From NCBI GenBank assembly GCA_011033025.1, contig WFMF01000162.1, forward strand, positions 124,001 to 188,000: 64,000 bases of DNA, written 5' to 3'. The notes beneath the pieces were generated by a model, which saw only the letters and a list, made by a program, of their open reading frames with translations, ran no database searches and had not been told where the DNA came from. A program made the translations under genes and the position numbers. The stretch's first letter is position 1; the number at the start of each line of letters is the position of its first letter. The stretch is from Beroe forskalii (Eukaryota > Ctenophora > Nuda > Beroida > Beroidae). This document shows, one piece after another, positions 1 through 64,000 of this stretch.

Positions 1-3000
1 ATTCCCTGATTACCTGGGATTTGGCCCTGTACACGTTGCTTTTTGCGTTTCATAGTAGGTTGCTATTGTGTAGTGAGACGCGTTGGTTCAGGTGGCAGTC
101 TTGATTTGTTATTGTTGTTACGTAACTCTTACTTAACACGTGTTGAGCCGTTCCACTTTAACACTTTTATACCATCGACAGAACGCGGAACAGTTATCAG
201 ATGGTTTGAATTTATTCGTTATTTCGTTATCGTTTTTTTGTTTGATTCCAGTCCCTTGTTAGAATCTTTAGTCGTAGCACAGCCCATCATTTTACGGTTG
301 ATTTTTGTAAAATATTGCTAGACCGTAGGCACCGTTTTGAGGAATTTTTTCTTCAATAAAAGTAAGGATGGATTTCGGCAACGTTGTAACTTTATAGCAT
401 ATCATGTGCTGCCAAACAAATTTCATATATTGGAGATCTTTTGCAAAATCAAACTAGAAACATTTCACGGTTCATATTCTACGGTCTCGACGGTCAAATG
501 TTCTTTCACCGTATATTGGGAAGCTGCGTGGCTTTCTGTTCAACCTGTTCTACCTCAACGGCAGAACAGTTTCAAGTTTTATGCTTTTGACAAATTGCAG
601 AAGTGATCAATTTTATTTGGCTTGTTTGGAGCTATAGACATTTGACTTAATCCTGTGTTCTCATATTATCAGCACCGTATATTGATTACTTTTGCCTAAA
701 TCACACCATGGTTTACGGGTTTTCCTACTTTGTGTAAAAACTATTGTGTCAAATATTGCTTATAATACAAATTGTGTTTCTCAATACAATCAAATCTAGT
801 CACTTTTTACCGATTTCTTTTTGTACAACTCCATCGGAGCGAAGCGTCTTGCTATACTTGAGTACTTCCCTCGCTTACTGAGTATCGTTATTAACCATTG
901 TAACTCTGAGTCCGGTTTAGTATCCGCTTCACGAAGTGGAGCAGCGGCTGTTGCCGGATATATCCCGTTTATATAACCCTCGCAGGGAAGTATAAAACGT
1001 CATCAACTCACCATTTTAAACCCTGATAGTGACGTCATATCGTCCATCTATAGTACCCCTCGGAAGTTGCCAATGGCTCACTGTAACAAATGTTGTATCG
1101 GTAGGTCTGATAGTACTTGACTGGCTGACATATTATGATTACATAATGTGATACATGCATTCGATGATAATAATAATAAGTAGCTAGGTAGGTATATATG
1201 TGTGTGCGTGCAGTGTTATTTTAAGTGGTTATAAATCTTAAATGTACCTTCTTTCCTGCTAATTAACCAATTAATTATTCAGTTTGGCAAGTTCGTTAGT
1301 CGGTATAATGGACGTATATATCTATCTAATATATACGCCATATAGACTTAAACCCATACTTTCATGTGCAACTCACTAGGTCAGTAGGACACCGTGTAGT
1401 CATTGTTCACTAGTTTGTCCGGAAAACCAGAGACCGCCACGTGTCCTGACCCGGCACATTAGTGTTTACATTAACATTTAACATCGGAACAAACTTCAGT
1501 TATTTTCACGTTATATAGGTTCTATATGTGCGTTAGATTAGGAAATATATGGGAGTGTGTCATTAGGCTTTTTGAACGTCAGTATAACACGGGTGACCTA
1601 GATTTGAGAGCATATAATATGTGCATATTTCTTATATTCACATATATTTGAAAAAATAACCCTTCCGCTAGTCTCGGGCACGTGATTTTTCCACATTAAA
1701 TAAAATATTTATAATATTGAATAAAAAGCGTTTAAATTTAAACCCATTTTCCCAGCAATTATGACTAGGTTATTTGACTGAATTGGTGCCCATTAACCAC
1801 GTCAATGGAGCTTCTGCCTGAGCCAGACAGAGAAGTGGCTACCATCAAAACATGAGATCGCGCGCTACCAAAATATCCGAGCGATATAAGCGTCGTAACC
1901 TTTAGGTCTATGTCAAGGTAGACTCGTGTCTACTGTCTACTTCTCTGTCTACTTCTGTGTTTGTGACATTCTAGCACGCATGTACATTCCAAGCACATGC
2001 CATGCTGCAACTGTTCCCCCTAAGTGGAACCTTGCGAGCTAGAAAACCTCTTAAACCAATGGTTTTCATATATTTTGACAATTTCCCAGTTTACAGTTAC
2101 ACGTGAAGAAAAATTCACAAAATTATAACGAATGCGTAAATACACCAGCTCTGTTAATAAATGCCGCTTATCGCAAGTAAAAATCAGGAAATCTTCAAAC
2201 TGTAGATAAGAAATTTTCTTTCTTTCACCAAAAGTTGCTTGAGCAAAATTCGACCATCGCAGATTTTTTGCTCAGAAATTGATTTTTCAAATTTGACACA
2301 ACGTACAATAATGGAGGTGTCGCGAAAAAATGACCCGATCGTATTGTTTCTACTAGGATTTGAGCTCAATTATGAAAAATAATTCTTACAACAATTGGCA
2401 ATTTTCCTAATTCCTGGCACAATAAATTCCCACAGCGCTTGACACACGACTTTCTCCCTCATTTTATATCGAGAATTGTTATAACAACAACATGAGATAA
2501 CAGTTGCTACTGTTAAAAACAGATGTGCCACATTCTTTGCAGAGCTTGATGCAGTCGTCATCAATTATTGTGTGTATGTGAGAAAACCTCATCAAATGTA
2601 CTGCTAGCAATACGAATCATGGAGTGATGACGGAATATGAAGATGATGACGCTATCTAGAGTTTACTGATAATTTCACAGGTGACTGAAGTACTTAAATA
2701 ATGCCTGCCTCGGTATAATTTCAAACTGTCCAATTAAACGCTCCTAAAATGCTAGAAATTTGCCATGGTAATACGTTGAGGCCTCTCGATTAAAATGTAG
2801 TTAATACAGTTACCCGAAAAGTTTTGATGTATGTATATACATGCACAAAATATTTAATTCTCCGTCAAGCTGTTTAAGCAAAATTGCTGCAAGAATGTCA
2901 GAGCCCTAGACCAATATAATGATAGAATTCAAATATCCCCACTATTATGTTAAAATGTCTAAATGTCTAATATTCACGTTTTATTGGGGCAACCAATCTC

Positions 3001-3600
3001 ATCCCACCGTATTCATATAAGCGCTCAAATCACTTGTCAAGTGAGCACGTGCTTGAAGATGCCAAATCCAATGTTTCAGATAAGACTGATCACACGCGCT
3101 GATTCGGTCCATCAACGCACCAAATTGTCGTCAGCCTGTCAACATGTACTTAGTATTCTAAGTCAAGATAAGGAAACCCTCCTTATCTGCTTGTTATAAG
3201 AGTATTTCACGTGACTTATATACGGGACCGATAGATAAGAATATTATCGCGTATTGAACTTGGTAACATGCACGAGAGTAGTACATTTTAATTTTTAGGT
3301 TCTAATCGACTAATATAGCTTTTTTAACACGTTATGTAGAAAATTAAACTTTTTCTCCTGCAATAATGTATTTTTATGTGGTCATTGAATTCAAATGTAG
3401 CCCATGCAATTATCAAGCTTGCTGCTATTCAGGCGCCTTTCGTTTGTTTTTCAATCGTGGAAGTTTCTTTTTTCATGACTAAATCGTTTGAAGATTATTA
3501 TCTCCTCTGCGACCACTCTAACTGTCGATGATCCTAATGATGTCCCTCTAACTGGCTGTTTTGATCCTGTCCCCCTGCAGATGCCTCAACATAGCAATGA
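1..3600. other. No gene recognised
   Basis: AT-rich with frequent stops in all frames; the longest open stretches (under 100 codons) lack codon bias, splice context or recognisable motifs. Confidence 0.6.
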
Positions 3601-3628
3601 TCCTCAGGTGTGAGCCCGCATAGCACCC

Positions 3629-3744
3629 TATCAGTTACAGCTATGTACCGTAATCTGTACCTATCAGTTACAGTATGTTCAGTAATCTGTACCTATTAGT
3701 TACAGCTATGTTCCGTAATCTGTACCTATCAGTTACAGCTATGC
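3629..3744. repeat. 33-bp tandem repeat, 3.5 copies
   Basis: Unit includes TATCAGTTACAGCTATGTAC and CGTAATCTGTACC, with single-base variants and one short copy. Confidence 0.9.
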
Positions 3745-4489
3745 TGCAGCATTTTATATATTTCTGGAAACGCCTTTCTACTTTTTTCACGAAAAGAAAC
3801 CGTGATAAATTTAAACGATTTACATTCTGAAAGTAAATTGAATAGTTTTGTCAATTTCTCACGGCTATTGTGATGTTTTTATCCCATCTTTTCCCGCACA
3901 GCAGCTCGAGCAACAACATGTGACCCACTCTCAGTCTAGCATCTTCTGCAAAAGATATACACCAAAAAACTGTGAAGCGCCTGCACTCAGCTCTACTTTT
4001 GGCACTTAAGTCACTTGGGCACGTCAGTGCTAAAAGCAGAGTGAATGCTGGCGCTGCACAAGACTCAGCACCTCCCCACGCCTGTGTAGCACACGATCAG
4101 GCCGAGGGAGAGGGCCTGGTGAGCAGAGGGAGCTGCAGCTGAGAGACGCTATCTGACCTCAGTTCCTTATCTTCTGTTATTGCTTTGTTTTGGAGCAGCA
4201 TGGTCGGATGGGGGTTAATTTCGTTCAGCGATTTTACAGGAGAATTCATTGAGTTTTCATGGCAATTTGATGGAATGTTAAAAGATTACTGGTGCATTTC
4301 AGCAATTGTGCGAAAATAGATTGTTTCCTTGTGTTTTCTTTCCGTTCCAAAAATCATGAAACAGTAATTTATCGAAATTCGTGAATTGTGAGTGGGATTT
4401 CAAAGTTTTGGCCACGTAACCTGCCCAGCCCATTTTTTCTTCTGCCTCTTTGAAATTGACAGCTGTCAGCAACCCATTCAACCGTCATG

Positions 4490-4640
4490 CACAATAGTCC
4501 ATGTACATTCGGCTGAGTTGTCCATGAGACCACTGTGATTTGGGGACTACCCCAGAATATGATTGAGCACGGCAGGGACTCGAACTCTGGACCTCGTGAT
4601 TAGAAAGTGTGCTGCTCTCCCCTCTGCGCCATGTCCCCTT
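4490..4640 (-). mobile_element. tRNA-derived SINE-like insertion
   Basis: On - the sequence has an A-box-like TGGCGCAGAGGGGAGAGC, a B-box-like GAGTTCGAGTCCCTGCC about 35 bp later, and then an unrelated body (GGGGTAGTCCCCAAATCACA...). The anticodon stem does not pair, so it is not a working tRNA. The spacing of A and B boxes fits a polymerase III promoter of a tRNA-derived SINE. Its 3' limit is uncertain. Confidence 0.5.
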
Positions 4641-5743
4641 CCACTCTCTACACACCCGGGTGCTATGTGTTGAGCGCTCCCCTGCCCTTTGTCAGACGAT
4701 TGACATCCCCCACAACATACCCTGCCAAACGATTGACATCCGCCAGTCCGCTGTCATTGGACTGGACGCTACTATCAACGTGTCCACATTGTTAGGGGCT
4801 GGTGAATACCATTGTCCTTATTCACCATATATCGTCCGGGGGCTATTGTTAGATCTAAATGAATTGTGAGCTCTGTCCTTTTCCGTCGCATTGTTTTCCA
4901 CTGGCATATATATTATTACTCGGGTGGTCTTTGTCAAATGAAGGCCGTCAATATGGCTCCATATCACCATCCTGTGATGCTGCTCCTGCTCCTGCTGCTG
5001 CACGGGGTCAACTCCTCACGTTGCCAGTCTAACTACACATGTGAGTGAGTGAGGGAGAGCAGCTTCCTTCTCTGAGAGAGAGATCAGAGAGTAGGAGGAG
5101 GAGGAGGAGCTCTTTTCTTTGAGTGAGGATAGGCGTGGACCTCCCTGAGCTCTTGTCTTTGTTAAGTTCTATTCCTCTCTACAGAATATAATGGAGAGGG
5201 AGGGTCACCAGAGACTACGTCGAGGGATATGATCTCATATTGTGTTAGTGGGATCCTCTGCTGCATTAAGATACGCAGCTCTCCTCCCTGCCTCCGCCCA
5301 TCCACTCCTCCTCCTCTCTCTCCTCTGTCAGAGAGGACGGAGCTGCATGTTCACCATTTCACCCCACGTGAGCTGATCACTTCCACTCTGCGTGTGTCTG
5401 TATATGGGGATAGAGGGGATGCCACCGCATCCTCTCAGAGAATAATGGAAGAGGGATCTAGTAGATATGGGGGAGATACTGGTGATATATCGAGAGCTAT
5501 CGGGGATATACCGTATTACACCAGAAGGCAATACTCTCCCTCTTCTGGGATATATATTAAAATTGTCACACAATTAACTGATGCTCGCCTCTGTCTTGCT
5601 ATAGCGGAGGTATATAATATGAACCTGCAGTGTTTAGTCCCGCATAGAACTGAACGCAACCATCTTAATAATACCAATATATATAGCATCGTCTCCATCA
5701 TGAGAGATGCAGCCGGAGCAGCAGCTAATAGGCTGCTGGAGGG

Positions 5744-5985
5744 TCACGTGTGATCCGGTCACGAGTCAGTTAGTGCTCGTCACGTGGCCTTGTCACCAGG
5801 TCACGTGACATCCTGCCCTCCCCGTCACGTGACGTCATCCCTGGCTCTGCTATAGTGGTGTGACGTCATCAGCTCCCCGCGCCCTCACACACACGGGTCA
5901 CGGTCGCCCGCACCCCCGAGAGCCGGAACGTCTCTGGTTAGAGTGGGAAGTATCGGGGAGGCAGCAGCGGGGTGTATATAGGGAG
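5744..5985. promoter_or_regulatory. E-box/CRE cluster with TATA-like motif
   Basis: In about 120 bp there are four CACGTG cores (near 5745, 5780, 5803, 5826), two TGACGTCA sites (near 5831 and 5862) and further GTCAC half sites, followed by GGTGTATATAGGG at 5971. These are known binding motifs of bHLH-Zip and CREB/ATF factors. The region is GC-richer than its surroundings. Which transcript it serves is unknown; a distal untranslated first exon of the DMRT gene is possible. Confidence 0.5.
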
Positions 5986-6049
5986 TGCTGTGAGCTGGAG
6001 GGAGGGAGAGAGAGACGCCGGCGCGCTGTGAATCGGCTGTGGTAGTGCG

Positions 6050-9000
6050 TGTGAGAGAGAATTAAGATAAACGTGACCAAGTATAGTACGCTGCTCCAAA
6101 ACTCAACCGTTTCTCGTAATCCCTCCCAAATTCGGATAATGGATTATGCGTTCTGCTTTCTCTCTCGCTCGTGCTGCACCGGTTAAATAACTTGGTGTCC
6201 TTTTTAAGAACTATTCATGCTCCTGGACTTTTAATGTAAATTGCTTTTCTAAATTGGTTTGTTCGTTCTTTTTTTTATGACTGTGTGTTGAAATCAGTTC
6301 ACCTACCTATAGTCCAGTTGCTGTGACTGCATGGAGTTTAAATTTGTACTCTATGGACAGCAGCATTTTATACTCTACAAAAGATCTAAAAGTCTTTCTC
6401 TTGCAGAAATACGTGCCAAATATGCATTAATTGAACTTCATAATCAATATACAGTAGGTTTCTGCCCGTGCAAGGATCTAGTGAGTTGTAAGTGTTATTT
6501 GCAGACCATGCTTGGTGGTTCTTGCAAGTGTCGGGTAGTACTGGAGTATAGTTGATAGGTCAACTCCATCCTTATGCTATGATATATCATGTTGGAACGC
6601 ATACTGCACCTTTTTCTCAGCAGTTCGCAATTCATTTCTATCTTCGTCTCTCTCCTTTATTCCCATTCCCGTTTCTTTCCTCTTAATCCTTTTTCCCTTC
6701 TCTCAGGCGTTTCCCTCGTTTCTCTCCTCCACACCGCTCCGCTCTCCTCCTCCTCCTCCCTTTCTCCCGTGCTCTCTGCATCCTAGTCAGTTGGAATCCG
6801 TATTAGCTGATGAAAGTGATAACCTTCCCTCGTCTTCACTTCTTTTTCGGCCATGTTAAAATCATCCGACGTATTATATAAACTACATATATAGGTGTGT
6901 ATGTGTGGCAGCAGCACTTTACCAGTTCGCAGATGACCGTCTGTTCGCACCTTCCCTCCCAGCTCCGAGTGTTACCTTGTTAATCCCAGAAAGACACTTC
7001 ACCACTTAATTATATTGCTTTTATTCAAATTATTTCGCAGAAGCCATGACTGTCCTGGGATGTGTATGTGCCAAAATGTTATTACCTAATTTTTGCAGCT
7101 GCTATGTTCGCATAACGTTATGTTGAACGGACGTCTCTAAACCCTGTTAATTTACGGGAATTCGTTAAATATTTTCAATTTCAGCCCTACTTCCGCGGTC
7201 CTGTTAAAACTCAAAACACGCCTTTTTTCAACTCTTTAAAGAATGTATTGATGATTCATTATCTTTGAGTTGACACGTAGTTTTGATAAGACTTCTCGTA
7301 GCCGCCATTGTGCTTGTACAACTACTGAAAGAACTTGAAAATTGTCCTTCGTTCACTTTTAAGTCGTCTTTTTTCTGCTCCAAATCCAGGGAGACGTTGC
7401 CCAAACCCGATCACGAAGGGATGACACTTCAGTTTGAACAACAACTATTGTATATGTCGAAAATTTATATGCATAATAATTGTCAAAATATATGAGTAAT
7501 CGTGGTAGCTGGAATCGACGAGAAAATGTCAAACCAATAAAGTTGATATAAGCAAACTGTCAACAAAAATTTCTCAAAAGATCTTTGTGTGTCAGAGGTC
7601 ACACGAACAAGTCGACTGACAAATGTAAGGGCTGGGCAAAGTTTTCTTAATTGGGTTAACTGCTGCGCTGAACTATCGTTTTATAGTAAAAATTGTCTGC
7701 TGAATTCTTATAATAGCTTTTTGGTACACATATTTCTGCATATACTTCGATAAAAATTTCAACAGCTCCAAATGGGAGCACCTTTACATTATTTTAATTC
7801 GAGTGTAAATTGAGGAGGAAAAGTGTATATTCAGAATGTTAGAATAGTAAAATTTTAGGATACAGGGTCTGTGGGTTGATGATAGAGACAAGGAACGTTT
7901 TTCCAACATAAGTACTAGCTGCATCAGACATAGGTAAATGATACAATAAGGTTTCAAAAGCAACCAATTGGAGTTGGGAAATTGGCAATCATACGAATGG
8001 AGCGATTAGGGCTGAAAACAAAAATGAATTAAATGCCGATACCCACTTCATAAACTCCTTTTTGCGTAAAATTAGAACCATTTTAGAGCTGTTTCAATTC
8101 TTACATTAAACTACGAACATATATTTGCCGAATTATTGTTGCCGCTGGTTCAATGTTGAAATGAAGCACTTAAGTCTCACTCATTGTAAATCTAGAAGAT
8201 CATTATACAGCGTGATTAGGCATAATATAATATTATCAGTTCATTGTTTCGCTGATTGTTTTGCAACTATTGTCAGTTGTAACGTGTCGTTATTTGGTGC
8301 GGCATAATATCACATTTTCAAGGTAATTTCATACTTGGTTCACAATGATTTTGAAGCTCTGCTATCCTTGCATAAGGTTATATATCATCTTATCACTAAA
8401 ATGTGCACGTGTGACGAACGTTCTGCGACAATATCTTTCCATTTTCATCGTAGACGAGATAAATTTGAGATTTTCGAGATGGTGTCATTGGTAATGCACG
8501 CTCTCAGCAGTGTTAATATTGGGTCTAGAATTTACTCCCAAGCTAGAGAATAGATTAATCATCAAACTTACCTACTCAGGTTTAATGAAAGCTCGCAGGA
8601 AAAGCTTTCAATTATTGAACATTCGTTTCTGAGCCCCGTGCGCTGTACTAAATTCCATATTAAATTGCTTCACCCTGATCGTAAAGCTGCGCATTAATAA
8701 TCTCCTGATCACAGCTCTACTTCTGACCAATGCGAGTGACGTCATTATCATACTTTAGAATGATAAATTTTTGACGACACACCATCAACTTCTTTGAGCA
8801 ATGTAGCTCACAGCTCACGTTTTGATCGCGTTCATTTCAAACCTGAATCTTTGTCATTGCTCTCTATGTTCATGTATTTCAAAGTACGCGCACTTTAGAT
8901 TTACACGCTTTAGCTCAACACACACGTTGCGATATTTTAGACCTTTGTTCTGCCCCGATCAGTCTTTACCATTGTATCTCATACTTGGAATCATGTGAGT

Positions 9001-9270
9001 GTTTGCAGATCTTCATGTTTCAGAACTTCACGTTTCAGATCATACTACGCCCCTTGTGATGATTCGCCTGCATCTACTGGTGTGTTATAGGACACCCTCC
9101 TACTCCATGCCCCACCCCTGAGCCAGTCATATGTTGCTGAGCGTCATGACAAATATATAAGCTTTTAGATGTGATTGATTGGCCACTTCAAGCCCTGACG
9201 GTGGTTTACTGGTTTCACCTCCACTCGACTTTAACCTGAACACGACTATATAGCTATATACCTAGTTGTG
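6050..9270. other. No gene recognised
   Basis: AT-rich; pyrimidine-rich run at 6620-6780 and a TATATAGG at 6888. No exon with matching phases found. Confidence 0.55.
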
Positions 9271-9274
9271 AAGT

Positions 9275-9530
9275 AAATTCGACGCATTTGAAAAAAGCCG
9301 ATTTGGTCACGTGACCAAAAACTTTGAACCTACCTTGGGCAGAAACTGAAACACCTACAGAGTACTGACTTGAAACTCCTACAGAGTACTGACTTGAAAC
9401 TCGAAGTGGTAGCACTGCACTCCGTGTACTAGGAGTGTTTCAGGTCATGATGGGTTCAAAGTCACAGCCCAAGGACCAGATCAAAGTTCTGGTCACGTGA
9501 CCAAGCCGGCACATTTCAAATACTTCTAAC
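9275..9530. mobile_element. Fold-back element with GGTCACGTGACC in both arms
   Basis: Left arm from 9275 (ATTTGAAAAAAGCCGATTTGG, then TCACGTGACCAAAAACTTTG, CTTGGG, CTGAAACAC) is matched in inverted order by the right arm 9430-9530 (GTGTTTCAG, CCCAAGG, CAAAGTTCTGGTCACGTGAC, GCCGGCACATTTCAAAT). Arms are about 80-100 bp and diverged. The centre holds a 24-bp direct duplication (9355-9402, CTACAGAGTACTGACTTGAA). No coding capacity; probably a MITE. Confidence 0.7.
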
Positions 9531-9532
9531 AT

Positions 9533-9534
9533 AA

Positions 9535-9590
<56 letters not shown>

Positions 9591-9622
9591 ATAGTAGTAG
9601 TAGTACTAGTACTAGTAGTAAT
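9533..9622. repeat. AGT/TAG trinucleotide microsatellite
   Basis: About 28 near-perfect AGT units immediately right of the fold-back element, with a few interruptions (AAT, ACTAGT) near the right end. On - it reads as a threonine run. Confidence 0.95.
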
Positions 9623-9639
9623 AGCACTAGAAGCTGGAG

Positions 9640-12540
9640 TGTTAGACAGGGGCGCCGCGATGTCGCACACTGGAGCTGGAGCCAGGTGGTCAGTGGAGAG
9701 ACTACAGCAACATCATCAGTAGTACTACAGTAGGTTTAGTAAATGTATACTGTTTAAAATCACAATTAGTTGTGTAGGTTTAGCAAGGAACTAATAGTAG
9801 GTAATATAGAGTGAAAATTTCTGTCAGAGGTTCAATTTTTGGTGAATTTTAGTGAATATAGGACAGAACTTGAATAATCTTATTGGCAGGCAGCACCACG
9901 TGCCACATGATATTTTGGGCTACTGTCTGCCACCAAAAGAGTTACCGAGTTTTTGGGCTGAAGTCTGAATGAGTCTTACAAAATTGTGAAAATATAAATT
10001 TTTAAATCGTTGAAATTTATTTCTCAAACCGTTTCAATTTCATTTTATAGTCATGGCTCTTAATATCTATAAAGACATAATATAGGTGGCTGAATTGGCA
10101 ATCTGAATTTTATTGAAGGTGACAATAAGCCAAGAAATTAAATGTCGCAATTTTAAATTTCGATGATATAAAATCCACATTTCTGCTCTTGAAGCTTGGC
10201 CATGAAAGGTTTGCTTCCTTACCGAGATCCAGAGAACATGATAACCTGATCTCACGGTTTTATCTTTTGAAAGCTGTTGGAAAATTTTAGGTGATAGAAT
10301 AGAATTCGATCACATTCAGAGCCTGCAATTTCTCGTAGCTCTATCTAAGGCCCAGTTTAGGGTAACATATTTGCTTGTTATTGTACGTAGATTATACCCC
10401 CTCGCGACGTTCAGCAGTTTAAGGAGGAAGGGAGTTTTAGTCAGTTAGGGGCCAGCAATCAATCATCAGCAATTACTTCTATACGACTCGCAACACTTCT
10501 TTAGCCGAAGGAGGAAGGGTCTTTCAGCTAACAATACTCCGACCTCCTCCCCCTCGACTAATTACCTATCATTAGTTATCAGTTATATTGTGGCAAAATT
10601 ATAAACTTGCATTATCTAACACTTTGTGTGGCGTAATAAATTCTATATTTCATTATATATCAATATATTTGCGTGATCGAAGCGTCTGGCAAAATAATTG
10701 ATGGTGCGAGCTCGTTTATTTATATCATTTGCTTATCATTATTAGGGCTAGGTGCTGCCAATTTGACTCGTATTAAAAACGGCAACTTGCTCTCTAGCTA
10801 GTCCTTTAAGTACGACTTGCATGTCTCTGTACCAAATGGAACATCTCCCGTCAAAGCACTACTGTAAGTCCCATTACCCTTATGCGTGCTCATCAGACAA
10901 AAGCAACACGTCAAAAGGGTAGTGAAAGGAGTCTATGTTAGTTCTGAAGCCCGAGCTAAGTCGGTTTTCCATACGGAAAAACTGTTTATATCTATCTCGA
11001 CTGGTGGGAAAGCAACAAACCCAATGAAAGAGTTTTGGGCAATTATTCAAAGTTTTATTAACCTTTTTAGTTTTTACTTACTACCTTTGCTTTTGCTACT
11101 GTGGTTTGCAGTCACCACAAAAGCGACAGTGCAAAATTATAATTATCAATTATGCCACTTACATGATATTCTCGGCTTCGCCTCGGCCATGTAAATGTAC
11201 GATATACGGTCATAACTTCGCCATGTAACTACTTATACTGCAACCTTTCACATCCCATATTTTGCACGGTTATCCCTCTACAACTTAAGAGCTTAGCTCA
11301 AAGAACGCCATTGAGGACCATTACTGTTTTTGCCATTTTTGACTGGACAATTACAAAATTATTTATCCAATATCCAATTATCCATTTCTATCTTTTTGTA
11401 TGTTGATGAATTTTGAAATCCTTGCAATCCCCTCCGTGTCATCCTCGTTTCATGTCACTGCTCCCATTCCCTCTTGCATTGTCTTCCGGACTTTCTACGT
11501 CATCCCATACCTGGAATTGCAGACTTCTGTTTCCTGCCTTCACTATGTGTCTTGTGGTACAAGGACTGTCATACGTTATGTGACGATAATGTCGCCATTT
11601 GTTAGTTATTCTTATGTCAGATGTGATGTAATATGATGCAGGGTTGAGAGAATCAGAGATCATAGATTTTTGTGTCTTATTCTCAATATTCTGTCTTTTA
11701 GTCTCGTAAGTTAACTTCTTGGTTGGTCCTTCGTTCTTGTGAACTGTCGTGTCTAGAAACACTTCCTGCAGCCTGCAGAGCTGCAGGGTATGACATTGGC
11801 CGTGATGACCCGTAACCCTGCATGACATGTGGTCACTAATATTGTCTACATACTTACATAAAGTGGACGTAGTCTGAGACATTCTAGGTATATCGTCAGC
11901 TATGAGGCACTATAGCTCCCATATTGCACCATCTGCGACTCTCCTAGACATTGTTACTTGGTATGTAAGATACTGCAGGGCGTGTATTATTGCAAGAAAG
12001 GACCAGCTAGAGTCAGAGACAGGATATGAGATCATCATGATGGAACCATCTGCAGCAGCAGCAAGTCTTGTATGATTCGCAGTCCCTACACGACACTTTA
12101 TTGCATTACCTGCGACCTGTTGTACTAAGAACCAGGCTTATCTACACCGCCCTAAAGATACTATCACGTGGTCAAAACAGTCCAAATAACCGCATCAGTC
12201 TAAATATACCCGGGTGTGAGTGATGTCATTACCTTAACATAGAATGGTGTATTGATGACTACTAGGGGGCCTACTGATATACAGCAATAAAACAAATGAC
12301 GGTATTCCTCAGCATTTGAACTGATGAACCTCCGACATGTTGCAAGTGTCCCCTGACTCTAGAGGTTTTAAGTAAGACAAACTGTCACAGGGTGATGTAC
12401 ATGGGACATTCCTGCGAGACAGTGTTGGGTATTCGTTATTTTGCGTCTATATTTCTTGAATCAGATGAGTTTGGTATCCAATTTTTCTGTCAATTTATCT
12501 GTAAGTAATCCATATGGTTGTGGTCATGTCAGTTTATCTG
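9640..12540. other. No supported gene
   Basis: Holds a 147-codon open stretch on - (11882 to 11439) of ordinary composition but no recognisable domain, signal or splice partner. The rest is AT-rich and stop-dense. Confidence 0.5.
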
Positions 12541-12544
12541 TAGG

Positions 12545-12715
12545 TCCTCATGTCTGTCTGCGTGTCTGTCTGTTTGCGCGTGCGCGTGTCTGTCTTCATG
12601 CGCGCGCGTGCATGTGAATGTCTGTATCTGGTTTTTGCGCGTGAATGTGTGTTAGTGCTTCTGTCTATTGTCTGTCTGTCTGTCTATCTGTCTGTCTGTC
12701 TATCAGTGTGGGTCG
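12545..12715. repeat. TGTC/GTCTG-rich low-complexity tract
   Basis: Interrupted runs of GTGTCTGTCTG and GCGCGTG, purest at 12660-12705 (CTGTCTGTCTGTCTAT). A Cys/Val-rich frame across it is a product of the repeat. Confidence 0.85.
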
Positions 12716-13099
12716 TGTTTAGCTCACTGCGCAGTAGCGTGTGTCATTGTTACCGGTGTTTAGTTGACGGCTGCGAGTCCTGTGCACACTGCACCATTAG
12801 GACCAGCTCCACCTCATGGAATGTTGGACACACATGTCCCAGACATCGCGTATACACATGCGGAACATTAGACCCGGGGCTCGCACTGTCATTACGATGG
12901 TTTAATGTGCTCAATTGATGACACGGAACCGTCTAAACTCTATCCTATTGACACGCCATAACTCGGCCTTGCTACTGAGTAGTGAATCCTGAGCCCCTTC
13001 CTCCCCGTACCCTAACCCTAGACTACCTACCACCCCTCGCCTTGACAATGCGTCTTCAACACCACCACCACTGCCGTCCGTAGACTTAGTCTCAGAGAT

Positions 13100-13335
13100 T
13101 AACGCGTGTCACGTGACGCTTGTGCGGTGACGTCATTGGTTGTTGCTGATGACGTAATGGTCACGTGGTTGTCATGGGAACGCGTGGAGGGCCGCCACGT
13201 GAGAGTGATGAATGATCCTCCGATTACTTGAAATCCGATAGTCGTGTGTTGTTTAGCTGCTAGCTGATCCCCCGTAGTGTCTGGGCGCCGCGCTCAACCC
13301 AAAACCAGCGAAAGTGACGTCATTGCCATGCCTTG
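13100..13335. promoter_or_regulatory. Second E-box/CRE cluster
   Basis: GTCACGTGAC (13108), GTGACGTCATTGG (13126), TGACGTAA (13150), TCACGTGG (13160), CCACGTGAG (13194) and GTGACGTCATTGCC (13317), with an ATTGG (inverted CCAAT) next to the first CRE. The same motif pairing as at 5.8 kb suggests a promoter or enhancer of the same type. Confidence 0.45.
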
Positions 13336-13639
13336 AAATGGCGAATTGGTGACGTAGAGCCGCCCGTTTTCCGTGCACAGCCCATTACTCGTGGTGGTGT
13401 GGGTACGATGACAAGGTCTACTCAAAACCAGTCAGGGCACATTTTAATAAACCGAGGTCATTTAGTAAACCTGCCACAGCGCGCACACTTTGATTGTATA
13501 GAGTTCAATAATAATACTATGATGGTAAGTATAGAGAACATTATCTGCATATTCTAATGCTGCGTTTCATTATTTCAATGTCCTCAGTAACCCTCCTCGG
13601 TGGGTTGATTAAGGATTACTTCTAAATACCTTTAAATAT

Positions 13640-13715
13640 CATAAACCCCTGCTTTTATATTCTTTTAATCTAACATAAACCCCTGCTTTTATATTCTTTT
13701 AATCTAACATAAGCC
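13640..13715. repeat. 34-bp direct duplication
   Basis: CATAAACCCCTGCTTTTATA and the following 14 bases occur at 13640 and 13674 without change, with a third partial start at 13708. A recent local duplication. Confidence 0.93.
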
Positions 13716-14049
13716 CGGCTATGATATGACACTGTCAAGGCTCTATGTAGGTACTCCTACCCCCAAGGTGCTGCTGTTGTTGTTATTGTTTACGTTCCGG
13801 TCCTATGCATGTCCTCCAGCTTCCCTTCCAGTTCATGCATACATTTTCTAAACATCAAATGTGGTATTTTCAGGTACCACATCAGTGCCACCACGTGTCT
13901 CGTGCTCAATGTCATTGGTAAATTCTTGGTTTGCTCTCGGTGTGTCGTGCACAAGTCAACCATTAATCCGGGCTGCTCCGTGTTTTCTGGACGCCCCATT
14001 GTCTAAATTTGTTTAATTGCCTGATTAATCGGCTAATAGAATCTTGTGA

Positions 14050-14460
14050 GTGTCCAGTGATGGGTATATTGCCGGGAAACAATGGGCGGTCACGTTACGA
14101 TTGACCTGCTAAACACACGCCACGCGCACCTCCCTCCGCTCCGCCAATCCGAGCGCTGGAAATAGTCACGTGTCTGCGTGCCCGCAAATCAGCAACCTGT
14201 TATTCTAGATCTCAGCCGAACACATACCGGGCGGGGTATTTGCCGGGCTTCCTGCAACCACTTTTTGGATGAGGGGGGTTCGAGTACCCCGGCCTCGGTG
14301 GAAGTGGAGGCACGCAGCCGGAGCACGTGAGAGGGCAGCACGCATATCTCAGCGGAGTGCGTCTTCCGTTTCCTGCTACACCGGCCTGAGACGTACATTA
14401 CTCAAACACCGTGAGACATGCGATCATATGACTCCGCTACTGAACGTCTTTCAGGGTAAG
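14050..14460 (+). promoter_or_regulatory. GC-rich island with CCAAT box, E-box and a splice-donor-like end
   Basis: GC-rich against its flanks; contains GCCAATCC (14143), AGTCACGTG (14164) and, after about 290 bp, CTTTCAGG|gtaaga at 14455. It could be a promoter plus untranslated or short coding first exon reading + toward the DMRT gene. The frame across it (Arg/Ala-rich, from 14269) has no recognisable domain. Confidence 0.3.
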
Positions 14461-15384
14461 AAAACACGTGTTTTTGTGGCAACAATCCCCCGGCTCAACG
14501 TGACATAATATGGTGGCGAGCTGAGGGGGTGTAGGTACGTACACACTTCCATGCTCCAAATTAGTGAACACGCCTAATTCAAATCCCATGATATGAATAG
14601 TTGGATTTAATTTGAAATATCTAATGTACACATTATCATTATATGAGAAGTCTTCTTTTTAGAACTTACCAGCTCTCAATATGCTTGAAACGCTCGACTG
14701 CGTTTATGTTAAGTTTTCGAATTGGAGTTGATGGCTATGTGTTAGATTTCTAAGTGCTGTCTGCATTTGAATTGTGTTGAAAGCACTCATATCGTTTATT
14801 GATGTTGTTGCGGAATGCCGATTCTTAAGATTAAATAAATAAAATGGAACAATTTCACTTCAAAACAATTTGATTTGTTACGTTTTTCGTCTTTGTCGAA
14901 GCTCAGTATTTTTGCATATTTGCTTTGAGGTTTTCGAACCTTTTATTTGGTTCAACGCGTACTCGCTGCTTGTTTCCCAATTCGCAGTTTCACTTTGCTG
15001 TACACGACGATCTGCGATTTTGTAACAACTATCTACAAAAGTTTTGCAAACAGTTGTTGCATCGTAATATATTCGCTCCATGAAATACTTTAGTATTTTT
15101 ATCTCATCTTTCCGTTATTTTAGATTTTAGAATTCAAACTAGCGCAGTGTTCTAGTGTTGTAGCTTGCAATTTTAGTGTGTTTGAAATCATGAAATTTTT
15201 TCAACCTTCAACCCACACTCGATCTCCACACAGTCTGACTGCCAGATCAGCAGAAGGCTTGAGTTTGAACGTGCAGGTGTTGGAGTTAGGTAGTTGGTTA
15301 TTCAGGTCACCTGTTTTTAATACGTGCTAATTGTAATGTCTTCTGGACCTTTTGCTAAGGTCTTATGAACTTTTGAAAGTAGCT

Positions 15385-15665
15385 GCGTGCCTCTTAGCAA
15401 CATATGTCTAAGCTGCTCGACTCGAAGCAACATACTTCCAAGCAGCCTGTCTTTTAGCAACATGCACCTGAGAAACCTGCCTTCAATCAAACTGTCTCCA
15501 AAAACTTGCATCTAAGCAACATACTTCTTAGCAACATACCCCTTAGCGATCTGGCTCTAAGCAACATACTCCAAGAAACCTTTCTATTATCAACCTGCGT
15601 CTAAGCTACTAACCTCCAAGCAACTTACTGGTACCCTTAGCAATCTGGATCCGAGCAAAATACAT
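15385..15665. repeat. Degenerate 17-18-bp repeat of TAGCAACATACTYC
   Basis: Roughly 14 diverged copies of (T/A)AGCAACATACTTC or -CCTGYCTCTAAGCAAC. Period is irregular. No coding or structural role is evident. Confidence 0.75.
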
Positions 15666-15669
15666 TTTC

Positions 15670-18600
15670 ACAACCTCTTCCTCCCTTGTTCATTGTTAAC
15701 AGACTTCCATATGTGTTCTGCTCACAAACCTCTACGGAGAACAGTCCTGTTAGCCTGACACAGTTTGAGACGTCTACTATTGAAGTAATGAGATAGTAGA
15801 CGTGTACTCTTGAAGTCTTGAAGAAGTCGACGTCTACTATCAGTGTCGGGCTACTTGGAGACTGCCACCTCTTCCTGTTTACACACATTTATCAACTCTT
15901 GATCTCGATATTTCCAAAACAAGTATCTGATGACAGCAATTTAGATTTAAATAATTGATAGTACTTTCATAGCATAGTACTCTGTACTAGTATTATCCTA
16001 TTAAAAGTCTGCAAATCCGTTATTGATGTTTTCTGTTTTTTTCAAATAAGATTAAATCCCTTCTTCTCTTGCTTTGCCATTTGCTTCAGGTCTTTAGATT
16101 TACTGCAATGCTTCAACATTAATAATTCTCTTGGTTTTTCGAACATGATTCAAGCTATAAAAGTTGTTTTCCCCAATTTTTCAAGAATCAATTATTTTCA
16201 TTACCATATATTATTCTGCTGTTCTTTCCAAAGTTTGCAAACTAACTGTCCTCTTTTTATCGCGTGCGTTTGACAATCATTGCTGCCCTCCACATCACAG
16301 AAAAACAGCCGCTGCAGTTCGTCGTCTACTGATATCAAGTCACATGCGTGCACGTTTTCTCCGGATCTGAGAATTTACTTTGCTAAATTCTTCAAGTTCC
16401 AGCATTTATTAACCGCGAGACAACAGGGCAAACCAATTGTCATTTCCCCCTCCTAAATGGGCTGTCAGTTAATCTTTATTCTCTAGATTGATAATTCTTG
16501 CCTGACAACATTTTTATCATTTTTCTCTGCAAACGATTTTTTGAGATTGAGTTGAAAGCGCCTGCAGTCACTGTTGTTGCAGTCTTTTTTCCATTAAAAA
16601 CTTTTTAACTTTCACTGTTTTCCACTAACTGTTCGTTTTTACCGGTTAACTTTCATTCCTCGTTAACTATGGGAACATGATAAAGACATGTCAAATTTAA
16701 TTGTTCAGAGTGACGTGTTTTATTAAATCACCCTGGCTCCTTTGATCTGAGACACATCATTTTTAAACAAAGAGCTGTGTACATTCTACGTGTGTACAGA
16801 GGTTTTGCATTAGTAGTAGGCTGGCAGGAATGACGGCACGATCACAAGATTTAAAATGGTATTTCCACGACGTAGCACGGCCTACAGGCTGCGTCTATGC
16901 CATTTAATAAAACTACCTGACCAATGATCACCACCAACACCTGTCCCTGCTCCTTTATAAAATATATGCAGCGGATTATTATCCTTTGGGGGATTAACTA
17001 CTTTCCAGCGCAGATAAATAATAACATTATTCTCAAGAGTGTTATTTAAACTAATGAAACTGTTATAATATGAGTGTCGGTAGTTCAAACCAAAGCAACA
17101 ACAACAACAACACAACCACAACAACAGCACATAGTGCAGTTGGCGCAGGGCTATTTCAAACTACACCGTTTACAAGGTCACAACACATATTCTAACACTA
17201 GGTGATGCGAACACCTGGTTCCAATCCACTGTATTGAAATAAGGGTGTGAACACACTCATAATTCTCTTTCTAGACTTTTCCTTTAATCATTTATGATAC
17301 TATTATCATTATTGTTGTTGTACTACAGTGTAATTTATCAGTTCATATTTCATACTTTTTGCTATATTTTATAGACCTCCTCCTCCTCGGAAGCCTATCG
17401 GTGGATTTACCGTGGCTGATAATGGCGGAACATGACGTGTAATTTGGGTGAAGTAGCTGTAGCAGTATATTTGCAGTGAGGTAGCAGCAGCATCTGGTAT
17501 GTGTGTGCATTTCAAGTAACTGGTTGGTTGGCAGCACACTAGGCAGTATGATGTCATCACTTCGCCACTCTAAACCATGATAAGGCCGGCTGCCTCCCCG
17601 GGCTATGCTGCCGGTGCGTGACGTACGCTGCTAGTAGTTGCCTAGAGTATGCAGCTCCCACGTGGATGATCCTCCTGTCTTGCATGCTGTGCTAGCTTAC
17701 ACTACCCTTCATACCATCAGCATATAGCAGGGGGTAATACCATGCCCTCTCACTCCCACAGGACATGAAATGGATATCTGGGCGTGTGCCATTGCTACTT
17801 CCCTGGGAGTGACATCATAGCTATGCTTTACAGAGGAGAATTAGTGACGTATAGGCGCCTACTGGCGCACCGGGCAGCTGGTATAATGGCCAGGATATGA
17901 GCATGGTGATATATCTCGATGGTACGGCCTACAAGCAAAGTCATGGGGTGGTAAGGAAAGTTCTTGGTATCCTGGTTCCAGGCTCCTCCGTGTGTCCAGC
18001 TGATGTCTGCTCTTATCTGGCTGAGCATGCCCTCACTTGCCTTTCTGTCTGCCTCGTGTTTGGTGGGCTGCCTGCCAATGTACCCTCCGTGTGTCAGTGG
18101 TTGCAAGACTAGGGGTCAGTGTGTCAGTGGTTGCACGCAGGGGTTGCGAGCTTGCTCCCGGTGGGAGGGCTGCGGGCAGCAGAACCTTCGGGCTGGAACT
18201 TCCTGGCCTACCCCTCAGGCTGATGTCCAGAGCACTGGGAGTAAAGTAGTAAAGGGAAGACAGAACCGAGCCTGAATTAGTGACCTTATAAGCCTATACT
18301 CGGCAATGGAAAACAGAAATTGATTTGAATTCTTTATTTCCTTATTTCCTTTCCAACTCTATGTTATGTCAAGCTTGAAAATGCGTATCAATAAAGCAAT
18401 AAGTGACTTTTCCAGACTTTGCACCATCTGAATTGGTTATTTGCTGAAAACTATCGAAAAAAAAGAACACGGAAATTGTAGTTCCCCACCTTCAGTCTCC
18501 CTATCCGATTATCTGCTGCAGCATTCGTCTCATCACATTTGGTAGGGCACTGAAACCTCGAGGACTGGTGATGAATATAGCATTTGCTTTGATGATGAGC

Positions 18601-19840
18601 TAAGTTTTACCATGTTTGAAACATTTACGACTGGTGAATACCAAGAATTGAGACTGTAGTGGACGTAGGACTCTTAATTAGGTCTGATGCTGAATAGCTG
18701 AATAGCAAGAGTTGAGACTAGTGAACGTTTGAAACTTTTAGGACTGATGAAAAATATTTACGAGACGATTGAACGTTTACAATGTTTGAAACTTTCAAGA
18801 CTAATAAATAACATCAGCTAGACTAGTGAACTAACAGCATTTTCACGATACATCTACTGCTACTAATCCCCCTCGAGTGTCTGAATATCTTCAGTAGGTT
18901 AGAGGTTGCTGAGAGTGAGGTCATTATCATAGTCTAGCACAGTGAAGTGGTGACGTTGCACCATCTATATTTTCTGGGTGTCTATCTCATATCTTGAGTG
19001 AGTAGAAAAGCTCATAATACGTTGAAGGTTATCATATTCCTCAGAAAAGGATGAGGTCGATGTTTCGGAGGTCAGATGTTCATGACTTCGTTGGAAGTCT
19101 ATGATTTAGTGGAAAATGTTAAGTTAGTTCATGGTAATTTTGAATCCTTATCTGTATAGATCCTATCTCAGCACTACATTTCTCAGTATGACCTGAAGAG
19201 GACGTTGAACTGCACAAGATAATATATGAAAACCATGTTTTATTCCCGAATATGCCCTTGAAGTATCTTTTAAGTATGTTTTATCAGACTATATTCTGTT
19301 CCCGAACTAACCGAGATGGGGATTGGCATGCCCCAAATAAGCCCTGCACTCTAACTAACTAAGTAACCATGTCTCAACTATGCACCAATCTATGCACCAA
19401 ATTTTACTTATTGTAGCAGTTCACAGTAATTCATGGGTGCACACTCGAGTTATACATCAGCTAAGCTGTAGTTATATTATTATTTTCACTGAAATAATAA
19501 AATGATGAGTGAAGATAACCATATCTAATTTCTTATCTCCCTCCCTCCTACTCAAGTCAGTGTTTCCTCTGGAGAAAGTCTTAATGCTCCCACCATCTTG
19601 GCGACTTCGTGTTACGTCACAATATTCCGTACACGATTTTCCAACAAACACGTGCCATGTTCTGTGAGAACTATATCGCTGTGAGAAATCAGGTACCCAC
19701 GGGAGATAAGTATGCAGTTGACGGGTGAGAGTGATGACATAACTATGGTTTACAATGGTGGAGTCAATGTTGTCAGGAGGTCTAGCAGCTGCTGCTGCGG
19801 TGTCTTGCGTTTAAATTTGATGGCATAATGCGTGTGTGTA
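15670..19840. other. No supported gene
   Basis: A GC-richer patch at 17950-18250 has overlapping frames with a Cys-rich stretch (CVSGCKTRGQCVSGC) caused by a short local duplication of GTGTCAGTGGTTGCA. No start/donor pair makes a credible exon. Confidence 0.5.
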
Positions 19841-19849
19841 TATCCTTCT

Positions 19850-19925
19850 AACACACGCACGCTTGCGTGCGTGTGCGCGCGCGTGTCGGTGTGCGTGTGT
19901 GTCAGTGTGTGTGTGTGTTCTAGTG
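19850..19925. repeat. GT/CG alternating purine-pyrimidine tract
   Basis: ACACACGCACGCTTGCGTGC, then GTGTGCGCGCGCGTGT and GTGTGTGTGTGTG. The ACACGCACGC...GCGTGCGTGTG part is also an inverted repeat. Such alternating tracts can adopt Z-DNA or cruciform forms. Confidence 0.85.
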
Positions 19926-20599
19926 CCTGTGAGAAGTGTGAGTGTAGGAGTGTGTTCTGAATGCAATAAAAGAATAAACACATCAATAGTAATCACATGA
20001 CGCGGGCTTGTAATCAAAATTGTTCAAGCTAATTTATTACACAATATCATAATATGTCCAGCGTAATTTCAATGTATTGGTAGATATTTCATTTATTTAG
20101 CACGTGTGTGGAGAACATTTGTATCAAATTGTTACGTCAGTGCGTCAATCTGCAGATATGTTGCGGCAATTTCTCAATTTTGCAATAAGTTTTTTTAGTT
20201 CTTTTTTGACATTATTTGTTGCCCTCATTTGAGATCAAAATTAATAGTTTGGACATCGCATTTTGGGACAAAGGGTTTTGATGCTTATCGTAATCACTGC
20301 CTTCTTTAATCTGTGTAATATACGAACTTTTATCTATTGCTTTCCACCATTTCAATTCTTCCTCCGATGATTTTGAATATTTCAATTGTTGTTACTTGTT
20401 AAACTTGTTAAACTAGCTAACAAGGCCGACAATTTTATGACGCTATTAACATACAAAACAAAGCTAATTTCAATCTGATCGAAAGTTTCATAAAAGTTCA
20501 AATTGCTTAAACCACTCAATAGATTCCGATTGGCATAACCCTATCCTATCCATATTACCCTACATCAGAACTCACCACACTCTCCTACCCTAGGGTATT

Positions 20600-20705
20600 A
20601 TGTCGACAATGAAAGCAGAAACGAACAACCCTATAACTAGCACTACGACTAAGAGTAATCGTCGACACAACCGGATACAAGCTTGTGCACGGTGCCGAGA
20701 TCACG
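20600..20705 (+). CDS. DMRT (DMRTA-like): DMRT exon 1: N-terminus and first zinc ligands
   Basis: Starts at ATG 20600 and encodes a Ser/Thr/Asn-rich lead and then [10 protein letters not shown], the opening of the DM domain. It ends with the first base of a glycine codon at the donor G|gtaagc. This DM-internal split, right after the R-x-H-G motif, leaves the zinc module divided by a 16-kb intron. Any untranslated first exon upstream cannot be placed. Confidence 0.9.
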
Positions 20706-23700
20706 GTAAGCTACTTTTTACTTGATTATTATGCTATTAACTTTGTTTCCTTGTTTGAGCTAAATTTATTTTATGCTGAAATTGTTTTTCTTGCTTTACT
20801 GTATATTTTTGCTCTGAATTTTCTACAAATGTTGCCTTAATCAGAACAAGAGATTATAATGGATTACATTGCTCATATTATATTCTCTTTGTCGACAGTC
20901 TCAAACTTTACATTTTATATTTTATTTTTCATGGTATTTGCCAAGCAATCATTGTGGCGCATAGCGCGAAACTATTCCAAACATCCGCCGAGATAATGAA
21001 AAATATTTCTGATAATGACGAGTAATTTAAACGCGAAGATAGGACCACAGGACTTGACCAGTGTGTGGATCGCAGAGAGAAAATTCCTGCATATTTTGTA
21101 TACTTCTTTACTTCTTTCCAAGGGTGTTCCATGTTACCATCTAATAAAAGTTCTGCATATATAATGCAAAACTGAGGAAATCATGGCTTACCCTTCAATG
21201 AATTCTCTAAGTTTCTTGGAACACAAATTCTACGAGCTAACAATAAAAACAGTGATATCGGTGTGATTTAATCTAGAATATTGGCGAGGAGTTGTTTCAA
21301 TGAAATTGTTTAAACGTAGGTACCTATTAGTTTTTATGGATACGTGATGTACTTAAATCCAAAATTTGAAAATTGGAGTTCCTTCACTTAAAAGGTTTAA
21401 TTTGAATTTTCTGTGGTTAAGTTGACAAATTTTGAAAGTGGACATTTCGTGCGTTCCGACATACGTTTAGATTTTTAGTTCAGTATGAAGAATATTCTTG
21501 TGTTTAGAATATTGAATTGAAATGACTCAGTAAACAATAAATATATCATCCATGCGACCAACATTTTGTGTAAAAACGACAAGCAGGCCGGTAACTTCTG
21601 AACAATTACAGGGATTTTGATGAAGGGCGCAATGCAAACTCCGTCGCAAAGTTATTTTTCTGCTTTAGGATATTTCCATTTATCGCATAATAATGAGTGT
21701 TACGTCCCCCCACAAATGACGCAGCGAATAACCTTGTGAAGGAGCAGGAACCTTCCTTAGTGTGACTTGTGTGTATTATCTTATCGTTTAGCGTGGACTC
21801 TTTGACGCCGTAACACGACACCACGCAATACTCCCACCAAGATCCAGTTGCACACATGTCACGATGTGTGGTACCGCGACATTCTCAAGTTGCCAAACAA
21901 AAGACATATTCTCTCTTTGCGTGCCTTATTCTTTTACTTTGGGACTCACAAAATCACAAAGGAGGCGAAAGATGAATTCTTATGTGCCAAGTGCTTAGCA
22001 ATATCAAAGTTATCCTTTTGTAACCGTCTTCGCACCGTAAAGTGAAAGAATTCGGCCTTCAAGTAGCTAATTAGGCTCCTTAATTGCAGTTCAACAGTGA
22101 AAACCATGCAAGAGTCCCTTGGGCTCACAGTGCTTACATAATTTCCACAAAATATAACAATTACTACCTTTAATGACCATTGCTATACAATTCCATACTT
22201 GGAAGTACACACACACTGTACACACACGGTACCTATTATGATAAAAACATTTACACAAAAGCACAGACACACAGACACACACCCGAGCAGCAGGTATACC
22301 TATATATTCGCTAATGACAGGGTAGAAGACCGCTAAGGACGAGTGAAGTAAGCCAGGGTTGGAGTAGCCCACGCATTCTCCCAATTCTGAACAACGACTC
22401 TGTTATAGTTGCCCCCACCCTCCTCCTCCCCTCCTCCTCCTCCTCCTCCTCCTCCTCCTCCTCCTGATATAACTCCAGATTATACGTCTCACTTGGCAGT
22501 CTCCTCCTCAATTCCTGCCTCCTCCTCGCCCTGCACTAAGAGCACTAGTACCCAATTACACGATCCCGCACACAGTTTGGCAGGGATCTATACTTCAGCC
22601 ACGTATCCAGTTCACCTGTATATATACCACACATCATAGGTACTGTAATACGCGGTGTGTGGCAGAGCCGAGTACCTACCGCCGATCTCTTCCCTCTCCT
22701 GAGTGTACCTACAGTACGAGAGCTCCTTAGCGACTGCCGTGTGTCACTCTGTGAGTTGTACGAGAGCCGACATTGCTGCACTTCTTGCCATATCAGCTCT
22801 TATATATACCTCCCATCGCCGAGTAGTATTATACCTCCTGCCTCTGTTGTATCAGTCTCTTCTTCAACCTTCTTCCTTTTCCATCCTCCTTATACCGGCA
22901 TCTATCTTTAAAATATCGCGTTGAAACTTTACGAAATTCTAGTATATTCCGTGCACGCGCGCGCGGATTCTCTATCTTGCCAAAGAATACGTTCCCCGAA
23001 ACAGGAAACTTTATCTGCCGTTCCTTCTTCTTCTTCCTCGTAATCTTCTGCCATAATAATATCATCATTTCGTGGACATCCCCTGATCACTCGCATCAGA
23101 TGTTATAGCTGCTTTATAACTAGTTATTACAGATTCTTCGTTCAAACTGTACATATATATAATATGATAGCGCTATCACCCAACCCTTCTTCCCTATTGT
23201 TTGTGTGACCCACACGTGTTGTTATCCGCGGCCGAATATTACTTCCCCTAATCCCCGTCGTGATTATTATTATCAGTCCCCCCGAGATGATTATTTAGTT
23301 TACATAAAATAATATTCGCAGTTTGAGAACACGTTCAATATATGCAATATATATTTGTTAGAAAGTCATTGTTCGGTGCATTAGAATTTAGATAACGCTA
23401 TTAGGTATGCATCATGACCTAGGCATGTATATGTGAGTCTCTCTCTCGCTCATCATGTGAGTTGTGCGTTGTATGATGGTGGTCTAGGCTCGTGGTTCGT
23501 TCGGATCATCCCACCAACTATTATACTGTGAACTGCTCTAATATTTTCACTGTCTCTTTACTCTGTCTCGTTTCCCTCTTTCAATTCCAATTGAACTCCC
23601 TCTGGCCTCCCTCGCGACCCTTGACCCTTCATCATGAGCCACATACAAAAAAAGCATTTTAACGGGATAAAGCATTTATTGAAATATTCTCAATTTACAA

Positions 23701-26700
23701 CTATGCTATCACGAACAAGTTCCCGCTGAGATTCCATCCACTTTAAAACGTTACCTCTTCTACTGTTGCAGTTTAATTTTCATTTTGAAGCACTTTACAA
23801 ATTAATTCGTTTATTGTATGTCCATCGCAAAATGATGCGAATTAAGCATATTAATGATAATCTCTATAACTGTTGATAATAATTGTCTGATAAATCCCTC
23901 ATTTTATGTTTTAAACATGAAAAGAGTTGGACTATGATCCTGTCTACTTCTGAGATTTAAATGAAGAAGTCGCGCTCGTATAATGTGCGGACTAAGAATG
24001 TCGTCATCATCACGGTCCAGGGTAATAAGTTGATGACGAATGTCCACGTATCCCTCGTGTGTGCGGCGTATGCCCGCCTCATGCGATCAGCGGAAAAACT
24101 TAATAAGCCGCCGAGCTCTTTGACTTGGTGTGTCTAGGACTGTAAAAGATCGCTGTTCGACTCATGTCATGTGCCGTATTCGGGTCCTAATAAACCGTTG
24201 GGTACCCAGCTTGGCTTTGTTTAGCTTCCTTTCCATCATTCGCCTTCTTTGAGAATTTTCGTTTCATCACAAAAGCAAAAAACGCCCCGTAAGTTTTTCT
24301 CCGTTTTTCTTACGTCATCCCTTTTGATTAGCACACTAGATTTAAGGTTTATAAGTTTAAATTTAGACTTGGCTCCACACACTTGAGCGTATGCTAAGTA
24401 GTAAATATAGTAGTTAGTTACTGCTCGGCAGTTCCGCTGCTAAATTGCTGATAATTACCCGCAAAGCCATCATTCTATCATTCCGCGGTATTAGTAATCA
24501 TACAAATCCTGTATTGATCTACGCTAGGTACTATACCATTGTTTGTTTCATACTGATCTTGATTCACTCTACATTCATATGAGGGTCCCATTTACTTCTT
24601 TTTCAACTGTCACTTGTGGGATGCTGTACAGGAGATTTCTCTTTTCAAAACTTAATTTCAGCGTAAATTTACTTAGAAACTAATTCAAATGTAGAGTTTG
24701 GATGAAGCCATGAATATAGATGCGTAATTGAGTCAATTTAGGTGATAAGATGGTTCCAAGCAATACCATAAGCAATGCAATAAGATGGGCAATGGTAAGC
24801 AGGTACCATCTAATCAGTATAACGTTATCTGTTGTGCTGTACCCGAATACCCAATTTAGCAATATATTTTACTGCCCATGGACTTACGACTTACATTATC
24901 ACTTTAATGCAAGACGCTCGCGTTAAATATCAAATTTGAGGTGGCATACCTATATTTGTATATTGTGTAAACTCGACGGTTTGGATTAGTACGTACATTG
25001 ATTGAGTTAACTAACCCTCGAGCTGAGCCTTGTGTACTGTGTAGAGGTTAAATTCCCTTGAGAAAGTGTGAATTCACGCTCAATGAGTGAATTCACGCTA
25101 AAATTTGTGAATAACCGCTATAATGCGTGAATTTCTGCTTCAATGCGTGCATTCGCGCTTCAATGCGTGAATTCCCGCTGAAATGCATTAATTCCCGCTT
25201 CAATGCGTGAATTCCTGCTAAAATGCGTGAATTTCCGTTGAAATGCGTGAATTTCTGTTAAAATGCGTGAATTCCCGCTACATGATCCCGTCGTCTACGA
25301 AATACAGTACTATAAGGTGTCGTGGGGCAGTCGGTAGATGACTCTGACAAGAACCTCCAGTAATCATACAATTTAAGAATTGTGGGTTTTCCTTTTGCTG
25401 AAATCACGTCTCCTCCTTTCTCATGTTTTCCGTGCAGAGACCACCTCGTGGTATTGTGCTCCCCAGCTCTGAGCACAGAGACCACCTCGTGGCATTGTGC
25501 TCCCCAGCTCTGAGCACAGAGACCACCTCGTGGCATTGTGCTCCCCAGCTCTGAGCACAGAGACCACCTCGTGGCATTGTGCTCCCCCCCACAGACCACC
25601 TCGTGGTATTGTGCTCCCACAGAGACCACCTCGTGGTATTGTGCTCCCCAGCTCTGAGCACAGAGACCACCTCGTGGCCTTGTGCTCCCCAGCTCTGAGC
25701 ACAGAGACCACCTCGTGGCATTGTGCTCCCCAGCTCTGAGCACAGAGACCATCTCGTGGCATTGTGCTCCCCAGCTCTGAGCACAGAGACCACCTCGTGG
25801 TATTGTGCTCCCCAGCTCTGAGCACAGAGACCACCTCGTGGCATTGTGCTCCCCAGCAGTGAGCACAGAGACCACCTCGTGGCATTGTGCTCCCCAGCTC
25901 TGAGCACAGAGACCACCTCGTGGTATTGTGCTCCCCAGCTCTGAGCACAGAGACCACCTCGTGGTATTGTGCTCCCACAGAGACCACCTCGTGGTATTGT
26001 GCTCCCACAGAGACCACCTCGTGGTATTGTGCTCCCCAGCTCTGAGCACAGAGACCACCTCGTGGTATTGTGCTCCCCAGCTCTGAGCACAGAGACCACC
26101 TCGTGGCATTGAGCTCCCCAGCTCTGAGCACAGAGAACACCTCGTGGTATTGTGCTCCCCAGCTCTGAGCACAGAGACCACCTCGTGGTATTGTGCTCCC
26201 ACAGAGACCACCTCGTGGTATTGTGCTCCCACAGAGACCACCTCGTGGTATTGTGCTCCCCAGCTCTGAGCACAGAGACCACCTCGTGGTATTGTGCTCC
26301 CCAGCTCTGAGCACAGAGACCACCTCGTGGCATTGAGCTCCCCAGCTCTGAGCACAGAGACCACCTCGTGGCATTGTGCTCCCAGCAGTGAGCACAGAGA
26401 CCACCTCGTGGCATTGTGCTCCCCAGCTCTGAGCACAGAGACCACCTCGTGGTATTGTGCTCCCCAGCTCTGAGCACAGAGACCACCTCGTGGTATTGTG
26501 CTCCCCAGCTCTGAGCACAGAGACCACCTCGTGGCATTGAGCTCCCCAGCTCTGAGCACAGAGACCACCTCGTGGTATTGTGCTCCCCAGCAGTGAGTAC
26601 AGAGACCACCTCGTGGTATTGTGCTCCCCAGCTCTGAGCACAGAGACCACCTCGTGGCATTGTGCTCCCCAGCTCTGAGCACAGAGACCACCTCGTGGTA

Positions 26701-29700
26701 TTGTGCTCCCCAGCTCTGAGCACAGAGACCATCTCGTGGTATTGTGCTCCCCAGCTCTGAGCACAGAGACCACCTCGTGGTATTGTGCTCCCCAGCTCTG
26801 AGCACAGAGACCACCTCGTGGCCTTGTGCTCCCCAGCTCTGAGCACAGAGACCACCTCGTGGCATTGAGCTCCCCAGCTCTGAGCACAGAGACCACCTCG
26901 TGGTATTGTGCTCCCCAGCTCTGAGCACAGAGACCACCTCGTGGTATTGTGCTCCCAAGCAGTGAGTACAGAGACCACCTCGTGGCCTTGTGCTCCCCAG
27001 CTCTGAGCACAGAGACCACCTCGTGGCATTGTGCTCCCCAGCTCTGAGCACAGACACCACCTCGTGGTATTGTGCTCTCCAGCAGTGAGCATGTTCTTGG
27101 TAGGTGTGCTGAGGAGTCTCCTCAGAAGAAGACGTGTTGGAGGGACTGACAATGACAATAATTACACTCAATAAAAACGTATACATCAACACTGCAGACT
27201 ACACTGATGCTCTGACGACCACCTAATTGATAAAATTAATGTGGCATTGGCACCGGCTACCAATCATGAGCTGCAAATGTTAGTGCACAATGAGAAGCAC
27301 GTAGGCCATTTATCAAAATCGCATTTTAAGGTATGCCAATAGGCACTTAAATGCCTCGAATAAATAAAATACATGGGTATATTACGCTTTTATATAGAAA
27401 AACTTAAGTGAACGGGCCCGGCCGCTCTACCTAAACTCTTACATATCTTAGCAACCACATGCCTGGTATTGCAGTAGAGTTAGCATGTTCTATAGCAATT
27501 TCCTACAGCATTAGCCTGCAAATTAGGCACTGTGCTACTCTTCAAAATAGGGCGTAAGTCATTGGTATAGCGTACTGTTATACGCCGGTGAAAACCTCCT
27601 CTCTCCCCTCACCTAACAACGAAGTCCTAATATGGTGAATAATCTGGTTACCGAGGTGCTCTAGCAACAACACACACACGAGATAGAGGACCCGAGGGTA
27701 CGTTCACGTCAGGAAAATAAGCAAGTACATTTATCATACGGAGTAGGAGTAGTAGGTAGTAGCAGGCTCTCTTTACCTCTAAACTACCTGCCAATTCATT
27801 AGCAATAAGCTGGCCAGCTGGCGTCGTGATAAGGCAAGGCTGGAGCAGGGGAAGCGCAGGTTACATCAGTTATGTCCATGGTAACAAGTTAAGAGATCTG
27901 CGTTGAGTTGTGCCGGGGGCGGGTGGTTGGGGTGTCCCTCATTCTGCATACACTCGCTGGGGATGAGGAGAGGGATGAGACCCATGACCCACCCCTCCTA
28001 CACTCCCCCAGAGAGAGAGGGGAGCTGGGCAGCTGATGGGCGTGTGTGTGGGAACTAATGAAAACACAGGAGTCACGTGTCCCGGGAGAGAGGTCACGTG
28101 CTGGAGAGGTTAGTACTAGGGATCCCACACATACACACTCCTAGAGATCTGTGTGTGTCTGTGTGTGTGTGAGGGAGTAAGCTACCTACTACTGAGGGAG
28201 GAGGGAGGTAGCAAGAGTCAGTGAGTGAGAGAGAGAGCGGCCAGCCTCTCTCTCACTTTATATGTCATTGTACTTTTCCTGCTAGCCTCCTCCTCCTCCT
28301 CTTCTTCTCTTCTTCTCTTCTTGTGTATCATTATATATCTTTGCAAGGTGGACGAAACGTGTGTTTCCCGTGTGTGAGACTTTTCTTATTGTCTTGTTTA
28401 CTTTCATTGATAATGGACTCGACGCTATTATTTTTAATTAAACTAGTTGCACTTGTATTTGTTTCTTAGCTCATTCTATGAAGGTACTCCATCATCTTAG
28501 ATGGTACCTCTTAGTTGGTAGGCACAGACCTCCGCGATAACGAATGATGATTGATCTAGGAGCTGTTTCAGCATGTCTATTATCAAAGATACCATTAAGG
28601 CTTGTCAGGTATTTCGTTGTAGCTTGTAGGTACCTAGAGAAGTAGGCCTTACTTCTGCAGTATGCTCAGTATAAATTGTGTACTTACTTTCACTTGCTTC
28701 TTTACTTGTCTGCTCAACTACTTGCTTCTGTTTTAATTACTTCTTTACTTGTCTCCCCAACGCCTTGGTTCTGTTTTACTCACTTGTATGCTCAACTATT
28801 TGCTTCTGTCTTGTTGCACTCTGTTGTTTTGTACCTATAGCTTGAATATTTGAATCTTTGAATGAGGGGACGCACGTGGCTTTGCCTCACGTGCTGCGCA
28901 TCAAATTCCTGTGAATCCATGATTAGGACAATACACGGTACAGAATTCCAATGAATCCGCCTGTTTCACAATGCTGTCACAATGTGATCCATGCTCTCCT
29001 CACCATAATGTGAGATACATAATATGACCCCATGTACATGACGTTCAGTGTTATATCATCACGGAAAAGAGAGGAGGGAGTGAGAGAAGGAGACATTCTG
29101 ATGATGGACCAAATTAACAGTAATAAGAACTTGTCGTTATTATTCATCAATGTAATATATATGCTGTTTGTCATTTGAATCTTCTCCTCGCATGTCTATT
29201 CTCGTTGCGAGGTGCCGTGTTAATTATTTATGCAGTACCAATATATAATAAGCTTTGGTAAATTTAAATAATTTAAATATTAATGTTGATACCTCTCTAG
29301 TCACGAACTTCTGCAGGGTGCCGTGTATAATGGAACTTAGGCTCTCAACAATAGAACAATAAAGCTGATCTTATAAATATTAATGTGGCATACATAGGCG
29401 TTTATCTTAATTAATTTGCTACTTTATGATCTTAATTCGCCACATAATTCAGTTCCCCTTAGTGCTGTCTGTTCTTTTATCAGATAATGTCTGATTATCT
29501 CGTTTTGCACCCCTCAACGCAACATCGCCTCCATTATGCCCTTTCCGACTTAGCAAATAGCTATAGATATGTCTCTTATCATTGCGTTCATTTGCCTTGT
29601 AAAGTTGTAACCTTTCCTTGCTTGTAGAGACAGCCCTTCTAAAGTTCTTACTTCTCCTACCAGCCTTTCCTGCTGGCTGTCAGACTAACGGACATTGTTA

Positions 29701-32700
29701 CATTGAGAAAATCTTGTTTCAATTACTTATCTTTCTAATTTTTTCCTAATTTCTCAATTCAGTCCTCGATGGATGACATATGGCTTTTGGTACCATCCAA
29801 TCAAACGATGTATTCGCGAATTCTTGTGTTCTTACATGTTCTTGGATCGCTGTTATATAACTAGATGATCTTCTTCTCGAAAATTTGGCTCAATACACTT
29901 TAATACTCTCTCTGGTACATGCGCAGATATATACTATCATAGGAAACATGAATCCAAATTAGAGCTGTCATGCTGATTATTATTGCCATACACACGCACA
30001 TACTATAACAATATATATGTGAGTAGGTGAATGCTTGTTGCAGCTGGTCCGGTAGTACAGCTGAACCTGACCATGTTTCTACTTTTCTAAATGAGCCGCG
30101 TTCTTTCATGTTTCCCTAAGGTTTCGTATAAACAATACGCAGCAGAAGCAGCTCTAGATGATACGATGATGTGAACAATGTCGCAGGGTTTACCTCCCCA
30201 AAAGTAGACCGTTCAAGCTCATCAATACCTCATTATTGTGCTCCTGATAATGACCTGGTTACCAGCCGCCTATTGCTCTGGCGAGCCATGTCGCAGGAAA
30301 TGTGCTTTCTTCCCCCGAGCTCCTTTGTAGTAAAAGTTTCCAAATGCCGCCTGCCTTGCCAAACACACAGTGTCACACATATTTCAAGGAGTAAAGCTGT
30401 AAGCCCCTGTTTAACTCGGGAACGTACCGTGTTTAAAATATAGAAGGGTTTTTAAAAACTACCATTTATATTACGTACGTACACTTGCTGTACTAGCTCC
30501 TAAATAACGGAACATTTGGTATCGCTGAAATCCAAGTTATGATTTGGCGTTCATCTCCGTTTTTTGTGCACAGGCAGATTTCTGAAAAAAACGCATCTTT
30601 TTGTTGAAAATTTGACTTGAAGGGACACTTAAGTAACGACTTCCAATTCTTCACGGAGTGTTCCAAGGTCCATGATAGGAGAGGGTGCCTCATGATGTTG
30701 AAGCTTCCAGTTCTCGAAACAGTGGGATTCGTCGGGGCAGCAGCTTTTTGAATATTCAAATGTGTTGAGGAACCATTCTTAGAACCAGACAAATTATGCT
30801 CAAAGATGATGTTCGACACCACCAGTTGGTTACTAAAGCATACACTAAACATCGCAGACAAATAGAAACATCGACAGCTGACATTCAAGAACACGCTCCC
30901 GGTGTATAACAACGGATAAGCATATCATGAATAGCAAGTGGTTCGCAATGAAACACATTCCTTATCTTGAGCTACTTAACCATATTCATGGTATTCACAT
31001 ACTATTATCATTGGCAAGTTGCCAATTCCTGCAATTATCACTACCATCCGGACTTATACTTCCCTACATGCATATCTGTTAGTATAAGAGCTCGAGTTGT
31101 CGTGTAGGTAAGATAAGGCGCGGGTATATTATCTTGACTCTTCCCTTCTGATTCCTGTCCAGCTCTACAAGACGGTTGGAGTGTCAGTTAGTGATGTCAT
31201 GTGGTAGTGGTGGGGGCACCCCCTCCCCGGACATGGTCACCCCTCCGGAATGCCCGGTATGTGGTGCATGTAGCGCTGGGTGTGCAACGTGACGTGGAGT
31301 AGCTGCTGCTGGCAAATGTAGACTTTCTACCTACCCTGTCATCACCCTCCTGCGCCTCTCTCCCCGACTCTCTCTCTCTCTGCAGCAGGTCAAGAGAACG
31401 AAATAAGCACACTCACTACAGCACTAACATAACAGACAGCTCAGACACGGGAATCACGTGATCGGCATCCTGCCCTCCCATTGGCCAGCACACCCACTCT
31501 TCCCAGCACTACTACTCTTTTCCTACCTACTGTATATTTTCAACTACGTGTAGTGATGCTGTGGGTTTACCGATCGGCGTTGATTGTTTTGAATGTTTTT
31601 GCGTGATTTCCCCCCTGTTTTATAGGTCGTTTGATGAGCGAGTGGCATGTCTTCTTGACCAATTCACGGAGTAGTAGTTGATGAGCTTCAATGGAGTTTC
31701 CTGCGGGCGGTCAAAATGTATACCGAATAGTGGACAATATGTACTCGGTGTTTAATGAACTTTGGTTTAATCATTAGCTGGCCCAGGATTTCGGCGGACA
31801 TTATGTCATTGTCACCACGAGTATTATATGATGATAGGACCGATGATAATCGAATTGCATTTGTATGACTCACTGATAATTTATGACATTTAATTAGTAT
31901 GATTTTGATGAGACCAGCCACTGACTGAGCGGTGTGCCAGTTGTAAGAACGGTTCACAGCATCACAGGTTATCAATGTGCACGTGATCTCGGCCGGAGGG
32001 GCCGCGTACATCACGAGATTGGAGTTATACGGAGGGGCCCGCGTATCGGAAGATGGGAGTCATTTGGAGGGATGGTCAAGGAACAAAACGTCCCGGACAT
32101 GTATTATGTATGGATAAGGCCGCTTCTACAAAGTGCAGCGTTATCTTGATCAGTTGCAGGATGATGGTTAAAGTTACGGTTGGGACTTGGGAAAAGCTTT
32201 AAGTTTTGGGTTGGGATTAGGGTAGAATTATTAAGTAATTATAAAGTTCTCGTTCGGGGAGTTTTTTCGAAAAACGGAGGGAGAACATCTATCAGGGAGG
32301 TTTTTCACTGAATCAGACAGTCGTTTTGGTGACGTTATATGTTTTAGGGTTATGTAACACTTCTCTTAGTGCAGGACTATATGATTAGTCTTTTGAAATT
32401 TCCTGCACTCAAGTGGTTGACAAGTGGCTATGATTAGCATGTAAGAGGTTAACAGAGCTTCAGTACATACTGCACAATACGTATCAATACTCAGTCAAAG
32501 AGTTACAGAACTTAATCAACATGGGTCTCTACAGGAAGATTGTCCCAAATAGCTGGGTTTGAGGTTTCGTCAGGTTGTCCTTCAGAACTGGGTTTTGCAG
32601 ATAGGTTTTTGGCTTGGTCTATCTTTCCCGCTTTCATAAAGCTGCACTTCATCTAAATCTCCTTAAGGTGACGCTTGACAGTTTGGATATGCCACTTAAT

Positions 32701-35700
32701 ATTCTTTATCATCCAGTGTCCAAATGAAGCCACCTTGAAGTTTGAACTTCTTGTACCTAAACTTACAAGAAACGCTGCCTCCCTGCGGAGATTCCTCATG
32801 AAATTAGCTTTAAATTTACCTCCGCTACAATTTGAAAATGGGCACACGTTCCCCGACTTGTACTCGTTAATCCGTCTGAACCAATTTGGGTATAATAGAC
32901 CTCCGTCTACTTTGATGTAATTGTAATTATTAACCTCTCCCCAATTTGACTCAAAGTACCTTCTCTAGTATTACAATAGGAAATTAAGGATGTAACAATG
33001 ATCTTGATATAATGACTCCCAGGTCTCACGTCTCATCTATATTATGTACATCTTGATGTGTCTCAATCTTTCCAATCACTCTCTCTTTCTGAAACATGGC
33101 GTGCAGGTACTTATGACTCTGCTCACATTTTTGCTTGTAGTTTGTGGAGGTAGGAGGGAAGAAGGAAGTCTGGGCACGTGAGAGCACGTGCACGCCTCTC
33201 ACCTCGAGACAATGATCTCCCCTCCGTAACCTCCGCTCTTTACTCAAGTTGCAATTCTGCTGCTCCCGGCCCTCCTAATCCCCCTCCTCCTCCTCTTCCA
33301 CTAGCCCCTGCGATATTATGTGTTTTTGTGTGTGGGAATATTCCTCAAAAAAGCCCACCAACCCGTGCATTTAGTACACTGCTCTTAATGTTGCTAGTCT
33401 TAGTGTCTGGTTTTTCTTTGCATAAAAATGTCTTTTTTCATTCCAATTTCATTCACTTCAAAAGAGAACTTTCACTTTTGTCTGAATTGTCGTTTTTCTG
33501 GTACCGGCTCGTTTTTTAACCTCTTTCATTAATTCCGAATGCATCACAATTTTTCGAGACGGGAAAGATAATTTTTAAGGATTATACCCCTGCTTTTCAA
33601 TAATCATACATGCATCTCCCTTAAGTTCAGAATCTTGCCGTTTCAAGACAATATAATATGAACCCCGAAGTGTTGCAATGCTCACGGCTCAGCCGTCACA
33701 TGAATCGTGAGTTCAATAACCACTAAAATCTTAAAATGAATGAATAATCACGCCATATTTGGTCCTCCAGTAAAAGCCTCCTCCTTTCCCATAGGAGCCA
33801 CTTCATGTTATAAATAGTGTTTCTGTTCATTTCGTGACTTCTTAGACCTCGAGGGATCGAGGTCCGCACCTTGTTGTGTGGAAAGAGCTATTGAAGTGAT
33901 CGAGCAAGGAGCAATCACTTGTCACATGTAGAATTACATTAGATCGTCTGCTGTTAATGCTCTGTAAACTGTTAATCAAGGTGTTAGACCCTATATTTTA
34001 GGATTAAAGAATGGCGATAATTTGATCCCAATATTGTATTTATCACTAGCTGTTAAATCATGCGCGTTAATTAGTCGAATTAAAGGAACTTGTCAGCTGA
34101 ACTTTCCGTGGTTCAGTGATCACGTCTACTAATAATAATATGTGAATGAGTTTAATAAGCAGGAACTGTCTTCAAATAAGAGCTGTTCTGAGCGGGGGGG
34201 TCGAGAAATAAAAACTGTTGTAGCAATCGATGTTTTTGATCAACATCGATGTACTCTTGCGTTGCTTACAGCAATGGAGTTTATTGTAGGCAGCTGTCAT
34301 TTACTTGAGGGGACTTAGAAAAAATCCAGCTTTTTCTTGGTGGAGGCAGACCATTTTCCAGCTTATAAAGCTTCATTTTTTGGTAATGAGAGCTGGGTAC
34401 CTACCGGGTAACAGGATAGAATAACGCAGGATGGCATTATTGGGAGTAGGGTGCAGTGTGTAGAGTATAACATCAGCATACACACTTATATTAATTATTA
34501 GGGGTTGCTGAAGTCAGGATCTATGATTCTAGCAAGATTTCAGTTTTCATGCATGAGAGCAGGATTAGAATATGGAGTAAGATTCTAAGATTGCATTGAT
34601 ATGGGCGAGTGAAGGTTAGATGGAGCACGATTTCATTGCCGATGGGCGAATTTCAATCGGAGAGGATTTCTTTGCGGGTGGCAACTGATGACATGGTTTT
34701 ATCAAACAGTATTTTGTAGTAGAAGGGCTAGTGAAGGAGGGGTTAACAGGAGCAGTATTCCCTTGCTGAAGGGCTAGTGAAGGTAGGGTTAAGCAGGATT
34801 TTATTGCAGGAGATTGAGGGCTAATGACTTGGGAGCAGACCCTCCTTCCTCTGGCTCATGACTTGGTACAAACTCAATCGAGCATATCGCTACCGGTATC
34901 CTTACTGCGCCATTCATAGAGCATTCACTATGAAATGATACTGTTATTAGACCACAAAATACCCGATAATAAGCATAATGAGCATAAGTAGCCTGACCGG
35001 GATTTATCATGTATTTATAGGTAATCATCAATAAATAAAGATGATAAGTAGTTTAATATAGATCACCAGATTCAATGTCCAGCATAAGCTCATATTATTC
35101 TGGCGTTCTGTTTGATGAATTCGTCAGTTCGTACTTTCTTGTTCAGATGCGTCCACACACATGATACCTACTACACACATACTTACATACTTACTTACAA
35201 ACATTACATTACACACAAACTTACACTCATGCATTAAAATACATTGTACTTACATAGTACATAATACATGCATACATACATACGTACTTACATAGTACAT
35301 AATACATGCATACATACGTAATAAATGAATAAATGTACGTACACACATAGTAAAGTACTTACATACTTACCTTTTACTTACTATTTTTTACATACTGATA
35401 CATAGTATGTATGTGTACAGTGTATCTTTATCCGATGTATATGTATGTATTTCACTACTCCTAACATGTATAAACATACCTACGCACATACACACGTCCT
35501 GCACTTTGTAGTACAGATAAGGCCTGCACTTCGCTCGCTTATGGTGGGGGTAATAGGGTTAACTAATGCTGAGATACTCGGCAAGAGTTTGCCAGAGCAC
35601 CGCGTAACTTGGCTAATAGTATGTTCATGGGCGCCGTTTCTCCGACACGTGCTGCACCCCTTATCCCTAGCCGGTACGTGTGTATGTGTGTAGGATTTGG

Positions 35701-38619
35701 CGCCGCTTCGACACAGCACCTTACACCCCCTCCCCCCGCAACTCTACTAACTGCTGCCTCCCCGATTAGTATAGTTATATTATAACTAGTGTATCATCTC
35801 CTTAGTCTTTTTGTGTGAGCGTTATATATCTCCCTGCGGCAGTTTATAGAGCAGCAGTAGCAGTTTCTTTGTTATTTGGAAGAGTTTTTCATCCGGTTTA
35901 CATAGCATCTGAGGCTGATGTATCTGGGAAGGTGTTCGTATGTGTGAGTGTGTGTGTTTTCGGGGACCAATGATGTTGAGTGTTGTGCGTTTTGTTTGTT
36001 TTTGCCCCCTCGCAGCGCTGCTCTCTTCTACAATTTGACATTTCTGCCAGGATGTCATTGGTCATTTGCAGACCGTAATATGATATCAACACGGCTGCCA
36101 GGTCTTTCTTTTTCGTCTAGAGTCTAAAAGTCAAATAATTTCTATAGAGAAGCCATAATCTGGCGCGTACTCCGAGTTTTTGTCAATTTTTTGTTGAAAG
36201 TGTAAGATATCGCGCAGTAAACTTGTGATCGGAGTATGTTATTATCCCGCGTGTACCATGATATCGTGTCGCTTTCTCCTCTTGTCATCGTCCAATTTTT
36301 CCCACATAGTGTAATCCCTCCGGCCTCCGGGCAATGAAACTACTAAAATGTCATTTTTCTGCCCCCATACCGGATGTAGGGTATCACTGAGGGGGTGCTA
36401 ATGTCCTGTGCCCGGCAGCAAATCAGTACGCTCCTTTAGGCCCCGTAAAACGCAAGCGCAAATATTATTAAATTATTTTTCCGTGAAGAATTCGTTTGTG
36501 CGCGAACACCACAATGATTGCTCTTTGACCTTTGGCTCATGTTTTAGTATCATATTTTATTCGTTTATTCTTTCTTAATTCTGTTTTATTTTTTGGTATG
36601 TTGTTAAATTTCAGTATATATTACTTGAATCTGATGCTCATGGTTCATTGCCTAATTTGCTGACCAGCTCCCCCTCTTGTAGGTACCCTGCACATGCTAA
36701 AAGGGCACAAGTCTTCCTGTCCTTGGAAAGACTGCACGTGCATCAAGTGTCGCCTGAGCTCGGAGCACAGGAAGGTGATGGCTGCCCAAGTGGCACTGCG
36801 CCGCAAACAAAGGAAACTCAACCAAGACAAGCACCTTCCCCTCGACAACACAAGTATGTAACGTCATTCTTACTGATCTACTCGAGCTGATTAACTATTA
36901 AATCATGGTTTTTTGGATTTTTCAAATTTACATTTCAGAAGACAAAACTCAAAACTCATGAAATCATCAGACTTCATATTTTCATCAGAAATCACCAGCC
37001 TAGGGACCAAACGACTAAAATATAGGCATTTTTATTTTCACGACCGCATTATATCACCAGCTATAACCTCAATGATATGTTCATGTGTGAACCTTGCTGC
37101 CTGCCAGTATCCTTGCTGCCTGTCCCCTGTCTGCCAGCAATTATAACAACTACTCTGCAGTAAGAGATACATGATACACCACATATCCTGACACAACAAA
37201 AGATAAAACAATAACCATTGTCTAGTGCCCGGCACATTTACATCTTATAAACCATGGCATATTGTAACACATACTCTAAACCGGTAGAAGCATGGCTCCA
37301 ATCACCAATATATGACAATATATTAGAATATATAATGAGTTATGACACTTTGTTAAACGGGCGTGAGAACGCGTCTTATCTGGCACATGGCGTTTATACA
37401 GTTCAGAGAATACATTATATTATCACCTACACTAATCCAATTACTGAGGCACTCAGTGGTGGTGGGAGTTGAGTGAGTGGGATAACACTCTCCCTTCTGA
37501 TGGGTATCTAGTATTACATGAAATCCTTGGTGGGTTGGTGTGGGATTGTACACGTGAGCACGTGGGTACTGCAAGGTGCGCATTATCTGCCGTGTAACGT
37601 GGACAGCTCCGCAAAGCAGGTGTCAGCAACGTGAGACGTGCCTCACAACCGTCACCCTGTCACGTTACCATGATCATGTCACGTTACCATGACTACCGTG
37701 TCACGTTACCCCGACTACCGTGTCACCTCAACATTCCTCATTAAAAACTCTCAAAGCAACTATCAGTTGTTGCTGCTGCTGCCGGTGAACGGACGATTTA
37801 CTCGCATTTTAGAAGACATGGCGACGATTTCAATTAAAATATACAGAGCTGCAGCAATGATTTCCTTTTAAGGCAGTTGGCGGCTAGTCACGTGAGTAAC
37901 CCCGCACTATTTCAGGTCACATGACAGAGGACACCCCCATGCGGGACTGTGACGTCAGCAGTCTGCACGACCACTCCTCGCCCACCCACTCCTCCCTGGG
38001 CCTCCTCATCGAGCTCTTCTCCAACATGGACCGGGTCACCCTCGCCCAGATCCTCTCCAAGCACAACGACGACGTGCTCGCCACCATCGAGGAGTGCCTC
38101 GACTACACCGAGACCCGCGACGGCTTCAACAACTCCACGGCCATGGAGGACTGCAACGACTTCTCGGACTCCTCCCGGGACATGAACAGCGCCGAGAACC
38201 AGACGTCGCCCCTGGCTCCGCCGCCCACCTTCGTCAAGGACACGACCATCCCGCGCACGTTGAGCCCCTCCTCGGCTGTGAAGAGCGAGGCGGCCGAGCC
38301 ACCAGAGAGCATGAGCGTGAGCGAGGCGTCCCCCACCCCCACTACCACCCCCGCCACCTCAGGGGCCCCCACCAACGACTTCTCCATCAGCAACCTGATC
38401 ATCAAGACGCCGCGCGGCGGCGTCGTCAGCCCCGAGACGGCGCGCAGCGTCGCCACCTCAGAGCAGAACAGTCCGATCATCTCGCGGCTCATGTGGCCGT
38501 TCTGCGACGCGGCCCTCCTCCGGACTCTGGTGACTTGCAACAGCTGCAACAGCATCATCCAGCTGGGGGACAAGTTCTGCAGAGTGTGCGGCATGCCCGC
38601 CCTGCCCTTCCTCCTCTAG
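20600..38619 (+). CDS. DMRT (DMRTA-like): DMRT transcription factor with DM and DMA domains (DMRTA-like), three exons, complete
   Basis: Sequence-specific nuclear DNA-binding protein of the doublesex/mab-3 family; relatives act in sex determination, neurogenesis and cell fate. Coding exons 20600-20705, 36683-36853 and 37916-38619 join in phase 1 at both junctions and give 326 aa. The DM domain (about residues 27-78) has all eight zinc ligands: C29, C32, H35, H44, C48, C53, C55, C58, followed by the recognition-helix motif [16 protein letters not shown]-like DMA segment (about 119-154, [14 protein letters not shown]...) marks the DMRTA (Dmrt4/5) type. Residues 155-290 are Ser/Thr/Pro-rich, and the C-terminus (300-326) has a C-x2-C-x10-C-x2-C pair. 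The start is preceded by an in-frame TAG at 20591. The last exon is far more GC-rich than exon 1. Family assignment is firm; orthology within DMRT is inferred. Confidence 0.93.
22424..22466. repeat. CTC/TCC trinucleotide tract
   Basis: About fourteen CTC units (GAG on -), giving a poly-Pro or poly-Glu frame by translation. In DMRT intron 1. Confidence 0.92.
25062..25281. repeat. About 11 copies of a 20-bp repeat
   Basis: Unit near AATGCGTGAATTCCCGCTTC, diverged by single bases, ending about 140 bp before the 41-bp minisatellite begins. The EcoRI-like GAATTC is retained in most copies. Confidence 0.88.
25261..27186 (-). other. Open frame through the 41-bp minisatellite with signal-peptide-like start (hypothetical)
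   Basis: From ATG 27186 on - an unspliced frame of 642 codons opens with [16 protein letters not shown], which has the n-h-c layout of a secretion signal. It crosses the whole 41-bp array and continues about 60 codons into unique sequence ([18 protein letters not shown]...) to a stop near 25258. As 41 is not a multiple of 3, three repeat units give a 41-residue period that cycles peptides such as [27 protein letters not shown] and [14 protein letters not shown]. The unit is stop-free in every - frame, so long frames are expected by chance. It lies antisense within DMRT intron 1, with no clear promoter. I do not claim it is expressed. Confidence 0.2.
25425..27095. repeat. 41-bp minisatellite, about 40 units, in DMRT intron 1
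   Basis: The unit contains GACCACCTCGTGGTATTGTG followed by CTCCCCAGCTCTGAGCACA. Units differ at a few fixed sites (TATT/CATT/CCTT; tgtgct/tgagct; GCTCTGAGCA/GCAGTGAGCA), and several short units lack the CCAGCTCTGAG part. The embedded ACCACCTCGTGGT is nearly palindromic. Edges are sharp against unique DNA. Confidence 0.95.
28060..28260. promoter_or_regulatory. Weak promoter-like segment in DMRT intron 1
   Basis: Two CACGTG cores (GAGTCACGTGTCC, GAGGTCACGTGCTGG at 28071 and 28091), a GT run and a GAGAGAGA tract. Could be an internal promoter or enhancer; evidence is only motif density. Confidence 0.25.
28270..35130. other. DMRT intron 1, middle part: nothing firm
   Basis: Mostly AT-rich. A 139-codon open stretch on - (30912 to 30493) could be a relic of a coding sequence but matches nothing I recognise. 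An E-box and ATTGG pair near 31455-31485 is weak regulatory evidence. Confidence 0.5.
35140..35470. repeat. ACAT/TACTTACA-rich low-complexity segment
   Basis: Mixed CATACTTACATACTTACTTACA and ACATAATACATGCATACATA stretches, with one 25-bp-scale near-duplicate (TACTTACATAGTACATAATA at about 35248 and 35286). Lies near the 3' end of DMRT intron 1. Confidence 0.8.
36683..36853 (+). CDS. DMRT (DMRTA-like): DMRT exon 2: core and recognition helix of the DM domain
   Basis: The acceptor ctcttgtag|gtaccc completes the split glycine. The exon reads [20 protein letters not shown] and on to the basic [15 protein letters not shown] helix, then a short linker, ending A|gtatgt in phase 1. The SSEHRKVM stretch, where many relatives have AERQRVM, is a mild departure. 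No stop or frameshift is seen. Confidence 0.93.
37660..37730. repeat. 21-bp repeat TGTCACGTTACCATGACTACC
   Basis: Three to four copies built on GTCACGTTACC with an ATGATCAT, ATGACTACCGT or CCGACTACCGT link, in DMRT intron 2 about 190 bp before exon 3. Each copy holds a CACGT core. Confidence 0.8.
37916..38619 (+). CDS. DMRT (DMRTA-like): DMRT exon 3: DMA domain, low-complexity linker and Cys-pair C-terminus
   Basis: The acceptor ctatttcag|gtcac continues the frame as S-H-M-T-E-D. It encodes the DMA helix bundle, a Ser/Pro/Thr linker with [20 protein letters not shown], and the C-terminal [19 protein letters not shown] motif before LPFLL-stop. Third codon positions are strongly G/C, so all other frames are also largely open here; these are shadows. 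The flanks are AT-rich, so the composition change is abrupt at both edges. Confidence 0.92.
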
Positions 38620-40520
38620 TGCCCCTCACCAGAGGGGGACACTATTCAGAGCTCACAGGCGCGTGCTGACCGCACTTTAAATTATTGCCATATAATGACA
38701 GGAGTATATACTATATGCTTTGCTTTGTAGATTGTAGGTTTAACTATCATACACTTCACATGAGCTATAATGAAAGACGCTTTGTTGAGGTAGAATAATT
38801 CTCAGAGCAGTACATCAGAAGAACAAAAAGTTAGGCTTGTATAAGACTACAATATTAAGAACTAACATAATATTATGTATATTGGTTGGTAGCCAGCTTT
38901 TTGCTTTAATTAAGTACATAAATATGCCTTGAGAGGATGAAGAAGCAACGTAATGGGTTACTTTATTGTGTGTATATGACGAAACGTAAGAATTTTCCGT
39001 ACTTAATGTATTTAATTTAACAATGTGATAAGATTGATAAGACGACCGTGGCGCAGAAAGCTGTATTCATTTAAATGTTAATTGTTTTGATCGCGGTTTA
39101 AGATTTTACTCTCACTTACCATATTATTTCGTATCTTTTGAGAAGAATGTATCTCTGATAAGACACTGTATAGTGATATATTGATATGATGCCTTAGGGA
39201 TGCATTTGCTTGTACTTGTAGCACTTATATCTAATAAGTTCCCATTTATAGCTTACACTTATACTCCCTGCCCAATATGTTGAAAAATACGCATTTGGTA
39301 TTAAGGATTTCCACAGTATCTAATACGGTGCGGAAATGTTATGTTTCGGGCCTGAAACACTGTAGCGTTGTATGTATTTATTTAATTCTAAGGGATCTTT
39401 AGGTCACAGCAACCAGTATATGCCGAACTAAAAAGTAAAATTGTTGGGAGAAGTTATATATTATTATTTGACTAGAATTGTTATAGTCTGCATCTGACAA
39501 CGCGTATATTGTGTGACTTAATTCGTTATCTTATTTGAGTTTGTTTTACGGATTGAATTAATTTTGATTAATTTAAAATGAAGATATTATGATATTAGCA
39601 ATGTTGAATAGATAGATTCCATTCAAATCGTTACTAAATTTAATATTCATCTTTTATTTCTCACATACCGGGACACATGAGAGCAGCTACTGTTAATTCT
39701 CAGGTGTTCACCGAAATCTCGAATTTGGGACTTCATCTTATGACTAAATCTATCACTTTTGATTTTTTTGGCAATCTTGCTTACACAGAGGTCTGAGAGT
39801 GTGTCTATGAGACAAGTCACTTCTAAATTTGAGATTTCGGTGTCATTTTGTGAGTGTCGAGTTGATAAGCTGCTTTCATCTGTCTTCAATGATGTCCAAA
39901 ATTATAAACCGCCTGGCTCAGTGTAACAACTTTTTCTTTACAGGGGTTTACTCTCCGGATCAATTTTCGGTGTTAGGCGGTTAGAAATTTCTCCTATCCC
40001 AAATCCTAAAAATGAAGGTTTGATCGGATTCGGATCACTCATCTCTAATCATGATTGAATATCCTAGTCATACCCTAGGTCAACGTTTTTCCTACATTTT
40101 CTACCACTAGCACTAGAGTTACTAAGCATTTTCCTGTGTGTGTGTGTGGGCGAGCTCTAGTGAGACAGTCCTCTGCTAATTAAAAAGCCGGTTGCTGCTA
40201 CCGGGGGAATTGCTAATGATTGTGATTCTCCAAAACTCCGGTTTCACGTGTTTAAGCCCGGTCCAATGGACCGGAGAGGCGGGTTTAGGAGTGCATGTCC
40301 TCTTATTCTGCGTGAGATCCACAGTAAGACAGTAGACTGCTGGAGCAGGCTGTGCGGGGTAGTAGTGTGCGCACTCAACCACTGACTGGGAGGGAGGGAG
40401 GGAGAGCGTGATAAGGGAACGTGTGGAGACTCTACCGTCTCCATGGAGGAGAGGGGTGTACGGTCTGTACCAGAGTGCTGATGAGCTGTACTTTATGCTG
40501 CGCCTACAGCGCTGTGTTTG
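38620..40520 (+). other. DMRT 3' flank, presumed untranslated region then intergenic
   Basis: AT-rich with no coding stretch. I find no canonical AATAAA in the first kilobase, so the transcript end cannot be placed. Confidence 0.5.
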
Positions 40521-40524
40521 TGTC

Positions 40525-41330
40525 CTGTCCACTGTGCGCTCTGTACACTGCTACCTTGCCACATTGCCATCTTTCCACTGCGTGTTCTGTCCATTGTGTC
40601 TTCTGTCCACTGTGTCATCTTTCCAATGTCTCAATGTGTCATAATATGTTCAATGTGACAGCTGTGCAATGTGTCTCTGTCCACTGTTCCATGTGTCCAA
40701 TTTGTCATATGTCCAATGTGAAGTAGGGAGGTTCAAAAAACGATTTTTTACTCGAATTAATTTCAGACAGTGATTATATGTTGACCAAGGGGCTCAATAG
40801 CCACCAAAAAAATCAGGTCGAAACTCGAAAATTTGACCCCTGCAAATGGCCACGCCCTGTTTTTGACTTTCTTATACAGGTAAAAATACGAAAAATCGAT
40901 TTTTGGCCCTGATACTCTGCTCCAATCATCTTGGATTGTGGTTAGTCGAATATAAACCGTAGGAAAGCATTTCGTTTATTTTTGGTCCCGACTTCACATT
41001 GTGAAGTCTGTCCAATGTGTCTTTTGTCTACTCTGCCATCTGTCCACTGTGTCATCTACCCAATGTGTCTCCTGTCCACTGTTTCATGTGTCCAATTTGT
41101 CATATGCCCAATGTGAAGTCTGTCCAATGTGTCTTTTGTCTACTCTGCCATCTGGTCACTGTGTCATTTGCCCAATGTGTCATATTTCGTCCTATGTGTC
41201 ATCTGTCCACTGTATTTTCTGCCCATTGCCCGCTGTCTTCTGTACCCTCATTCCACAGTACCATCTGTCCATCGTGTCATCTGTCCACTCTATCAGTACC
41301 ACTCGACCACTGCTTCATCTGTCCGTGATG
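40525..41330. repeat. Degenerate 17-18-bp array of TGTCCACTGTGTCATC-like units
   Basis: Repeated CTGTCCAATGTGTC / CTGTCCACTGTGTCATC motifs on +, interrupted by the insertion at 40725-40999. The unit is stop-poor, so short Cys/His/Ser-rich frames arise that I consider non-coding. Confidence 0.8.
40725..40999. mobile_element. Small MITE-like insertion splitting a degenerate tandem array
   Basis: The array before and after this segment is made of CTGTCCACTGTGTCAT-like units, and TGTGAAGT occurs on both sides (40717-40724 and 41000-41007), as expected of an 8-bp target duplication. An uninterrupted equivalent of the site is at about 41103-41120. The ends resemble each other in inverted orientation (AGGGAGGTTCAAAAAACGA versus CGGGACCAAAAATAAACGA). 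An hAT-type origin is inferred from the 8-bp duplication. Confidence 0.55.
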
Positions 41331-41339
41331 TAGGTATAA

Positions 41340-42800
41340 TCTGATATTTCCATCTACTTCATTTGAGAGTTTGAGATAATGATGTGACGGTATGAGATAT
41401 ATACTAGATATAGGTAATGTAAGAGGAGTACACTTCCTACCACCGGGCACATGTCACTCTGGATATCATTCGTCCACTTTCAGGTAGTACAAATTGCCTG
41501 GTACCGCCTTGCACTATTAGTTTATATACCAGAGGCTCTGTATATAACAGTTGATATCTCCATGTATTGTATCATAGCACGATATCTCCTTCTCTCGTCC
41601 GGTAGGAAATGACATGTTGCTTGGTATAAGCAGGAAATCGTAGAGAATCTCAGGATAGCCTTAGATTTATGTGTGGTGGGTGTTATATTGAGATATTGTA
41701 GGCATATCACACTCAAAGTCTAGGAATGATCTGTGATCACTTGACACTTATCTAAGATAGGTTTTGTCACACCACCAGCCTCCATCTTTCGAGTCATTTC
41801 TCAACTTTGAGTCTGTGTGTCTATCCCTCCCTCAGCTTGGATACATGGCTTTTTGCGTTGTATGCGGCTGTAATTACATTCTCAATCTGACTTACAAATG
41901 TTGCTGAGTAATCCCGGAATGTAGTCTACGCCAAAGTGATGAAAACCGGATAGTTCAGTAGAAATGTTATTGAATATTGGGCTATGTAAACCTTACATCA
42001 TATGAATTACAATTATATTGGTACGTAGACATTGCCAAATTTCCTCTACCATAAGTCTGCATCTACGGGGTGTTTCAAAAGTCTTGAGTATCATATTCTG
42101 ATCTTTAGGCCAGGGTGAAAAAATGCACTATGTGTGCTGTCCAAATACTATGATTACATGACAGAAAATATAAAGATTAGAGGTTTAGAGACTAAGAAAT
42201 TTTCTCTCAATCTCATAATATGTAATGCAAAATTTCACAATTTCTTTGGTTTTATCAATCATTGCTGAGAAAAAATAATCTAAACACTGAAATTCGCATG
42301 AAAGTGAAAATGACATCAATATTTTATCATCATCATGTAATTATCAAATCAGACATCTGCTGAACTTTGCTTGGGGAAGGCAGTTCAGACTAGTTATTAC
42401 TAGTAGTTAGTATAATAACTCATCTTAATTGATGGCTAGATTGAAGTCTAGGCATAAATTGCATAAATGAGAATAGCATACGATAGTGACACAGAAAACC
42501 CAAAAGCAATAACTTGGTTTTTTGAGATGTTCACTCATTTCTCATTTACCCATCACCCCAGCTGTGACATGGTCTTATTAATGAAGACGTGTCTGTTGAA
42601 AAATTTAAATCAGATTCAACTAAGACTTTTCAAGGTGCAATGATTGGCTTCAATCACATTATATCGGCCTATCTTTTTAAGAAATTGCAATACAAAATCA
42701 CTCCATCTCACTGAGCTTAACAAATTTTAAAAGTTAATAATATTTCTGAAAAATTCACTGCATCATGTAGCATTACTTCCACTGAAAGAGAGGTATCACA
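41340..42800. other. Intergenic between the convergent DMRT and FAM184-like genes
   Basis: No gene. GGGGTGTTTCAAAAGTCTTG at 42067 resembles the ends of several DNA transposons, but I find no inverted partner nearby. Confidence 0.4.
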
Positions 42801-42810
42801 AATTCCACCA

Positions 42811-42816
42811 TTTATT
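42811..42816 (-). terminator. AATAAA polyadenylation signal for the FAM184-like gene
   Basis: AATAAA on - lies 26 nt past the TAG at 42842. The resulting 3' untranslated region would be very short. Confidence 0.45.
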
Positions 42817-42841
42817 CCAATGAGTGCTGCCCAGGTCGGCA

Positions 42842-43261
42842 CTATGAGAGTTTATCGTTGAGCAGCCACACGGACCACCTGACGTCCCCTGAAGCAGGGG
42901 CAGTTGCATTGCCCGGACTGCTCTTCATCACAGCAGGCTGCTGTGGACACTGTCTCTTGTTAGGCTCAGACTTCGGCTTCCTGATGGGCCGTATCATCTT
43001 GTGACGCGAGCTGAAGAGCGGTATCCCGTGGGAGGGTGAATTGTCAGCACTCTGCTCGGACGTGAGTGCGGAGGGTTTTCCTATCTCTGGGGGAAGTGTA
43101 GAGGACTTCCCGGACCCCTCAAAACGGAGTGAGGATTTTCCTGGCTCGCCACGTGTTGAAGCTCCGCGGTCTGCCGAACAGCTGAGGGAAGGAAGTTTGG
43201 AGCGGAGTCTAGCGGCGGATTTGGCAGCGAGCGTTTGTTTGTACGCGTATATGGTGGGTAT
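42842..43261 (-). CDS. FAM184: FAM184-like exon 7: Ser/Pro-rich C-terminus and stop
   Basis: This is a 140-codon stop-free stretch on - that begins at an acceptor (cattcag|atacccacc) and so has no ATG of its own. It reads IPTIYAYKQTLAAKSAARLR, then a Ser/Pro/Lys-rich tail with HKMIRPIRKPKSEPNKR, and ends WSVWLLNDKLS before TAG. Phase 0 fits exon 6, 2.8 kb upstream. A disordered tail ending in a short aromatic segment recalls the vertebrate FAM184A end, but I see no clear residue match. It could instead belong to another gene. Confidence 0.5.
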   Translation of the reverse strand: MPTIYAYKQTLAAKSAARLRSKLPSLSCSADRGASTRGEPGKSSLRFEGSGKSSTLPPEIGKPSALTSEQSADNSPSHGIPLFSSRHKMIRPIRKPKSEPNKRQCPQQPAVMKSSPGNATAPASGDVRWSVWLLNDKLS

Positions 43262-46200
43262 CTGAATGTACTGAGCAGTCTGAGGGCTATTACATGTACT
43301 TTAAATCATCATACGAGCATCTGATATCGTACTCAGCTCTTCATCAAAATATGCATGTGTGGATTATGATAATCTGATCGCAAATCTATCACATATATAG
43401 TCATTTTTGTCTGAGACTGAGAGTGCTGCAATATTTGTTGTTGCTAATGCTTACTGTTAGTGCTGGTTATTGCCATTTAACTATCATAATTATCAATAAA
43501 CCTGTCTGCCCTATCTCATTTATTTGTGTTCCTGATCTATGGAAATTGACATGTAGACATTATGCCATCCGTCTAATTTCTAGGTTATCTTGTTAAACTC
43601 GGACATCAAACGAATAAATTTTCTACAATTTTGCATCAGAAATCTGTCGCCGGTGCCCACCCGTTTTGTCGATTTAATCAAAACATATTTAACAGATAAA
43701 ATTAGCTCGCAGCTTGTTTTAACACACGCACACATGCCATGCACTTTATCAGACGTGTTATTATTAAGAGGACCATATTATTTTCTAAATCTGGCACAAC
43801 TCCTCCAGTGTATTTTAAAACAGCAGCTGGTTTTTAACATATGCTACCCATCATGCTATGGTTTAAAGCTGCTGTAGGAATATACAAAGGTCGGTTTAAA
43901 CGTAGCGTGCCTTGAAAGGGAATGACTTTTGTCAAACGCAGCTCCCATAAGTTCTTGCATCCTGACAGGATAAATAATGAAGGAAGATGCTATGCGCCCT
44001 AAAAATGCCTTTCCATACACGTGATCCAAGCTTTTATCAATCCAGATATTATTCCTTTAAAATGGAAACAAAAATCTGCCTATGTCGCCCATACAGGGCT
44101 TCAATAAATTCTAAATGTTTCTTTGATAGTGACGGACATAATTATTAGGCTTTCCATTATCGGTAACAAATTTTTTATCTAGATAAACCGATAATTATTT
44201 CGGTTTTATCTAGATAAAATTTTTATCTAGATAAAATCTATCAGTTTTTAAGAACTTTTTTGCCACTGTCAATCTGGTTACTTTCGCTAAATATACGTCA
44301 GTTTGGTATCATGGTGATTGTTGATACACCCGACTGGCGTTAGTGAAAAGTGAGACTGTTGTTGGTGATAACACTACGTCTGAAAATTGTCAATGATACG
44401 TAATAGTGGTGCCGAAGGCGCCGCCTTCGGCACCACTATTACGTATCATTGACAAGGCGCTTCCTATTGGTTTCAGAGTTCATTCAGGTTGATATCATTG
44501 ATTTGTCAGTGTTAGACTGATGCCATTAATCCGTCACAACGGTATTAGGAATACTATACAGCAGACTAGGTCAGAGATGCGTCCAAAAGGTATCAATCAT
44601 GCATCAGATTGGTGTCAGTGATACGTCAGACGGGTGTCAGTGATACGGCAGACTGGTGTCAGTGATACGGCAGACTGGTGTCAGCGATAAGTCAGACTGG
44701 TGTCAGTGATACGGCAGACTGGTGTCAGTGATAAGTAAGGTAGTAAGACTGGTGTCAGTGATACGGCAGATTGGTGTCAGTGATAGGGCAGACTGGTATC
44801 AGTGATATTGATTAGGCAGACAGGTGTCAGTGATACGGCAGACTGGTGTCAGTGATGGGTCAGACTTGTGTCAGTGATACGGCAGATTTGTGTCAGTGAT
44901 ACGGCAGACTGGTGTCATTGATAAGTCATACTGGTGTCAGTTATACGGCAGACTGGTGTCAGTGATACGGCAGACTGATGTCAGCGATACGACAGATTGT
45001 TGATAAGGCAGACTGGTGTCAGTGCCAGTGATACAGCAGACTGGTGTCAGTGATACGACAGACTGGTGTCAGTGATACGACAGACTGGTGTCAGCGATAC
45101 GGCAGACAGGTGTCAGTGATACGGAAGACTGGTGTCAGTGATACGGCAGACTGGTGTCAGTGATACGGCAGACTGGTGTCAGTGATACGGCAGACTGTTG
45201 TCTATCGATGATGGACCCTTCCGAGCGACGCGCCGCGCACCGAGCTGACGCAGCCGCTTCGCGTCTGCATCAGGAGGTCTGGTATCACCAGGCAAGGCAG
45301 ACTGGTGTCAGTGATACGACAGACTGGTTTCAGTCATATAGCAGATTGTTAGTGTCAGTAATATGTGATACGTCTTGCCAGTTTCAATGTTAAATATCTG
45401 ACTCGTGTCTGTGACACGTCAGAAAAGTGTCACTGGTGCCAGATTTGTGTCGGTATCCGTTATCCACTTAACAAGACGTGTCAGTTATACATCAGGATAG
45501 TTTCAACTATACATCAAATAGGTGTCTTAAGTATGTCGGACTGGTGTTGGTGATTGGTCAGAAAGGTACCAGTGACATGCTAGACTGGTGGTAGTGATCC
45601 GTCAGACTGGTGAAACCAGTCCGAAAGTGAGAGTTTTTTATGGATTTTCTCAATTTAACTAGCATTTTCAACGCAAGCTTTTTTGCTATTTTATCTAGAT
45701 AAAAATGATTTTTATCTAGATAAACCGATAATTTATTTTGACGAATTATCGGAGATAATTATCGGTTTCGATTATCGGACTGGAAAGCCTAATAATTATG
45801 TGCTATAAGTATGCAGGTATGGGAATGAAAACTCTGAATTAGCTTCAACAGAGTAGGGCTTTATTCCCCGTAAAAGACATAACAAAGTTTTTGTGAAAAA
45901 TGAAGTTTTTGTTAATGTTATATCAGAGAAGTGATGAATCTAAGGCCATAGTCCTCATGGATGAGATAGGTATTGGTAATCGAGACCGGCACTAAATCAC
46001 ACTAAATAACATTCGTGTACCTATTCTCTCAGATCATATAATTTCGAAAGGCCTTGGGTTCATTACTGTCAATCGTAAATTACTAACCTCCTCTGTTTTC
46101 TCCGGATCCATGCCATCATCTCTTATTTCCTTGACGCAACACAGGTCGCCACCCTCTCCCGAGGTGACCATGACAGGTTTTATCTCACTGAAGATCTTGT

Positions 46201-49200
46201 TGAAGTTCTCTTCCCTGTTCTTCAGCTCGAGTCTGTATTTCTGTACTTCTCGTTTTAGAGACTCCACCTCACTGTCCCTGCTTCCCTCTTTATGTGACTT
46301 CCTCTGTGGAGAAATAGAATGTGATAACCATGGATAATTAGGATCCAATCAGCGAGTGCGATTAGAATCCAATCAGTGAGTGCGATTGGAATCCAATCAG
46401 CGAGTTTGATTAGAAATAGAATCCAATTAACGAGTGTGATTTGATTGCAATTCATGCAATTGCATCTTTGGACCCAATACGAGAATATCACTAGCCGTGA
46501 ATTCTCATCAACATGAACATGTTCCATGCAAGTGATTGATAATCGTGCAACTGCAAATGATTGATAATGCAATATGCATGCATTTGAATTTTGATTTCAA
46601 TTTAAAGGATATCTCAATCTGGACTTTTTTAAGTTTTTAACTTTTAATTGAAATCAGGCATGCAGCAAGGTTTTCACATGCAGGATGAGATGCAATAGGA
46701 TTAGAATTTTAGCTTTCGGGAAATTTCCCATCATCTTCCAATTCGATCTTCAATAATGATGAGATTAATTCAACATAAGATGAACTTGGAGTCATGCAAC
46801 ATTGCCTACCTTACAATATACTGATAGGCCATGTTACCTGACACAAGCGAGTGTTACCCGCCACCACTCGACTTAAGACCTCCCTTCTTCGCTTCCTTGG
46901 CCTGCCCTGCTTTACAACCGTTAACAACGAAATGTGGAAAGCTTTCTGCATCTCACAACGTGAGTGCTATTATATGGAGGGAATATCACTGACAGACCAT
47001 CTCCTGCTTCACAGTTACAATTTTACAATATACTTTATTCCGTGGCTATGTATTTACCGATGAAGATTTCGCTTTAGACCCTGTTGACGAAGGCCCTCCG
47101 TTGGGTATGATTCCAGCTTCAAGCTTCTTGAGTTGTGAAGCCTGGTCGGATACCTTCTTTTTCAGGTTCTTGTTCTCTGACTCCAGATGTTCGTTTTGTA
47201 TCTTCAGCTGGTCTGCTATCTCGTTAGCTGACCGAGCACTTGCTTCCATCTGTGTGATCTTCTGATTCACTCCCCTCTGGATGCCTGAGATTTACAAAGA
47301 TGTGGAGTGATGTTCCAAATACATCTTTGCTTGATGCCATTCATAATACTAATGATATTGATTCACCTTTTGGAACTTTCCAAATCACCATTTCTTGACA
47401 CTTACTGTGAATGTTGTCCTTCATTTTGTCCATCATTTCTTTGTTAGCTCTTGCGTTCTGCTGCAGTTTCTCGATCCGTTGCTGGTCCTTCTCCATAGCC
47501 CGCTCTTTGGCCACTCTCTCCTTCCCCAAAGCATCCTGCTCCCGCTCCGCCCTCGCTAGTTCTTCGACCAATCTAGGTATTGATCAATTCGATCTTAAAG
47601 CAACAATACCAAAATTCAAAGAGAAGTATCCATCACAATCCAATGTCTTATTCGTAGGATGTTACCCTACCCTCGCGCGCGGCGCAACGTTCCACATTTG
47701 GACGTCACTTTGCAACCTCGCCCGTCAGAAGAAATAGACGGGGCAACGTCCGTCGAATGTCTTATCTATAGAGGTGTATGGGTAAACTACAAACATAACA
47801 AATTACTGCATATCGATTTTCTAATTCAAGGATTGACATGAGAGGCGGAAGAGACTAAACTGTGAATCATCAGCGGTTACCCTACAGTTGTAAGGTCTCC
47901 CTGCCATCTGCGATGTAGGTGTACCATCAGCAGGTGACAAAGGGAAACGGAGGGGTTTCGGCCCACGTACCCCTCACAGCTTACAACTGCAAGGCTGGGC
48001 CACCCAGGACTCCGGATTCCTGAGCAACACAGTTTAGAGGGAAGGGGTAGAAAAAAGAAAGATTTCAGTAGAGGTGAAAGATCAATGATTGCTATAATCG
48101 TGTGGAATATCTTAATATAAAGCTATTAAAACCTGAATTTGAACGTTGAAATAAAAGGGAGGTTGCAGGCATCTGCCTGTCCAGCCCCACATTCAGTCCC
48201 AGGCTAATCATACAGCAAGTTATTTGAGGTCAGCAACAAGCTGCATAACTAACCAGTACAGAATGTGACGAACCTCGCGTGCCAATACCTAATCAAATTG
48301 ATCTAAAATTGTACTGTTATCTAAAATTGCATATTTTTGAAAAACTAAGCTATTCTTATTAAGGCAACGTTTAATAACTATCACCAGTCATCTCCATCAC
48401 AAGTCATTTCACACGTTGAGACGTGATGATGACATGACAGGCACATTGTTCTGAAAATTTATTAGGTTACAACTCACCGTTTGTTGCGTTCTTCCATGAC
48501 TTTTATACTGGATCTCAGAGATTCGTTCTCTGAAGTAAGATCTGATATTTTCTTGGTATGTCTGTCTATAAGTTTCCGCGTGTTTTCATCCCCTTCCCGG
48601 TTCATTTTCTCCAGCTCTGCTTTTCTAACGGATCTCTCAGACTCAATTTCCTTTTTAAGCTGCGATATTCGTTTCTCGAACTCTGCCGAAATGTTGGAGA
48701 TCTCTTGTTCGTATGCTTCTTTTGTTGCCTCCAGTTCTACCTGAATATAGGCAGTTAAGAGCGATTTCATTCACAATAAAATTGCTCCATCCACAATCTC
48801 CCAAGTTTCCTGGATTCACCTCAGAGCTCCCCTACGCTGGGAGACCAGTAGATCCGCCCCCTCTCTCAGTATAAGATGGCGTGAGCCTCTCACCTCTCGT
48901 TCGTGGTTTCTCGTGAAAAGCATGTGCACCACGAGGGTCAGCTCTGCCACCTTCTTGCTTAGTTTGAACTGGAGAGCGGCATCGTTCATCGGCTCTGAAC
49001 ACCCCTGCAACAAACAAGATATATCCTATCAAAATCAGGAAATTAATAGACGTGAGTTAACAAATTAACCAGGAATTGAACAAGAATCATATCTTGTCTT
49101 ATCTCTTATCTTATCTCTCATCTTATCTCTTATCTTATCTCTCATCTTATCTCTTATTTTATCTCTCATCTTATCTCTTATTTTATCTCTTATCTCATCT

Positions 49201-50609
49201 CTTATCTTATCTCTTATCTTATCTCTTATCTTATCTCTTATCTTATCTCTCATCTTATCCCTAATCTTATCTCTTATCTCTCATCTCATATTTTATCTCT
49301 TGTCTCATCTCTTACCTTATCTCTTATCTTATTTCTTATCTTATATCTTATTTTATCTCTTATCTTATATCTTATTTTATCTCTTATCTTATCTTATATC
49401 TTGTCTCTTATCTTATCTCTTATCTTATTTCTTATCTTATCTCTTATCTTATCTCTCATCTTATCTGTTATCTTATGTCTTATCTTATCTCTCATCGTAT
49501 CTCTTATCTTATCTCTTATCTTATCTCTTATCTTATCTCTAATCTTATTCTTATCTCATCTCTTATCTTATCTCTTATCTCTTATCTTATCTCTTATCAT
49601 ATCTCTTATTTCATCTCTTATCTTATCTCTTATCTTGTCTCTTATCTTATCTCTTATCTGATTTCTCATCTTATTTCTTATCTTATTTCTTATCTTATCT
49701 CTTATCTTATCTCTTATCTCTTATCTTATCTCTTACCTTATCTCTTATCTTATCTCTTATCTTATCTCTTATCTTATTTCTTATCTTATCTCTTATCTTA
49801 TCGTTCATCTTATGTATTATCTTATCTCGCATCTTATCTATTATCTCATCTCTTATCTTATCTCTTATCTGATCTCTCGTATTGTCTCTTATTTTATCTC
49901 TCATCTTATTTCTCATCTCTTATTTCATCTCTTATCTTATCTCTTATCTTATCTTTAATCTTATCTCTTATCTTATCTCTCATCTTATCTCTAATCTTAT
50001 CTCTTATCTTTGATCTTGTCTCTTATCTTATTTCTTATCTTATTCCTTATTTTATCTCTTATCTTATATCTTATCTTATCTCTCATCTTATCTCTTATCT
50101 TATCTCTTATCTTATCTCTTATCTTATCTCTTATCTTATCTCTTATCTTATCTCTTATCTTATCTCTTATCTTATCTCTTATCTTATCTCTTATCTTATC
50201 TCTTATCTTATCTCTTATCTTATCTCTTATCTTATCTCTTATCTTATCTCTTATCTTATCTCTTATCTTATCTCTCGTCTTATCTATTATCTCATCTCTT
50301 ATCTTATCTCTTATCTTATCTCTCATAATAAGATAAGATAAGAGATAATATGAGAGATAAGATAAGAGATAATATGAGTCATATTATCTCTTATCTTATC
50401 TCTCATATTATCTCTTATCTCTTATCTTATTTCTTATCTTATCCTTTATTATATCTTGAGCTATAACTCTTGGTGCCTGAAAAACATTTTCTCATATTAT
50501 CTTACAAATCTTGAAATCTGACGCTGATAGTTGTATATACCTTGTAAGCCAAGCTAGACTGCCGGCTTGTGCTGATTGATGAAGGAGCTAGGGAGGTACG
50601 TCGTGACAT
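42842..50609 (-). CDS. FAM184: FAM184-like coiled-coil protein, seven exons, complete
   Basis: Predicted rod-like coiled-coil protein; FAM184 proteins are poorly characterised, so no function is claimed. Exons, 5' to 3': 50541-50609, 48894-49004, 48478-48740, 47406-47572, 47058-47284, 46088-46303, 42842-43261. Phases agree at all six junctions and total 1473 nt (490 aa plus stop). Two blocks point to FAM184: KLSKKVAELTLVVHML near residues 37-52, matching the conserved N-terminal SKK-I-A-Q-L-T-type block, and YRLELKNREENFNKIF at 302-317, matching the conserved C-terminal LEL-x-NRE-x-NFNK block. Between them are long Glu/Lys/Arg heptads. At 490 aa it is less than half the length of the vertebrate proteins (over 1000 aa). 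An AATAAA lies on - at 42811-42816, just past the stop. Convergent with the DMRT gene. Confidence 0.72.
44387..44455. repeat. 69-bp perfect palindrome, 34-nt arms
   Basis: Left arm 44387-44420 (TTGTCAATGATACGTAATAG...) and right arm 44422-44455 are exact reverse complements about one C. The tip GCCGAAGGCGCCGCCTTCGGC is GC-rich, unlike its surroundings. The arm base GTCAATGATACG is one mismatch from the unit of the adjacent tandem array. Confidence 0.95.
44590..45340. repeat. 22-bp tandem array inside the transposon-like element
   Basis: Unit core GGTGTCAGTGATACGGCAG, about 30 copies with increasingly diverged copies out to about 44285 and 45620. Interrupted at 45202-45295 by a GC-rich non-repeat segment (GAGCGACGCGCCGCGCACCG...) that I cannot identify. 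Confidence 0.9.
46088..46303 (-). CDS. FAM184: FAM184-like exon 6: conserved C-terminal block
   Basis: Starts RKSHKEGSRDSEVESLKREV after tccacag and contains YRLELKNREENFNKIF, the strongest family match in the gene. It ends TEE at the donor GAG|gttagt, phase 0. If that donor is skipped the frame runs on to a stop at 46034 (ending NPRPFEII), which would be an alternative, shorter terminus. Confidence 0.75.
46343..46445. repeat. 24-bp repeat upstream of FAM184-like exon 6
   Basis: Unit ATCCAATCAGCGAGTGCGAT plus TAGA, four copies at 46343, 46367, 46391 and, after a 5-base insertion, 46420. It sits about 40 bp from the exon 6 acceptor, so on - it lies where branch point and polypyrimidine signals are expected. 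Confidence 0.88.
47058..47284 (-). CDS. FAM184: FAM184-like exon 5: coiled coil and Gly/Ser linker
   Basis: Reads SIQRGVNQKITQMEASARSA through LKKKVSDQASQLKKLEAG, then a Pro/Gly/Ser-rich end with GSKAKSSS at TCG|gtaaat. The loss of heptads after residue 265 or so suggests a hinge before the C-terminal block. Confidence 0.72.
47406..47572 (-). CDS. FAM184: FAM184-like exon 4: coiled coil
   Basis: The acceptor acctag|att completes the arginine split with exon 3 and reads RLVEELARAEREQDALGKER through MMDKMKDNIH. The exon ends one base into a codon at CACA|gtaagt. Phase 2 in and phase 1 out both fit their neighbours. Confidence 0.72.
48478..48740 (-). CDS. FAM184: FAM184-like exon 3: coiled coil
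   Basis: Begins VELEATKEAYEQEISNISAE after attcag and ends ERNK plus two bases at CG|gtgagt (phase 2). The charged heptads are continuous through KKEIESERSVRKAELEKMNR and resemble the Glu-rich stretch that follows the N-terminal block in FAM184A. Confidence 0.75.
48894..49004 (-). CDS. FAM184: FAM184-like exon 2: conserved N-terminal block
   Basis: Thirty-seven codons (GCSEPMNDAALQFKLSKKVA then ELTLVVHMLFTRNHERE) between gttgcag|ggg and GAG|gtgaga, phase 0 at both ends. This is the block that identifies the family at the N-terminus. Confidence 0.75.
49089..50457. repeat. 12-bp satellite (TATCTCTTATCT) filling FAM184-like intron 1
   Basis: Nearly 1.4 kb of a pyrimidine-rich repeat whose purest part is about 50080-50275, where TATCTCTTATCT repeats without error; further left it is mixed with 5- and 7-bp sub-units. 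Both strands give long Leu/Ser/Ile/Tyr or Arg/Asp/Lys/Ile frames that are artefacts of the repeat. It contains the hairpin described separately. Confidence 0.95.
50336..50420. repeat. Perfect inverted repeat, 42-nt arms, 1-nt spacer
   Basis: Arms 50336-50377 and 50379-50420 are exact reverse complements about a single G at 50378. The left arm is a short segment of the satellite in opposite orientation, so the array reverses for about 50 bp and then resumes. Confidence 0.95.
50541..50609 (-). CDS. FAM184: FAM184-like exon 1 (start)
   Basis: ATG at 50609 opens MSRRTSLAPSSISTSRQSSL, a Ser/Arg-rich tail of 23 codons ending AYK at the donor AAG|gtatat. An in-frame TGA lies seven codons upstream. 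It is placed here because its phase-0 end fits exon 2 and because it is the nearest good ATG-donor pair upstream of the satellite-filled intron; there is no homology support. Confidence 0.55.
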
Positions 50610-52000
50610 GATCAAAGCTGTTGCGAATCACTGTCTTCACTGAAAAATGAGCGTTTTGTTTTCCAAACTACAGCTTTAAAAGCTTTCTGTGGGGGTCTCA
50701 AATACTCTCCCTGCTGTCTGCTACTCTGCTGGTCCTTTGTTACTGTGTACTGCACTCTTCACTACTTCATATACGGCTCAGGAAGCCGCAAGGACTTTAA
50801 TTGGCTGCCATTATTAATTACCTGTCATGCTGTTCCTATTTTATTTTTACAATTTCGGGTCAAAATATATAAGATCGAACATTATTTATTTTGACTAGCT
50901 ATCATGGGTGGACATAATAATGGGTGCCCATGGAACTGGAAGCATATAAGTGAAATGAAATGATAAGTACCAGAAAGTGAAAGTTTGACTGTGAGCCAAA
51001 GTCGAAACCAAAGAATTGAGATCTGAGCATTTCCATTTAAGCAATTACACCGAGGCCGAGGTTTTAATCGAACTGAATTATGCACCGACCTCATTATGGG
51101 CTAAGATAAGGGTCTTTTCAAACACAAGGAAATATCTACGCTTATAAATAAAATCGAAAATCCAATAATCAAAACTCCATAAAAAACCAATCCGATGCTG
51201 GAATGCTTGAAATAAAAATCGTGACTAATCTTTGAAGCTTTTAAAAACTAAACGATGGTCGGAGTGAAGAGGAGCTGCTACTTGATTATGCTCGGCACTT
51301 GTGCAGATTAAAAACCGATTCCGTGATAAACGCATCAAAGTTGAATCTGAATTTTAAAAAGTCGTCAATATTTCGCTATGATCGTAAAGTTTGATACTAT
51401 TAACGTATTAAAAGGCCGTACACTGCTCGAACACTCGCACTCATACACATATTGTACAGAAGAATCGGAGATGTGCATGATTATTTCATGCAACGCACGT
51501 CACCAGCAAATTCAACACATCAACTACAGCAATGAGCACACAGCTGCTGCTATGTTAGACGAACAGGCAACAAGCAAGCTAAATAATTCGTGTATTTACA
51601 AGGATTGTCCAATATCCGGCAACAATTTCTCATGTTTATTAATCAATTTGCACTTGTGACATATAGGCTGCTTAATTTTCGACCTTCAGATGTTTATTTT
51701 CATGCTCATAATGAAGATTCGTGTACTTTACATGAGTAGTCAAGAGCCATGTACATGCTACATATGGATCACGATTCACGTTGTTGTGGCGTAAGGTGGC
51801 TGAGTCCTCTCGGTTCTTTATAATTGCCATCAGCGTCTATAAGGTCCAGATGGCGTCCAACAAATATTGGCAATGGCGTCAATTTGCGCTTTAGAGTCTA
51901 TTTGGAATGGAGTCCAGCTTTTCATTTGGAAATGGACGCCCAGGCCAAATCAGACCTATCGGTATCCTATTAATAGTGATAGTCCCACGGGCTAGGGCTT
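50610..52000. other. 5' flank of the FAM184-like gene; nothing recognised
   Basis: AT-rich, no CpG-rich segment and no E-box/CRE cluster like those at 5.8 and 13.1 kb. An ATTGG and TTAATTGGCTG near 50800 are weak promoter hints. Confidence 0.4.
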
Positions 52001-52207
52001 GGAAAATTATGGCCATGGGTACTTTAGCACAAGACTTGTTACTGTAAGCTCGGCGCAAATTTGCGCTCAGTCACCGCTCATTTGTGTCCAAATGCGCTCT
52101 TTTGCGCTCAATAAAAATTACCCTTTCAAACCTCCAAGATGGCTGGTTGCAAATGAAAGCAAAATTTTGCGCTCATTTGCACCCAGAATCGTTCATTTGC
52201 GCTCAAC

Positions 52208-52263
52208 TTGTCAGACGTTGCATTGTCTGACCCCTTCGCCTTCGGCGGGCGCGCGTCTGACAA
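52208..52263. repeat. 56-bp inverted-repeat element with TTGTCAGACG ends
   Basis: TTGTCAGACG (52208-52217) and CGTCTGACAA (52254-52263) bracket a GC-rich core containing CGCCTTCGGCG. The same CGCCTTCGGC and TTGTCA ends occur in the 69-bp palindrome at 44387-44455, suggesting a common element type. Confidence 0.6.
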
Positions 52264-52742
52264 CGCTCAACTGCGCCCTTTTTGCGCCCATTTTTTGCTC
52301 AGAACGCAAAACAGACTGGAAATTTTCTTACTTTTGTATTTAATTCCACCCATTTGCGCTTAGTAACTCGAAATTGCGCTCATTTAGTCATTTGCACTCT
52401 GACTCATTCTCAATCACAATGCAAACTAGCGCAAATTCTTAGTTCAATTGCGCTTTTCTGTGCGCATTTGATTTTGCGGTCGCATTTGCGATTGCCCCTT
52501 ACATTATGATTAACCCTGGCCCTAAAATCGTGCTTCGCGCTCCGGCTCAGCAGAACTGAGCGCAAATATTTTTGCGCTCATCATAAAAACTAAAGCGCTC
52601 ATCTGCGCTTACTGCGCTCATCTGCGCTTACTGCGCTCATCTGCGCCTTATTGAATTTGATATTTTGCGCGCGAGAGCGCGAAGCCGCGAACAGTCACAC
52701 GTAACATAATACATATGCAGGTATTGGTAAATAATAATATGC

Positions 52743-52799
52743 CCTCATTTGTGCCCTGGGCACAAATGAGGAAAATGGGCACAATGTGCCCATTTTCCT
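52743..52799. repeat. Two back-to-back perfect hairpins sharing an arm base
   Basis: CCTCATTTGTGCCC (52743-52756) pairs with 52758-52771 about one T; AGGAAAATGGGCACA (52769-52783) pairs with 52785-52799 about one A. The two palindromes overlap by three bases (AGG) and share the motif GGGCACA. Confidence 0.92.
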
Positions 52800-53274
52800 G
52801 TGCTGTCTTTGAATTTTGCGTCCATGACATAGGCGCAATTGAGCGCAAAATTTTGCGCCCATTTTGCAACCTGTAGCTGTCATTTGGTTGGTCTCTTATG
52901 TAAACGGAGCCTTCATTATCTCTGAAAATGACGACACTCAGAAAAATATAATTAAGCGCATCTTGATCTAGCGCTTTTTTAATGGTTATGCCTTATGGTT
53001 AGGGTCAGGATTTGTTACTTGTTAGGTTTAGGGTTAGAATAAAAATTAGAGTTTTGGTTAGGTTTAGGCAACAGAAAATTGACCTTTTAAGATCTGTGAC
53101 GTCACTAAGCCCCGTTTACCTGCGAGACATACCTGTCATTTTAAGGGGTATAAACTATAACAATTGAGCCAAAATTCGGCGGGCGTTGCCCGTCTTTTTC
53201 TTCTGGCTGGAGGTTCAAGTTTCAACTTCAAGTCCAAAGGTGTTTCAGTTTTTGCTGCAGTGCGGTTCAAAGTC

Positions 53275-55200
53275 TTGGTCATACAAACGGTACTCCCCCT
53301 GCACCGGGAGACTCCCGAGACCTCCGAAAATACTCCCCCTGAGCACCACGAGAGTACCCCCCCTCCTGGAGCACCACAGTACTCCCCAGTCACAGTACTC
53401 CCCTGGAGCACCACGGTACTCCCCCTGGAGCACCACGGTACTCCCCTTGGAGCACCACGGTACTCCCCTGGAGCACCACGGTACTCCCCTGGAGCACCAC
53501 GGTACTCCCCTGGAGCACCACGGTACTCCCCTGGAGCACCACGGTACTCCCCCCTGGAGCACCACGGTACTCCCCTGGAGCACCACGGTACTCCCCTGGA
53601 GCTCACCACGGTACTCCCCCTGGGCACCACGGTACTCCCCTGGAGCACCACGGTACTCCCCCTGGAGCACCACGGTACTCCCCTGGAGCACCACGGTACT
53701 CCCCCTGGAGCACCACGGTACTCCCCTGGAGCACCACGGTACTCCCCTGGAGCACCACGGTACTTCCCCCTGGAGCACCACGGTACTCCCCTGGAGCACC
53801 ACGGTACTCCCCCCTGGAGCACCACGGTACTCCTCTGGAGCACCACGGTACTCCCCTGGAGCACCACGGTACTCCCCCTGGAGCACCACGGTACTCCCCC
53901 TGGAGCACCACGGTACTCCCCCTGGAGCACCACGGTACTCCCCCTGGAGCACCACGGTACTCCCCTGGAGCACCACAGTACTCCCCCTGGAGCACCACGG
54001 TACTCCCCTGGAGCACCACGGTACTCCCCTGGAGCACCACGGTACTCCCCTGGAGCACCACGGTACTCCCCTGGGCACCACGGTACTCCCCCTGGAGCAC
54101 CACGGTACTCCCCCTGGAGCACCACGGTACTCCCCTGGAGCACCACGGTACTCCCCATGGAGCACCACGGTACTCCCCCTGGAGCACCACGGTACTTCCC
54201 CCAGAGCTCACCACGGTACTCCCCCTGGAGCACCACGGTACTTCCCCCAGAGCTCACCACGGTACTCCCCCTGGAGCACCACGGTACTCCCCCTGGAGCA
54301 CCACGGTACTCCCCCTGGAGCACCACGGTACTCCCCCTGGAGCACCACGGTACTCCCCCTGGAGCACCACGGTTCTCCCCCTGGAGCACCACGGTACTCC
54401 CCTGGAGCACCACGGTGCCTCCCCCCTGAACTCCACGGTACTCCCCTGGAGCACCACGGTACTCCCCTGGAGCACCACGGTACTCCCCTGGGCACCACGG
54501 TACTCCCCTGGAGCACCACGGTACTCCCCTGGAGCACCACGGCTCTCCCCTGGGTACAGTGCTCCCCTGGAGCACCACGGTACTCCCCCTGGAGCACCAC
54601 GGTACTCCCCCTGGAGCACCACGGTACTCCCCCTGGAGCACCACGGTACTCCCCTGGAGCACCACGGTACTCCCCCTGGAGCACCACGGTACTCCCCCTG
54701 GAGCACCACGGTACTCCCCTGGAGCACCACGGTACTCCCCCCTCCCCTGGAGCACCACGGTACTCCCCTGGAGCACCACGGTACTCCCCCTGGAGCACCA
54801 CGGTACTCCCCTGGAGCACCACGGTACTCCCCCTGGAGCACCACGGTACTCCCCTGGAGCACCACGGTACTCCCCTGGAGCACCACGGTACTCCCCTGGA
54901 GCACCACGGTACTCCCCCTGGAGCACCACGGTACTCCCCTGGAGCACCACGGTACTCCCCCTGGAGCACCACGGTACTCCCCCTGGAGCACCACGGTACT
55001 CCCCTGGAGCACCACGGTACTCCCCAGAACACGGTACTCCCCTGGAGCCACGGTGCTCCCCTGGAGCACCACGGTACTCCCCTGGAGCACCACGGTACTC
55101 CCCTGGAGCACCGGTACTCCCCTAGACACCACGGTACTCCCCTGGGCACCACGGTACTCCCCTGGGCACCACAGTCTCCCCTGGAGCACCACGGTACTCC
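53275..55200. repeat. 21/22-bp minisatellite, first block
   Basis: Unit CTCCCCTGGAGCACCACGG plus TA (21 bp), with a frequent extra C making 22 bp. There are occasional shortened units (CCCTGGGCACC). Because 21 bp is seven codons and both lengths mix, all frames carry long repetitive open stretches (WSTTVLP / LEHHGTP on +, EYRGAPG / STVVLQG on -). None begins and ends convincingly as a gene. Confidence 0.95.
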
Positions 55201-55202
55201 CC

Positions 55203-56175
55203 CTGAAAGCATACGGTACTCCCCCTTTGCACCAAGTACTCCCCTGGAGCACCACGGTATTCCCCTCATTTCCACCGTTTCCCTGGGCTCCACTGGACAC
55301 CCCCCTGGAGCACCACGGTACTCCCCTGGAGCACCATGGTACTCCTGAACGCAAACAGACTGGAAATTTTGGGCACCACGGTACTCCCCCATTTGCGCTC
55401 CCCTCCCTCGAAATTGCGCTCATTTGGTCATTTGTACTCCTGAACATTCCACGGTACTCCCCTGGGCATACCAGCGCAAACTCCCCTGGATCAATTGCGG
55501 TTTCCCTGGAACACCACAGTACTTGATTTGGGCACCCACGGTGCTCCATTGGAGCACCACGGTAAAATCGTGCTTCGCGCTCGGCTCAACGAACTGAGCA
55601 CCAAATACTCCCCTGGTGCTGTCGGTACTGAATTTTGACACCACGGTACTCCCTGGAGCGCACACGGTACTCCCCCTGGAGCACCACGGTACTCCCCTGT
55701 CATTTGGTACTCCCCCTGGAGCACCACGGTACTCCCCTGGAGCACCACAATTACTCCCCCTGGAGCACCACGGTACTCCCCTGGAGCACCACGGTACTCC
55801 CCGCTTTTTTACCACAGGTACTCCCTGGGCACTAGGGTCTCCCCGGAGCACCACGGTACTTAGGTTTAGGGTCACGGTACAAAAATTAGAGTTTTCCCCT
55901 GGAGCACCAGAAAAGTACTCCCCATGGGTGACGTCCAGGTTCTCCCCTGGGCACTGCGAGACACTTCCCCATTTTAAGCTCACCAAACTACTCCCCCTGG
56001 AGCACCCACGGTACTCCCCTGGTTGCCCGTCTTTACTTCCCTGGGGGGAGTTCTCCCCTGGAGCACCACGGTACTCCCCTGGAGCACCACGGTACTCCCA
56101 GTGCGGTTCACAGTACTCCCCTGGAGCACCACGGTGCCTTCCCCCTGAGACCTCGAAAATCCCCTGATAGGGAGT
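55203..56175. other. Mosaic of unique left flank interleaved with the 21-bp repeat
   Basis: Short pieces of the single-copy sequence at 52150-53330 reappear here in the same order, broken by pieces of the minisatellite. Examples: GCAAACAGACTGGAAATTTT at 55350 (52305 region), AAATTGCGCTCATTTGGTCA at 55412 (52369 region), AAAATCGTGCTTCGCGCTC at 55564 (52525 region), AAAAATTAGAGTTTT at 55881 (53041 region), GTTGCCCGTCTTTACTTCC at 56023, CAGTGCGGTTCACAGTACT at 56099. The region behaves like a base-by-base consensus of two different sequences. Confidence 0.9.
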
Positions 56176-56179
56176 ACTC

Positions 56180-57635
56180 CCCTGGAGCCCAGGACTCCCC
56201 TGGAGCACCACGGTACTCCCCTGGAGCACCACGGTACTCCACGGTACTCCCCTGGAGCACCACGGTACTCCCCCTGGAGCACCACGGTACTCCCCTGGAG
56301 CACCACGGTACTCCCCTGGAGCACCACGGTACTCCCCCTGGAGCACCACGGTACTCCCCTGGAGCACCACGGTACTCCCCCTGGAGCACCACGGTACTCC
56401 CCTGGAGCACCACGGTACTCCCCTGGAGCACCACGGTACTCCCCTGGAGCACCACGGTACTCCCCTGGAGCACCACGGTACTCCCCCTGGAGCACCACGG
56501 TACTCCCCTGGAGCACCACGGTACTCCCCCTGGAGCACCACGGTACTCCCCCTGGAGCACCACGGTACTCCCCTGGAGCACCACGGTACTCCCCCTGGAG
56601 CACCACGGTACTCCCCCTGGAGCACCACGGTACTCCCCCTGGAGCACCACGGTACTCCCCTGGAGCACCACGGTACTCCCCTGGAGCACCACGGTACTCC
56701 CCTGGAGCACCACAGTACTCCCCTGGAGCACCACGGTACTCCCCCTGGAGCACCACGGTACTCCCCCTGGAGCACCACGGTACTCCCCCTGGAGCACCAC
56801 GGTACTCCCCCTGGAGCACCACGGTACTCCCCCTGGAGCACCACGGTACTCCCCTGGAGCACCACGGTACTCCCCTGGAGCACCATGGTACTCCCCCTGG
56901 AGCACCACGGTACTCCCCTGGAGCACCATGGTACTCCCCCTGGAGCACCACGGTACTCCTCTGGAGCACCACTCCCTGGAGCACTCCCCCTGGAGCACCA
57001 CGGTACTCCCCTGGATCACCACGGTACTCCCCTGGAGCACCACAGTACTCCCCCTGGAGCACCACGGTACTCCCCTGGAGCACCACGGTACTCCCCCTGG
57101 AGCACCACGGTACTCCCCCTGGAGCACCACGGTACTCCCCTGGAGCACCACGGTACTCCCCTGGAGCACCACGGTACTCCCCCTGGAGCACCACGGTACT
57201 CCCCCTGGAGCACCACGGTACTCCCCTGGAGCACCACAGTACTCCCCTGGAGCACCACTCCTCTGAGCACCACGGTACTCCCCCTGGAGCACCACGGTAC
57301 TCCCCCTAGAGCACCACGGTACTCCCCCTAGAGCACCACGGTACTCCCCCTAGAGCACCACGGTACTCCCCCTAGAGCACCACGGTACTCCCCCTGGAGC
57401 ACCACGGTACTCCCCCTGGAGCACCACGGTACTCCCCTGGAGCACCACGGTACTCCCCTGGAGCACCACGGTACTCCCTCTGGAGCACCACGGTACTCCC
57501 CCTGGAGCACCACGGTACTCCCCCTAGAGCACCACGGTACTCCCCTTGGAGCACCACGGTACTCCCCCTGGAGTACCACGGTACTCCCCCTGGAGTACCA
57601 CGGTACTCCCCCTGGAGCACCACGGTACTCCCGTT
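56180..57635. repeat. 21/22-bp minisatellite, second block
   Basis: Same unit as the first block and mostly very pure. From 57300 it carries a variant in which CTGGAGC becomes CTAGAGC in several adjacent copies, a sign of local unit spread. Its right edge to unique DNA (near 57636, CTCCCGTTAGACTCCCG) is clean, with no mosaic. Confidence 0.95.
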
Positions 57636-57639
57636 AGAC

Positions 57640-58630
57640 TCCCGTAGTAATTCGCTTGTATGATCAAAGTTTTGGATCACGTTACCAAGCCACCACTTTT
57701 CAAATGAGTATAGTTTTCTATTTCTTATACAAATAACTAAATCCAATTCCATAGAAAACAGAATAATTGCGAATAAATAATAACATGAAACATTGCATAT
57801 CCATATCAGTTATTTAAAGTAATGTAGGTGACATGCTATTGCTAACAGCTATATTTCATTATGAATTTAATCCCATAAAACTAGACAGTAGACACAAATT
57901 TCAATGTTAAAAATATTTCGCATTTTATATCTAAAAACAAATTAAAATAATTTTTTGGGCAATTATTTCTCGTCAAAGCCTATTTTTCTTACTTCAAATT
58001 TTACTTGTAAATTGGTGCATGGGAATGGAGTAAAATTTTCATGTAATCGACGTCGTATAAAAACTTGCCCAGAAGTCCATTTGATTTTGACATTGAAAAT
58101 GAAATCAGTGTCATGGCGATTTCCTACGCTACCTCCTTACTCTAGTATTTACAAATTCAGTTGATACGAAGACTAATCCATCAATCATAATTATTTATGG
58201 TATAATTTGAAAACAGCCCAATGCTATCGAAACTGAATCCTTTTACACAATTCATTCAAATATATTAATAACTTCATGATTGGAGCACAAAGCGAAATCA
58301 CTATCAGGGTTCTCGTTCTACTTCTACCTGACAGTTCACTTCACTGCTGAATAAAAGGCCAAATTAGGCAACGACAAACAGTTTAACCAGAAAATAACAC
58401 GCTTCGAAGGGACATAAAATATGTGGAAAAATATGTGGAAATTGCGACCTACAAACTCAGCCGGGAACCTAGAGCTTTTAATCAATATGAATATCACTCT
58501 GACACTTGACAGATTCGCCAAAGAATTTTCTGGGTCGTAATTCCTCCAAACTGACCGAATATTTTAATCATAGATTCAGATTATATGTGAGTAAAGTTAA
58601 AATAAATTCAATAAACCTCTATTACGGTTG
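57640..58630. other. AT-rich intergenic segment; nothing recognised
   Basis: Stop-dense in all frames, with no splice-supported exon. Confidence 0.5.
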
Positions 58631-58632
58631 CA

Positions 58633-58757
58633 TGTCGAACTCCTACGTGCGCTGCCTTTTCTTGCGCGGCTCACTGCCTGTCATTAACAGCTTTCAGCCA
58701 GTGAGCCGCGCTCTATCACGCTGCGCATGAAAAAGCCGCGCACGAAAGAGTTCGACA
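58633..58757. mobile_element. 125-bp fold-back element (MITE-like)
   Basis: TGTCGAACTC (58633-58642) and GAGTTCGACA (58748-58757) are inverted ends. The inverted similarity continues inward through CGTGCGC, TTTTTC and TGCGCGGCTCACTG to a centre near 58690, where CACTG...CAGTG closes the hairpin. GC-rich against an AT-rich background, with no matching target duplication that I can see. Confidence 0.72.
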
Positions 58758-58949
58758 CTACACCGTCATGCAACATTCAACACGACATTTGTATCAGTTG
58801 CGCATCAATTAATAATGCATACAAAATATGCATGTTTTAGTCCGTTAATTACACCCCAAAGCTTTGGGGCACATGTCAGAGATATCAAGATATTAACAAT
58901 AATAATGATGATAACTTCGCACAAACATTAACAGCCGCCCTTGTTTTAG

Positions 58950-59152
58950 CTGGAACCAAAGGTCATAGACGTACCAAGACTCAACACATAACATGATTTC
59001 GGTGGTCAGTATGTCAGGAACCACAGGATCATAGACCAACCAAGACTCAACACATTACATGATTTCGGTGGTCAGTATTTCAGGAACCACAGGATCATAG
59101 ACCAACCAAGACTCAACACATTATATGAATTCGGGGGTCAGTATTTCAGGGT
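58950..59152. repeat. 66-bp tandem repeat, about three copies
   Basis: CCAAGACTCAACACATTACA and GATTTCGGTGGTCAGTATTT recur at 66-bp spacing (58975, 59041, 59107) with few changes. Intergenic, about 360 bp downstream of the ZC3H18-like stop. Confidence 0.92.
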
Positions 59153-59515
59153 GAAACTTTCAACATATGATTTGGAAAAGTGTCAAATCGATCTGGGAGT
59201 TGGTTTCATACTATGCGGCAATAACACTGAGCATCCTCGTGACTTACGTTCAATTGTTCAGCCCATTTAGAATCAATGTGGATGAAATGTACAGTGAAAT
59301 CATGACAAACACGTTTATCTGTCGATTGTCGCCGCTTGAGGTACAGCTGTAGCCGCGTTAGATAAAGCTAGACAAGCGACAAGGATGATGCACTGGATCA
59401 GGACAGTAGTAGTTTCAACTCCGTTATGCGATGGCTCCAGGGCTCAGAAACGGCGCAACACAGATCATACATCATTTGGAGTGAATCAGGCTAAAAGACT
59501 CGTCGTGCACTGCTG

Positions 59516-59569
59516 CTAGCTGTGCCTTCGTTTGTCGTCCTTTTTCTTCTTTTCCAGTTGTTTTTCAAC
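59516..59569 (-). CDS. ZC3H18: ZC3H18-like last coding exon
   Basis: After cttctcacag the exon reads VEKQLEKKKKDDKRRHS and TAG. It continues the heptads of the previous exon, so the protein ends in a short basic coiled coil. Confidence 0.68.
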   Translation of the reverse strand, partial: VEKQLEKKKKDDKRRHS

Positions 59570-62500
59570 CTGTGAGAAGAACGTGATTTAACTCTAAATC
59601 AAGGATTTATAATATAAATGAAAGAGGGGGAATTGCTCAATGCCCTCCGCCCTGTATGACATCATTAAACCGGCCATTTTCTAACCAGCCCCTTGGACAA
59701 AAATCTCAGTCTTTTTGTCTTGTCCTTAAGGGCCAGTTGAATAAGGGCCAATAAGGTATTCTCTCAGTTACGAATCGAAGAAATGAATCGCAAAAGCAAT
59801 ACCCATTTCAGGTGTTACCCCAGCAAGTACTCACTTTCTGAAGTTGTTGCATGAGGACCTCGCGTGTCCTCTTCTTGTCCTTGTAGTTGAACTCCGGAGA
59901 GGAGACGGGGGAGGTGGGGGAGTCAGCGAGTTTCCCGGGGTGCAGCCCCGGACTTCCTGACCCCACACTGCGAGAAGGAAGGAGGGTCAGGGACCAGAGA
60001 TCATATTAAATTAGCCCATGGAAATTAGTATACCTTTGGTAAACAATCCAGTGCGATTGTTGACTGAAAATCGTTTATTAGGGAAGAGTAACCGGCGATT
60101 GATAAACCAAACCTGGAGTTGGATGATGAATCGTCTGAATCAGAGTCACTGTTAGAGTCGTGTTTTGCTTTAACGATGGCATCCAACATTCTCCGATTAC
60201 TCTTTTTCCTCGTCAACAACTCAAACTCTGATGGCGACAACTTATCTCTCAGTTTCTTCAGTTTCGCAGCGTCTTTCTTAGCTTTCCTTCTCTTCTGAGC
60301 GTCCAGGTGCTTCTTGAGTTCCTGCAATCGACGGCTCTGAGGCGACGAGTCATCGCTGGAAGTATCGGAGCTACTGGAGGACCGAGAGAGGGGTCTCTTC
60401 CGGTCCTTGGGACTGTTGGGCCGCATCCAAGGGTCGTGCCAGTCCGCGTCCCCGGCAGGGTGCGGGGCTTTGTACGGCTTCTTGCCCTCCTCCGGCAGGG
60501 GAGCCTTCCTCTCGTAGGCGCCCCTGTACCGCTCAGGCGTGAGGCGTGGCGGAATAACGGGCACAGCGTGGGAACTGCCAGCTCCATCGCTCAGTGGGGA
60601 CAGACGACGAGTGGATACCTTCTGCTCACTGGGGGACCGGGACTTCAACTTGTTATCTTTCATAACGATCTTACTCGCTAGCTGAAGGAATGAGGGAGAG
60701 TTAAGGAGGGATAGTCGAGTAATTGCAGAAGTGAAACAAACTTGTGAATGTATTATATAGTGGGTAGTAAAATCTGAACTGAAAGAATGATCATTCCAAC
60801 AAGACGCTAATGTTAGATCCTGCCAGTAAGCCTTAGAATGGTGTAAATCTAACAACCCGCTTACTTTAGTTCCGGGTTGACTATCGTCACTGTCGTCGTC
60901 AGACTTCTCGTTCCGCCTGACTTCCTCCCTGATCTTCTTGCTGACCTTGAGACCGCGTTCCCAGGCGCTCTCCTTGGACCGCGCCCCACCCCCAGGGGGC
61001 ATCATGTGCGGGGGCATGCCCGGTACTCCCGGCACCACTGAGGGGTCGCACGTCAAAAAACACGTTGTCATGGAGAGGTAAATACTTGATCTCTCAGTGC
61101 AAATAAACTTCAACAAAAAGAGGCGCCGTTTGAAGCAGATTGTGCCACTAATACAGCGCTCACCCCTCGCCACTCACTTGACATCATGCCGGAGAAGGGA
61201 GGCTGGAGGTTGGGGTGGTGTCCGGCAGGAGGTGCAGAGAACCGCTCCCTCGCGTCCCCCGGACTCCGGGATCTCCTCTCCGAGGGGAAGGTCCGTTCTC
61301 TGGAGGCCCTGTCCTTCCCTCCTCCGCCTCCTCCTCCACCTTCCCTCTTATCCTTGCCCTGGATGTCCGAGTAGTAGCTCTCCCAGGCCTTGTGGTACAT
61401 GTCAAAACTCTCCTTTATCTTCACGTCGTCGAACTTCTCGTCATCTCCCCGCCTTCCTCGATCCCTTCCACCCTGCAGCACAGAGGATATACTGATTACG
61501 GGACGCAGTTCAGTCTGAACTGCGGAAATGTCAAAAAGTAAAAAACTAGGATTTGGTTTATCAACAGTAAATTTGTCATGTTCTAAAAACTGCTTTCACT
61601 AAACAGTAACCATGCAACCAACCAGGGGTGGAGGGGGCAGCGCCCCAGGGGGCGCCCAGGCAGCCCCAGGAGGGGGCACCACAGGAGGCGGTATTACAGG
61701 ATGAGGGATAGGCGGGGGAACAGGTCCAGGGGGCAAACCAGGGCTCGGTGTGAAGGAGAGAGGAGGGAAGTCAGGAACTGAAACAAACGGGTTACTCCAT
61801 ACACTGACAGCTTTAAAATAAATTTCATGTGTGATATTTAATAATTAGAATTGCAGTTCAATACTAATCACTAGCAGTTCAATACTAATCAGTAGTAATA
61901 AACTCAGTGGCACTGCACACCAAAAACCCCACCTTTTCCTTTGGAGGTGGATGAAATGACAGGCATGGGAGGCAGGGAGATAAGGGACGGCATGTCTCCT
62001 GGCCGCATGCTCTTGGCGCCATCGCGTCTGTAGTCTGGCGGAGCTCCTCTGCTCCCCTTGTCCAGACCCCGGTAATCGCGGGGCGAGGGCCGACCTTCAG
62101 ACCCGTTACTCCTGTGAAGGACAGGGTGTTAGGAGTACTGCAGTTTACCTATCCCCCTGTATACTACAATACAGATGCTTCTGAGGCAAAACATGGAGAA
62201 ACAAGTGGCAATATAATGGATATGAAATAGTAAATTTACCGTGGGGTAGTTCCAACTTTAGCCACGAACAGAAAATCAATAGGATCAGCTCCATATACGT
62301 TAAGAAGGGTATTTGAACGCATCGAATTAGAAGAAAATTTTAGAGGAGGCATGGCGAGATTGAATGAACTAGAAACAAACACGACAACTAAAACGGTACA
62401 GTTTTTTTTAAACAAGTTGTTTAAATTCGAACGCACGTCTCAGGTATCAAGATTATTGAAGTGAGGTGTAGGGAAGTTGGACGCTTGTGTAAACAATACG

Positions 62501-63499
62501 AACATTACACCAACAAATTAACACTTCATGTGTATCTTCTACTCAAAGACTCAATAGTCAGTACACCCAATGTGAAAACTAACTCATAGACTAACATCGC
62601 GATGTGTCGCTAATGCAACTGATTACCTCTTGTAATCCCTGGAATCGTGATCTCTGTCTCCGGCGCGTTCCCGGAATCCCTTATCCCTGTAACTTGGCTC
62701 CCGATACGGGGATCCGTGCTTGTTGGCAATGCGCTCCAGTTTCCTCTGCACGGGATCCAGCTGCTGAATAGGTGGTCCCGGGGTCTTCTTCACTGAAACA
62801 AAACCAGGGGTGAATGAGGGCAGTTTGAGGGAGGAAACATTCAGGAGTGTATATGAGTATTATATATCCATGCTTTGCTGTGTAGTTAAATGTACAACAT
62901 ACACCAATAGTAGTTCATCACTCATCAGTAACCCAGGTGAAATAAGTCAATTTCAATCCACAATTATAATACCATAGAAGAACAATGAAAATCTCTGAAA
63001 TTGCACGCTGTATAAAGCTATTCGTCCATGATGTGAAACATTCAGTGAATGAACTGCATATTCCACTTTCGAGTGAAGGTCTCATTTGACATCTCTTGAG
63101 TGTACAAAGATTTCAATCCAAGTTGTGCAATGTGCATCATGCAAATCGTGGCAGAAAATGAACAACGGGAAGCATATTTTGGTATATTTTAGCAATAGCC
63201 GGATACGAATCTGCAGAAAAATCTACATCAAATTATGGTATACCGGAAAAACCATTTTTTCTCGCCTGGGAATCAAACAAAACTGCGCAGTGCAATTGAT
63301 AGAAGATAATGCTTGTTCAGGGATCGAACCATGAGACACGAACATAGAAAAGACAAAACATCACAGGCAGTTCAGGAGAGAATAGACAATCAAGCACACA
63401 AATACAATCATAGTCTGTGCTTTTTGGTGCTTTACTAACCCAAAGATATAACGTTGCTGCGAGGAGAATGCTTTTTACCGTCTTTAGTGTTTCGAGAGT
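59516..63499 (-). CDS. ZC3H18: ZC3H18-like nuclear RNA-processing protein, 3' part (5' end outside window)
   Basis: ZC3H18 links the nuclear cap-binding complex to RNA decay and processing. Exons, 5' to 3': 63479-63499 (microexon), 62627-62792, 61933-62111, 61623-61777, 61178-61472, 60865-61037, 60113-60681, 59835-59967, 59516-59569. All phases agree, giving 581 residues to the stop. Three motifs occur in the order known for ZC3H18: ESAWERGLKVSKKIREEV; DADWHDPWMRPNSPKDRKRP in an Arg/Ser-rich setting; and a C-terminal basic coiled coil KRTREVLMQQLQKVEKQLEK. The remainder is Arg/Ser/Pro/Lys-rich and disordered. The CCCH zinc finger must lie beyond 64000 and is not seen, so another RS-type splicing protein remains possible. 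Confidence 0.6.
59835..59967 (-). CDS. ZC3H18: ZC3H18-like penultimate exon
   Basis: The acceptor ctcgcag|tgtgg completes a serine split with the previous exon. Reads VGSGSPGLHPGKLADSPTSP, then FNYKDKKRTREVLMQQLQK at AAA|gtgagt, phase 0. The basic leucine-rich end resembles the C-terminal LL-K-QL helix of ZC3H18. Confidence 0.68.
60113..60681 (-). CDS. ZC3H18: ZC3H18-like exon: long RS/Lys-rich region
   Basis: From cttcag|ctagcg to AG|gtttgg, 189 codons. Order: SRSPSEQKVSTRRLSPLS, the DADWHDPWMRPNSPK motif, a Ser-Asp tract (SRSSSSSDTSSDDSSPQSRR), then a basic helix LQELKKHLDAQKRRKAKKDA and SPSEFELLTRKKSNRR, ending in acidic serine repeats suited to CK2 phosphorylation (inference). Confidence 0.7.
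60865..61037 (-). CDS. ZC3H18: ZC3H18-like exon: AWERGL motif and acidic tail
   Basis: After cccctcag the exon reads (M)VPGVPGMPPHMMPPGGGA, then ESAWERGLKVSKKIREEVRR and the acidic DDDSDDS, ending AAA|gtaagc. The AWERGL block followed by a basic helix is the best family match. The 183-nt intron that follows has no stop in frame (see findings). Confidence 0.7.
61178..61472 (-). CDS. ZC3H18: ZC3H18-like exon: acidic/aromatic helix, Gly tract and RS stretch
   Basis: Begins GGRDRGRRGDDEKFDDVKIK and contains the aromatic motif ESFDMYHKAWESYYSDIQGK, a run of eight glycines, and SERRSRSPGDARERFS. It ends one base into a codon at TCAA|gtgagt. The aromatic helix is the most structured part of the protein in this window and would be a good search seed. 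Confidence 0.68.
61623..61777 (-). CDS. ZC3H18: ZC3H18-like exon: proline-rich segment
   Basis: About 50 codons, nearly half proline (PDFPPLSFTPSPGLPPGPVP then VIPPPVVPPPGAAWAPPG), from tttgtttcag to CTG|gttggt. The donor is weaker than the others but gives phase 0 into the next exon. Such tracts are candidate WW/SH3-domain ligands; that is inference. Confidence 0.6.
61933..62111 (-). CDS. ZC3H18: ZC3H18-like exon: disordered Arg/Pro segment
   Basis: Reads (R)SNGSEGRPSPRDYRGLDKG, then MRPGDMPSLISLPPMPVISS, ending SKGK at G|gtgggg (phase 1). No domain is recognised; linker composition is typical of RS-type proteins. Confidence 0.65.
62240..62368 (-). CDS. ZC3H18: Candidate phase-symmetric cassette exon of the ZC3H18-like gene
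   Basis: A 129-nt stop-free stretch bounded by tgtttctag and CG|gtaaat, phase 2 in and phase 2 out, so it can be included or skipped without changing frame between exons 62627-62792 and 61933-62111. It reads SSFNLAMPPLKFSSNSMRSN and on to DPIDFLFVAKVGTTP. Base composition is AT-rich like an intron and I recognise no homologue, so it may be fortuitous. Confidence 0.3.
62627..62792 (-). CDS. ZC3H18: ZC3H18-like exon: basic, Arg/Asp-rich segment
   Basis: The acceptor ttgtttcag|tg precedes KKTPGPPIQQLDPVQRKLER, then IANKHGSPYREPSYRDKGFR and an RD-repeat-like RAGDRDHDSRDYK. The exon ends AG|gtaatc in phase 2, which fits the G opening the next exon. Confidence 0.65.
63479..63499 (-). CDS. ZC3H18: Candidate 21-nt microexon of the ZC3H18-like gene
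   Basis: Lies between gattttcag and the donor G|gtaaaa. It reads (D)SRNTKD plus one base, which joins in phase 1 to exon 62627-62792 as DSRNTKDVKKTPGPP. Both phases fit, but the exon is so short that chance cannot be excluded. Confidence 0.35.
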
Positions 63500-64000
63500 C
63501 TGAAAATCGCAAATACTTACTGATTGGAATGGCCAATAACGGACGAGTTAAGAGGTACATCACTTCTACATTTTTTCAGCTAACTTTGTATTTTTACAGC
63601 TTACTCAGTAACGTAACTCATAAAAGGACAGAGCGGGGAACAAGGCAGGGTAAACGTACGTGCGCCGACTTCGGTTACGTTGATTGCTTTCATTGATAAA
63701 CGACGAAATTCTAAAGTACAAACTGTTAGCATCCAACGATGCGCGCAAAATTTCGCAATTAAAATTAGCTAATTATGTAATTGGCTTCCAAAACAATAAT
63801 ATTACCAGTTCTGGCATTTGATCCGTAATTTAGTAATTTTGATGGCTTGGTTTCACTAAATGCATTCCGGATATCCCCAAAATCGGACAATATGGGGCGA
63901 CAACAGGATTCAACCTATGGCAGTCAATTTGATCCAGTTATCCAGTCAATTACTAATATCCTTGAATTAAAACAAAGCCGATTAGGATCAATTCATCAAG
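63500..64000. other. Presumed intron of the ZC3H18-like gene
   Basis: AT-rich; no further exon with a matching phase was found before the window ends. Confidence 0.4.

Follow-up and report, generated by a model that had tools for sequence, protein, structure and literature searches.

Fine mosaics of two sequences have their closest described counterparts in haplotype-mixed long-read consensus, in hypervariable minisatellites (VNTRs) and in template-switch rearrangement (MMBIR/FoSTeS). Haplotype-mixed consensus usually switches between homologous alleles at small variants. MMBIR/FoSTeS rearrangements insert copied segments, and gene conversion requires homology around the converted tract. A passage of PMC13273997 speaks of a "haplotype-mixed assembly, a mosaic of both haplomes". 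Here we describe a mosaic in the Beroe forskalii assembly that is very probably an artefact of consensus building, in which reads of a long and a short allele of a heterozygous minisatellite were merged.

The mosaic interrupts a long tandem array. The window, the 64,000-nt stretch analysed here, spans positions 124001–188000 of contig C206 (373,833 bases), in an assembly of 216 Mb and 1,134 contigs; all features are given in window coordinates on the forward strand unless C206 is named. A unique left flank (52150–53341), here at its true position, is one source of the mosaic. The array follows from approximately 53345 to 55202 with the unit CCTGGAGCACCACGGTACTCC(C), gives way to the mosaic at 55203–56171, and resumes at 56172–57632 for about 1.46 kb, the length we infer for the array of the short allele. 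The right flank occupies 57640–59000. A repeat scan assigned 53365–57632 a period of 21 and 202 copies, in 21/22-nt units running head to tail over kilobases. By unit size (about 10–60 bp) and length, the array at about 53345–57632 is thus a minisatellite (VNTR).

Genome searches suggest a single locus with one assembled allele. As far as a search that skips simple repeats goes (four candidates scored), the minisatellite appears to be a single-locus array, a 1-kb piece of it finding only three matches elsewhere, on other contigs and at 67–71% identity. The right flank was found only here among the best 40 of 481 candidates, except for one dispersed element, and no second full copy of it turned up in the assembly among those 40. 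The best 40 of 1791 candidates likewise held no second full copy of the left flank. The other allele therefore seems to have no separate assembly of its own. Both flanks carry repeats. Most of at least 70 left-flank matches, on dozens of contigs at about 71–89% identity, fall at 52891–53136, part of a dispersed repeat (best 40 of 1791). About 140 bp at 58617–58773 has at least 79 matches on many contigs, several on both strands (best 40 of 481), the strand pattern of a short inverted-repeat element that we label MITE-like.

Pieces of the left flank and of the repeat alternate throughout the mosaic. Between 55203 and 56171 the sequence switches between fragments of 52154–53331 and the 21/22-bp minisatellite on a scale of about 5–25 bp, which bears out the fine alternation of unique flank and 21-bp repeat described in the initial annotation. 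The first flank piece places mosaic position 55204 on flank position 52154, and the last places 56147–56160 on 53317–53331. Many pieces are exact across 8–20 bp; others carry single differences. The left edge is weak, with just two on-diagonal 8-mers in the first 140 bp (55203–55344), and the mosaic does not reach farther left: none of the eight 100-bp steps across 54400–55199 holds an on-diagonal 7-mer. The right flank (57640–58985) gave no signal as a third source (14 words, chain of 6), so that of the two flanks only the left one leaves a ghost in the mosaic.

Word counts and alignments set the mosaic apart from the controls. With array words excluded, 55195–56185 and 52000–53345 have 167 8-mers in common; certain words recur within the flank itself, which places some of these hits off the main diagonal. 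The longest collinear chain comprises 94 words, against a best of 15 among 371 other window segments and of 13 among 500 dinucleotide shuffles of the flank; the reverse complement of the flank gave 11, and the reversed flank and the right flank 6 each. Clean array, sampled at four stretches with array words kept in, reached chains of 12–16. In the first half of the mosaic a narrow diagonal band holds 81 6-mer hits, whereas none of 116 control bands exceeds 10, and on-diagonal 6-mers cover 146 bases, against at most 46. The second half also gave 81 hits, and the best of its 115 control bands reached 23; its coverage margin is narrower than its hit-count margin, at 171 bp against a best control of 133. 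We also aligned the segment jointly to flank and repeat, letting both sources advance together. Among its 969 bases, 312 match both sources, 433 the repeat only, 215 the flank only and 9 neither. Such a flexible joint alignment would suit any flank fairly well, so the evidence lies not in the 960 of 969 bases that equal the flank or repeat base of their own column but in the gap to controls: the score is 832, against at most 745 for 20 shuffles and at most 729 for 13 other window segments.

Flank spacing and repeat register are both preserved through the mosaic. The offset between mosaic and flank on the main diagonal is 3038–3050 for flank positions 52154–52561 and 2816–2841 for 52800–53331. 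It makes a single jump, across about 220 bp of flank, and otherwise varies by no more than 25. The earlier description of flank fragments in their original order, with about 240 bp near 52560–52800 missing, thus holds and can be extended to their spacing; the stretch with no counterpart in the mosaic is about 52567–52799. Two adjacent palindromes, whose minus-strand self-matches reach 97%, occupy the right end of this stretch (52740–52799). The repeat keeps step as well: at 26 of 30 interruptions, the next repeat block begins within 3 nt of its position in an unbroken array, where 10 would be expected at random. This count takes interruptions of at least 4 bases (33 were listed and three shorter ones dropped); some span only 4–8 nt, and a few fall on the mosaic edges or outside them. 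Several hundred repeat bases stand between the flank pieces, yet the offset stays steady, whereas an insertion would have enlarged it by that much. The repeat stretches therefore replace flank bases and were not inserted between them. Flank and repeat advance side by side through shared alignment columns, at constant offset and register except for one jump of about 220 bp, which is how a consensus over two misaligned groups of reads would look.

Template switching predicts a different geometry. Real DNA could have arisen by repeated microhomology-driven (MMBIR/FoSTeS-like) switches between flank and array during replication, and 47 of the 138 switches in the joint alignment do cross bases common to both sources; the other 91 do not. 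Such a process should make the offset grow with each switch, which the two narrow offset ranges contradict. We simulated end-to-end switching with tract lengths that we set at 5–20 and 8–50 bp. All five runs placed only 30–38 of 556–593 flank words in one 40-nt band, whereas the mosaic has 98 of 135 there after removal of the missing stretch. Register was kept at 26–48% of simulated junctions, against 22 of 26 observed, and the products were 3.3–3.6 kb long with no common offset in any of the five runs. We consider this origin exceedingly unlikely.

In-place replacement of real DNA fares no better. Patchwise gene conversion of a duplicated flank from the array would keep the spacing of the flank, but flank and array are unrelated, and each 5–25-bp tract would need to pair independently; we give this reading almost no credence. 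Equally implausible is real DNA produced by an unknown process that swaps 5–25-bp tracts between unrelated parallel sequences while keeping length and register. We know of no mechanism for length-neutral, in-register replacement by non-homologous sequence. The fine-scale conversion that had been held out as the alternative is thus disfavoured, since spacing and register are kept although the sequences are not homologous. The mosaic is not a new recombination process.

Consensus building from mixed reads reproduces the pattern. We drew simulated reads, at error rates of 8% or 12%, from two groups, "flank + array" (without 52567–52799) and "array only", and built partial-order consensus sequences (match 3, mismatch −5, gap −4); the first such trial comprised four runs, and short reads start at 52154 by design. 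The observed mosaic has 23 flank tracts with a median of 9 bp and a maximum of 20, covering 252 bp of flank and 890 bp of repeat. At a ratio of 11:10 (flank + array to array only), all six runs came close to it in tract number, length and coverage, giving 19–32 flank tracts (median 9–11 bp, maximum 17–30), 205–376 bp of flank and 738–890 bp of repeat. Neighbouring ratios departed in both directions. Six runs at 10:10 gave 5–21 flank tracts, and runs at 9:10 gave 2–10, with far less flank than observed; 12:10 gave 29–44 tracts and a flank coverage of 460–598, above the observed value, and 11:9 gave 28–43. Array-only input (0:20) yielded zero flank tracts in both of its runs. In the six partial-order runs at 10:10 and the six at 11:10 taken together, register was kept at 54–95% of junctions, and the observed 22 of 26 sits at the high end of this range. 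Column-majority consensus fitted more poorly over 48 runs: it too yields fragments at near-equal mixes, though with less clean repeat, several equal mixes were nearly flankless, and runs of similar flank coverage held only about 330–430 bp of repeat, against 890 observed.

These simulations point to a heterozygous diploid locus, because only a mix near 1:1 reproduces the pattern at the simulated depth; two individuals or two loci contributing near-equal reads would do as well. On the merged-allele reading, one allele would carry an array of about 4.3 kb and the other one of about 1.46 kb, some 2.8 kb shorter. Short-allele reads would have their anchor on the right, in the flank common to both alleles and the final 1.46 kb of array, and would extend leftwards into their own left flank. 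An assembly or polishing step would then force those flank bases onto the interior of the long-allele array. With the two read groups near equal depth, the consensus path would jump from one to the other at common bases, or wherever sampling noise tips the majority. We infer that the read groups are alleles, as well as the allele lengths and a short allele that lacks 52567–52799.

The skipped flank stretch may reflect a second difference between the alleles. When the simulated short allele was given a complete flank, all four runs put words of 52567–52799 on the diagonal (3, 4, 7 and 3), and all four drifted gradually by about 60–77 bp with no jump, unlike the observed mosaic, in which one word of this stretch (at 52742) occurs and lies far off the diagonal. 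Four runs with 52567–52799 left out of the input show the jump by construction. The short allele may therefore lack 52567–52799. The comparison covers two linear-gap scorings only, and with an aligner that bridges the stretch by one long gap, even an allele that has it could leave no trace of it in the consensus.

The reading of flank and repeat reads merged around a mis-sized array, raised when the mosaic was first noticed, is supported by spacing, register and simulations alike. It had come in two versions. We prefer an allele length difference as the simpler and keep the other, a duplicated [flank + array] unit, as a rival. Here one allele would contain a real second unit, merged with reads from the other allele's array, and the mosaic would still be an artefact. 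Its local pattern would be identical to that of a short allele, and it would account both for the end of the ghost at flank position 52154 and for the clean array to the left. It requires a duplication plus an allele difference, where a short allele requires a length difference alone, and we judge it improbable. Were it true, one allele would really have flank DNA between two arrays. The end of the ghost at 52154 may reflect such a second copy of the flank; under the preferred reading of a short allele, our guesses are alignment clipping or a polishing window.

A search for further mosaics returned one weak flag. After being set up on the window's four arrays that measure 300 bp or more, the scan was run with 4-kb flanks over 264 kb of C206, where 25 arrays reach 250 bp. 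Six of the 25 had at least four tracts, one of them the window array itself. Four of the others (coordinates on C206) have ordinary readings: 8510–9121 reads as its own 22-nt repeat carried on in degenerate form, 33790–34227 is a 219-bp duplication, and 194353–194935 and 197273–197821 form one duplicated pair, 90% identical over 813 bp. The weak flag is 202159–202913, whose sides have no BLAST match at E 1e-5. Nine arrays in 17 loci of about 3 kb each on other contigs were also scanned, and none of the nine reached four tracts. With no second mosaic shown in the 264 kb, the scan does not establish this type of error as a frequent one in the assembly.

Other repeats occur elsewhere in the window and on the contig. 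A stretch of about 0.8 kb that bears an array occurs twice, 2.9 kb apart, at C206:194243–195037 and C206:197152–197962. A 22-nt minisatellite motif, CAGACTGGTGTCAGTGATACG..., is arrayed at 44605–45345 and again about 160 kb away on the same contig, at C206:8100–9300, and seems to be dispersed. At 49092–50443, 1.2 kb of a 12-nt array of TCTTATCTTATC passes into its reverse complement, AGATAAGATAAG, and then into forward units again. A 41-nt minisatellite of 42 copies occupies 25435–27091 and is crossed by long mechanical open reading frames on the minus strand. Pfam searches of seven window open reading frames gave matches for one, all under the curated cut-offs, and Rfam gave no match at gathering threshold.

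The mosaic is ordinary as biology, and its value is that of a recognisable assembly error. It suggests a test that needs no reads: pieces of unique flank inside the neighbouring tandem array, at constant offset and with the repeat register unbroken, would indicate that read groups differing in length were averaged. The same test of offset and register helps to distinguish such artefacts from genuine template-switch rearrangements. In addition, the ghost gives hints of a hidden allele, with an array of about 1.46 kb and possibly a second indel at 52567–52799.

Set against known systems, the locus resembles haplotype-mixed (collapsed) long-read consensus or polishing, which likewise yields a mixture of two haplotypes. 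It differs in that a length difference here would align unrelated sequences in the same columns, which makes the weave visible. Its roughly 200 units of 21/22 nt, arranged head to tail at a single locus, make it similar to a hypervariable minisatellite, although the large difference in allele length is deduced here from the mosaic, with one allele assembled. To MMBIR/FoSTeS products it bears the likeness of several template switches, some at short common sequence, and it is set apart from them by the preserved spacing and register of both templates.
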